From: Harmothoe impar
Lineage: Eukaryota; Annelida; Polychaeta; Phyllodocida; Polynoidae
Direction: 5' to 3'
Length of the DNA: 64,000 bases
NCBI GenBank assembly: GCA_947462335.1
Contig: OX381708.1
Span: forward strand, 44,023,377 to 44,087,376
The position numbers and the translations under genes are program-made. Under the pieces are notes generated by a model. It saw only the letters and a program-made list of their open reading frames with translations. It did no database searches and was not told where the DNA came from. How positions within the stretch are numbered: position 1 is the stretch's first letter; each line of letters opens with the position of its first letter. Shown piece by piece: positions 1 to 64,000 of the stretch.

Positions 1-362
1 TAGTGCAACGTTGTATGTATCTCTAGGGTGTTGTAACATAATCAGTAACTCCTCCGACAAGTTGCACTTTTTTTTGCTGAATCATGGTTCGAGCTTTTTC
101 GTGGTACGGTAATAGCAGGTTGACTTGTATATATAGAGAGAAAGTAGCATCTCAGATCTATAGCGATACATCTGGATGTTTGTGTGTGCGCGGCCATATT
201 GGGTTATCTGGGTACACACTTGTTGATCGGAAAATATGTTATGGTTAGTTGTAGCATTCTAGCTGCCCCCTTGATCTCCAGGTGAGTGACCACCTGGTCA
301 TCACCAGCTATGTGTGGGTATACAGTACAACATAGCACCAGTCTACCCTACCGCACATATTC

Positions 363-504
363 AGACATGCCACTTTTCCTACTTTTGTAGGGATTCCTAC
401 TTTTTTTGCTGAAATTTTTGTATTAAATTATGTTTATTTCCTACAGAAAATTGACCAATATTGCAAGATTTCCTACTTTTTGTCGGTGACTGAGTGGCAT
501 CTCT
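363..504. mobile_element. 140-bp MITE with AGAGATGCCACT ends, copy 1
   Basis: TIRs read AGACATGCCACT on the left and, in reverse complement, AGAGATGCCACT on the right. The interior (TTCCTACTTTTG, TTTCCTACAGAAAATTGACC) matches the copy at 17465-17606. Confidence 0.7.
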
Positions 505-541
505 GCATGTTTCACTTTCAGAATCTAACCGGCCATCTAAC

Positions 542-709
542 CAGGGGCTGACCCAGGAATTTGAAATTGGGTGGGGGGGGGGGGGGGTCCACCAAAGTAC
601 CGAAAAGAATCAAATCTTTTTAAGAAATACAAAGGGATGGGGGGGGGGGGGGGAGGAGAGATTCCAGACCGCCCCACCCAACCCTCATCCCACCCTGGAT
701 CTGCCCCTG
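542..709. mobile_element. hAT-like MITE, CAGGGGC ends
   Basis: Begins CAGGGGCTGACCCAGG and ends, in reverse complement, CAGGGGCAGATCCAGG. CTAAC lies immediately on both sides. The inside is G-run rich. The termini resemble hAT elements, though an 8-bp duplication is not seen. Confidence 0.6.
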
Positions 710-3274
710 CTAACATGTTCGGGGCTGCATAGTGATTTGATGTGCAATGCCCTTTGTCGTCATGCCCTAGCGAGTCTACTCACCAGAGTGCATTCATTTA
801 TCACACCGACCGTTCTGGAGTATATCAATCTCATAGGGTTGACAAGATTGAAAATGCATCAGAGATGTCACTTGTCCTACTCACCCCCCATCCAAAATAT
901 AGACCACCTTTGTGTGGGTGTGGAGCCGGGTGTGGGGCCGTAATGGGTATGGCTGGGGCTGATATATCCCATATTGATTAACATACCGGGATGTCATTTT
1001 ACAGCAGTCAATGTACTGTACACATGCCCTGTTGTCACATGAGGGTAGATGCTCATGGAGGGGGCAAGGCCCGGGGGCGAGGGGTGGTGGGTGTATGACA
1101 TGATGAGGGCTCTGTCAACTACCAGTCGTCAGCTGTGTCCCCCAGCCCACCGCATATACTGGTCCAGTATCCTAGAACTGGTCACCATCATATGCTGAGA
1201 TGGTGTTGACATGGGTTGTCCACGTGCGTGGTCAGCCCTACCACACCCACACAGCAACCCCTACCACCTTCTCTATGTATTAAAAGTAGCCATCTAAGGG
1301 ATGCCCCTTCAGTTGCTCCTGTTCTCTCCTGGTCAGCTCACCCAGAGCCCCACCCCTCTGCCGGACAGTCCCAGGCCAGGTCTCCCTGTGGACTTTTGGG
1401 TCTTTTTGGATCTCTAAATACCTATAGAGACTATTCCTAAAGACTCCCGGGCGGATTTCTTAGACACCATGTGGATTCCATCATTGAAGAGGTTGTTTGA
1501 TAAGGCTCGCGGGTAAGAGAATCACTAATGTTTCTTTTGAGGTCTAAAGTTGACATCGAGCTCTCAGGTGTACTTTGTGACCTATCATCATTTATTATGG
1601 GGGGACCACAGGCCGTGGGCAACTTGCCCCATTACATGTAAGAAAGATTTGCAATGGCAATGGGACGCTGGGAATTCTACCCTTGTGATGTGAGAATTGT
1701 CTAGCTCTGAAATGAAGCATTTTCAACACATTAAAGATAGAGATAGAGGAATCAAAGGGTCACAATATCAGGTTACAATGACCGATTTGAGGGTGTGCCA
1801 CACCATGTGTACATGTACAACATTTGAAATATTCCTTCTGGCTGATGCGTATTTAGCATACCTGAGAAGAACATCACGCCACATCGGCTTATCAGTGTGT
1901 CTGTGGATATTGATTTTAGCCTTCTATATATCTAGGTCCGTCTGTTCACAGACAGTAGGTCTGTTCTAGTTACTTTAATATGGACTTACTGTACATTGAC
2001 CCTGTAGATTACTGTGTCTTTTTTAACACCACCACCCCCTCCTATAAACCAAATCCATGAGATCGATAAGAAAAAATTACTAAAAGAAGAAGATAATTGG
2101 ATTAACCTTTTCTGTTATGCATATACAGAGGTATGCTTACACTTCAGTCTTACTTATCTATGTACTAGAATCAGTAGAGGTATTCCGTCAAGTGGTACCC
2201 AACGAATGATGCCCTTATCGTATCTGAATGTACCTTAGACTTTGGATATCGATACCAAGGGTAATAGGAAATTTAGAGGCTTGGTCGTGTGCTTATTGAA
2301 TGTAGTTGGTCGGTAAGAGATTGTGATATCAGGGATGCTGATCTATATACATGTACAAGCTTACATAGATTAAAACCACAGTACTGGGATGGGTTCAGGG
2401 AAAACTAGGACATTCACTAGTATACCTGCACGAATAGTGTCATGATAGTAATCGCACCTAGGCAGGGAATATTATACATGTATTTGAATTTACTGAAACA
2501 GGAAGGTTCAATTGAAGTAATGTTGAAATTACAATAGAATTGATATTGTGTTTAGAAGCAGCAGTATGAAATAAATTGCTGAGTGTGATGTCATGATGTC
2601 ATGACTCAATATCAACATTCATATCAGATCATCAGTATCTATTTTAGTCACATATTGGTGTGTATGCTATATATCCTTATTATGGCCCCGCATGTACACT
2701 CAGCTGTGTGTTGTATACACCAGTGATTCTGTATAGGATAGAGCGTACGGTCTATATTCAATTCTATTCTCTAAGATTCACGGAGCTCATGAATATAATA
2801 TCAGGCCATATAGGTATCTTACAGGTAATAACACATACTAGATATGACTAGTGGACAGGTAGAAACTCCGTAGATCTAAACATTAATACATGGAGACTGA
2901 ACAGAGTTAGGTGAATAGCGTCTGTATTAAAACCTATACACATTTTGGATGCAATAATACTACGACCTGTGATGGTTTGTTGCAACACTATCTTCCGTAG
3001 CCTGCATTGAATTTGTAGCTGTCATGTAGACTAAGGGAATGGTTATTTCTAGATAACTGGATCTCCCCCAACCACCACCACCACCACCACGAGCGTTAAA
3101 ATCAGTTCTCCTTTCCTCCTGTTATTAAATCGACCCCAGTGGCATACGTTATACAGGACAGGATTTATACTTTACAATGTACTAGATGGGGTTATGAGGA
3201 CGTACCTCTCTGAATATAATAAAACAACAACAAAACTGACTTTTCCTAACGTATTACCCCATTGTATTTTACAG

Positions 3275-3428
3275 AGGGAGCGTGAACATGGCTGAGGCAC
3301 ATAATGCCATCGCCTTCTCATTCACGGTCACCGATGACGGGGTCGACGTCAACCTCAACCATGAGGCCATCAAGGCTGTCTGGCAGAGCGGCCTGCGGTC
3401 CTGGAAGAAACGCATGGCACGCCTAAAG
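3275..3428 (+). CDS. CPT1: CPT1 exon 1: start codon and N-terminal regulatory segment (residues 1-47)
   Basis: The acceptor at 3271-3274 (tttacag) puts the exon start at 3275. Thirteen bases of 5' UTR precede the ATG at 3288, so at least one non-coding exon lies upstream. The protein begins MAEAH like vertebrate and insect CPT1, and Glu3 and His5, known malonyl-CoA sensitivity residues, are present. The exon ends in a basic stretch (WKKRMARLK) before the first membrane segment. Donor GTAACC at 3429, phase 0. Confidence 0.95.
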
Positions 3429-6400
3429 GTAACCACCTAACGCTGCTTTAATGTAGCCAACAGTATGCAGGTTCTACAGTTATTCAGCGGCAAATAAATT
3501 ACGGAGCAAGCCTTACCTAAATGGGAACACTTCAACAGAGTTAACCAGTTATGGGCCGCATAGTGATTTAATGTGCTGTCCTCGTTGTCGTAATGCTGCA
3601 TCTATGCATCCCTATCATGATGCTTGAATGTAGCTCTGGCGAGTTACTCGCTAGGGCTGCATTTATGCATCATGGCGACAAAGGACATAGCGCATTAAAG
3701 CATTATGTTGCACTTAAAGGATTCGATATGACAACGACGGCCTACCTGGCAGTATCCTGGTCGTGCCTTCCTGCTGTGTACCAAGTGAACATAGGGCACG
3801 ACTCACTGTGCATCATGCTGACCTCAAGGCCCTGTAATAAACACAATGGCGTAGCTCTTTTTATATGAAATATCGATTCCAAATCTTTATATTACCTATT
3901 AACATGTATCCTCAATCATGAGTTGGTAACTCGAGCAAAACTGATGATCTCATTCATCTCATGCCTAATAAACTGTCAAATATCTATTGATCGTAGAGAT
4001 AAGACCAAGAAGGCAACAGATGATATTAGCCGTTAATACATGTACATAATGAAAGTTGTACAAGTATACATTCTATGTCTATTGTCATTGATCTTCCAGA
4101 ACAACTTCATCAATGGCGTGTACCCTGCATCACCCGTCAGCTGGCTCTTTACCATCACTATGGTTCTGGGCCTCACCTTGGCCGATGTCGACCCCTCCTT
4201 TGGTCTCATCACAAGTCTAAAAGGCATGCCAGGGTCAGTATTGTGTATTAATAATGTATGCGTATAACATAGCAATGTATAAGCAAAAGAGGACATATAT
4301 ATTCAGTCCCAATATGCATAGTTTTTGGGTTTTCCTCAAATATACTTAATCTCTGGAAAAATACTTAATCCCAGAAAATGTGTTGAAAATCGCGGATAAA
4401 CTCTCAATTTGGTGAAAAGAGTTGTTCATTAATGGTAAAAAGAAAAAGTATATAACATGCAGTGGAGTGTAGTCAAATACAATAAATAGCAAAATGATGT
4501 GTGTTGAAAACGTCAGAAATATTAGATCAATCAGCATTTTGATTTGATTTCAACAGTATCCGTAGTCTGGAGGATTCTGGCCGGCTGTACGCTAGCTGCA
4601 TCGCTTATGCTACCATTCTGTGGGTGACCATCATCCTGTGCATCCAGTACCTGCTCAAAGGTCTCCTCACCTACACCTCATGGATGTATGAGCCTCGCGG
4701 CAAGATGTCGCTACGAACCAAGCTCTGGCTAGTAAGTGAAATATTTTCCCAGCAATAAATCAATAAACTTTCCTCCACCCGCACTCCATTGTAACTGGAG
4801 AGCAACCATGTTCAGTGTGTTCTCTATTTTGAGCTTAATATTCCTGAATATGAGATGGCCAAATTTACCGGTAGATAACACATGCTAAATTCAAATTGTC
4901 ACCTTCCGGCATGCTAGCAGGTTGAGCATGACAAAATGGTATACAAAATTCCCCATGATGTGTAGATCAAAAACATCTAAACACCGAGGTGGCGCACTGT
5001 CTTACCAAAGGTGATCGTGCATCAAAAAGCATGGATATCCCTCCATAATAATTAAAATCGTGATAAAACAAGATTTTAACTTTGTGCAGGTTGTGACAAA
5101 AGCGTTAGGCGGCCGGAACCCACTGCTTTACAGCTACCAAGGGTCTCTTCCTAAACTGCCGGTGCCAGACCTGGAGGGTACCATGAACCGCTACTTGAAG
5201 TCCGTGCAGCCCCTGATGGATGAGGAGAAACACAAGCGTATGGAGAAGTTAGTCACCGAGTTCAAGAACGGTATCGGTCCCAAGCTGCAGCGCTATCTCA
5301 CACTCAAGTCCTGGTGGGCCACCAACTATGTAAGTATGGTTAATAGATCATGTGGGAACTTGCTGATTTTTCTCGTCGTAGGAGAGCCAGTACATACCCT
5401 GGTAGAAATGTAGCTCTTTTCCATCAAAAAGTCGTGATGGTTGAATTCTATGTGAATGTTTGAATGCTGGAAATAAAAATAACCACTTATTCACTTAGGT
5501 ATCTGACTGGTGGGAGGAGTATGTTTACCTTCACGGCCGGTCCCCAATCATGGTCAACAGCAATTTCTACGGCATTGTAAGTACACCGCGAACACGCTTG
5601 TCAATGACAATACCGTGCGGTATCCACTCAATTTTGTTAATGTGTAGAATTAAAATTGGCATAAAAATCAACGGTTATGGGTTAGAAACAAGGTTGCATA
5701 TAGACCCCTCACTAGATACATGTACCAGGAATAAAATAGAAAGTCAGTAATTTCACTGATTGTGCTACATTAAGATGTGTAAGAATAACATGATGCTTTA
5801 ACTGCTTGGTAGGATGCAGTATACCGTCACCCAACCACGGTCCAGGTCGCACGAGGAGCCAACATCATCTACGCCATGCTTCAGTTCCGCCGGCAAATCG
5901 ACCGTGAAGAGCTCAAACCTGTAAGTACATAAAAAAAACAATACTCAAACCTTTAAACTTCATGTAAGGCCACACCAAAAAAAAGTTAGTTTATGGGGGA
6001 AAAGGGGGGGAAAAGTCATTAGTGAATTTCGCTCAGCTAATTTTTTCAGGATTTAATTTTCTTTCTTTCTTTTGCTCCTCTTCTCTGAAACCCCGTGGTG
6101 GCAAAACATTTAGTTGTCGCGGGATCAAAGAAAGTAGAAATAGTACAAACTCATTGACAACAAAATGTTTGTTTCAAAATATCCCATTTAATCTATAGTT
6201 GCTGGCACCATTTTCTGGAAATGGAGATCCATAGACCAATTTTTTGGTATGGCTTACTGAAGATGTTATGCATGTGGTCTGCCTGCTGCACAATTCGCCA
6301 TTTTACCCCCTATGGTTTATCTTGAGTTCTAACTCTCTGAATGTGTCGTTTTATAGATTACATAGGTATTTCTTGTCTGTTCAGTTACTTACACTTCATC

Positions 6401-9400
6401 AGCGACCTTTTAACCATAACTAAATATATTGACTGAAATTAAAGGCATGCACCTGGAATGAGAATGTCTTCTTAACAGGCCGGTAGTAAGGGTGAACATT
6501 TGTGTATTAGTGAACATAGTCCTGTTTTAAACTGACCTAGACGAAAAGCATGTGCAATATATAACTTCAATACTATTTATGTTTTAATACCTTTGTTTTG
6601 ACTTTTTGTATGTTGAACTATTGCTTAGTTTTTGTACAAACAATTTCCACCTACTTGTACTAACATTTGAGTCAACACCGACATCTTATTTGCAAATTTT
6701 CATCCACGACAATGAAGATCGTAAGTATTGGATTATGCCACTTCGCAGTTGGCATAAAACCGAAAGTAGGATAAGTCTAATACTTGCTACTAATATAGCG
6801 CACACATTATATGCTCCAATGGAGAAGAACAAAAGGAATGGGGAATGCGGATATTGTAAGGAAAATAAGTGGATTTTACATGGATGTTGTATTTCACAAA
6901 AATATTGTTACCTCCCATGTTAAAGGTTCCCTACAATTTATTTTAGCTGTTCCATTGAAAGTTCCTTATACGTGTGTGTATACGGCGTATCATATTCGTT
7001 CATTGTGGGTTTGTGTCAGGACATGTTGAAAGAAACACATGTTTATTAACACATTCTAAATGGAGGAAAGGATGATAAAAAAAAATACATTGAAAAAAGT
7101 ACCCTTTGTGTCGGTATCAATCTAAAGCATGGTGGGAGGTGTACGGCAGAGTACATAGGATATGTTTTCCATAAAAAAGAAGAGAGCTGCTCCTCTTGAG
7201 GTTTTCTGTTTTGCATAGGATTTCTGTTTTACATGACTTCTTTTTGTTTCATTTATTTGAGGTTTTGGTCAAATAGATAAGAGTGTGAATTAGCAGGTTA
7301 TGGGACATTGGTGTTGCTGTAATATCAATGTTAAGGGTGCCAGGAATGAGCAATGAGGCAATTCTGAATTAATACAAATTGCCTACCGGTGTACTGGTCG
7401 AATCCACCTGTTTGGTTGTGTGTTGTGAAGGAGTCAAGGAATGCAACTCAGGAAGTATATATACTGTATTCGACGTAATAAGCGATCGGGGCGCCTATAA
7501 AGTATTTGTTGTCGCAGTTTAGTACTTAAGAATTGAATTTTCTCTAAAAAAAAGAAAAGCTAGGGTATCTTCTATTCTAGAGAATTTCCCAAGAGGTGGC
7601 GGGGGGGGGGGGGGCGCTTATTACGTCGAATTCAGTATGCGTATTCACTGTGTTGAAAAATGGCTAGTTCTAATGATGCCTGCTTTATGGTTTCTCACAG
7701 ATCTTGCTGAACAAGACAGTCCCCCTGTGCTCATGGCAGTACGAGCGTCTGTTCAACACCACACGTATTCCAGGAGTGGAGGCAGGTCAGTAGCTCTCTA
7801 TTCATCCAAAATGTGCGCCCTTTTGTGTTAAGTTACTTTGGTCCCAAGTGATTCATTTATGCATCACTGATGGGTCTATTTGACAGGGATGCATTTATTG
7901 ATCCATACATCATTCCCACCATATAAGGCATAGGCCGGACTGGAGCTTGCTGCGGCGGCCCGCACTGATAACAGCTGGTAGGGTGGGTACCAGCATGTCC
8001 CTGGAAGTGGGTGTTACCCAGGGACAAGGTACCAGTCAGGGGGTGCCTTATCAGTGGGTTTCACCGCAACCAACGAAGTTTTAAATAGTGGACCCACTGG
8101 TTATGAAGCTAGACTCCTATAGGAGTGCATCAAACCCGTATTGTCAACATGAAAAAAAAGGAATGCAGCCCTGGCAAGTAGACTCGCCAGGGCTTCATTC
8201 ATGCCCCATCCGTGACCATGGCTGTAAATGGTGATGGGTAATACTAAAAAGCATAATGTACATACAGTCAGTATTCCACAACTTTTTTACACTGTTGATA
8301 CCTTTTCTGCTTACAGATAAATTAGTCCACTGGAAAGACTCCACGCACATTGCCGTTTACCACCGCGGGCGTTACTTCAAAGTCTACATTCACTACAAGG
8401 GAAAACTCCTGACACCTCCCCAGATTGAACAGTAAGTAAGGTTCATATGACAATCGATTTGATGGATAACAAGTCTTTCAGAGGTGTGGGGCAGGGGTAT
8501 AGGTTAATATGGCAATGTGTAGGCCTACATGCTGTTCTACAGGGTTCTAATAAGGATTTTGAAGAAAGACCATACCGAATGGCCTGTATATTCAAACAGA
8601 ACATCTTCAGCCAATGAGTGATTCAATTCTTCTGTCAGAATGTCAACAATGACTCTTTTTCTTCTGACAGTATGCTACAAAAGATCATTGATGACACATC
8701 AGTGCCAGTACAAGGCGAAGAGCACCTCGCCGCCCTCACAGCTGGAGACCGGATTCCCTGGGCTAAAGCGCGTACTGACTACTTTGGTAAGGGTGTGAAC
8801 AAGACGTCCTTGGATAGCATCGAAAAGGCTGCCTTTGTCGTCGCACTTGATGAAGATCCTCAGGAATTCGATGTGGTAAGCTGGAGACATTATTTTGAGA
8901 AAATTTGTCACAGAAACCTTTGTATTCAAACCACTGGGAATTATTGCCCTTTTTAAAATTAACGCAAACAAAAAGGAAAGTGTAGCACACTGAATGGTGG
9001 CATGCTCGATCAGGTGCGGCAAATGTTGCTGTTGTACGATTGTATTCAACATCTATGTGCCTCTCCCACTTTGTATACCCGGTAAATAATGACTATTTTT
9101 TATCTTCACCAGAACGACTCTGATAAGTTGGACAAATACACACGGGCAATGCTGCACGGCAAATGCCATGACCGTTGGTTTGACAAAACCTTCACACTGG
9201 TTGTGTGCTCAAATGGACGGGTAAGTTATAGAAATTGATAGCTACATATTTGAATTTAAAATACGTTATGGATCGGTTACCACATCCAAGTTGTTATTGG
9301 CCATGATATTGCATGTTTTCGCTGTTACCAGGGGAACTGATGGCAATTATCAGGAGTGTCTGTCCTTTAGGTCTTACTCAAATAGATGTATGTCTTACCG

Positions 9401-12400
9401 GAATAATGTCTCTTTCCAGATTGGCTTCAACGCTGAACATTCATGGTGAGTTTACTTTCCATGTCGTTTCTTAATGATGTACGAGTTTATGAAATACAGA
9501 CAATGTTTTACAAAACATTTTTATGGGATTTCGGTATTCAAGATAGCCAATAAGACAATCTTAACGTTTCTATATAAGCCGATCTCCTGTTCATGTTTAA
9601 TCTTTATGCTTTACAAAAAAGAGGCTTCTTTCCTGAAAGACGTGTATCCGGTAATGCATTTATGTTGAAATATGTCTGTTATTATTCGATTAAGTATCGT
9701 ATGCATGGAGTGGTGACTAATGTGTAGTAAATGTAAAAATTTACGCTCATTACACTTTTACATGTTCAAACCGATCGCTCACGCCCTTTTCTCGAAAGTG
9801 AAATGTAACTTGAGATCATACAGAGTATCAAATAAATAATGCACTCAATCTGAAGTGATCTAGGGGCAAATTCAAATACACACGGCGGACACTTATGCAA
9901 GTGGATAAGCGACATGTATTGCCTCCTTAGTATTACTCTTAGGCACTGAGTTAAATGTTGACAGACTGCTCCTCAGCTCCACCAGGATGCGCCACTGTCT
10001 TCACACCAGTAACATTTACATTGCTTCCAGGGCCGACGCCCCAATCATGGCCCACCTGTGGGAGTCGGTGATAACGGACGATGTATCGCTCGGCGGGTAG
10101 GATACTTCTTCAGCCTGTAGAGAGTCATGACATAGCCATACTTCCCTTTCTTTTCACTAGTACATGTGTATCCTGTATACTGTTGTCTTTTACTTCTCTG
10201 CCTTTATAACCCCCCTGTAGCATCACACTTGTGTATGTAAGTGCACATTTCTTGCTCTGTCTGTCTTAGCTGAATCTGTAGGTGACTGCTGCTCCAGCCG
10301 CCCTGAGACGTGATAGACGGCAATTCTTTCTTTAGCTTTCAGTTTTGTGATCAGTTAATCCCATGATCTTGTCTGATTGTTACACCACAGGAAGTGTCAC
10401 TGTACCCCATTAATGATTCAAAGATTATCATTCAAGCTTTTCTGTTATCAGCATTATCGTTTTGTCAAAGTCTTATTGGGAAAGGAATGAAAATCTTCAA
10501 AACATTTTTAGAAGACTGTCTGTTATGACATAACATTGGAATCGGTGGCCCTTCCTATTGAGTGTGTATTTATCAGTGGCATAGACTGATGGGCTGCCAA
10601 TGTTAAGACCTGTGCTGCAGTGTTGTACCATTGTGTGGGGCTGTCCGCTTTACTAGCCGCCACGCGGTGTGTGCAGTACTGGCGGCCCGCACTGTTTCAT
10701 ATAGCAACTGCATCCAAGCTCTACCCACCAGGACTCAGATTTTACTATTCTTGTTACAATTGCCACCCTGAAGGCAATGCCCGGTCTGACGACATCTGCC
10801 ATGTTTTTTTACGTATCTGCCTGATATTGTAGGGCCGACGCGCCGATCATGGCTCACTGTTGGGAGGAAACAATAGCTTATGACATGACATCATCAGGGT
10901 ATGATCACTAGTTGTGCCTCGCTATACTGCTTGGTGGTCAAGGTTTCAGCCAAGGCCCCCTACACAGAGTTCAATAACCACCTTTACTCATAAGCATGTT
11001 CACAATAAGATTATAAGACCAACAAACAGAATCTTTCTTCTTTAAGACATATATTGAAACAAAGGGAAAGCTTGATATTTGTGAAAACAACTCAAAGTAA
11101 TATGCTAAAGAACCTTTAGTACAGCCACATGTGTTGACAAAGTCAGCGTAAAATCCTGACTAAGAAGAGAAGTCGAGGTTTCTCAAAAGTGTAGCTACAC
11201 AAAAACTACCTTATATTAGGGACTAAGCAAGTGGGGAAAAAAAACCATTCCCATCTTTACAAGAAGATACTTTCTTGAATCCTCACTTTTTAGTTCCCAC
11301 TACTTTCACTACATCATGTGTCCTTTATCCTAATCCTGACAGATTGACAACTCACTTAAAGCACTTTGAAATTAGAAAAAGTCACATCCAATAATGACCT
11401 ACTGTCAAATATTTAGCTGTGTGCTGAGCAAAAACCGCTAGATGGCGTGTGTGTGCCAGTGCTGATAAGTGACATTTAGTTTGTGGTGAATGACACTAGA
11501 GGACTCCACTCTCTTCACTGCCAGCTATCAGCCAGTTTCTCACGCTATGCCTTTCTCGATATGAGCCAAGATAGGAGCCTCTGAACAAAGTGCTTGCTGA
11601 ATGTCAAGTTGCCAACATTACTGTTTTAACCCATTAGTCTTTAAGCTTTTTTCTTCATTCACTGCAATGTGTCTCTGTAATATAGCTTTCATTTCATGTC
11701 TAATTATTTCTTCTCTCTTCTTTTTACCTTTTCCTTTTCTCACCTGATTGCCTGTTTTGTGTGGCTGCCGTATTCAATAACGTGTATTCTGTGTGCTGCC
11801 ATACCCCTGTACTACTTAACTACCCTGCATGTACAAATCTATACTGTGTGTGTATGTATGTGTGTGCTGACTTATCGCAGGGCCGACGCCCCCATCATGG
11901 GTCACTGCTGGGAGAGCACCCTCGTCGATGAACTTAACATGGGGTAAACTAGACACCTCCCGCTTTGTACCTTGTTTACGTGTGCTGAGTTTTAAGCTAG
12001 GGTATTAATGGAATTTGGTGCTGTTGATTTTGATGTTTTGAATTACCAGGTATGTGGATTCCCTGTTAAAACGGTTTGGGCAGTAAATGTATTGAAGTAA
12101 CATTCTACTGATGTTTAGAATGTTCCTTAACCATCCCAAAGTGGATGGACCACCTTGCTCGGGGTCCTGTAGGTAGTACATGTAGTGGGGGTGGGGCGGG
12201 GGCGGGGCGGGGGGAGTGCATGGCCACTTCTAATTTGAAAGTTGAATACATGGGCGTGTGAGCTGAAACCTACTAATACCTTTCAAATGTTAAATGTCAT
12301 TGGCATGGATGGCATTTACATGTACCCTGGAAACTTCACACTTTAGTACTTAAGAATTCCCTAGAATACCACTAGTGCCCATACTGAGCTAAATTTTATA

Positions 12401-15400
12401 ACCACGAACGCATGGGCGGACATGGCGTGTAAATGTAGAATTAAGGCATTTTAGAATATTTACGTATGTTGCTACATGCTAAATTGCTCATTTATTTGAA
12501 CCATTATTACTACTGCAATTATAACGTCTTCTGGATATCTACTCGGTAATTTGATCGGATTCGTTCAAAATTTAAAGATAATATAGTCTAGATGTTGATT
12601 TTTTTTTAAAGTATATCATGGTAATTCACCCGAGAAATATCTTTTAAATACGAATAACATACACCTCACATGACGCTTGACAGATGTGGTTTTTCCATTA
12701 CAGATACCGCGATGATGGACACACAAAAGGAGAAATGGAGTTCCAACCACCAAACCCTATCCGCCTACAGTGGGACATCCCCACAGATGTATGCACCTTC
12801 CTTTTAAATCAAACATGTGTTATAGAAAGCAAAGTAAACAATAATATTATTTAAAGAAGATATGTTATAATGTATGATCAAAACGATTTAGCTTTAAAGT
12901 AAGTGATACTGTGTTCATCTGAGTACAAGTGCAAAACCAAGGTATAACTGTCCATGCCTTAGATCGAACAGATTTCCCCTCTCACTTCAAGCATGTTTGT
13001 TCAGTGTTTGGTCCATTATGCCACTGACATTCTTTTATGGGGTAAATTAAATTATTTTATGAAGCATTTAATGATTGGCACAAGTGTATGTATAAAACCT
13101 CATGGTATAATCGATACAATGATGCGTGACTTTTGGTATTCCAGTGTTGTAGCATCATTGAGAACAGTTTGACGGTGGCACGTGGCCTGGCAGTGGATGT
13201 CGACATGCACCTTATGATGCATGACGCCTACGGGAAGGGCCTGATGAAGAAGTGCCGCACGAGTCCTGACGCCTTCATCCAGATGGCGCTGCAGCTTGCC
13301 TACTACAGGGTATGTAGCGCAACATTTAGCTAGTCGATATGCTTATGAGTGGGTGTAGACAGGTTAATGGGTACATGTTTCGAGTGGAAGGTATATTTGA
13401 TTATGACATAATATGTGTGAGAGTACATGTGTTTATGTGTGGGATTGATTATAGCCTGTCTGGGCATTATACGCACGCCTTCAAAAATGGCTGGATAATG
13501 AGATATGTACCCCCCCCCCCCTCACTCAGTCAGCAACATTGCATAAGTCAATTATTCGAAAACTCTTTTTTTTTTTAAAGGACCGCCCTTATAGTCCTGA
13601 TGATGAATAGAATAAAGAGCCTCCCGCCGTCACAATTTTTTTTCCTAAAAGTGTCCGCAGTTCTGAATACTGGTTTCAATTTTACATGCAGGGGTACACA
13701 TGTGTGTTTATGTCCGTTATATGTGCTTTTAGAAATAGGGAGAGCTGGAGGACTTAAAATACCTGGACCCTAATGTCACTGAAAATCTAAACTGTTTTAC
13801 GTGCAAGACAACTTCATTCAAATACTCTTATTGCTAACTGCAAAAAACATAAGAACTGACCATTGCAACTGGCTAGCTAATTTAATCCAAACAACTGACC
13901 TTCAGACCATGGCAATATCCTTACTAATGCTTTATTACTGGACATCGATTCTCTCTCTTTGTAGCTCTATAGTGATCGATGCCCAGTTTTATACTTCAGA
14001 CCAGTGGCTCATTTTGGCTGTTTTTTGCCTCACAGATTGCTTCTAGGGCAAAATCCTGACTAGGTGCCAATATATTCTCTATGCCAATGTGTAATATGAG
14101 GGTAGAAAACACTGGAACCTCAGTTAGAAAAAATCCTACTGAACAGTTTTTGAGAAAATTAGGGTTTTGTTGCATATTTTTGGTGCTTTTAGTACATTTC
14201 CTACATAAACCGTGAACGCCAGCATTTCTCACTTTTCAGGTGTTTAGAATCAGAATTTGACTTTTTTTTATTCGCAGTAGGATTTCTGAGTATCGAGCCA
14301 TTCTAGAAAAGCTATTCTTTGGAAAAAATACTTAATATTTCTTGATGATTTTCGTTGCACAAATTTAGGGTTGTAATATAAAAACTGCATTGTCATCCAA
14401 TCAAAGTGTTTATGCACTGTTGATGGTCACCCCCTCCCACCCTCTTCACTCTGCATTGAAGGAGAACAGGCAGGGGAAGTACACTTGTCCGTATATAGCT
14501 GTTGACCTGCTTGCTGGGTGCATTTTCAATTTATGGGGTGCCAACTGTTCATGAAAGAAAAATCAAATAGAATTTTTTTTTTTTTTTAGTATCAGATTAA
14601 TGTTACTACAATTCGTGATAGCACTTAAAGCATTGTATTTGCATTAATATGAATGGTAGCAACCTTATGGGGTGCCAACTATTCATGAAAGAAAAATCGA
14701 TAAGAATTTGTTTTTTATTAGCATTAAATTGATCCAACTACAATTCGAGATTGCATTTCAAGCATCGGGGCATTCAATGAATGGTAGTCATCTTAAATAT
14801 ATGAGGTGCCAACTGTTCATGAATTTAAAAAAAAAGAATAGAATTAGTTTTTTTATTAGTATCAGATTAATGCAACTACAATTCGTGATTGCACTTAAAG
14901 CATTGTGGCATGCAATGACTGGTAACCACCTTGAATGTATGGGGTGCCAACTGTTCATGAAAGAAAAGAAAAAAAGTTGTTTTTTTTAGAATCAAATTAA
15001 TTCAACTGCAATTCAAGATTGCATTTAAGCATTATGGCATTCAACGACTGGTGGCTATCTTGAACCTATGGGGTGCCAACTCTTCATGAAAAAACAACTA
15101 AATTGGATTTTTTTAACAGTATAAAATTAATGCAACTACATTTCAAGATTGCATTTAAAGCATTGTGGCATTCAATGAATGGTGGCCATCCTAAACCTAT
15201 GGGGTGCCAACTGTGTTTGAAAAAGGTATCAAATAGACATTTTCTTATAATAGATATCAAATTAATGCAGCTACAATTCTTCATTGCACTGAAAGCATTG
15301 TGGCATTTAGTAAATGGTAGCCATCTTGAATGGGTTGAATGAAGGAAAAATCAAATAGGATTTGTTTTTTTGATCAAATTAATGCAACTACAAGTCAAGA

Positions 15401-18400
15401 TTGCATTTCAAGCATCAGGACATTCAATGAGTGATAGCCATCTTGAATCTATGGGATGCCAACTGTTCATGAAAAAAAAAATAGAATAGATTTTTTTTAT
15501 TAGTATCAAATTACTGCAACTGCAATTCGAGATTACATTGAAAGCATGGTGGCATTCAATGAATGGTTGCAATCTTGAATTTTGAAATGAACATATGCAC
15601 AGAAAAATCAAATAGAATTTTTTTTTTTTTTTTAGTATCAGATTAATGTAACTACAATTTGTGATAGGACTTAAAGCATTGTATTTGCATTAATATGAAT
15701 GGTAGCCACCTTATGGGGTGCCAACTATTCATGAAAGAAAAATCGATAAGAATTTGTTTGGGGTGCCAACTGTTCATGAAAGAAAAAAAAGAAAGTTGTT
15801 TTTTTTAGAATCAAATTAATTCAACTGCAATTCAAGATTGCATTTAAGCATTATGGCATTCAATGACTGGTGGCCATCTTGAAGCTATGGGGTGCCAACT
15901 CTTCATGAAAAAACAATCAATTGGATGTTTTTAACAGTATAAAATTAATGCAACTACATTTCAAGACATATTCATAGGCATGAACATGGTGTTCTCCTTC
16001 ATTATAGATATTCATGGATTTCTACTTCTACTTAATATAGCTTTCTGTTAGAAGGATTCTGTTACATGGATGTCGATGTCCAGTTTTAGATATATATCCA
16101 TATAGTGCATTGGAGTGCTATAATGTTGGACTGCTGTATATTTTGTGATAGTATTTGTCTTATCGTAACTGTAAACGTAATCAAATTGATTGCTTTTACT
16201 TATATTAAATGTTTCAATTGCAGGATGCAGGCAGATTCTGCTTAACTTACGAAGCTTCCATGACGCGACTATACCGAGAAGGCCGGACAGAGACTGTGCG
16301 TTCCTGCACAAATGAGTCTGCTAATTTCTGCAAGATCATGTGTGACAGTTCCAAAACGGTAAATAAACTTTAAAAATCCCAGTAAATACCATGTATTAAA
16401 TTATTTGTTGAATCAAGTCAGAAAGGAAGGGGAAAATTGATTATTATTATTTATTTATGGTGGACAATCTTTCTTTTATGGTACAAATGATCGATGATTA
16501 AATGAGATGGTATTTGTCTGTTGTACAGAGTGCAGATAGGATAGAGGCATTGAAGATTGCAGCAGAGGCTCACCAGGACGGTTACAGGAATGCCATGACA
16601 GGGAAAGGCATTGACCGCCATCTCTTCTGTCTCTATGTCGTATCAAAGTACCTCGGCATCGACTCTCCCTTCCTCAAGGAAGTACTCTCTGAGCCATGGC
16701 GCCTGTCCACCAGCCAGGTTAGTATGATTTCAATAGTATTATTTCAGCAGGTAACCCACTCCCGAGAAACTCAGTGTTTAGTGAAACACTTAACCCTTCA
16801 AGGACAGTATCATGCCTCTATGCATCATGTCCTCCGTCGTCATGATGTATGAATGCAGCTATGGCAAGATACATTCAAGCATCATGCTGACCGTACATGA
16901 TTGATACACTCCCGAAGGATTGGCATGATACTGCATTGGTGCATCATGACGACAAATGTCATCTTTTAGGGACATGCCGTCCATAAAGAATTTAGTGAAC
17001 AGGATCTTCCGTGTTAGATTCCTGTGCTTTTGAAATGCTAATTCACACCTAATTCACCAGGTGGCTAACGTAATATAAATGATCTTTTTACAGACTCCAC
17101 ATCAACAAACAGACAAACTGGATCTCACAAAGAACCCAGAGCTCATATCAGCCGGTGGCGGCTTCGGACCGGTATGTACCTTTATTCTATGATTCGGCAA
17201 ACATAAATGAACAGTTGAACAACTTCATATAACCGTATTCGACGTAATAAGCGCACACCCCCTAATAAGCGCACACACCCCGTTTTTGGCCGATTCTTAT
17301 ACTAGAAATAACCAAAAATATCTCAATTTTTTACCCCAACTAAACTCTTAACTACTAAAAGGCATCCATAATATTTTTTTAAGCGCACTGTGCGCTTATT
17401 ACATCGAATACGGTAATTATAATATACAAAGTAAAAGACAGCAAGAAATACGATGTTATTTCATCAGAGATGCCACTATTCCTACTTTTGCAGGAATTCA
17501 TACTTTTTTGCTAGAATTTCTGTATTGAATTAAGCTAATTTCCTACAGAAAATTGACCAAAGTCTTAGGATTTCCTACTTTTGTCGACAAGAGAGTGGCA
17601 TCTCTGTTTCATTTTTGTTTCATACCAGGAACATTATTTGATATTTAAAATGACGTCATGTAGAAATGTATGTTCTTATCATCAAATCGTGAAGCATGAG
17701 CGGGGAGACTATCTCTGTCATGTATGGGCGAGGCTGCGATTATTATATGATTATACTCACTTGGATGTATATTGCAGCTATAGAGATCTGTGTGACGACA
17801 ACCAAATCACGGAGATATAAATTACATGCATAGAAAAGGTTGTTGAGTAACAACGGCTATCAAGGCTATGGCATTGTACTGATGTCTGTATTGGCTACTT
17901 ACTTATTAAGTGGTTAGCGCTCTGACTGGAGAGTGTCAGGTGTAAAGAGCCCGAAGATGGTTAGCTCTGTAACTGATGACTGTTATTGGAAGGGGTTACC
18001 ATATTGCGCTAAAACAATCTATCAACGTTACAACGTTATAGTGTAGTAGCCCTCCCTCTCTAGGGGGGTTCGCCCATTTTCTTTTTTTCCCTCTACCTTC
18101 GTTAAAAATACTGTTTCAGACAAATAATCTCAACATAAGGGGTAAATTAGTATGATTGAAGTTTCTATCTAGGTATCGTTTAGCATTTTAGTGAAATAAA
18201 TGAATTAGATCAATATTTGTTGTCCGCACACCTCACTTTCTGCGAAATCGCCCAGTTTTTAACGTAATCCGAGCGCAACTTTGCACTGATCTCTATGGCA
18301 AAAGTGTTTCGTTTCTGTTTGCATCAAAAAATGTCATATTTTTACTTTATTACCATTATACATATGATATGTATTGCCTTCTATATTGTCGGTGCTATAC

Positions 18401-21400
18401 ATAGCCATAGACTTTTTTTTTTAATTGTAAAAGAGTAGTTTGGACGATTTCCGTTAGCAATATTTCATCATTTTGACTGAGTTATGTTACCTTGGGACAA
18501 TCGTATTTTTTCCATATAAATACACCTCAAAATACAAAATTATTGATCTACCGGGGTATATATCATTATAAAGTTTTGTTTTGTCATTTTCGTGCAAGTG
18601 TTATTTCCAATTGTTTCTATCATGTACCGTGCTTCTTTATTTCTGCCCGACTGTGGGTGGAGGAGAATCAAAACAAATGCAGATTTCGCCATGAAAATGT
18701 CACCAACTAAACTTATTGCGGGGGGGGGGGGGGGGGAGAGAGATTTTGCGTGGAGTGTGCAAAAGATTTTCACCCCCCCCCCTCCCCCACTAGAGGGGTT
18801 GGAATGTTAAGAATCTATGGGTGATCTATATATAAACGTAGGCCTATTGCAATTGCTTGATTGCGATTGCGTAGGGCCCCTAGCTGTTGGTAAAGCTACA
18901 TGTAGGCCTACGTGTATAGGGAGGATAGCCTATCCAGGCTGGGGGCCGCCATGACACCTCCGCCCCCGACACCAACCATTACATAACACCAGGTGAGGTG
19001 AGCTCATGTTGGGACCCCCTGTCATGTGGACATGCAAGAAGCCACTGTCAACTGGTCAAGGTTCCCAGAAATGTCTCAAACAGGGGTGTACACTAACATT
19101 TAAGTATCCTGAGAAAGCTGTGGGTCCGGATTTTAAACTGTGGGCCCAGAAATGTAACATTTAAGTCTGTTCTATAGATGTTCCCACCATATATGGGACT
19201 CAACAATCAAGGTGTATTCACTGAAGGGAATTATCAGTTTGGATGAGTTTTTGCCAGTCATTTATTTTTTGATCATACAGTAGAAGCCCTGCACATCATT
19301 CCTAAGCAAAATTGATTAAAAATGTGGACAAATTCTGATTTTTATAGTTAAGTGGGTGATTGGAACATCCTAAAATGGGGGTGTCACAGCCTAAAATAGG
19401 GGTTATTTTGACCTGCACAGGCCTATATGCTGTCAGATTTGTAGCTTTCTGAAGCATCATATGTGCCCCAGACAGACTACTAAGACTATTAGCATCAGAC
19501 ATAGAGCTTTCAATTATATATCTTAAGTAAGAAGACTGTCTTGGCTTTCCAAAACTGTTTCAAGTTGAGAAAACAAGCTAATATTGCTTGAGTTAGGAGG
19601 CAAAATGTAACAATAAGTTACCCATCTTTTTGCACTTTTTGCAAGAAGGCACCAATTAACTCTTGAAAGCCTGTTTCATAGACCCAATGGTCAGATTCCT
19701 TATAGTAGAACACAGTGGGATGACAAAAACTTTATTTTGGCTGCCAATACAAGGCCCTACTAGCCTCCCCATTAGTCCCCCCACCCCCTTTAGGATTGTA
19801 GCTCCAATTACAAGCTTTGGTTTGTACCTAATATCGGGTCTCTGAGCATAACAGTTCAAGAGATCCTAACATATTCTGTCTAATGGCAGGCATAAAGCTT
19901 GTTTTGCCTCATTCTGAGAATCTGTTTAGAGGTTCGTAATTTCCAAAGCAAAGGTGCTAGAGTTATCAAAATAGGCTCAAAAGAAGTGGAATTTAGTTTT
20001 ACCCAATCTGTGAACTTCCCATGTGCACACTGTGATTATTTATCCTGTAATGGCAGTCAGAGTGATGAAAGGTAGATAAAAAATCCAAATTTTAGAAAAA
20101 ATTGTCATGGTTACCATGGCAACCGGTCACATGATTTTCAAAATATGGGAGTGACAATGCCTGAATTATTTAGCTTTTCACCTTAGCTTTAACCTGATAC
20201 CTGGTTCACTATTGTAGGTTGAGGGGTTGCAAAGTTATCAATGACTCTTTAAAACATACTGGGTAAACTTTAAGTTTGAGTCCCATATATAGTGGGAACA
20301 TCTATAGTGTGACAGGTGGGGTGCCACAGTGGCTTCACTGTGAGCGAAAATAGGGAGCTGTCACATCTCTGACTCTTCACACTTCTGTATATTAACACTT
20401 TGATACATGCATAAAGCTGCCCATGGCATTGTTTTCATACACCCATACTGTGTAATAAGTCAAGAATGCTCAAGGGTGTGAAGGAAAAGTGGAAAAGTCA
20501 ACCAAAGTATTATAGAACAAAGAGCCAGTTTAAGACTTAGCTCCCGACAGGCACAGCTCTACCACATCGCCATCTAGTGGGAAGGCCGGGAACCAGGGTA
20601 TCCCTTCTGCCCTATAGGGCTATCGACCCCCCCCCCCTTGTTTTGTGGTTACTGAAGGTAAAAGTGTCTATATAGCCTATAGGCCTCCATAACTAGGCAT
20701 TTAACTCATTATTTGCAGGTTTAGGCCTATAGGTGTAATTCCCTCCTTCATTTCAACTAGGGACATTAAAACCCGCATTAAGCTGCTTTTGAAATAATAT
20801 TTGGTAGGCCTAAACTAATATGAGAAATTATGAAAGGCGATGGGCATATTACATCATCATTGTCACCTAGAACGAATATAGCATAATATAGCGCTGTAAC
20901 TAGTAACCCCTCCCTTTATTTTACTACATAGAAAATTGTGATGATATAGTGGTGTAACGATATATTTAACGGTATAGCAGTACATTTTGTATTACATAAG
21001 TTATCATAGAAGGCAGCCTTATTACATTATTGACCCAGGGACCCTGGGTCTCTGTGAGACAGTTTTCCAACAAAAAACATAGATTGGTCAGCTGACTTTG
21101 AAAATTCACCCTGCTTTTTTTTTTTGGTATTTCTCTCCCAAAAAAAGCTCATCCACATCTCGGGAACTATCTTTCTCTTCCCGTTTTTCCCAAAATTTCC
21201 GTACAATTTTTTTTCCTAGTGAAAAAAGACAAATAAAAAATGTCAAAAACTACCCAAAAAACAAGTCTCTGTGAACTAATGCTGAAGATAGGCCAGTGAC
21301 CTTGAATCCTGACTTTAAAAGAGTCACGTTCACACAGACTTCCTATACCTCGGAATCCACGGGCATCAACTTTCGCGCATGTTTTTGCGTGTAGTGCATA

Positions 21401-23421
21401 CAACTAACAGCACAGGCATGTTGAAAACGCTAAAGTTAATGCCCGTGGGTGGTGGTAGAGTCTTTTTTTTTGTTTTGGTCTGCCAAGTTCCTCTGGTTTC
21501 AAGTGTGACTGTTCAGGACACCTTGGACAAGGAAAAACTTTTCAAATATGACATAGCACACTGTATCAATAGATCAATATTTATGATACCTATCCTGTTG
21601 TGTAAACCATTTTTAAATATTTCCACTAGAAGCCCTGGGTCACTTGTGATGTATATCACACAATCCATCTTTTTACAGTTTCCGCCTATTAATGGGGGCG
21701 GTGACAATCGTGCTGGTGATGACAGGCTTGTCTTCTAGGTAGTTTAGTGTAGGACATGCAGCCAGAGTTGAAATAAATTACTAGCTATTTCTATGTACGC
21801 AAAATTTCTCGGAAAATTAACCCCCAAACCCGCAGGCCCTCTTCAGGGTTGCTACCGTCAGGGGAAATTATTTTCGTTCCAGGTCAGGGAAATGTCAGGA
21901 AATTTCAGGGTTTTTTTTTGGGCAAAATGTCAGGGAAAATGGGAATTTGTGAAAAATGTCAGGAAAAATTGTATTTTGTCAGGGAAAATCTTTGAAATAG
22001 ACTCTACCAAATAAAAAAAAGTCACCTTGAAAAAGCCTTTATTTTTACTATAATTTTCAGGGAGAAAAAATCTACATCCTCAAGAAGGAGGCGGTAAAAA
22101 CCTTGGGGGCACACAATACACAAAACCCCTGTTGTTAAATAATGATCACTTGCTAAGTAAAACATAACTTTAAAAGGAGTGCATATTCATAGTTGGAGGG
22201 CATTCAAAAACACTGGCTTTATATTGCTGTCAAGGAAATTAGATATATGTCAGGGAAAAGTCATGGAATTCAAAACCACCTTGTCAGTGGCGACCCTGTT
22301 CTTGGTGTGTAAACTTTATGAAGACTCCTAGGCTTTAAATTAGATAAGTGTGGAGACCTCTTCACAGTAGCAAGAGCTACCGTAAAACTTCATTTATAAG
22401 CCACGGCTAGTATGTGAGTCAGTCGGTGCGGCTTATAGGATCGGCCCAGAGTCGGGCCGGCTTATATGCGATCTTTTGATGCTATGGTACAGTACTAAAG
22501 TCGCCATAATCCAACCCTGGTGCGGCTTATAGGATCGGCCCAATGTCTGGGTGCGGCCAATATGTGAGTTAGCCTTATACGTGAGGTCTTACGGTACCCT
22601 GTTATGATGGTTAGGTGAAAATGGACACATGATATGGCCATTTACAGAAAATGGATCCGGGTATTGCCTCTCTTATCAGATCTCTAGATAATCGCCTTGG
22701 CGGGTCAATCCTAGCCTTCTCATTTATCCTAGCCTTCTCATTTAAAGATAAGCTGATGTAAATCGGCTCTTCCCTGGAATTGACACATACAGAAATACCT
22801 CACAGAAACCATAAACGACAAGGCAAATCTACATCAAACATCCAAGAAATGGACGGAAAAGCGGAAGCAGCTTAACAAGCAATATATTGCTAACCCGCAA
22901 GATAAAGTCTGTCTCAGTGAAGATGTTGTTGCCTCCTGCTCTGTTTGTAGCACTAGTTGTAACGTTGACCGTTGTCCTTCAGGTGGCCGATGACGGGTAC
23001 GGAGTGTCCTACATTATTGCCGGTGAAGACACCATCTTCTTCCATATCTCATCCAAGAACTCCTGCCCCACAACGGTAAGCCCTATCTCTATGGTTAATA
23101 CTGCCTATCTGATCCTATTATCAATGTCTAAGTAAGTATATGCACATCTTGATATAGCTTCTTTGATACTTAAGTTGTCACATATTTTATCAGCCTTACT
23201 TCTTTATCATAGACCTTTCTAATCTAGTCTGTTGATGTTGCTTTTTGTACCAAATAATTGCACATCCCAGCCAGTTTAGGTACAAAAGGGATTTACAGAC
23301 ATCTTCAATGCAGTGTATAACTTTGGCTTCTTTTCAACCGTTTCAGAATTCGCGCAATTTCGGTCAACAGATAACAAAGGCTTTAGCTGATATCAAGGAC
23401 TTGTTTCCCAATGCGAAGTAA
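3288..23421 (+). CDS. CPT1: Carnitine O-palmitoyltransferase 1 (CPT1A-like), whole spliced coding region, 19 coding positions
   Basis: Known role of the family: transfer of long-chain acyl groups from CoA to carnitine at the outer mitochondrial membrane, the malonyl-CoA-controlled step of fatty-acid oxidation. Joining exons 3288-3428, 4100-4233, 4557-4731, 5090-5329, 5499-5576, 5813-5920, 7701-7785, 8317-8431, 8671-8875, 9113-9220, 9420-9445, one of three position-12 cassettes, 12704-12788, 13145-13309, 16224-16358, 16529-16717, 17094-17171, 22983-23075 and 23347-23421 gives 2301 nt (766 residues plus stop) with cassette A or B, 2298 nt with C. Every junction is GT-AG and in phase. Visible parts are the N-terminal regulatory segment (MAEAH start, Glu3 and His5), two membrane segments (about 53-72 and 103-125) and the carnitine acyltransferase domain with catalytic His470 in AEHSW, TET at 599-601 and STS at 682-684. 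Assignment to CPT1 is very secure; which vertebrate isoform it is orthologous to is not. Confidence 0.97.
3553..3722. mobile_element. Hairpin element, GCCGCATAGTG family
   Basis: The left part GCCGCATAGTGATTTAATG and the right part (reverse complement GCAACATAATGCTTTAATG) pair, and the centre carries a second short hairpin around GCTCTGGCGAGTTACTCGCT. Relatives or fragments are near 722-800, 8160-8210, 16796-16975 and 51083-51105. Confidence 0.5.
4100..4233 (+). CDS. CPT1: CPT1 exon 2: first transmembrane segment (residues 48-92)
   Basis: The acceptor ttccag ends at 4099. The exon opens with [12 protein letters not shown], the conserved sequence ahead of TM1, followed by a hydrophobic run (about residues 58-72). 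It ends two bases into a glycine codon with donor GTCAGT at 4234. Confidence 0.94.
4557..4731 (+). CDS. CPT1: CPT1 exon 3: second transmembrane segment (residues 92-150)
   Basis: The acceptor caacag ends at 4556; the first base completes the split glycine codon. A hydrophobic run at about residues 103-125 is TM2, which returns the chain to the cytosolic face. It is followed by the linker ending in TKLWL. Donor GTAAGT at 4732, phase 0. Confidence 0.94.
5090..5329 (+). CDS. CPT1: CPT1 exon 4: linker and start of the acyltransferase domain (residues 151-230)
   Basis: The acceptor tgtgcag ends at 5089. It encodes the conserved entry into the carnitine acyltransferase fold: SLPKLPVP, then [11 protein letters not shown] and KSWWATNY. 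Length 240 nt, phase 0 at both ends, donor GTAAGT at 5330. Confidence 0.96.
5499..5576 (+). CDS. CPT1: CPT1 exon 5 (residues 231-256)
   Basis: The acceptor cacttag ends at 5498. Encodes [16 protein letters not shown] and MVNSNFYG, a strongly conserved acyltransferase block. Phase 0, 78 nt, donor GTAAGT at 5577. Confidence 0.96.
5813..5920 (+). CDS. CPT1: CPT1 exon 6 (residues 257-292)
   Basis: The acceptor ttggtag ends at 5812. Encodes the region ending [12 protein letters not shown]. The position aligned with rat CPT1A His277, a reported malonyl-CoA determinant, is Tyr276 here (NIIYAM against NAIHAI). Phase 0, 108 nt, donor GTAAGT at 5921. Confidence 0.96.
5964..6257. mobile_element. MITE-like element with GTAAGGCCACACC ends
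   Basis: Left end GTAAGGCCACACCAAAA, right end reads in reverse complement GTAAGCCATACCAAAA, giving imperfect terminal inverted repeats (TIRs) about 294 bp apart. There is no coding capacity and no clear target duplication, so the superfamily is unassigned. Confidence 0.6.
7464..7635. mobile_element. TA-flanked MITE, CGTATTCGACG family, copy 1
   Basis: The ends CTGTATTCGACGTAATAAGC and, in reverse complement, CTGAATTCGACGTAATAAGC form TIRs, with TA on both sides (7462-7463 and 7636-7637). The inside includes a G-run near 7600. Copy 2 lies in intron 17 at 17233-17413. Confidence 0.7.
7701..7785 (+). CDS. CPT1: CPT1 exon 7 (residues 293-321)
   Basis: The acceptor ttctcacag ends at 7700. Encodes [19 protein letters not shown], a conserved family block. 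Ends one base into a codon, donor GTCAGT at 7786. Confidence 0.95.
8317..8431 (+). CDS. CPT1: CPT1 exon 8 (residues 321-359)
   Basis: The acceptor gcttacag ends at 8316 and the first two bases complete the Asp codon. Encodes [15 protein letters not shown], the conserved strand and loop near the CoA site. Ends two bases into a His codon with donor GTAAGTAAG at 8432. Confidence 0.95.
8671..8875 (+). CDS. CPT1: CPT1 exon 9 (residues 359-427)
   Basis: The acceptor cttctgacag ends at 8670. Contains [16 protein letters not shown], a family signature block, and then the [16 protein letters not shown] helix-strand unit. Phase 0 at its end, donor GTAAGC at 8876. Confidence 0.96.
9113..9220 (+). CDS. 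CPT1: CPT1 exon 10 (residues 428-463)
   Basis: The acceptor cttcaccag ends at 9112. Encodes [19 protein letters not shown], the strand leading into the catalytic loop. 108 nt, phase 0, donor GTAAGT at 9221. Confidence 0.96.
9420..9445 (+). CDS. CPT1: CPT1 exon 11: 26-nt microexon carrying the catalytic histidine (residues 464-472)
   Basis: The acceptor ctttccag ends at 9419 and the donor GTGAGT starts at 9446. The exon encodes IGFNAEHS plus two bases of the Trp codon. His470 matches catalytic His473 of rat CPT1A. Its length is not a multiple of three, so skipping it would shift the frame. It feeds directly into the cassette cluster, because each cassette supplies the last base of the Trp codon. 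Confidence 0.94.
10031..10096 (+). CDS. CPT1: CPT1 exon 12A: alternative cassette, AHLWE type
   Basis: The acceptor gcttccag ends at 10030; donor GTAGGA at 10097. 66 nt, entering with the last base of Trp472 and leaving two bases into Gly494. It encodes [21 protein letters not shown], the most vertebrate-like of the three (AHLWE as in CPT1A). Pro476 and His480 match rat Pro479 and His483. Together with 12B and 12C it forms a tandem exon cluster, presumably spliced one at a time. Confidence 0.95.
10833..10898 (+). CDS. CPT1: CPT1 exon 12B: alternative cassette, AHCWE type
   Basis: The acceptor atattgtag ends at 10832; donor GTATGA at 10899. 66 nt in the same phases as 12A. Encodes [20 protein letters not shown] followed by Ser-Gly. 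The ADAPIM core, the His matching rat His483 and the WE pair are kept; rat Leu484 is replaced by Cys, and the helix after WE differs entirely. The reading frame is intact and the splice sites are usable, so it does not look like a dead copy. Confidence 0.93.
11843..11870 (+). promoter_or_regulatory. UG-rich tract ahead of cassette 12C
   Basis: Repeated TGTGTG/TGTATG units sit between the presumed branch region and the 3' splice site of 12C. UGU-rich RNA is a known binding target of CELF-type splicing regulators; a role here is inference from position. Confidence 0.35.
11881..11943 (+). CDS. CPT1: CPT1 exon 12C: alternative cassette, GHCWE type
   Basis: The acceptor cttatcgcag ends at 11880; donor GTAAAC at 11944. 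63 nt, one codon shorter than 12A and 12B but in the same phases. Encodes [20 protein letters not shown] plus Gly. A UG-rich tract lies 11-38 nt before the exon, and a G-run cluster lies about 240 nt after it. Confidence 0.93.
12187..12214 (+). promoter_or_regulatory. Potential intronic G-quadruplex after cassette 12C
   Basis: Five G-runs of four to six bases, separated by single T or C residues, on the transcribed-RNA strand and 243 nt past the 12C donor. The pattern satisfies the usual G-quadruplex rule. A splicing role is inference. Confidence 0.4.
12704..12788 (+). CDS. CPT1: CPT1 exon 13 (residues 494-522)
   Basis: The acceptor ccattacag ends at 12703; the first base completes the Gly codon begun by any cassette. 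Encodes [10 protein letters not shown] and then RLQWDIPTD, the conserved block after the variable helix. Donor GTATGC at 12789, phase 0. Confidence 0.95.
13145..13309 (+). CDS. CPT1: CPT1 exon 14 (residues 523-577)
   Basis: The acceptor gtattccag ends at 13144. Contains [20 protein letters not shown], the basic segment that contacts the CoA phosphate in this family, then LQLAYYR. 165 nt, phase 0, donor GTATGT at 13310. Confidence 0.97.
13310..16223 (+). other. CPT1 intron 14, largely filled by a 135-bp tandem repeat
   Basis: 2.9-kb intron. 13310-14500 holds no recognised element beyond C and T homopolymers near 13510 and 13565. 14530-15970 is a satellite-like array (own entry). The last 250 bp before exon 15 are unique. 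Confidence 0.85.
14530..15970 (+). repeat. Tandem array, unit about 135 bp, roughly 11 copies
   Basis: The phrase TATGGGGTGCCAACTNTTCATGAA recurs near 14530, 14665, 14803, 14938, 15068, 15199, 15450, 15712, 15758 and 15888, with degenerate units near 15335 and 15585. Each unit has a T-run, an attaATGCAACTACAATTC core and GCATTCAATGAATGGTAGCC. Units near 14570-14730 and 14940-15110 reappear almost unchanged at 15610-15760 and 15760-15960, so a multi-unit block was duplicated within the array. Confidence 0.85.
16224..16358 (+). CDS. CPT1: CPT1 exon 15 (residues 578-622)
   Basis: The acceptor caattgcag ends at 16223. Encodes [20 protein letters not shown]: Met590 matches rat Met593 (a malonyl-CoA determinant) and TET at 599-601 is the carnitine-binding triplet. 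135 nt, phase 0, donor GTAAAT at 16359. Confidence 0.97.
16529..16717 (+). CDS. CPT1: CPT1 exon 16: STS carnitine-site motif (residues 623-685)
   Basis: The acceptor ttgtacag ends at 16528. Encodes [20 protein letters not shown], then [16 protein letters not shown], with STS at 682-684, the conserved active-site triplet. 189 nt, phase 0, donor GTTAGT at 16718. Confidence 0.97.
17094..17171 (+). CDS. CPT1: CPT1 exon 17 (residues 686-711)
   Basis: The acceptor tttttacag ends at 17093. Encodes [20 protein letters not shown] followed by GGGFGP, the conserved glycine loop. 78 nt, phase 0, donor GTATGT at 17172. Confidence 0.96.
17233..17413. mobile_element. MITE, CGTATTCGACG family, copy 2
   Basis: Left end CCGTATTCGACGTAATAAGC; right end in reverse complement CCGTATTCGATGTAATAAGC. 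Flanked by TAA on both sides (17230-17232 and 17414-17416). Related to 7464-7635 by its TIRs. Confidence 0.7.
17465..17606. mobile_element. 140-bp MITE with AGAGATGCCACT ends, copy 2
   Basis: CAGAGATGCCACT at the left and AGTGGCATCTCTG at the right; the interior is clearly homologous to 363-504, so this is a dispersed family. Confidence 0.72.
19175..20304. mobile_element. TA-flanked DNA element of 1130 bp, TAGATGTTCCCAC ends
   Basis: Left end TAGATGTTCCCACCATATAT and right end in reverse complement TAGATGTTCCCACTATATAT, with TA at 19173-19174 and 20305-20306. A TA duplication suggests the Tc1/mariner group. No transposase frame is visible, so it is probably non-autonomous. It contains a perfect RFX-type X-box at 20109-20124. 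Confidence 0.72.
21844..22298. mobile_element. CAGGGTTGC-type inverted-repeat element
   Basis: Starts CAGGGTTGCTACCGTCAGGG and ends in reverse complement CAGGGTCGCCACTGACAAGG. The inside repeats GTCAGGGAAA many times. The terminal sequence resembles hAT-type non-autonomous elements; no clean target duplication was found. Confidence 0.6.
22379..22595. mobile_element. MITE with ACCGTAAAAC ends
   Basis: ACCGTAAAACTTCATTTATA at the left and ACCGTAAGACCTCACGTATA in reverse complement at the right. The inside holds two copies of GGTGCGGCTTATAGGATCGG. Confidence 0.65.
22983..23075 (+). CDS. CPT1: CPT1 exon 18 (residues 712-742)
   Basis: The acceptor gtccttcag ends at 22982. Encodes [20 protein letters not shown], then HISSKNSCP, the conserved C-terminal strand pair. 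93 nt, phase 0, donor GTAAGC at 23076. Confidence 0.97.
23347..23421 (+). CDS. CPT1: CPT1 exon 19: C-terminus and stop codon (residues 743-766)
   Basis: The acceptor accgtttcag ends at 23346. Encodes [20 protein letters not shown], then PNAK and TAA at 23419-23421. The end fits the length and lysine-rich tail of vertebrate CPT1. The 3' UTR continues beyond. Confidence 0.95.
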   Translation, partial: NSRNFGQQITKALADIKDLFPNAK

Positions 23422-26400
23422 GCTTCCCAGAGAAAGATGTCAATTATATTATGACAAAGTTCCTGTAAGTCCCGGTGTCCATGCGGGAGGACAAATGATC
23501 TGACAGTTAGCGTTGTCAAACCAATTTCTCTTGGTTGACGATGTAAGATTACGCGTTTCGGATGACGAATGAAAGTATGTGGTGGTATTGAACCTATGCA
23601 AAAGTAGGTTATCGTTGGGATGGGGGCTAGGGAATTATATAAACCAAGGATATGGAATCCTGATGATGTAAGGCCGTGAAGATTTCACATCTCCTCAGGT
23701 CAAGTGTTAACAAATCAAAACCTACATTGTACACTTAATACTACATACAGTGTTGTGACCCCACGCGTTAACCTTCAACCGTATGGAGATTTAGGTCTGA
23801 GTTCATAGTGGGGTATTGGTGTAAAGATCTCAGCAGTAGAAGAAGGAAATGACTTCAGATATTCAGAGATTATCCAAAGAAATCGAAATGATAAATTATT
23901 TCACACGCTGGTCGATTCTCCCCCCAAATGGGAATGACTAGTTAGTAGGTGAACATAAAACCAGAAATGAAGAACACCTAGAAGCTGCATGTATTAAATT
24001 AGACACTGCTGAGTTTCAACTGTTGTACATGTATGTGGTTTTAATAGACACAGAACCTGGATTGCATGCTTGTTAGCAGTTTATGAGAATTGTGATACAA
24101 TAGGTAGACTTCCAAAAATACCTCCTTCGGTCACTATTCTCCACAATGTACTGTAGTACTCGAATCACATTAAAATACTCCACAGAAAAGCGAGCAAACA
24201 CAACGTACATGAGCTACAGAAATAAATTGACACCGCAGGATAATTGAGCATGGCTGGAATATTAGGAAATTGGCCTCCTGCATTTAAGACATTTTATAGA
24301 AAAGTGCCTAAAATATCTTCATGTTGCTCTTCGGTTGCATGGTTTTATTTATATCGGCATACGTGTCTGTTTTTGTTTGTATGTGTACAATATCCAGTCT
24401 TAACTTATATTTTAAGATGTATGATATTAACTGTTTCATCATTTATCACACTGGACCACATTATTATGACAGAAATCCTACACACTTGCTTATATTTTTT
24501 TGTTTGACCGGACCCTTTGAGTGCTTGAATGAAAGGAGCACCTAGTGGCCCGCGTGATTGTATAAGGGGTAGTCATTTTGTAACAATAGGGAAAGGGGGC
24601 GGGGCTGTGAAGCAATCTCAGCGACAAAGTCGGTCTTCCCATTCATTAAAGGGGGGAGAGACTGCGTCAATACCCCCCACCATCGGCCCACTTGTATAAA
24701 AAAAATAACCACTCTCTAATATTTTGTTTATTAGATATTTGTTACTCACACTGCGCTGTGTTATGGATGTTCCAGGTGAAAGTAGGGTTTACTGTGCTAG
24801 AAGTTCCTTATACTAGACACGCTAGACATGAATTCACATGTATACACGCTCCTCAAGCATTACACCAATGTCTCGGTGCAGAACGATAGTACTATTGTTG
24901 ATTAAGTTATTCTTTATTATAGAGTTTGTGTGAATTTCTTTCGAGCGAAATCTGCATATGTATGTATGTTTGTATATAACGTTTGGACATGTACTTGTAC
25001 ATTAAGTTAACGTTTTTATGGCCAGTGAGGAATATTATTGTTACCCATATACAATTGGAAGCTAACTAGTTCGTGGCAGCCAGATAAACTGTAACCGTGC
25101 GGAGTGGATCTTTAAAGAACACATGAGCTAACTTAACAACAGTTCCGTTTTCTCTATTAATACTCTGAACCTAAATCCTGAGAGGTATGCGATACACGAA
25201 TTATAGTCTTTATAGATGTCCTTAGTAATCTCTTTCACACAATGATCCTGTCCTATTATCCAGTAAATGCTGGTAATTGTTAAATTAGTCCCAATCTGTA
25301 AAATATAATCAGTACTCTAAATATTAGATACTCATAACATGCATGTACCATTTATTCACAGATATGAACATGAAACCAAGATATCTAGCTCCCTTCCTTT
25401 GATGTAACGGCTAATCTGTACAGTATCCATTTCATATCCATGAATCACTCATCAGTTATTCACTCAAACTTGTGATATAGCACATACCCTCTCAATACAT
25501 GTCATCCCAACACGGACAACTGTAAACGAGTAGATTTAGGATTCGATGAACTGGTTGCTTCACTAAATTAATTACATCTTTTGCCTATAGTTAAACTACA
25601 TCTCTATTTCTCTCTTTGTAAATGTATCCCCATAAGTACATTGCGGTTTCGCAGCCTGAGTATGGCCTGGTAAATGTGGGGTAGAGGAGGAGTCGGACAC
25701 CTTCACACATGATGTCACCTATTTTGGGAACCTTTTTGGGAAAATTGGCCTATACAAGGTGACAGTTTGTCACACAAAAGACCCACGCCCACCCCAACCC
25801 TCTGGCCAGTGACATAATTTGTGAACATTCCCTAGGGTTCTAGGTCTGGTTACTCACCACTTCTTTACGTTTCTAGTTCACATCTTGATAAATGCTTTAC
25901 TGTAGAAAACTGCTAACTTGTGATTTGTGAATTTATTTTTGTTTAATTGTTGATAATATACAAAGACTGGTACTTTGAATTATATATTGGGCCATTTTGT
26001 ATTGCCTATATGCAGTGTTGTTTATGCAGAATATTCTTGAAAAATATGGGATCAAAAGTGAATCTGCATGCAATAATTACAAATAGATAAATTCTAAAAT
26101 GACATGTAATGTGAATGTTTGTGTATAGGATTGCTGACCATATAATGATTGCCTGTATCATATCACCAATTACATGCATCCCATTGACATAAAGGTTGTT
26201 TGTAACTGGAAGTAATCTCACCAAAATAAGAGGTTTCAAGTACTAGCAATGTAATGAGTATGCACGCTCGAGTTGATCGGTCACACTGCACGGACCACTT
26301 ATAGAACTAATGATTTATCAATGCAAGGGACGGGAGCGTTGCCGCCTTGGCACAGGGGAAACTAATGGTAGGTAACTAGGAACTCATCTTGATGTGTTTT

Positions 26401-28100
26401 AAAGCATACCTGTGTACATTTACTGTTTATCACATGGCCGCATTTGTTGTGTCAGTTACTGTTGGTTTGGGCGGCGTTTACTTGAAAGATTTAGCGAAAG
26501 AAAATAAACATGACTCTTAGGCACAAACCACCTCATGTGTTGCTATTGCATTTTGTGATTCATGGTCCCGAATCTGCGGATTTCAATTCCAATTTCACAC
26601 TCACAAAGTAAAGCTCGTGAAGACTAGAATTTCAAATCGTTTAACGATAATAACATCCAGGGGAAATCAAGATACATATCTGGTCAATAAACTGAATAGA
26701 GTAGGTCAAATTGAATATATTTTATGCACTAAACGACCCTACATTCGTATAGCTCACCATTATTGCGTTAAAGACCCTACATGCACACGCATCATTGCTT
26801 TAGTGACACTACATAGTAGGGCCCATATGGGGGGGGGGCGGGGTCCGAACCTTTCTTTGTAGATTTTCTTTGTATAGGAATTGTCAATATGTATTGTATA
26901 ATAAAATTAAAATCTCTAGCCTCTCAGTGACTATGTGGGTGTACAGAAAATTGTGGATGGTTCTGTTGACTAGACTGCAGTCCAATTGATGAGGAGTGTA
27001 GATCAGGCATTTTCTAGGCACCTGCAGTGTTTTCCAGTTGATAATTTGATAAGCTGCTGACTACAGGCTCCAAGGCCAACTTGGTACTAGCATCTCGATT
27101 GGCTGATGAGTGATCAAGATGCAAGCGTGGATGTGATAAATCCTACTGTGAGAGGGAGACAAGTCTTCAGGGTTGCCTAGACATGATAAACTGTGCTCTG
27201 AAAAGGAGTAAAGTGTCAAGGCACGAAACACATTGATTTCCAAGTTGTATGCAGTGTTCACCTTAAAAGAATAAGTCCCCTCCTGCACCTCCAGAAAAAC
27301 TATAACACAGAAAGAAAAAGCCTCATGCCCTAACCCTTTTCAAAATATTGTTCGCACAATTTTCAGCTGACTTACCCTTATATTCCCTCCAATCACTCCC
27401 AATTCGATGCTCACCATCCCTGCTAACTGCAAAGAGAAATCTCTGCATTTGATAAAAAAAATGCCACTATACTCTCAGTGCTACTTGTCGATGTCCCTCT
27501 CCCTAGAAGCAGAATAGTAGGAGAATAACCCCTCCCCCAGTAACATGATACATCATACAAAAGTACCTAATGGATTTCCTTGAATTGCAACAAGCTTTTA
27601 ACAGCTCCTCTAAGTAAACAATATGCGGCTTCAGGGCTGGCAGGAGCACTGGGCAAGAGTGAAATCTCCGCGGAATCCCGGAAATCCAAGGTTTTTATCT
27701 TCACTATTAAAGACAGATCCACAGATTCCTCCAGATCCGTTGAGAATTCAGTTTCCTTATAATGTAGTGAGAGGGGGGAGGGGGCTGGCATCAGATTTCG
27801 TCAGACTAGAACACCAAATTACATCAAATTGCACCATTTGGATTTTGATACCTTTTCGTGGGGCCCATGTCCCCCCAATTCTGTCAAAATGCGCTACACT
27901 TGCTACCCCACTGCACTCCGTGTACGGCCTCTTAACTTTGTGCATCATGGTCAGATGAAATCATTCTTTTCTTTTCTATTTCACGCCCCTGAGTGGGAAG
28001 CAATCTCCACCCTTGTCAAAAGTCTGTTCTTGGCAAGAAATAAAAGCAAGACGTGGTTTTGTGGACATACGCAAGGCATTTGATTATGTCAGCCACCCCC
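23422..28100. other. 3' flank of CPT1, no gene recognised
   Basis: It begins with the CPT1 3' UTR of unknown length. A small inverted-repeat element lies at 24566-24717 (left GGGGTAGTCATTTTGTAAC, right in reverse complement AGAGAGTGGTTATTTTTTTT), related to the one at 63531. Short open frames here look random: they have no family motifs and no plausible splicing. Confidence 0.6.
24221..24226 (+). terminator. Candidate CPT1 polyadenylation signal
   Basis: AATAAA 800 bp after the stop codon, the first clear canonical hexamer downstream. There is no transcript evidence, so it is only a candidate. Confidence 0.3.
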
Positions 28101-28164
28101 CCGGGGGGGGGGGGGGGCACTTGGTATATTTTGTATACACAGGTGTGCGGCTGGGAAGGGTACT

Positions 28165-28495
28165 TTTTGAGCAAGATCCCCCTCACCAAGGGTCTGCTTT
28201 TCGCCAAAATCCCACTCACCAAGGGTCAATTTTCACCAAAATCTCCCTCACCAAGGGTCACTTTTTGGAGATTTCAAAAAATCCCCCCAAAAAGGACCAC
28301 ATTTAGCCAAAATTCTTCGCAACATGGGTCACTTTTGACCAAAATTCTCACACCAAGGCCGACTCCTCGGGGAAAATTGCTAAAACATAGGCACTTTTGT
28401 CCAAAATCCCCCTTAGCAAGGGTCACTTTTGACCAAAATCCCCCTCACCAAGGGTCACTTCTGACCAAAATCCCCCTCACCAAGGGTAAGGGTTG
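28165..28495 (+). repeat. Tandem repeat, unit about 30 bp, roughly ten copies
   Basis: Units of the form CCAAAATCCCCCTCACCAAGGGTCACTTTTGA recur. Because 30 is divisible by three, a PLTKGSLLTKI-like peptide stays open, but that is a consequence of the period. A G-run and C-run pair at 28087-28117 lies just before it. Confidence 0.75.
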
Positions 28496-28973
28496 TCAAA
28501 GGGCCAGCCGCACACCCGTGTCAAAAAAAATATTGAGTACCCCCCCCGGGCCACCCCATACTCCTCAATTCCCTAAAAGAGTAAAAAAAAATCGACCTCA
28601 ATGTGTCGAAGTGGATCGAGTCCTATCTCACAGGGAGATAACAGTGCACCTAGAGCTGCAGGCGGAAAAAACTTCAATGTCGATCAAAGTCTCATGAGGA
28701 ATCTTTTTTTTTAAATTTTTAATACATGAACTCCCTCCTCACACTCTCAAAACATCTAAACTGAAGCTTTATGGCATAGCCATCTACTCCACTCCACAAC
28801 AGCATGACCTCGATATAATAGTAAAGAAATGAGATCAAAACTGATCGACAAATACATTATACGACTCGTTAAGTACTATCACGGGTGTCAAATGGGTTGT
28901 GATTGCTTGTGTATGGGTCATGTTAATCCGGCAACATCGGTGTGTTAAATGTATTCAGCTGTAAAGCCCCGGC

Positions 28974-29132
28974 CACACTAGGCAGTTCTGACCCGACCAG
29001 ACCCGACAATCGGATCTAATTTACCTCGCCAGTCTGATAGAGTTGTGCATTACCAAACTGTTACGACTGTTGGGTCGGGTTGGGTCGGATCACGTCGGGT
29101 CGGGCGAAATCACGTAGGTGTGGCCGGGGCTT
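28974..29132. mobile_element. MITE with AAGCCCCGGCCACAC ends
   Basis: Left end AAGCCCCGGCCACACTAGGC and right end in reverse complement AAGCCCCGGCCACACCTACG. The inside has GACCCGAC-type motifs in inverted orientation. 159 bp, no coding capacity. Confidence 0.7.
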
Positions 29133-29217
29133 AAACCCCCAGCGTCCCTATATGTAGGGCTGAGTACCTGTCCCGACTGCACTCCGACTGTTACTGGACG
29201 TGCAGTAAGATCTGCAG

Positions 29218-29310
29218 GTTTAAGCAGCCAGTAACGTAGGGAGCGGAGAACAGTCAGACACTGGTTGGTAGTGTAACGGTTAGCACGCTTGTCACCGGTG
29301 CGAGAGGTCT
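29218..29310 (+). repeat. Left arm of an exact 93-bp inverted repeat
   Basis: By eye this is base-for-base the reverse complement of 30185-30277. It overlaps the tRNA-like sequence and lies just before the GGCACA array. Confidence 0.9.
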
Positions 29311-29336
29311 GTGGTTCGATTCCCGGCCGATCCAAT
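29263..29336 (+). other. tRNA-like sequence (SINE head or tRNA pseudogene)
   Basis: Shows an A-box-like TAGTGTAACGGTTAGCA and an exact B-box GGTTCGATTCC with a T-stem, ending CCGATCCA. The acceptor and anticodon stems pair poorly, so I call it tRNA-derived rather than a working tRNA. Confidence 0.5.
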
Positions 29337-29354
29337 GACTAAGTTTCCGCGACC

Positions 29355-30137
<783 letters not shown>

Positions 30138-30184
30138 AATGTAGATGTCCTTGATGGATCGTAATTGTATGTTACACTCTGACC
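30138..30184 (+). repeat. Direct repeat after the main GGCACA array, copy 1
   Basis: This stretch, beginning AATGTAGATGTCCTTGATGG and ending CTCTGACCA, recurs at 30309-30355 after a small second array. Confidence 0.9.
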
Positions 30185-30275
30185 AGACCTCTCGCACCGG
30201 TGACAAGCGTGCTAACCGTTACACTACCAACCAGTGTCTGACTGTTCTCCGCTCCCTACGTTACTGGCTGCTTAA

Positions 30276-30277
<2 letters not shown>
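30185..30277 (-). repeat. Right arm of the exact 93-bp inverted repeat
   Basis: Inverted copy of 29218-29310. It is followed directly by five GGCACA units (30278-30305) and then by the second copy of the direct repeat, so array and flank occur twice around this arm. Confidence 0.9.
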
Positions 30278-30306
<29 letters not shown>

Positions 30307-30355
30307 TAGAATGTAGATGTCCTTGATGGATCGTAATTGTATGTTACACTCTGAC

Positions 30356-31600
30356 CAAGACCAAGACCCCCACCTCCTCCAGCGTGACGCAATTAATGGA
30401 TGGCCCCTTATTATTGATTTGAAGTGTTTATTACAAGACCTACGTTTTAGCGACAATGACGCTGACTTTTCTGAGTGTGTGGGATTTTATAGACAAAAGA
30501 CATGCCAGACTTAACTTGGAACTAATCGGAGAAGCCAGCTATCTTCATTATGTTTTGAGGTAACTTTAAAAAAAAGTGAAATCATTATTTCATGCCCACA
30601 GTCAATAATCAGATCTCTGAACTGAAGCAATGGGCCAGGGTACCCCCACAGCTGAAATGTTAAGCTGGGACTCCACTACCCGATTTTTTTGGCAATTCTC
30701 ACGATCAGATCATACCCTGGTACCCCTAGTTATCCTATATATACTAGTGAAACGATCAGATCAGATATAAAGTGTCAGGGTGTGTTTATATTTACATCAG
30801 ATGTGTTATGTATACAATTTTATTAGGTAAAGACAGATCTAGAGAGGTCACCATTCAGATCAATAAAAATCAAACCTGTTTGATATGAGATCGAGAGCCG
30901 AAATCGGCCTGGGATGCAAAATCGTAACCTAAATCAGGAGCTTGATCGTGTTAAATTGCCTTGGCAAGTCTAATTTCCACAAACACAAACCCTTGGCAGG
31001 GTCTATGGGACCTCTCTATCTAAGGCATATAATTGTTGACTCAGGGTGTACCCCTGAGTCTAGGTAGACGACCTAAAAGGTTGGTTAAGAGATTTTCCCA
31101 ATTTCAAGTTCAATCTATCATATATCAGAAAGTATCCATTTCAATGATATATTTTTTGGTTCCACTGTTGCTTTAAGATCTAATCTATCTCATCCAATTG
31201 AGTGCGCACACAATTGTGCATTTTTTCCATGAATAAAAGGTGCTCAAAAATTTTGCATTTTCTTGAATCAACAAACCACAGAACATGCCCTCCCATTGAA
31301 TCCTATGCTGAAGCCGTGTGCACCATTCTAGACAACCCTGCGCCATGCTATGTTTTGAATTCAATAAAAGTTCTATATACCATCTTGCTATAGGCTTAGT
31401 GCACAAGAAAGTGTTTTAGACTAGACAACCCGTGTGTGCACTGTCATTGCTCGTTGACCCAGGGCACTCTGGTTCTTAGGGAGACGGTTTCTGCCAAAAT
31501 GGAGTGGGTTTGTTCTCCAACTTCAACTAGCCTGATTTTGCTTTTTGTTAGATATTGAAAATTGGGAAATGGCCTATAATAATGAGGGGGATGTTGACCA
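30356..31600. other. Intergenic, nothing recognised
   Basis: Unique-looking sequence between the hexanucleotide array and the 16-bp minisatellite. No splice-supported exon or family motif was seen. Confidence 0.5.
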
Positions 31601-31619
31601 TGTTGCCACTTGGGATGAT

Positions 31620-33345
31620 CATCATGGTCTGTCACCATCATGGTTCATTGTCATCATGGTTCATTGTCATCATGGTTCATGGTCATCATGGTTCACGGTC
31701 ATCCTGGTTCATGGTCATTATGGTTCAAGGCCATCATGGTTCATGGCCACCATGGTTATCATGGTTCAAGGCCATCATGGTTCATGGTCAGCATGGTTCA
31801 TGGCCATCATGGTTCATGTTCAGCATGGTTCACGGCCATTATGGTTCATGGCCATCATGGTTCATGGCCATCATGGTTCATGGCTATCATGGTTCATGGC
31901 CATCATGGTTCATGGCCATCATGGTTCATGGCCATCATCACAACCATCATGGTTCATGGCCATCATGGTTCATGGTCATCATGGTTCACGGCCATCATGG
32001 TTCAGGGCCATCATGGTTCATGGCTATCATGGCTTATGTTTATCATGGTTTAGGGCCATCATGGTTCATGGCCATCATGGTTCACGGACATCATGGTTCA
32101 CGGACATCATGGTTCATGGTCATCATGGTTCATGGCCATCATGGTTCATGGCCATCATGGTTCACGGTGATCATGGTTCACAGCCATCATGGTTCATGAC
32201 CATCATGGTTCATGGCCGTCATGGTTCATGGCCATCATGGTTCATGGCCATCATGGTTCATGGCCATCATGGCCATCATGGTTCACGACCATCATGGTTC
32301 ATAGCCATCATGGTTCATGGCCATCATGGTTCGCAGTCATCATGGTTCACAACCATCATGGTTCATGACCATCATGGTTCACAGCCATCATGGTTCATGG
32401 TCATCATGGTTCATGGCCATCATGGTTCATGGCCACCATGGTTCACGGCCATCAAGGTTCATGACCATCATGGCTCATGATTATCATGGTTCAGGGCCGT
32501 CATGGTTCAGGGCCATCATGGTTCAGGGCCATCATTGTTCATGGCCATCATGGTTCATAGCCATCATGGTTCATGGCCATCATGGTTCATGGCCACCATG
32601 GTTCATGGCCATCATGGTTCATGGCCATCATGGTTCGCAGTCATCATGGTTCACAACCATCATGGTTCATGACCATCATGGTTCACAGCCATCATGGTTC
32701 ATGGTCATCATGGTTCATGGCCATCATGGTTCATGGCCACCATGGTTCACGGCCATCAAGGTTCATGACCATCATGGCTCATGATTATCATGGTTCAGGG
32801 CCGTCATGGTTCAGGGCCATCATGGTTCAGGGCCATCATTGTTCATGGCCATCATGGTTCATAGCCATCATGGTTCATGGCCATCATGGTTCATGGCCAC
32901 CATGGTTCATGGCCATCATGGTTCACGGCCATCATGGTTCACGGCCTTCATGGTTCACGGCCATCATGGTTCATGGCCATCATGGCTCATGATTATTATG
33001 GTTCAGGGCCATCATGGTTCATTGCCATCATGGCTCATGATTATCATGGTTCTCTGTCATCTTGGTTCACTGCCATCATGGTCCACTGCCATCATGGTCC
33101 ACCATCATCATGGTCATTATGGTTCATTGTTATGGTTTACCGCCATCATGATTCATGGTCATTCATGGTCATAATGGTCCATGGCCACCATCAAATATTA
33201 ACCGCCATCATGTTCCACTGCCATCATGGTCATCATAATCCACCACCATCATGGTTCATGGTCATCATTGTCCACCATCATATTGGTCCACTGTCATCAT
33301 GGTCATCATGGGAACTGCCATCATAGTCCATCATCATCGTCCATC
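31620..33345 (+). repeat. 16-bp minisatellite (TTCATGGCCATCATGG), about 105 copies
   Basis: The unit recurs with few changes for 1.7 kb and decays at the right end into CATCATGG and CACCATCA. Since 16 is not divisible by three, 48 bp encode 16 residues and every + frame reads the same peptide (GHHGSWPSWFMAIMV). The long open frames are therefore period effects. Confidence 0.95.
32331..32938 (+). repeat. 304-bp higher-order duplication inside the minisatellite
   Basis: Variant units such as TTCGCAGTCATCATGG reappear exactly 304 bp apart (32331 and 32635), which is 19 units of 16 bp. The variants that follow come in the same order in both blocks. Confidence 0.85.
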
Positions 33346-33942
33346 ATCATTCATAATTATGTTCCATTTGTTACAAATGTTCCAAATGATCCATATGATA
33401 TGTATCAAACTGCCCTGGGTCACCAGTGGGAGTATCCTGTAACTGAGTAGTTGATCCAATGTCGGGGGGGGGGGGTTAGTGGGCTTGATCATCAGGCTTG
33501 ATCATCAGGCTCGATTAGGGTTGATTATCAGGCTTGTTTTTCAGGCTCATTCTACATACTTCATTGAAAATTGATTGAATTGGGGGCATCACCCTGGAAT
33601 ATACATGTAATAGTGTGGGTGCGGTCAAGTCATAATTGTCATCCATTTGGTGATTGGGGATTGGGTTAAGACATAAAGTAGCCTGACACCCTGAGTCTCC
33701 TGTGATGTAAATCACACGGCTATTGATTATGGTATTATATCTGAGTTAAATTCCTGAGAATAGTCCCGATTTGAGAACAAAATCGGTAAGTGGAGCCCCA
33801 CCTATAGTGCATACCCCTGATACTATAGTTTCTGACAGTGAAAACAGGCCATCTGATCCTAATCCTTAATCGGGGAACAGAAGAAGGCCTATTTATAAGT
33901 TATAAGATTGAAGGGGGATGAGCTTCAGTTATAGCGTTTCGA

Positions 33943-34320
33943 ATGACAGCATTTTCCCGCACGACACAGGTGTTACCACCCAGAGGCAACACTAAGGCCG
34001 CATACAAGGCCCTACTCGACATGATGAACCTGCCTTTCATTGGCAATCGGGAGGTTTGGGTCCTTGGGGACCTAAATGTCAACACCAAACTCTGCAACAC
34101 AGCGAAATACCGGTATCTTTCCAGTTTTCTCAGGAAAGCCAAGTTGGTATATTACTCGACAGGTCTCACACACTACCACCCCAGGGGTGCGTCCACACTT
34201 GATCATGTATACTCGAACTGCATACACGTGGCATCGAACGGTCTTCTGAATGACCCTGTGAGTGACCACGTCCCAGTGTTCATAATAAAGAAGCAGCAGT
34301 CAAACCGAAAGAAAAGGTAG
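33943..34320 (+). pseudogene. LINE endonuclease fragment (C-terminal half of the AP-endonuclease domain)
   Basis: 125 codons beginning within the domain. The signature blocks are GDLNVN (metal and DNA contacts) and SDHVPVF at the end (catalytic Asp-His). The first half of the domain is missing because of 5' truncation. A frameshift near 34320 separates it from the reverse transcriptase part. Confidence 0.8.
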
Positions 34321-34363
34321 ATCCTATAAATACTACAGCCCAGCTACCTTCAAGAGCTACATA

Positions 34364-35356
34364 TTGGAACATGACTGGTCAGCACTGGACAACTCCACAA
34401 CATCTACAGAGGCCTATACTGTTTTCTTGGATGCTCTCCTGGCCTACCTTGATGAACATCACCCAGTGAGAACATTTAGTGTCCCTGATGTCAAATACCC
34501 AGTATTTAAAGAAAATGTCTTGAAGCTAATAAGGAAGCGCAGACGGGAACTAAGGCAAGCCCAGTTCATACAGCATGGGGTATACAATATACACACGGCA
34601 CGCGCAAGAAGACTAATGAGACAAATCAATATGGTGGTAAAGAGCAACCGACGGGAGATCATACTGAATGACCTGGGCAGATACAAAAAGGATCCCCGCA
34701 AATTTTGGTCTGTCCTCAAAGAACTCTGGGATGGTGATGCAGAACTGATATACATTGCGTTACTGGACCCTCATGGTGATAGGGTACCAGAAGGTGAGAT
34801 TGCAGACTTCATCAATAACTTCTACGCCAATGTCGGCACACAGCTAGCTAATGCCTTCAGGAACAATCCCCCTGTAGCACAAGGCAATGACACACTACCT
34901 CTGGACATGCATCTACAACTCAGGGAATGTACAGCTTCCCAGATCCTCAAACTGGCCAAGGAGATGTCCACCACCAAATCATCTGGAATCAAAGATGTAC
35001 GCCCAGTAATCATAAAGGATACATTCCTAGCGGCCCTGGGAATTGGAGCTACTCTCATGAACAAGTCATTTACCACATCTAAGATCCCTGACTGCTTGAA
35101 AATTGGCAAAATTGTCCCGCTGCCCAAAGCCGGCAATCTACAACAAGTGGGCAACTGGAGGCCGGTCTGCTTATTGAATGCCTGTTCCAAACTGTGTGAG
35201 AAGTTAATCCACAAGCAAATATTAGACCACCTATTAGCTTGCCATCAGATATCAAAATCACAGTTTGGCTTCCTTCCTGGGCGCTCAACCAATGATGCAG
35301 TATTGGGGCTGGCAGACGGGATCTATGAAGCAATGAACAGGAGTCAGCAAGTTTAG
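34364..35356 (+). pseudogene. LINE reverse transcriptase, N-terminal part
   Basis: 330 codons with the linker (KFWSVLKELW), RT blocks 0-2 (KIVPLPKAGN, NWRPVCLLN, CEKLIHKQIL) and QFGFLPGRSTNDA. It stops at 35354-35356, just where motif A should follow. The segment that should carry the first catalytic Asp is missing, and the next frame resumes at SKAFG, where AFD is normal. Confidence 0.85.
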
Positions 35357-36005
35357 CAAGGCTTTTGGTACTGTGAATCACTTAATCCTTAAAGCAAAAC
35401 TCTACAAAAGTGGTGTCTCGGGACAAGCGCTGTCATGGGTAGAAGACTACCTGAACCTCAGACATCAACAAACAAACGGTAACCTCTCATCCAAGAAGCA
35501 GGTGCCCTGCAGCGTCCCGCAAGGATCTGTCTTGGGCCCCCTCCTGTTTTTGTCCTACATTAATGATGTCGAGTTATCCATTGAAAACACGAGGCTGTAC
35601 ATGTATGCGGATGACCTCGCACTGCATGCCACTGACTTGCACCTGGACAGAATCTGTAGACTCCTACAGAAGGATACTACTGCAGTCGGTCAGTGGTGTC
35701 ACCAAAACCAGCTGACAGTGAATGCTGAGAAGACCAAGATTGTCTGGTTCTACCCAATCAACACAGGCCTAGACCTGACTGGACGTGGTATAGTGCTAAA
35801 CAATCAACAACTGGAGGTCATACCTACCTTCAACTACTTGGGTGTTACCCTGGACCGACATATGACACTGGGACCATGTGCACTGCAAGAAGATCATTGG
35901 TACTGTAAGATCAAAGCTCCCAAATCTACGGCACACAAGGAACTGCACAGACAAGGCCACCGCTGTACTGCTATACAAACAGATGGTGCTGCCTTGTCTA
36001 GAGTA
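35357..36005 (+). pseudogene. LINE reverse transcriptase, palm with YADD, and frame-shifted tail
   Basis: Resumes after the motif-A lesion: VPQGSVLGPLLF, then MYADDLALHA (catalytic YADD), then TVNAEKTKIVWF and FNYLGVTLD. A second shift near 35870 moves the continuing homology into another + frame, which runs up to the insertion point of the TA element at 36006. Confidence 0.8.
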
Positions 36006-37174
36006 CCCTAGTAGCAAGCCCGCACTGGCCAATTTGGTTTTAGCTCGGATTGGCTGTTTGAAGTCGGGCAAAACTGAGCTGGGTTTCATGTTGGGCAGAT
36101 GGCTGGGCTGAAGTGTGGCCCCGATTGGGCTGCCCATTTTGGGCTCAGATCAGTCAGTTTCAAAGCGGGCTGCCCGATTTGGGCTCAGATCAGTTTCAAA
36201 GTGGGCTACCCGCTTTGGGTTCATGTTGGCCAGATGACAGGAAACCCGTCCAAAACCCGTTCTGAGCCCAATTCGGGCAGCCCACTTGGGGCCACACCAA
36301 AACCCAGTGCCCTAAACCAACGGGCGCCTGTCGGTTAGCCCACTCCGGGCCGATGAGGGCTGAGGTTGGGTTTGGACAGGGCAACTGTTCTAATAGTTCT
36401 GATGATTGACACCAGATGTCACTACTATACAATATCTAGAGTTTTCCAACAAAGCCAGATGAAATTGACATTATGGTGTGTATCAATGTGTTGATACATG
36501 TATTGAGTCGAAGGTTAAAGACTGCTAGATAGATGTTCTCACAGTTTGGAAATAAGATAGAATATATATTTGAATGATGAAAAGGAGGTTCTCTAAGCAG
36601 CTATCCAGTGTAAACACTATTTCTGTGGCATTACAATCTTAATACAAGACTCATGTGCCCCATGTAGGTATGAACTATGGCTTTGAAGGCCAATGTGCAC
36701 CATAGACACTTGTCTATGCTGCATGTGGCTCAAACCTGATGATAATAGGCCTGCTTGATACTTCCATTATTGGGTAGGAAGAGTATGATTATGCATTGGG
36801 TTGATTAGCAGGACCTAGGATATCTGGTTCAACAAATACAAGAAATCATTGGAGAATGATTGAATAGATTCTAAAAACCCATAATTATCCGATCTTAGCC
36901 TGCTTTCAACCCATCCAAAAACCGATCTAAGCCCGCTTTCAACCCGTCCAAAAACCGATCTGAACCCACTTTCAGCCCGTCCAAAAACCAATCTGAGTCC
37001 AAAGTGGGCTTCCCGTCCAAAACCCGATGTGCACCCAACATGGGAAGCCAGCACGGGGCCAGACCAAAGCCCAGTGCCCTAAACCGACGGGAGCCCATCG
37101 GTTAGCCCACTCCGGGCCAGACTTGCAAACACAGTCTGGCCCCGTCTGGGGCCACAGTGTGTTTGCTACTAGGG
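36006..37174. mobile_element. TA-flanked 1169-bp DNA element, CCCTAGTAGCAA ends, copy 1 (inside the LINE)
   Basis: TIRs CCCTAGTAGCAA and TTGCTACTAGGG are exact, with TA at 36004-36005 and 37175-37176. Subterminal tandem motifs recur: TTTGGGCTCAGATCAGTTTC on the left, CCCGTCCAAAAACCGATCT on the right. A CCCAGTGCCCTAAACC block occurs near both ends (about 36302 and 37073). No transposase. The TA duplication fits Tc1/mariner-type mobilisation. It lies precisely within the LINE coding sequence: the homology resumes in frame after the TA. Confidence 0.9.
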
Positions 37175-37176
37175 TA

Positions 37177-37606
37177 CTGTCCGGGTATCCTGGATGGTTC
37201 CCTTGTATGGGCAGTAAACAAGCTACAGACACTCCAAAATGACTGTCTCCGTGCCTGCTACAACATCCACAACCCCAGAGACGTCAGGGTAGATGATTTA
37301 CACCGGGATGAACGGCTCAAGAAACTGGTGTACCACAGGAACAAGCAGATCCTGATTAGGATGTACCACCGCTCAAGGAGATCAGACTGTGTAGTAGTAC
37401 CCACACGCCTACTACTAGGTGACAACAAGATCCGGCTAGTAGCTAAGAGGCCGATCAAAGACATCTACACCAAATCCCCGATGTATCGAGGACAGCGTCT
37501 TTGGAATCGCCTGCAATCAGCACAGCAGAAGCAGCCTACCCACGACAAGTTCCTCTCTAGCCTGGCTTTACATGATCTAAGGCCCTTAGAGCCAGTAGTT
37601 GTGTAG
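37177..37606 (+). pseudogene. LINE C-terminal domain, resumed after the insertion
   Basis: Encodes NKLQTLQNDCLRACYNI, the typical post-RT domain, and ends at 37606. It was separated from its upstream part only by the TA element, which dates the insertion after the LINE. Confidence 0.8.
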
Positions 37607-38124
37607 CTATCAGTGACTCATGAGAACAATATCAGGAGAGCCTTAACTGAACAATACTCTAGTCTCACATGATTATTGACCCCTAAATCACGAGTAGAAA
37701 ACTATGATAGAAACCAGACCAGTAGTATATATTGGTAACAGACTTGACGAACATTTGTGATTGTGTATTAACTGTAAATATGTTTTGGCTTAATTGAGAA
37801 ATGCCCCGCGCCTGTGATTTATTATAGCCAAATAAAAAATCTAAACTCAAACTCAACAAGGGGGGGGGGGTGGGGGAGGTTTGGGTGAAATGCCCCCTCC
37901 ACCATTAGAGAGCTCGATTGTTTCCCTTATTTTCACAGAGTTTCTTGACGTGTTCTTGACATGTATTGCCATATTGTTAAGCTGCAAAAAAAGGGTGAAA
38001 TAATTGCATCGTCAAGTCCGAATGCTAAGCCAGGCTTTAATATGGCATACGACTTATAGTAGTATATGGAAATGTCGGGTTTCTTGTGGTAGATATAGTA
38101 GTATAGGGAAAGGTAGAAGTTCTT

Positions 38125-38238
38125 CCCAGTGGGCACAAAATTCTGTTCAATGTTGAATCAACGTTGAATCAACATTGAATCAATGTTGACAACCATGTAA
38201 ATGTATCAATGTTGATTCAATGTTCTGTGCCCACTGGG
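38125..38238. mobile_element. Near-palindromic MITE, CCCAGTGGGCACA ends
   Basis: CCCAGTGGGCACA at the left and TGTGCCCACTGGG at the right. The inside is made of AATGTTGAATCAACGTTG-type inverted units, so almost the whole 114 bp can fold back. Confidence 0.75.
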
Positions 38239-39680
38239 TTATCGCATAAGACCTAATAGTATATGGAAATGTCGATTTTTCGATGGTGGGGTTTAAACGG
38301 GATAAGGGAAAACTTCTTATGGCATAATACCTCCAGTAGTAGTATATGAAAGTCTCGTTTTTAATGGTATAAGCCCAATAGTAGTATAGGGAAAGGTAGA
38401 ACTTCTTATGGTATCTCCATTACCTACTAGTATATGGACATGTCTTCTTTTAAAATCTTCCATTTTTTATGAGCTTTTTTTCACTCTTGCTTTTTCATCA
38501 TAACTTTTGTTTTTTGCAGTAACAACAAGTATGATGCGGATACCTATAATTTGTATGTCACATGTTGAAAAGTTCTATAGTATTATTGTTATTGACTGTA
38601 TTGTTTCAGAGATTCAGTATATACATTTTGTTAGTATTGCTACTAATATTGTTTAGTAATTTTGATGCTTGATTCCAGTTCTGACATTAATGGATGCCTC
38701 TGGGATTTAGGGGGGAGGCGAACAACTTCTCTGATGGCATGCATGTCCCTCGTATGCTATCGTGTACCGTCATCTTTAGTCTGCGAGTGAGAACCTGGAT
38801 TCATAAAAGGTGGTGGAACCAAAGACCTAGCACTGAGCCGCTGTGGTGATTAATAGAATGATAAATCTATCATATTACTCATCTCCATGACCTATCCTAT
38901 CCCGGCCATCAGGTGTAGTGCTACCACGGGGTGGGGGTGCAGAGGGGTCCCCCCTCAGGTTAGAAAGTCGCCAAAATTAAGGACCCCAGGTCACACTCTT
39001 TTAGACACTATTATGCTACCTATAGCAAATTTGTCCAAAAGTCGCCAGGTCGCTTTCTTTATTGTACAAGGTCGCCAGTTCGCCTGGAAAACAGCCCAGG
39101 TCGCCAGGTCGCTTTTGACCCCTCTGCATTCACTGGGGTTGAAGGTCGGGGATGGTCTGACTCCAAGCTACCTTGTAATCACTTTATAAGTGGCCACTAA
39201 TGAGAGATATGTGGGTCTGTGACTTTGCAGAGTATCTTGCAAGGCCACGATATTGTTAAGGCCTATTCAGTTTCCCAGGCCTCACATCCTGCCGCCCCTG
39301 CCGCCCCCACCTTATACCCTATTGTGAAGCCAGAGTCCGCCCACGACTTATGATTGCCACAACGTCCCCATGCCGTCCTTTGGTACATTGTTGGCCGTTT
39401 ATCATGGTTTGGTTCACGACCCCTGTAGGGGCATTCACGTTACGGGTATCTAATCTCCTCTTGTTGTAAGCCTACCTAGTGCTGTCTATAGCCTATGGCC
39501 TATTAACAATGGGTCATTCACGCCTTGTTCCTGCTAATTCAATTTCGACACACGTAAATCGAACGCCCTAAGCAGAAAGTCCACATGGGTCGAACACATT
39601 CGGGGCTATAGGCTTGATATATAGAATCAGCCAATTATAGCGCATGCCCCATAGCTGTGGACTATGTGCTTTTTTTTAAA
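38239..39680. other. Intergenic, no gene recognised
   Basis: Contains a short repeated GTCGCCAGGTCGC phrase near 38966-39110 and repeated AGTAGTATATGGAAATGTC phrases at 38060-38440. No coding support. Confidence 0.5.
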
Positions 39681-40260
39681 TTATATGATGCGGGAAAACA
39701 ACAACCTGCGCTCTCTAGGTCGTACCTCCGCCCCGGGCTCAGCCCCATATTTTAATCGACTTAAAGTTTCCCCATAATAGCTTCCCAGTATATGAGAAAT
39801 TAACACCCACGCACACAGGAGCCTGGAGTCCAGCAGATAAACAGTTTGATTTTTAGTAGACATATAGATTGCTTTTGCCAACTGGTGAAATGCCCCCAGT
39901 TTGTCTGCGGAACATCGGACACACGCCAGATGCTTATCGCCACCACAGATCCAGTTCCGTCGACTGTCCCTACTCGCCATGATCCCTCCGCCAACGCACC
40001 AGCCCCCAAACTGGCACATCTTGCCACAATTGATGTGCAATGTGCATGCTCTACAACCTCAGTAATAGAGACATCCGGTTAACAGTCTCCATTTCCGGCC
40101 TGCACCGGAGGCGAAAGATAGCAGGCGCGTGCATGTGCAGTATGTTCGGATTTGTTTATTGGCGCTGGCCCGGCATAGGACTGCAAGCCAAATGCAACAG
40201 TCGGGTAGGGGCAAGCGTCTGTGACTCCCAGAAAAGCATGCCCCAGGCTGTAGGGAGCCA
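39680..40260 (-). promoter_or_regulatory. CpG-rich segment, possible promoter and first exon of a minus-strand gene
   Basis: CpG is much denser than in the surroundings. On the minus strand there are ETS-like sites (CCGGAAAT near 40094-40101, CCGGATGT near 40071-40078) ahead of an ATG at 39980 in GGATCATGG context, opening MASRDSRRNWICGGDK. No family is recognised and no convincing splice donor was found, so the gene is hypothetical. Confidence 0.25.
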
Positions 40261-40299
40261 AAGAGGCAGAGGCAAAGTCCCTCCTTTGTTCAGATAGCC

Positions 40300-42100
40300 T
40301 AATCTATTGGATACACACATAGCATCCTTCTCCTATAGTATGTGTTAGATAGACTACACCTGTACCCTGGTATGCCTCATAACCCAGCAAATTAGTTTGA
40401 GTTAGTGTCTGGAACGTGCACCTTGTGTGACTGTTGTTCCATGTAACTGTTTGACACAATATGACACTAGACACCATAGGACCAGAAATGGCACACATTC
40501 ACACATATTCACACATATTCAAACATACTCACACAGCATAATGTACCCTGGCACAAAAACTTTTCCGCACCATATTTTTTTCACTTTTTTTATTCTTTTG
40601 GAAAAAGAAATGTAGAGAGTTATATTTGTACTACTCCTGATATTGAGTAGAAGTTGGCATAGGGCACCGTGGCAGAAATAATTATGTTCGTTCACTATTG
40701 AGTGTGCTGATTTATTCACCAAGACTTCTACCATGGGAGCGTAGGCATGATGCAGTTGTGTACCATTCATGCCAACTATTAACAATGTTCATATGTTGAT
40801 GAAGGTTAGACCTTTATCCAAATAAGATTACCAGGGGAAAGGTGTCTATGGTCTGTCTCTCTAATTACCACTTTAATCAAAATTGCATGGCATGTATTTC
40901 AATATCTAATGAAACTTGGTAGCATTAGAAGTGTATGGCCAGGTCTTAGATACATTGAAAACATGGTATCATGGTTATACACAATGATAATGATTCCATT
41001 TTACCCCTAAGGATATCAGGGAACAACAAAGGTGGCACCTGGTGTCAAAACCCTGTACTATTTCTACCTAACAAAGTGATAACAGTAATGTTTGAAGATG
41101 TGTGAGTGTGTGCCAGAAGTGAAACTAGGTGACACTGCATCACACAAATACCTGCACTGTGTGACACCAGGTGTCATCAAAGTTGATTGTTCCCTTTTTC
41201 CTGACTAAAGAGAATTATCATCTTTAGATATACGTATTTAAACATGGGTCCAATGTATTATGAATCAGACAATGCACCTGTCCTTCTATTAAGATCCATT
41301 AGGTCTAAAGATGCATGCCATATCAATTTAGTTAAAGCAGAACTAAGAGGTCCAGATGGTAGACACCTTTCCACTGGTCATCATGTTTAGATAAAGCCCT
41401 GGCCATTGTCTGCTGTATGTGTGCACTCTTATGTTTATGGCTAATGTAGACCAAGTACATAATACTCATCAGCTCTATGTTAAAATGCTAGGAACCTGAT
41501 TGAATGAGTTTGCACAAATAAGCAGTACACACAAAAATAGTGTGGGATGACAACCTATGTCAATTACTGCTGATTCTAATGATTATAACAATGTTTCATA
41601 TGTTTTAGCAATCCATGACAAGCTAAAAATACAGGACTACATATTTTTGTCGAGGGCATTATATATTTCATCATTTCGTGTGAATAAGCTTTTTGCAAAT
41701 CTGTCAGAACTGTGTAAATCTGTTCCATGGAACACAATTTGATTGTGTGTGATTCTGTTACATAGTATACATGTCACACAAAATGCACAAAATGAGCACA
41801 CAGTTCCAGGGGTAAAACAGGGAGAAACAATCTGGAACTAATTTGCTGGGAACCACTGCCCCACAAGGTCGAGACGAGGTGTTATACACCGAGTCGCTGA
41901 CCAGTGGGCAGTGGTTATGAAGGCATACTAGGGTACAGGTGTTGTCTATCTGACTTAACCCTCGGGTATGCGGAATAACCAAGGTGCGAATCCTTTGTCT
42001 TAGCCACCCACCATGGGTTAAATGTGGACTAGGCCATGTACAGGTCTATTGATCTCATTGTATAGAATGGCGTTGATGATGTGAGGTTATATTTGTAATC
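40300..42100. other. Intergenic, no gene recognised
   Basis: A CACACATATTCA microsatellite lies at 40495-40540. A hairpin with ACCACTGCCC / GGGCAGTGGT arms lies at 41855-41916. Otherwise unremarkable. Confidence 0.5.
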
Positions 42101-42112
42101 CGTGTTGGGTGT

Positions 42113-42995
42113 AGGACGAGGAGAGTCATACATTTAGGCATATGGGAAACCTATAGAATCAGGTTTATGGTATGAGATATATGCTATATATAGATGGACA
42201 TGCATAGTCAGCAGATCAATAGGCTTAGTTAACATAGGCAGCATTCCCAAATTGACCCAAGTGAATTACCAGATTGGACCCATATGGGCTCACTTGGTCA
42301 TCGCTGTGACAACCAGTTGGGATCTCTACCTGATTGTTATTATAACCAGGTTCAAGGTGATCAGATGGGCTCAAATTTTGCCCCAGGTGATATTGCCCTT
42401 TGGTAATTAGATGTCACCCTTTTAAAGAGAAGTGGCCTACCAACAGACATATTCGAACTTTAGGTATGAATGAAAATATTTATATCATAATTGACTGGTC
42501 TGGTCGCACGGTATAGTTTGGTGACAATTGAGAACGTGATTAGTTCAAACCCAGATGGAACCCATTGAGACAACACAGCATAGAACTTTAATTTCAACTT
42601 TAATCTTCTCGAAACATTTGTGATCTGTACCCACTGTTGGCCTACCTGGCCATGCATGATTAAAATGTATGCTTGTTTAAATGAGAAATGAGAGTGAATT
42701 AATGTAGGTGAGCAAAGCCCACATGGACGCCTCCGGATAGCCCAGACAATTATTAGTGTAGGCTGTAAATGTAAGAATCACAGGATTTTGTGAAATCCAT
42801 GTTAATTCATTGAGACTTTTTTTTCAGGAACTTTGAAACATACAGATTTAGAAAAAAATGGGTGTGAAGGTCATCGCTGGGACAGCCATGCCTGTCCATC
42901 TATATATAGCATATATCTCATACCATAAACCTGATTCTATAGGTTTCCAATATGCCTAAATGTATGACATTCCCAAACCACCTACGCTCTCCTCG
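42113..42995. mobile_element. Foldback element with arms of about 90-115 bp
   Basis: The left arm (CATACATTTAGGCATATGGG and onward to about 42210) is the inverted copy of 42880-42995 (TCATACCATAAACCTGATTC, then ATATGCCTAAATGTATGACA). The right arm has extra sequence near its outer end. There is no coding interior. Confidence 0.7.
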
Positions 42996-43645
42996 CCTTC
43001 ACAGGAGGTAGATCAAATCATTATCCTTCATGCAACCAATACAGCTCACGATATATACTTGCTTGAAAGGCAATTGTACAACAAGGAAATGTTCCTGTGA
43101 GAAGAACAACTTGATATGCACAGATTATTCTATAAAAAGTTAACTAAAAACATTTATTATTACATAATATTTTCTGTCCAACCAGTATACTCAAGTAGTG
43201 GGGCATAGTTAATATCCCCACAATGTGTGGGTGCTTAGTTATCATTAGAATTACACATTTTCCATAATTCTCTTACTTCTAAGATTAACATAAACTTGAT
43301 AAAGATAACCAACACAAGTTTTTTTATTATATAATAAATCATATCAATAATTTCTCGAAATAATTAATAAGAAAAAAATTTAAACAATATTTTCTCATCA
43401 ACCATTCAGACTCCAGTAGTGGATCATAGTCCACATTTCGCAAAGATCTGGGTGCTTAATTATCATTAGAACTACCATAAACTTTGATGACCTTTAACCT
43501 TTACGAACAAATTTACAGCCACATTTTTCCAAATCCTGATGTTCCAAGGATAAGAAATAACTTTGGTAGAATGAATTAACACGCTTTTTCATGAAATGAC
43601 ACTTACAGCCTACACTATATATGTAAGCAGACCCCCACATGGGTA

Positions 43646-43748
43646 CCCAGCTCACAAAAATACGTTATTTTACTTCAAAATAACGTTTTATAACGTTTTG
43701 CCACAATCAGGAGCCATAGAGAAACGTTATACAACGTGGTATACTGGG
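43646..43748. mobile_element. AACGTT palindromic MITE, copy a
   Basis: CCCAGCTCACAAAAATACG at the left, TATACTGGG at the right, repeated AACGTTTTATAACGTTTT inside. Related to copies at 44306-44441 and 54827-54964. Confidence 0.6.
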
Positions 43749-44305
43749 TGTACCTGCTGTGACACTTCTAATGTATGCCTCCACCTTGATGGACCTTAGA
43801 ATGAACATAGTTATATTTCATTTTTGAATTTGTCGACCATACCATAAACGTCATATTTTACCAAACATCCCCCTCAATTCAGTTTAAAACACTAGGATTC
43901 ACGGACACCAGTGAAGTGACATAATGTCCCAACGCACTCAGCAGGCCAGATTACTTTCATTGTTTGCAGGCCCGCATGTTCATCTTGCAACCAATCCTCT
44001 CTATACTTTTTATCAATGATATAATTAAAAGGTTATCTTCTATACAGGAATACAAAACAACCCGTAAATGGTATGTTTATGCCACGTATGACGTGTGGCT
44101 GACGACAACCCAAGTTCTATTAACAATGTTGTTCAATTATTATTTTGGGAAATAATCATGACAAGGGAAGTTCTTTTTTACTATATTGCCAATAAGACTT
44201 TTTCAGAAAAGAGAGTCTCTTAAGTTTTTATTATGTGATAATGTCTGTTTAAAACTCCTTTCAAATTTCAATGCCCAACAAGGAAAGAAAAACACAAGAA
44301 GCACT

Positions 44306-44441
44306 CCCAGCTATCAAAAAACGTTACTTTACGTCAAAATAACGTTTTAAAACTTTTTATAGCGTTATGTCATTGTAAGAAGCATTAGAGAAACGTTATA
44401 TAACGTTATAAAATGCTGTATAACGTTTTTTGTTTACTGGG
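44306..44441. mobile_element. AACGTT palindromic MITE, copy b
   Basis: CCCAGCTATCAAAAAACGTT at the left and TAACGTTTTTTGTTTACTGGG at the right. It is dense in AACGTT and nearly a full palindrome. Confidence 0.7.
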
Positions 44442-45039
44442 CAGGTATTTAAACACAAACTTAAAAAAATGAATCGCTCATGGGAGAGCTTGAGTATCTC
44501 TATCATTGTTTTATATTGTTTCAGTGACTGTGGAATTGATATGGACAAGGAAGATACTTACAAACAGTATGGAGGGTTTCATTTTACAACATTGTGTTTT
44601 CATCTAGATAGCTTCTACTTGAAGTACCTTGACAAGTATGTATCCTTGACCTCAGATTCACGTTGTTATTAAATAAAAGCATTTGCTTTAGCTATTGTGT
44701 AAATTGATAAACTTTTGTCGGCACTAGGCCCTATGATAATGGCAGTTAAATCAAGAGAAAAATAAGTTCCATGTTCCCGAATTACTGCTTCGAGATAACA
44801 GCGAAGATGTATCCCTTATGACACAACTATACCATAGGTGACTTGTAAGGACAGCATATATATGTATACCCATGAAGAGGGTTTCCCAGGGGCTTATATC
44901 TATACAGCACTACTATATTTGACTTGCTGCCCTGAATCGAGGCTACATGCTTTGTAATGGGTTACTTCTACACTATATTCGATAACAGACGGGTGTATGA
45001 ATTATTAGGAAAGTGCACTAAGAGGAGGTAGGGTGGTAG

Positions 45040-45530
45040 TTCCATATTTTGAAAAGTACAAAAGTCCAACATCGATAGACCGGTGCGTAATACGGACGGA
45101 ATTGCCGTCAACGAACAAGTCTACTTTTATGATATCTCGGAATTACCAACAGTGGGAACGATGGATACCCACGCACAGCGATGATCATTCATTGTGGACG
45201 CTGCACATTAAAGCCAGCAGGATCGTGTGTGGGAGGACGTTTGTCGTCTGCCATCCATCAGAGACGCTACATGGCAACCGTCACGAGGCGGGAACTATAC
45301 AGGGCGGGAGAGCGCCACGGACCAGGGAGGGCATCGCTCACTTAAAGTACTCCAGTATGAAATATACCTAAAAGGCCGCATTAGTATGAAATGCCCGGAT
45401 AGAGCCTTGATTCTGGAGGTTGTTACAAATGTCGTCCGCTGCCGTCAGTGGCTCCACGACGCGGGACGCTCCCATATTCCGTTTTCTTTTCAAAGAAGGG
45501 CCCAGTAAAGTAGCGTGGGCTTGCGCAAAT
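45040..45530. promoter_or_regulatory. CpG-rich island with a minus-strand mini frame
   Basis: About 490 bp with far more CpG than the neighbouring sequence. On the minus strand an ATG at 45475 opens a 35-residue frame ending at 45368; its C-terminus (IRAFHTNAAF) resembles mitochondrial presequences. The stop codon is immediately followed by GTATAT, a possible splice donor. The + strand also has a 93-residue frame (45227-45508) with no recognised family. Promoter, first exon or decayed retrocopy are all possible. Confidence 0.3.
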
Positions 45531-45947
45531 CGTGTGTAGGCCTTTACATTTATAAGGGCACCTAATAGTTGGCTTGTGGCTTGTGTATACACAATGTTAG
45601 GGGCCATTCAAATATGACGTCATCATATTTTAGGCATTTTCAAGACCCCCACTCCCTGTGTCATCCTTTTCCCTTTCGTGCAATGGTACGTAGTATAATT
45701 ATGAACAGCATGGTCATGTCACTATTCTCCATTTACCCCAGTGCCCCCTATTAAAGGGAATTGCTGGTTCCTACACAAAAGCCACCTGGCGGCAAAAATC
45801 GAAGCTCATGAAAAGTATTCTTTAAGGTGTATTCATATTCCTACATAGACCACTTTCCCTAAATCAACTATTTGTATTTGCTATTTTGACAGTATACCTC
45901 CATTGTTCACATAGGCATAGCCCCTTACCGCAAGGTCACCCTCGAAT

Positions 45948-46372
45948 AGGCCTGTGTCCACTATACGACAAAGAATGTGGAATATATGGTCGTTTTGACG
46001 TCCAGAAATATGTACATATCTGGGAATACATTTTGTAGATATATTCTACTTTAACTGCAGGTATGCTGTGTCCACTAGGCATTATAAATTACTGCCCAGA
46101 CTGCCCAGGGCAAACATTGACGAGGTCTTACAATAGAATAAAGAGCATATATTCCAATTTCTGCACTAAAAATCAAACATGTTAGATATTCAAATGCCCA
46201 CTTTTGACGTCCATTTTTGACCCCTGCATATTGCTATTCCACTTTTGTATTTGAGAATTTTGTCGTCCAGCTGTGTCCACAGGGAGACAAAACATATATT
46301 TTGTATTTGTATTCAAATTCACGTTTTAACGGACGACAAACGACCTCATATATGCTAGTGGACACAGGCCTT
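45948..46372. mobile_element. Inverted-repeat element with GGCCTGTGTCCACTA ends
   Basis: GGCCTGTGTCCACTATACGA at the left and its counterpart CTAGTGGACACAGGCC at the right. CTGTGTCCAC occurs twice more inside (about 46068 and 46270). The pairing of GTCGTTT and GACGTCC motifs continues inward from both ends. Confidence 0.7.
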
Positions 46373-46374
46373 TT

Positions 46375-49300
46375 GCTGGGAAATGACTCGAGCGTTTTAA
46401 ATGCACCATCACATTTATTCTAGACCGCCTGTCCCTTTGGTTTATAGTGTTAACTGTACTGTATCAGTAAATGAAAAGCACTTCGTTACAATTATGACCA
46501 TTTCCCTACATACGTTAACACCCTTGCATAACACTCTCGCCATGTCGTTGTCCTAAGTATTGTATATGTCCTTGTATAAATGAGTTGCCATTTATACAAA
46601 TTATGGTTTACTGTAAGTGTATTCACAGTACCCAGGGTATTCGTCTTAGATTAATTGCCATCGTACATATTCATGACAGCTATCCCTACCCTTTGAGGGC
46701 GACTAGAAAAATAAGTTTCTGTTGATGAAGATGAGATTCTGCGCTTTCAATATCCTCCCTCTGCAGGAGAGATCAAAGCCCATATCATACTGCATCAACT
46801 ATATTCGATGCTCCCCACCCATGGCATCAACTATAGTTGATGATAGCGCAGGGTGTATCGACCAAGCGGGTACATATCCCTATACATATTTGGGAATTAC
46901 CAGGGAAATACTCAAATTACCTTTTGACTCTTTGAATCAATCAGGCATGCCCTTAAAAAACTATTTAGAGGTATTGCATAAGAATTCACTGATTTATGAT
47001 TTTAAACATCTTGGCCACCATATTAAATCTCTCAAACCCCTCAGTGATGCCAGCTGGGCATTGTCAAGATTCTGGAAGTACATGACATTCTGTACCTAAA
47101 CTAGTAATAACCTCTACGGAGCTTTTTTCTGCAACTTTTTTCAACTAGCTGCAGGGATGAATCTAGAGCCCGCAAGTCAACTAAAATCTAAACCATGTAA
47201 CATCTATACTATGGATTATTACTGGAAGCCCCGATCAAAGAAACAGTGAGCAAATACCCCAATTTGCTAGTGATTATTCTTAAAGGAGAACTGACGATGT
47301 AGTTGCGGGAGAACGATTTGTGGATGCCTTTGGGGAACAATAGATCCTAATCAGCACTAGAAGAAAACCATTGGTATTGACTCCGCGGCAATAAACACAT
47401 AAGAATCACAATTACCGCCCACGACTCTCCTTTCTGACCCAGTCAAACTCTGCACTCTTGCTACTTATTATGTCCCTTTTAATTCAGGCCGAATGATAAT
47501 CAAAATTGTCCTGGATGTTAAATTTACGCACAATTGTTGATTAATATTTTAGTATATTCAGGTAACACTGGTGTTGTCTGACAAACTATGAAGATAAATT
47601 GTGTCAACCTGACTCTCCGCCAAAGAAAATCAGATAATGCAGAAGCATGGATGGGGTTGGGGTTGGTTGGGCAATGATGGCACAAGTGGATATACTCCGG
47701 TGGGAGCGTGGTCAATAAAATCTGTCCAACCTTAAAAGGGTCAATCTTAAAAACGTTACAATCTTAAATTTAAGATTCGAAACACCAGGTGGCACCCCTG
47801 TTTTATACCTGGCACAGTTGGCCATAGTTGTGTTTGATATCAGTTTCGAAAAAAGGAAAGGAAATGGGGTTCGGGGACAGAGCCCCCGATATAATACAAT
47901 AATATTACCAACAATAAATTAATTAGAGTAAAAAAAAAACAGGTGGCACCACCTTATGTTAATCAAGTATACTAAATGTCTTCAGTGTTCTGTAGATAAT
48001 CTCAAATGATCTTAAATAAATTGAATTTCAGATTGGATAGATTTTACAATGTCAATACATTGTTTGTCCCCACAAGTGACTCTGAGAACGCTCACTTTAG
48101 CAACAAGGGACAAACTGACCAAGTGATTAGATGCCGCCCATAATACCTGTACTCTTAAAAGGACAATATTTCCTGTATGATTAATCAGTTTCCATGTCTA
48201 CTCTCTATGTCACTGTAAGTCATATTTTCAGGAAATGCTTTCGGCCATCGGACCTGTGTGCCTCAAAACTCTACACTATCTGAAAGGTTAGAACTTATAA
48301 TTGTGTCCCTCAAGGTCCATTATGACAAAAATACACATAGTTGTATGGCTAAGGCCAGTATCATTAGAGTTGCTATTTGTTGTAGTTACAATAGATCTTG
48401 AAAGATACAATATTGGTTATGATAATATGCTATATATGGCGTTGAAGCCGCCAATTCCGATGGCCAAGAGCGCCTTGCCTGTTTGGCCAGGGGCAAGAGG
48501 TGCCTTGCATTGGTAACCCAGGAACACTCGATTATCTTCGTCAAAATTAAAGCACTCAGTTTTATAGTTAGATCCACCTTTCTGATAATCACCATTCTTA
48601 TGCAATTACTCTACATCTATCTAGCTAACGGACATCTATGTCAGCAATATTGGCTTAACAGGGTTGCTACACCTTTATTTTCTTATATTCTAAATGCCAG
48701 TAACAGGTACAATGTATTGGTATAACGCAATACCGATATCATATATATTTTCGTGGGCGGGGCGGGGCGGGGGGGGGGGTGATCTTCGAAAGCATGAAAG
48801 GTTTATCTAGCCCCTGACCCTTTTGGAATAAAATAGACTTAAGAGATTCGGCTTAGGATGAAAAATTGGGGTCTGGATATGATGTAATGATAGATTGAGA
48901 GGTGGTGGGTGGGTGTTTTATGTATTGGGGACATTTGTCATGATGGAGATCATTATAACACACCGATATATACATTCATTCTATATCCGTATACTTCACA
49001 TGCCTACCATTGTCAATCGTTGGACACATGTTATAGATTATCGCAAGGTTAGAGACCCTTGTCCTGAAGGTTACATGACACAATTCTGAATGTAGCCCAG
49101 GATGTTGGATAACACATTTGGATATGAGACCTCTCTAGCATTGCATTGGTTATACCTTGACCATTATGGTGCAAAATAATGTGCATATGGATGATTGAAT
49201 AGTCTGTCATACAACACAGGTAATAGAAGTAACGCCTTCATATTTGGTAAGTGCATTGTATGGTCAACATAATACCCATTCTCTATGTATGATACTTCAA

Positions 49301-50640
49301 CAGCCCATGCAGTGCATCTAAATTACCTATTTGTTAACAGGGATAATATCAGCAATATCTGGCATAATAAAACATCCCAGTCAGCATTTCTCACTGGGGC
49401 CCACACAGGTCTAAGATGGGCTTACCCAGATTTTAAGTGAGCGTATCCACATGGGCTTAGGGCAGGGCCATGTAGGCTTGCTGAAATCCTTTTTTTTTTT
49501 TGGGGGGGGGGGGTGATTGTATCTCTAGACCCTGAAAATGTGGATTTAGACAGCTACAATGACTCAATAATATCATTTCTCACCAAAATATGGCCAAATT
49601 CATGATTTTCAGTAATGGCTGCCATTATCGGGCCCTATTTCAAAGAAAAATGATTTCTGCGCGTGGCATCCACCCTAAACCTGATCAGTATAGGTCATAC
49701 TTAAAGTCTGGCATGGATGTCACCCTGTAACATTCCGTTCCTCCTAAAGTGATTTCTAGACGTCTTTTGAAATTCTGCCTCCAGTCTATATGGGTTTAAT
49801 CGGCTGAAGTTCCCCTGTGAACGGTGGCCATAATGTTATACATGTATATGAAATGTTTGGACTCAAACGGCCGAACCTCCCTGGTGGGTATATATAGTGG
49901 CTAATAACTAGTATAAGAAAATCAAACGAGTCCCTCAATAACACCTTTATATTAGATATAGATCTGCTTGTCCTGCTAAAGACTGCCTTACACTGTAAAT
50001 GGATAGGTTTAATCAGTCGGAGGACCCCAGTGAACGATGGCCAGCAGTAATTCAAGATAGTAATTCAACCTGAATTCAAACTGAATTGAACCCAGATGCA
50101 CTACACATAACATCACAGTTACAAACAACTTGGGGTACATTTTACTCATGGACATTCAACTGGTATCATATCAAGAACGAGTAATTTGATCATTATGTTT
50201 TCTTCATTGTAAATTCCAAACAAACCTACCATGGCAAAATGAAGGCAGTATATTTTTCGATTATTGGACATGATTTATGTTGAGAGAAATTTGAATTGTT
50301 AGATCACTTTTTCCCGATGGCAAGATGAAAAGGCTCACATGCAGCAGAAGATGTTTCACATTATTAGTAGTTTTCACAGTGTTATAACTTGCTATAAGCA
50401 AATTGAATTGTGTATTAATACATGAACTCCAATCTACGTCACATGTCTATACAATGGCTCCCGTAATGGCTTATAATTAATTACATGTACAAAAATGTCT
50501 TAACAAATATACACAAAGCACATAACTTTTGAAACTGTCATTGCAAGCTTGAGAATCCCTCTAAAATAAGGAGTGTGGCATTTAAGGATGGTAACTTGAT
50601 AGGAGGCGTGTGGATATGATGCAGACTTGGATAAACAGAG
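46375..50640. other. Intergenic, no gene recognised
   Basis: A G-run at 48756-48779. A direct repeat of a GGGTTTAATCGGCTGAAG-like phrase occurs at 49792 and 50006. A 125-residue open frame at 46722-47099 has no motif, no codon-like composition and no splicing context, so I do not call it. Confidence 0.5.
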
Positions 50641-50650
50641 TGAGGCTGGT

Positions 50651-52100
50651 GTACAACCGCTATGTGTATCATAACCGATATGTGTATCACCAGCATATAA
50701 TTATCGGTTGACCATCCAACCGGTATCTGTATTTTAAAAAAGCTATCTGTAGTAACCATCCAACCGCTATCTGTCGTAACCAACGCTATCTGTTACAACT
50801 TCTGGATTATTGTGAATAGGCACATCCAACCACTATCTGTATCAATAAACACCCGTATCAAATCACTAGTCTGACAAATTATCTTTGCACATTCATGATT
50901 ATAACAATAATCATAGTGATACCATTGTGTATTTGGAGTCACCACAACCCCTTTAAAGACCTTTATCAAGTGGCCACCATTCAATACTTTTCTTTTAAAG
51001 CTTAAGTTGAAGCCCACATCAAGGGGTTCTCATATGGCTATTTTGCTACTTCCTGTATAAGGATCATGGCACAGATAACCCTTTAAGGGCCGCATAGTGC
51101 ACTAAAGTAGAGTACCGGAAGTAGTGATGTCCACAGCCCTGTCCTACCCCAATGTCCTGCCCTACACATGTTCCCTGATTATATCCTGACCTTACTTGAC
51201 CTTTTATAAGTTGCCTGGCTCCGGAATGTTATGTTTGATACAAATAGCGGTGCTACTACAGATAGAGGTTATCAAGCTAACAACTATCTGTATCAATGTG
51301 CCTAAAATGTTTTAAAGTTTACAACACAAAATGTCACCGTCAATATTTTACCATCAAAATAGGTGCTGTCAACTTATTCATGGGAAAAAAACTGCCATTT
51401 CTGTTTAGTTTTTTTCTACCGGTTTCTCCCCAAATTGAACAGATTTGGAAAACTTGACATTTTAATGATTTTGACACTTTATTCACCAAATTGGCTACTT
51501 TTAGGAAATTTGACTTTTAAACTTTTTTTTGACACTTTTCTCGCCAAATTTGCCATTCTTAGGTCATTTGACTTTTATCTCATTCTTGACACTTTTCTGC
51601 CCAAATTGGCCATTATCAGAGAGAAATGACAGTTTCAAGATTTTTTCTCTTTCCCGCCGAATCGCCCATTTTCCAGAAAATTTACGTTTTCAAATGAAAA
51701 ACATCCTTTTTTCAGATTAAAACAATTGTAAGGGAAGTGGTTACCACCCCCTTCCGCGCACCGAACCGACCCAGTAACGTACGGCGCGGTCAGATTGTCA
51801 GACGGGGAAGTAGCTCAGTTGGTAGAGCAGCAGGTAACGTGATATGAGGGTCGTGGGTTTGAGTCCCGCTTTCTCCAGATGATCTTTCCGCGACCGTCAC
51901 ACAATGTTTGAAACAAAGTCGCTGTCAAACCAATTTTGATACACTTAGCATTGGGAGGAACACCAAATATGCTTGATACAGATAACTACACCTTGTTGAT
52001 ACACATGATTTGATACACATGACTTTTTTTTATACAGATAATGGTTGGATGTTGTTGTTACAGATAACGGTTCTGATACAGATAGTGGTTGTACAACTGG
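50651..52100. mobile_element. 1.45-kb inverted-repeat element with dispersed CTATCTGTATCA motifs
   Basis: The ends GTACAACCGCTATGTGTATC and, in reverse complement, GTACAACCACTATCTGTATC match. Further copies of ACCGCTATCTGTATCA-like sequence lie at 50675, 50720, 50765, 50785, 50830 and 51285, and inverted at 51240, 51978, 52034 and 52060. Such subterminal repeats usually bind a transposase. No transposase is encoded. Confidence 0.65.
51804..51877 (+). pseudogene. tRNA-like sequence, probable tRNA pseudogene
   Basis: 74 nt. The acceptor stem pairs fully (GGGGAAG with TTTCTCC, two G-U pairs). The D-stem GCTC/GAGC and T-stem GTGGG/CCCGC are intact, with TAGCTCAGTTGGTAGAGCA and a near B-box. The anticodon arm (27-43) does not pair, so it is unlikely to be functional. 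It lies inside the 50651-52100 element. Confidence 0.5.
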
Positions 52101-52175
52101 CAAGAAGGACACTAACAGTGGGCCGAACTATGAAAAATACGTTTGACATGTGAAATTTCACCAAGAAGTGTCCAA

Positions 52176-52792
52176 GGGGGCCGAACCATAAAGATTTTCA
52201 CGTCTCTAACGTGACAGTTTTGCAACACATAAAAAAGTCATGTTTCAAACGTGACAGACACATTTTGCCCACATTTTGCCAACGTTTGATATGAGGGAAG
52301 TATTTCCTACATTCCCGTTTTTTGTCACTTAAAAGTTAAAATATTCTTCTTATTTATTTCCATCCAAATCAACAAGGATTGATGAATAGATCGTGTGCAA
52401 TGACTGGGATATCTCTTGGTAAAATTTTGGTATCAATTGTAGGTTATAAGCATCATTCAACTTTCCAGACGTCACCAAGACGTGACTGTCACATCCCAAA
52501 ATGTGAAGGTGTCGCAAATACCACATCCAGACGTGAATTCATGTCCCAAGCATGATATTTTTAATGGTTCGGTCCCCAGCATTGCACAGGACCTATGCAT
52601 CAATTCTTGTTGATTTGTACGGAAATAAATATTTTAGCTATTAAGTGACAAAAAACTGGATGGAATGTAGGAAATACTTCCCATGTATCAAACGTTGGCA
52701 AAACGTGTCTGACACGTTTGAAATGTGACTTCTTTATGGGTTGCAAAACTGTCACGTTAGAGACGTGGAAATCTTTATGGTTCGGCCCCCTG
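52176..52792. mobile_element. Long-TIR foldback element, GGGGGCCGAACCATAAAG ends
   Basis: The left arm 52176-52360 and the right arm 52610-52792 are inverted copies over about 180 bp (ATAAAGATTTTCACGTCTCT, CGTGACAGTTTTGCAAC, GGGAAGTATTTCCTACATTC). The spacer is about 250 bp. A degenerate partial repeat, GGGCCGAACTATGAAAAATA, lies just outside at about 52121. Confidence 0.8.
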
Positions 52793-54080
52793 ACCAGGAG
52801 ATCTGAAGGAATGAGGTGCATGCTCTGTGTAGCATTGCTGGACCATTAATCCGTTCATACTTTTCATTATCTACACCTTTAAATTAAGAATTTGGTTACA
52901 GCAGACAACGTTATCCAAAAATTAGTTACTGATAAACACAGAGCTCCTATTCGATGCCGAGCAAATGTTTGGGTATTACGTCACAAAGATGTCTGTAAGC
53001 AGAAATGTGCATGTCCTGCAATTCTAGCTTCGCACCTGACTCTACCTAGCAAGATTGGGCCGACCATAGAAATGTTTTCCAATTTTGAAAAGAAATGTTT
53101 TTTTGTGACATTTTCGGGTTTAAATAGTTTATAGGCCTCAACACGCAAAAAAAACCAACAAAATTCCGAACCATCTTCCCTAGATTTCCAGACCATATTA
53201 CCTAAAACATACCTTTTATTTTTGTGGACTTATTGCTGTCTGTGGTAGACTAGATATATATAGATCACACACATTATCGGAATTTGCACAATATTGAAAC
53301 TCCTACATGTATGCTCATAAAATGTATTATAAAATATATCAGTGTACCTCTCAAACAGAAAGGTAGGGCAAGAAATGTACCTGCAACAACATTATTTTGT
53401 ATCATCTGGGGCCCAGGCAGCCAAAGCTCAAATGTTTTATTAAAGCAGAGGCATTTCTGCCACACCTTATTCAGAGCTACATACAGGTCTGAGATGCACG
53501 TGGGTTCTCCCTGACTGTTTTCACACCTCCAAGTTGCAGTACAGCATCCTCCAACATCACTAAAATATATATTCATATCCTATGTTTGTAGCTATAATAA
53601 AAACAGGTAGGAATTCCTAAACTGTGGAATCTAACTATGGTGCAATTCCGGAATTGCCATGTGCAGCTCCGGAATTGTACAGGGGCAATCATAGAATCAT
53701 AGAACCCAGACAATCATCAAATATCTGTCAATAAAATCCAGCAAGTTCCCCATGTACATTCTCTATATAACAGTTGGAGTTAGTCTGGGGACAGTTAATA
53801 GTGGTAGGGGAGGGTGTTTTGGTCAAGGCTGGGTATTTGGTAGGTGGTTTTGAAGGGCATTTGAAGTACTGGAAAGGCTAGGCTGTGATTGACAGACTCT
53901 GTTAACATGATTACCCAATCACCTCAGTGGGTGTGAGTAGATAGTGAACCAATTGCCCCAATCATGAGTATTAGGCCTATAAGTAAAGTACATTCAATGT
54001 GCCATAAAAAGTTCCAAGTTCATATGAGCACTTGATGTTATGGTCTGGGAACAGGTGAGGGCATCCTCTGATTGCTTCAA

Positions 54081-54252
54081 TGTCTCATGAGATTGTAACA
54101 ATTCAAACGTCTTTGATCTGGTGTAGTCTTTGACCGGTGTAGTCTTTGTCAAGCGGGGAAATAGTGCAACCATATGTTGCCCGGTCAAAGACTACACCGG
54201 TCAAAGACTGCACCATGTCAAAGATGTTTAAATTGTTACAATCTCATGAGAC
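54081..54252. repeat. 172-bp palindrome
   Basis: TGTCTCATGAGATTGTAACA at the left and its inverted copy TGTTACAATCTCATGAGACA at the right. The arms continue through CTTTGACCGGTGTAGTCTTTG to a small loop near 54160. The arms are about 65-80 bp with a few mismatches. Confidence 0.8.
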
Positions 54253-54826
54253 ACAGCCATGTATGGCTGGATGACTGCATTTCTGAGTGGTAATCTAACA
54301 GTAATAATTAAAATGTCACCCCCTAAGAGGGGACTTTCATAACAGTGTCTGTGACACACAGCTGCACCAAAATGCTGACCTGCAGTATGCACTGCGCACA
54401 GGGGCTCACCCAGTGGTCTCTGGAGTCACCATCTCTGGTGATCAGATTTGCGTTGAATGTCAGTTCTTCTTTACAGTAAAGGTATACTCACTGTCATCTC
54501 TCATATTTCATCCAGTTCTGATATCTATGGGTCCAATCAGAGTATTGAAAAGAGGGAAAATCTCAACAAAAAGTGGTTTGGCCATACACTATATGATACA
54601 TGGCTCAGATTTCTAATAAGATTTAATTTGACATGTTCAAGACATTGGAGTCTACACTGTAAGAAAGCCGTTTAGATCATAAACACAATCCTGCCCGTGT
54701 TTGTCCACACAATATATTCCTAAACATGTTTAGTTCGATAGTATGATTCATGTGTTTAGTAGAATAAAAAGTCTAGAAATGCAAGCATTTAGCATATTAT
54801 TGTGTATATCTGCCAGCCAGCTAACA

Positions 54827-54964
54827 AAAAAGCGTTATTTTACGTCACAATAACGTTTTAAATTTTATATAACATTATGTCATACTAAAGAGCCTTAGGA
54901 AAACGTTGACATATGACGTTATATAACGTTATAAAATGGTGTATAACGTTATTTGTTTACTGGG
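54827..54964. mobile_element. AACGTT palindromic MITE, copy c
   Basis: CCAGCTAACAAAAAAGCG at the left, AACGTTATTTGTTTACTGGG at the right, the same inner motifs as copies a and b. It ends 30 bp before the LTR element. Confidence 0.7.
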
Positions 54965-54994
54965 CAAGGCTCGATGGGGTGTGTCTAAATACAT

Positions 54995-55138
54995 TGTTGT
55001 GTACTCACGTATATGGACTACAACAATGTTTACTTGCTGTGCCAATCCTCATGAACGGCGCCACCTACAAGTAACCATTGGTGAGATAACTATGCTGCTG
55101 GTTCCCGCAATAAACCATGTTACTTCACGAATATAACA
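54995..55138 (+). repeat. 5' LTR, 144 bp
   Basis: Starts TGTTGTGTACTCACGTATAT and ends CACGAATATAACA. It lacks about 19 bp (CTGATATGATTCCGTTCAT) present in the 3' LTR, and has a few substitutions. Confidence 0.85.
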
Positions 55139-56040
55139 ATGGCGAACGGGTATGGGATCCAAAGAACTCATGCATAAAACTCGATTTTCTTGCTGTCACT
55201 AAAAGTGATTCTCCTGTAGAGGTCGACTATAAGCTAAGTAAAAAGGCCAAGAAGCCATTCCTACCAAAGTTGGATGAACTCCCATTGATACACTGTGAAA
55301 AATTTGTTGTGAAAAGTGAAGTCCCTGAAACTGAAAGTAGACTCTAGCTCCCCAGAAGTGAAACTGAAGTCCATGAAAGTGAAAGTAGATCTCTGAAACT
55401 AAAAGTGACTGTGCATTTGTGTAGGCTAGGCCCTATATTTACAAGTGTTGATCTACAAATGAGTGACTCTGAAATAAGTGATCTTGAATCTGAGGCTGGG
55501 AGTCTACATCTAGAAACTACACCCTAGGGTCCAATGAGTTAATCGAGAGCTTCAAATTTGATGAGCGCAAGCAGGGCGATAACGAGTCTGTCGCAGGTCT
55601 GAGATCTGCCGCGATTAAAAACAGACTGTTAGGTTTGGGTGCAGGATTGACGTGGGAAAAAGCTGTCGATATCGGTACGTCAATGGACACTGCTTGCCAT
55701 GGGAATCAGCTCAAGGGGCCTACACATGATGTCAACCGTGTTCAGCGTGGTGGTTACAAGAACAAGGGGAAAAAATAAGTGTTATCGTTGTGATGGTGAC
55801 CACGAGGGCCGGTGCCCCTTTGAAACGGAAAAATGTTTCAACTGTGATCGAGTAGGCCACATTGCCAAGGCGTGCAAAACAAAATCTGCTCATGGTCAAT
55901 CTCAGTCAAGAGGAACCACCCAGAGCTATTCCACCCCAGGTCTCCAAGACGTGTATCTGTGAGACCTAAAAGGGCTCCAGCAAAGTTCAATGACTATGTG
56001 CCTAAATAACTGTTCTATTTCAGAGACTGATATATTTGTG
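55139..56040 (+). pseudogene. gag-like region with CCHC zinc knuckles, broken frame
   Basis: A first open part (55117-55347) has KKAKKPFLPKLDELPL. A capsid-like tail (about 55545-55715) reads GLGAGLTWEKAVDIGTSMDT in another frame, as in Ty3/gypsy gag. Nucleocapsid zinc knuckles follow at about 55778-55880: CYRCDGDHEGRCP (irregular) and CFNCDRVGHIAKAC (canonical CX2CX4HX4C). A stop after the GKK run and shifts between parts show decay. Confidence 0.75.
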
Positions 56041-56052
56041 TGTCTGACACTA

Positions 56053-57248
56053 CCCTAGTAGCAAGCCTGCATGGGGCCAATTCGGTTTTAGCTCGGATTG
56101 GCTGTTTGAAGTTGGGCAAAACTGAGCTGGGTTTCATATTGGGCAGATGGCTGGGCTGAAGTGTGGCCCCGGTAGGGCTTCCCATTTTGGGCTCAGATCA
56201 GTTTCAAAGCAGGCTGCCCGATTTGGGCTCAGATCAGTTTCAAAGAGGGCTACCCGCTTTGGGTTCATGTTGGCCAGATGACAGGAAACCCGTCCAAAAC
56301 CCATTCTGAGCCCAATTCGGGCAGCCCACTTGGGGCCACACCAAAACCCAGTGCCCTAAACCAACGGGCGCCCGTCGGTTAGCCCACTCCGGGCCGATGA
56401 GGGCTGAGGTTGGGTTTGGAGAGGGCAACTGGTCTAATAGTTCTGATGATTGACACCAGATGTCACTACTATACAATATCTAGAGTTTTCCAACAAAGCC
56501 AGATGAAATTGACATTATATAATAATACAATAAAATGTTCAAGTGATGTAGAATAGGAAACAATAAATAGATGTTCTCACAGTTTGGAAATAAGATAAAA
56601 TATATATTTGAATGATGAAAAGGAGGTTCTCTAAGCAGCTATCCAGCGTAAACACTATTTCTGTGGCATTACAATCTTAATACAAGACTCATGTTCCCTA
56701 TGTAGGTATGAACTATGGCTTTGAAGGCCAATGTGCACCATAGACACTTGTCTATGCTGCATGTGGCTCAAACCTGATGATAAGAGGCCTGCTTGATACT
56801 TCCATTATTGGGTAGGAAGAGTATGATTATGCCTTGGGTTGATTAGCAGGACCTAGGATATCTAGTTCAACAAATACAATTAATCATTGAAGAATGATTG
56901 AATAGATTCTAAAAACCCATAATTATCCGATCTTAGCCCGCTTTCAACCCGTCCAAAAACCGATCTAAGCCCGCTTTCAACCCGTCCAAAAACCGATCTG
57001 AACCCACTTTCAGCCCGTCCAAAAACCAATCTGAGCCCAAAGTGGGAAGCCCGTCCAAAAACCGATCTGAGCCCAAAGTGGGCTTCCCGTCCAAAACCCA
57101 ATCTGCGCCCAACATGGGAAGCCCGCACGGGGCCAGACCAAAGCCCAGTGCCCTAAACCGACGGGAGCCTGTCGGTTAGCCCACTCCGGGCCAGACTTGC
57201 AAACACAGTCTGGCCCCGTCCGGGGCCACAGTGTGTTTGCTACTAGGG
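56053..57248. mobile_element. TA-flanked DNA element, CCCTAGTAGCAA ends, copy 2 (inside the LTR element)
   Basis: 1196 bp with the same exact TIRs, TA at 56051-56052 and 57249-57250. Nearly identical to 36006-37174 except for a replaced stretch around 56518-56570 and one extra CCCGTCCAAAAACCGATCT unit on the right. The high similarity implies recent movement of this family. Confidence 0.9.
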
Positions 57249-57428
57249 TAGTATTGTTTATGTTAAAGTAACATTACATAAAAATAAGAGTTATGGTTAA
57301 ATAGATAAAAGACTACTTATAGTATACTACATATTCTCAAAGAGACTCAAAGACTTTAAGTTCATTGACACAAATAAGGTGATGTCTAATGTTGTGTTTA
57401 TTCCAGCATTCATATAAGTGTGGAGGAG

Positions 57429-57591
57429 TGTTGTGTACTCATGTATATGGACTACGACGATGTTTACTTGCTGTGCCAATCCTCATGAACGGCGCCACCT
57501 ACGTGTAACCATTGGTCTGATATGATTCCGTTCATGAGATAACTATGCTGCTGGTTCCCGCAATAAACCACGTTACTTCACGAATATAACA
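57429..57591 (+). repeat. 3' LTR, 163 bp
   Basis: Matches 54995-55138 apart from the 19-bp difference and scattered substitutions. Followed by the TACAT duplication. Confidence 0.85.
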
Positions 57592-57839
57592 TACATAATA
57601 CTTATAGTTATTATGTTTAGATATTTATATTTGAATAAATTCATAATTTATTTCATTTACACAGTCTTGAAGAGACCACTGGTTGCCCCCTCATAATGAG
57701 CGAATGTATGCATCACTATTACTGATAGGCCTCTACTCTGACACAGATACAACCTTGTGTCACCAGAACAGGCCTTCAGGGAAGATATTGCTATATATAC
57801 ATTCTTAGACTTCTAAAAAGAGGTGTCTACCCAGTGAAC

Positions 57840-59489
57840 ACACATACGTTACTTAACGTTCAAAGAACGTCATTTCTATGTCAGAATAACGTAACTTTAC
57901 AACGTTAAATAACGTGCAAATGTAAGGGTTTATTTACGTTATTAAACCTAAATGAACGTTAATGAACGTGTATGAACGTAATGGAAACGTTCTCTCCAGG
58001 TTTATTCACATAGAATACCTAAACCTAACCTAACTGTATCAACACCTAAAGAATAGCGCACGTGTAAATACTAGTATTCTTAGGTCTAGGGAGAGTTGCA
58101 TCTCATTTTTATTTCAAACTTAATATGAAAAGTAAATGCAGTTCCATCTCAAAAATTACAATTTTTGTAACCTTCAAGTTCTTAGCTGTTATATACATGA
58201 GTAGAGATGCCCCTCTGGAAATTGAGCCAGGGGCCTCTCACTCAATTGTCCGACGTGCTATCCAATTACGCCACTCAGACAACCGGGAGCACTACTTCAG
58301 CCTAGCTCTCATATTGGTGATATTAGAGCCAGGTGTTATCTTGGTGATGATGATGATGATGATGATGATGATGCTTTCATCATTGATATGTTTTAAGGAG
58401 AAGGTAGCGGAATGGAAAGTGTAAATTCTCTCTTGTTCCACTCTGAAATCCCCTTTTCATCGTATCTTTATGTCATTTCTTTTCTCTCTTCATATCAAAA
58501 TGTCCTGGGTCTCCTTCTCACAGCTGACAATAAGGGCTTTTAGTAACCCAAGATATAGGGACCTTTAGCAACGACGATGTAGCTCAATAAACGCAGATGT
58601 AGGCTATACTTTTAGCATTGCTACTTCTGTGTTTTACGGTCCCTAGTGCTGAGTAGTCCCAGTCTCTAGGTTTGGTCCCCATGTTCCCTGTGAACCTGCT
58701 GACCAGTCTTTGGCTGAGTCGGTTTTAAAACGATATCTAGGGTCTATCTTTAAGTTGTTTGCATGGCTTAGTTGGCACAGGCGAGGTACCATTCAGTGAG
58801 AGGTCCCTAGATCAATCCCAGGCCAGTCTTGTCGTGTTATGCCTTAGGAACATTAGCTATACCTAATGAGGCTATTAGTATGAAGACTCTTTCTAAATAT
58901 TTTTGATATTTTGAAATAATCCAGGTTATAATGTGAGAAATGATGTGGGTTCGAATCCCATCACAGAAGCATATTCCTGTTGTAACAAATATGTCCTGTT
59001 GCCATCTATCAATTAGTAATTGATATTTATTTAGTAGCTCTATGTTGGTTTGAGTACACAATCTGCACATTGATAGGTTATTTGGTCAGATCTTTATTTG
59101 CAAACTATTTCACAACATTAAACGAATCTTTTTTTACCTCAAAGCGTTTTCCTCAAAATATTAAGGCAACGCTGAAAGGATCCCTTTAGCAAACGTTTGG
59201 CTAGTCAACCTATGAGTGGAGGTTAATCAATGTTCAGTAAAAATGTTTTTGTTACACTTTACAAACACGAATGGATAGCTGGTTACAGGATTCGAACCCA
59301 CATGATAACATTTATATATCAGAAGTAAAGGTGGGAAGGTTTTATGAACATAAAAGCTAACGTTCACATAACATATTATATACGTTAATTTACATAAATT
59401 TACGTTAGATAACGTAAAGCAACCCTTACATTTGAACGTTATATTACGTACTGAAATTACGTTTAAATAAGGTATCTGTGTTTACTGGG
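57840..59489. mobile_element. TA-flanked 1650-bp element with CCCAGTNAACAC ends and AACGTT-rich arms
   Basis: Left CCCAGTGAACACACATACGT, right in reverse complement CCCAGTAAACACAGATACCT, with TA at 57838-57839 and 59490-59491. The arms of about 150 bp share motifs such as AACGTTCAAATGTAAGGGTT. The interior has tRNA-like pieces (minus-strand 58205-58290; B-boxes GGTTCGAATCC near 58948 and inverted near 59288) and a (GATGAT)n run at 58346. Confidence 0.75.
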
Positions 59490-59499
59490 TATGTAGCAG

Positions 59500-61640
59500 A
59501 TGTATCTGTATTTGTACATCGATTATCCTAATGTAGGATCCAACCCTCATATTCTGCAGTGTGTATATTATTCTATTGTATCCCATCACAGTTGAGTGAA
59601 TTTACTCAGCACTTTTATCACAACAATAACGTCTCAGTGGTTATAGAAACTACAATAAACAACAGACTTGCCATCTGACATGTGATTAATATATTAAGAT
59701 CGAAACACCTCTACATCCTAAACACCTACCCTTCATATTGTTTAAATATTAAACATCTAAACATATTTAACATAACTGCTTAGGTGTTTAGAATAAAAGT
59801 GTTCAATTCCTAAACAAAAGGATTCGGAGACACCATCCGAGTAAAATGTCCCATAGGGATTGCATGGACATGATACTTTTCAATTGGAGTGCTGTAAAAA
59901 CAGGATGCCGCTCCAGTTTTTCATAGGTCTAGGTGCGGTTTATACAAGTTTTTATTTCTTCCTGGGGCCATTTAGACCCCCTGTGGGTTATATGATTCTC
60001 CCAAAATGGGGTGCAGGTTATACGCAAGATGTGGGTAGGTAGTACACGGGAATTTAAGGTATATTAGACTAATTATATAATCAACTGCAATTCCGGTTAA
60101 CTTGAGCTCTCTTTTCAGAAAATATAGTTATCAACAATTTAACACCTAACCCCCCAATATCTACTGCAGGGATCGCCATGGTGTGGTTTTTTTTTCAGTA
60201 TGCCCAATGGTTGCCCAACAGCAGACATATTTTGCTAATTATGCATAGCACCAGTACCAATTATTTTAGCAAATCCTTACAATGAAATACCCAGTTTATC
60301 ATATATTTGCATTGTTCTTTAAGATATCTATATATCATTAAACATACATCTATATCAGCCTAGAGGTTCCCTAGCAACCGGGATATATCTTTCTTCGTAA
60401 ATTTTTTTAAAATCAATTCTTAGGAGATGAGATTTACATGGGCCTTGTCAACTAACGCAACCACTAGCAGCACATACTTAATGAGGAGAACATAAAATGT
60501 TTGCATAGCAACAGTGCTTATTACAGTAGAAAAACATGAAGCCATAGAGGAATCAAATGGCACCTCTTATGCCTTTTGCATCATATATGGTTACCTAGCA
60601 ACCACAATTGGGTGCCATTTGTATTCGGATAGTGTCATAGGCCCTAGTATTTAAACTAGCATCCGCTTTACAAGCCTTTGCTAACTAAAACGTGGATGTA
60701 TTTGTATGATTTATAAGAAATCATATAATGTGTTTGCAGTGACAAATGGGACATTTCTTATAAGAAATCATAAATACACATCTTCTGGTTCCAATGAAAT
60801 ATAACCTATATAGTGGATGGGTTTAATCTCCTAGACTTTTATGGGACCTGTTCTATGGACCATTGGGGCCCACATGAAGGTCCTGTCTAAGAAGACTACG
60901 GGCCAGACCTAATTTATGTGATATGTAACATCCTCATCTATTGCTAGTTTTTTTTTCTCCTTCTGTGTACTTTTCTCAGCCAATCAGAATACATATCCAG
61001 GTGGCACATCAGTCATCATTATGTATTTGTACTGTAATCAGGAACGTCGCTGTACATAATTGTAGCAAAATATGCCTGTTGGCAGATTCTGATCAAGCTG
61101 TAATTACAGTGATTTACTTAAATAACTCAGATGGTAAAACTTAAAATTGGAGCACTGAGAGGTATTTTTAAGCCCCCTTTGAACTATAAATCCAGTTGAA
61201 ACATGGTCATATTCATGAAATTACTACGGTATTACAATCCCTCGCCCATTATGTGTTGTTTTATGTCTTAATGAACAGAGAACACTTTAAGCTTTCTATG
61301 GATATGTACATTTAGACATGAGATTCACTAATGTATTTATGGGTCCCAAAAGTGGAAGAATGTTGCTTAAAAAAGGAAGCATGCCATTTTTAAGCAATAC
61401 ATTTATTAGTATTTTGTACATCTCCATAAGTCCGAAATCAGCATAATCATTCCACAAATACCTTATTTTGCTAGGCATACGTTACAGTATTATGCTAGAC
61501 ATAAGTTCATGAACTTTTAACCTGATATAAACGAGATATTTTCGCCATAGCCACTTATGTGTAAATTACTTGGTCCAATGTACATCACTTTCATTTCAAT
61601 ACCCCAAATGGCCTACTAATAAAGTAGGTGAGTGTGTGTA
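59500..61640. other. Intergenic, no gene recognised; two X-box-like motifs
   Basis: TAAACA-rich sequence at 59700-59830 resembles 54665-54790, a probable dispersed repeat. GGTTCCCTAGCAACC at 60365-60379 and GGTTACCTAGCAACC at 60589-60603 match the RFX X-box. No coding sequence is supported. Confidence 0.5.
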
Positions 61641-61644
61641 TCTT

Positions 61645-63214
61645 CACAGAGAGAAGTAAAGGCGTCGCCATGACTCTTTTGCCATAGTCCATTCTAGTTG
61701 ACTCTTGTAGCAGAGTCATGATGACTCTGGTGGAGGTGTCACAGCCACTCCAGTCATACCCCTTGGACGTTATACAATTTGACTCTACCTTCAGTGCAGA
61801 GTCAAGTGCAGTTGACTCTGCCTACAGCAGAGTCATACATGAAGAGTCAAATAAAAAATGTGTTGACTCTGATAGTAGTTGTATATGAAACCACATGATG
61901 GGGCAACCTGTACTAGTTTGGTACCAGTGGCAACCACAGGCTAGAGCCACTATCAATACTTCAGACATTTGGTACATGCCAAACAGTTTTGGCCCTTTAT
62001 AGAATACACTCATTTCATCAGCCATTTCCACTAGGTGGCGTTGCCATAGGAGAGGCTAAGATTCTGTCCCAGGGAGGGCATGTGTAAGGCCACCAGAAGA
62101 GGGGTGGGGACCCTGCTCAACACTAATCAACTATCTAAGGTTGTCTCTGTTATCATATAAACAGTGTTAAGATAATGTCTTCAACAACAGTTAGCACCCC
62201 CTGATAGAGGGAGTTAAGTGCTTTCTAATCATGCTGATGGTCCCTTGTGGTATTTGGTAGGGTTATGAGCATTACCAGCCCTGGATAATGTCCTCTAGTT
62301 ACATTTTAATGAGGCTGCTGCACCCCCTGTATTTTCAACTAGTCTTCACAAGACACTCATATTCATGTTGGTCTAAATCATACTTTGATTAATATTGTTT
62401 CATAAATATTTCCGGTGGGTACATACACTATTTCCCTATACACCCCTGAGATTTATAAGCGATGCGTCAATTCTTTCTATCAGAAAAGGGCATGAGTGTG
62501 AGAGGTGTCCTTTCCCCCATAGTAATCCTGTGGGTTCTTTAGGCTGGTTCACAGGCTTGCCCTGGTAGCAACCCATCATGCCAACCTGCCCTCTATTGAA
62601 AACGCTTGTTGAAAACAGTGTATAGTGCACTATGTCATTATTTGTCTAAATAATGTAGTTAAGGAATGCCAATGTAAAAGCTTTTCCAATTAACTTACCT
62701 GAATCGAATATGATGATAAACTTTACAATACATTCCAAGAACATCAACAGTATAGAGCTTAGCCACCATATTTGTGGGTGTGGGAAATAAACACAATGCT
62801 GGGCACTAACTGTCTGAGATATAATGTATGGCACTGCTTAATACTACACATAGACCTATGATATTGGCATCTAATTTGAAGTTTGCGGCCAATGGTCTGC
62901 AGAGTGTAGTGTGAGGCAGATATAACTTAGCCCTCTCACATAAGAAGAAGTGGTGGAGACGTGGCCTGTCCACTAATTGTATACACCTGTTGCCACCAGC
63001 CTAGCCTGACATATTTACACAATCCCCCTGACCTGTATGCCCTCATGTATTCAAGTATCAATTTTGACTCTGCCTCCTTTGATGGGTCAACTGTGGTTGA
63101 CTCTTCAGGAATGGAGAGTCAAACTCATTTGACTCTCCTCTACAGGTGTCGCGTGGGAGACAAACTGTGACTCTGGCTGTCAGAGTCGTAGCGACTCTTT
63201 TACTTTTCTCTGTG
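61645..63214. mobile_element. 1570-bp element with CACAGAGA ends and repeated GACTCT motifs
   Basis: Left CACAGAGAGAAGTAAAGGCG, right in reverse complement CACAGAGAAAAGTAAAAGAG. Both ends (61670-61870 and 63060-63195) are studded with TGACTCT and its inverse AGAGTCA, at least fifteen in all. No transposase and no clear target duplication. Confidence 0.65.
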
Positions 63215-63530
63215 TTCTCATCCTAAAGCAAAGATTGATTAAAATGCCAGATCGCCTTTTGGCTTAGATTATTGATAAATCTAATCACACTGTAATTACA
63301 ATCTTGATGTTAACCTTTGTCTATAGTAGGGAATCGAATGAGAGAAAGGTCGTCCTAAAACTTTCTAGAAGCATTTCTGTGTAAAGTTTCACAATACATT
63401 TACTAGGTCCACTTTTTTGTGTAGATTCCAGAAAATGGACTTGCAGAACTGAGAAATAAACATAAGGGGGTCAAAATTCCCCAGAATATAGATTTCTGAC
63501 AAAGATCTAAATTTGGTTGTCTTACTTAGG

Positions 63531-63840
63531 GAGTGGTCATTTTTTAAGAACAGGGGGGGTTGGTGGATTTTCGCGCGAGCAGGTCGAAATTATTTTGGCC
63601 CCCCTAACGGGAGAGGTCAAAAAATTTTTGGTCCCCCCTCAGGCAAGTTGAAATTGAGCGCGGCCGACCCCTTTGAGCTATAGTAACGCGCAGGCTTTTT
63701 CGCTAAAAAGCGGTGCAATTTTTTTGGTCCCCCCTCAAGAGGGGTCCAAATTTTTTTGGTCCCCCCCTTCAAGGGGTCCAATTTTTTTGGTCCCCCCCCA
63801 AATCCACCAACCCCCCCCTGTTGTTAAAAAATGACCACTC
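63531..63840. mobile_element. 310-bp MITE, GAGTGGTCATTTTTTAA ends
   Basis: Exact TIRs GAGTGGTCATTTTTTAA / TTAAAAAATGACCACTC followed inward by G-runs and GGTTGGTGGATTT. Internal GGTCCCCCC repeats. A related element begins at once at 63844. Confidence 0.8.
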
Positions 63841-63843
63841 TCT

Positions 63844-64000
63844 TAGGGAGTAATTGTTTTTTAACAGGAGGTAGGGCTGGTGAATTTTGGGATGGAGTGA
63901 AAAATGTGGACCCTTTTTTGGGGGGCTGGGGTGAAATTTAACCCCCTATCTTTTTTGGAGGGTAACCAAAAGATTTCACTGCCCCCCCCCCCTGTTGTTA
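63844..64000. mobile_element. Second MITE of the same style, cut by the window end
   Basis: Begins TTAGGGAGTAATTGTTTTTTAACAGG, like the left end of 63531-63840. Reaches CCCCCCCTGTTGTTA, the expected inner part of the right end, when the window stops. Confidence 0.6.

Follow-up and report, generated by a model that had tools for sequence, protein, structure and literature searches.

A putative three-member cluster of mutually exclusive exons in a CPT1 gene of Harmothoe impar

CPT1 admits fat to mitochondria and paces fat burning, and in mammals it is held in check by malonyl-CoA. The original prediction for a stretch of 64,000 nucleotides of Harmothoe impar DNA (hereafter the window) was that a CPT1 gene in it carries three tandem alternative exons for one short segment of the enzyme. 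This raises the question whether all three are real exons, whether each mRNA takes one of them, and what their exchange would alter in the protein.

A complete CPT1 gene was assembled on the + strand from phase-consistent GT-AG exons, running from an ATG at 3288 to a TAA at 23421. It consists of 18 single coding exons, 11 upstream and 7 downstream of three tandem homologous exons, here termed cassettes A, B and C. The upstream constant part (3288..9445, + strand) comprises the exons 3288-3428, 4100-4233, 4557-4731, 5090-5329, 5499-5576, 5813-5920, 7701-7785, 8317-8431, 8671-8875, 9113-9220 and 9420-9445, the last of which closes with AEHS plus the bases TG. The downstream constant part (12704..23421, + strand) comprises 12704-12788, 13145-13309, 16224-16358, 16529-16717, 17094-17171, 22983-23075 and 23347-23421. 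The predicted protein has 766 residues with A or B and 765 with C, and a single terminal stop in each case. Both domains expected of a CPT1 were found by Pfam in the spliced protein: the regulatory N-terminus CPT_N (PF16484, 5.9e-24, residues 1-47, in the upstream constant part) and the Carn_acyltransf domain (PF00755, 4.4e-193, residues 173-752). Matching sequences of solved structures (n=17) comprised carnitine acetyl-, octanoyl- and palmitoyltransferases, choline acetyltransferase, and the CPT1A and CPT1C N-terminal peptides. These two peptides match residues 1-42 and 1-50 of the predicted protein, and the solved CPT1A peptide 2le3 matches its N-terminus at 2.2e-12. The predicted spliced product is a CPT1, with catalytic activity and malonyl-CoA inhibition as predicted properties. 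From its motif we take residue 470, in the constant exon preceding the cassettes, to be the catalytic His, equivalent to rat His473 with an offset of three.

Some further features lie in or near the gene. A candidate upstream exon (1469-1512 joined to 3275-3287) contains an ATG, has a good donor (CGG|GTAAGA) and is in frame with the first CPT1 exon; it would place 19 extra residues (MWIPSLKRLFDKARGGSVN) ahead of the usual MAEAH start. A unit of 260 bases is repeated in tandem ~4.6 times at 14532-15741, within the large intron that separates exon 13145-13309 from exon 16224-16358. Inverted-repeat-like pieces that resemble one another, of the GCCCTGGCGAGT...ACTCGCCAGGGC type, with 'atgcatcat'-like ends, were noticed by eye around 3600-3670, 8160-8200 and 16800-16900, and are perhaps a small mobile element. 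Elsewhere in the window, there is a perfect array of ~130 AGGCAC hexamers (29356-30137) and a minisatellite of ~93 units of the CCATCATGGTTCATGG type (31635-33098), open in several frames through repetition. Seven reading frames were tried, and three had Pfam matches. LINE-like reverse-transcriptase pieces lie in two frames at 34289-36008 (+ strand); RVT_1 matches the second piece at 2.6e-19, while the match to the first, at 9.8e-07, falls slightly short of the cut-off score. A zinc-knuckle frame lies at 55651-55959 (+ strand; zf-CCHC, 3.5e-05), perhaps from a retroelement gag.

Exon A occupies 10031-10096 (66 nt), exon B 10833-10898 (66 nt) and exon C 11881-11943 (63 nt), all on the + strand. 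All three were placed by the spliced model and an ungapped scan, and B and C by tblastn as well. Each is preceded by AG and followed by GT; its first base is the third base of the AEHSW Trp codon, and its last two bases start a Gly codon. A and B encode 21 residues and C 20, ahead of the Gly formed at the junction. The encoded segment opens at the third residue past the catalytic His with a core common to all three, ADAPIM-x-H-x-WE, and continues with a divergent stretch. The original prediction of three homologous in-phase exons of 66, 66 and 63 nt with intact splice sites was exact in coordinates and lengths, and its flanking junctions, 9445 and 12704, were those of the phase-consistent model. 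Its placement of the segment directly after the catalytic His of a CPT1 is supported by the gene model and Pfam, the His itself being assigned by its motif. In rat numbering, the residues matching Pro479, His483, Trp485 and Glu486 are identical in A, B and C. The first differences are at 482 (A, A and G in cassettes A, B and C) and at 484 (L, C and C), with further ones from 487 on.

Several results indicate that B and C are more than chance resemblances to A. When isoform A was compared with the window by tblastn, B and C were each found at E = 7e-4, and every other match outside the gene's own exons had an E of 1.8 or worse. An ungapped scan of both strands scored C at 82, B at 81 and A at 74, against 34 for the next best place. 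Neither the scan nor tblastn found a fourth or decayed cassette in the window, and tblastn gave no credible second copies of other CPT1 exons there (nothing better than E = 1.8). Over their first 14 codons, pairs of cassettes differ at 10-14 of 42 nt but at only 3-4 residues. In a neutral simulation (5000 runs per pair), so few amino-acid changes in these codons had P values of 0.0004, 0.0004 and 0.0028. The last 6-7 codons were omitted from the simulation because they are diverged and C is one codon shorter, making the alignment unsafe, and the constraint result refers to the first 14 codons only. Over these codons all three cassettes are under purifying selection. Six comparisons of 250-nt flanks among the cassettes detected no similarity, the scores being reached by 34 to 163 of 200 shuffles. 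A recent duplication or an assembly repeat is ruled out by these dissimilar flanks together with the 10-14 nt differences. The lack of similarity between the introns adjoining the cassettes means that the duplications were not recent, or that they copied little beyond the exons. Very probably, A, B and C are real alternative exons.

The reading frame constrains how the cassettes can be combined, to a point. Skipping all three joins TG to the A that opens the 12704 exon and creates a TGA stop at the junction, so total skipping is unproductive. The pairs AB, AC and BC all stay in frame, and exclusivity is therefore not enforced by the frame. Similar length, compatible splice sites and frame, homology and internal position have been used to predict mutually exclusive exons (PMC3228551), and the three cassettes are alike in length, splice-site type and phase, are homologous, and lie internally in the gene. 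We consider it likely, with a probability of about 0.8, that A, B and C form a three-member mutually exclusive cluster of tandem-duplicated CPT1 exons. Each mature mRNA would then take one cassette, giving three CPT1 enzymes identical but for ~20 residues.

Two other readings of the cluster differ in how many cassettes enter the mRNA. Only one might be used, probably A, whose segment we take to be the closest of the three to vertebrate CPT1, with B and C left over from ancient exon duplications and spliced seldom if at all. U1 pairing is weakest in B (-5.1, versus -10.0 in A and -6.5 in C). We nevertheless regard this as unlikely, given that B and C have preserved frame, splice sites and core motif, more fully over 14 codons than expected under neutrality, that an exceptional AG-free stretch (described below) halts exactly at exon C, and that Pfam rates the C-terminal part nearly alike with A, B or C (351.9, 354.5 and 350.9). 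Alternatively, the cassettes might be non-exclusive, some mRNAs holding two or three in a row and so encoding a longer stretch behind the catalytic His. All three pairs tested are in frame, and Pfam tolerates an A+B insert; the C-terminal part of that double form scores 350.9, equal to that of C alone, and Pfam was discarded as a test of double inclusion because it does not discriminate. This alternative is highly improbable: each further cassette would encode the core behind the catalytic His over again, and only one copy of the segment is present in the solved relatives whose alignments were inspected (3 of 17 and 5 of 15 matches).

If the cassettes are mutually exclusive, as we prefer, something other than the frame must select among them. 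At 736 and 982 nt, the introns separating the cassettes exceed the length at which a simple steric block could operate, and minor-spliceosome incompatibility is excluded because every site is GT-AG. Weak splice sites were also rejected as a mark of alternative use, since U1 pairing and near-acceptor pyrimidines of A, B and C are like those of constant exons. Before exon C there is an AG-free stretch of 193 nt (11686..11878, + strand), containing a C+U-rich tract at about 11705-11755 and UG repeats at 11845-11866 near the exon, which possibly combines a distant branch point with a regulatory tract. It is the longest at any of the gene's 20 acceptors (next 97; 19 at A and 57 at B), and the longest of 3302 + strand gaps outside a simple-repeat area at 28000-33600. 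On both strands of the whole window there are 5 gaps of at least 193 nt among 7196 AG sites, the other four being in the simple-repeat area. Within the stretch, a branch-point-like CTAAT places its A at 11703, at a distance of 178 nt from exon C, and this arrangement suggests that the branch point is distant. Further words of branch-point type occur between 7 and 185 nt from the exon; because some are near, at 7, 11 and 62 nt, exon C need not depend on a distant one.

The four introns of the cluster are also enriched in certain short motifs. Ten motif classes were counted and seven were tested with controls (shuffles and 184 overlapping window stretches of like size). UCUU/CUUUC occurs 41 times, against a mean of 16.9 and a maximum of 26 in the stretches, and UGUGUG 11 times, against a mean of 1.4 and a maximum of 8; neither count was reached in 300 shuffles. 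Per kb, the cluster introns have 13.4 UCUU/CUUUC and 3.6 UGUGUG, versus 6.4 and 0.5 for the remaining introns of the gene. Three classes exceeded all 184 stretches, namely TCTT/CTTTC, TTCT/TCTT and TGTGTG, with counts reached in 0, 3 and 0 of 300 shuffles; the first two overlap each other. Four were unremarkable, their counts being reached in 33 (TGCATG), 31 (GCATG), 102 (CTCTC/TCTCT) and 31 (YCAY clusters) of the 184 stretches. RBFOX TGCATG sites were set aside as not significant, 54 of 300 shuffles also reaching their count. We take UCUU to represent PTB-type and UGUGUG CELF-type elements, and their enrichment suggests PTB-type and CELF-type regulation. Cassette choice could then depend on tissue or state through these elements together with a distant branch point before exon C. 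This mechanism is offered tentatively, with the odds somewhat against it.

A partial precedent is the mitochondrial enzyme OGDH, in which distant branch points enforce the exclusive use of exons 4a and 4b; in the human gene, only 25-41 nt separate them from the upstream donor, under a proposed steric limit (PMC7969005). As in OGDH, the present gene encodes a metabolic enzyme, and a candidate distant branch point is followed by a long pyrimidine-rich tract before the exon. Unlike in OGDH, the candidate before exon C is ~800 nt from the B donor, and it could regulate but not block sterically. Instead of a distant branch point, competing RNA pairing between introns might enforce exclusivity, a variant of mechanism that overlaps our main reading. 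A possible docking segment upstream of exon A (9974..9997, + strand) could pair with the three later cluster introns, near 10573, 11760 and 12189, an arrangement that is marginal against shuffles. With docking before A, the worst of the three partners was matched by 1 of 24 shuffles, and the summed pairing with introns A-B and B-C by 1 of 80, several layouts having been tried without correction. When the worst partner among introns A-B and B-C was taken, however, 10 of 80 shuffles reached its score, and docking in the last intron was ordinary (4 of 24; 54 and 52 of 80). We find this variant doubtful.

What would the exchange of cassettes do to a mutually exclusive enzyme set? The original prediction noted that the swapped segment includes Pro479 and His483; both are present, but they are invariant in A, B and C and the swap leaves them untouched, so any tuning would come from other residues. 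Its further claim, that a Pro479 variant lowers malonyl-CoA inhibition, is borne out for P479L, which also partly reduces activity (PMC6208583). Human L484P and P479L both lead to CPT1A deficiency, and one review locates L484 well away from the active region and regards it as important to stability (PMC10076611). Position 484 varies among the cassettes. Exchange thus spares Pro479 and His483 and alters their surroundings, and its effect may be on kinetics or mainly on stability. On the Drosophila model, the three forms might differ in palmitoyl-CoA affinity or in their response to malonyl-CoA. In the bug Rhodnius, malonyl-CoA was without effect on fat-body beta-oxidation (PMC10352773), which means that tuning by malonyl-CoA is not a given in invertebrates. 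The gene probably makes three differently tuned enzymes, the tuning being our inference.

The closest known arrangement appears to be that of insects. Price et al. (2010, J Biol Chem) reportedly described a two-exon pair in CPT1, covering the same ~21 residues, in all insects then sequenced. The single CPT1 gene of Drosophila yields two splice isoforms with different kinetics and with flight-muscle versus fat-body expression (PMC7767417). The insect parallel drawn in the original prediction is supported in part, for two Drosophila isoforms that differ in kinetics and tissue; that the same segment is swapped, and across insects, is what Price et al. reportedly found. As in Drosophila (whd, CG1289), isoforms of one CPT1 gene would arise here through alternative exons, presumably for the same segment. 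The position of the alternative exons after the catalytic His is confirmed in the present gene, and may be equivalent to the insect position. Where the insect genes are reported to have exactly two cassettes, there are three here. The several CPT1 versions also resemble vertebrate CPT1A, CPT1B and CPT1C, with kinetic differences that are presumed for the present forms; unlike the vertebrate versions, which are separate genes, they would be exons of one gene.

No report of three CPT1 cassettes was found in the listed titles and abstract openings of open-licence PMC literature, and peptide words gave no match there. CPT1 goes unmentioned in PMC9741552, on human tandem duplicated exons, and in PMC3228551. 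A paper on a crab gives a length of 915 residues for CPT1 alpha and 775 for CPT1 beta, and its main text has no words starting with 'splic' or 'exon' (PMC6070261). Searches for relatives in viral and prokaryote contigs gave 2 and 15 pattern matches, none of them confirmed. The cluster is best read as resembling the exon pair reported from insect CPT1, with a third member added, and its novelty lies in that number.

Three natural versions of the segment that share Pro479 and His483 amount to a ready-made experiment on how substrate affinity and inhibition are tuned. The cluster would gain in interest if it proved old, present outside insects, and if its third exon were tissue-restricted. Should distant animals share it, splicing-based tuning of CPT1 would go back further, or occur more often, than the insect example implies. 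It is conceivable, though we would not favour it at present, that a non-insect animal lineage has kept an old three-way CPT1 exon switch, with PTB/CELF-type regulation and a distant branch point governing the third version; splicing, and not separate CPT1A, CPT1B and CPT1C genes, would then set the choice of fuel.
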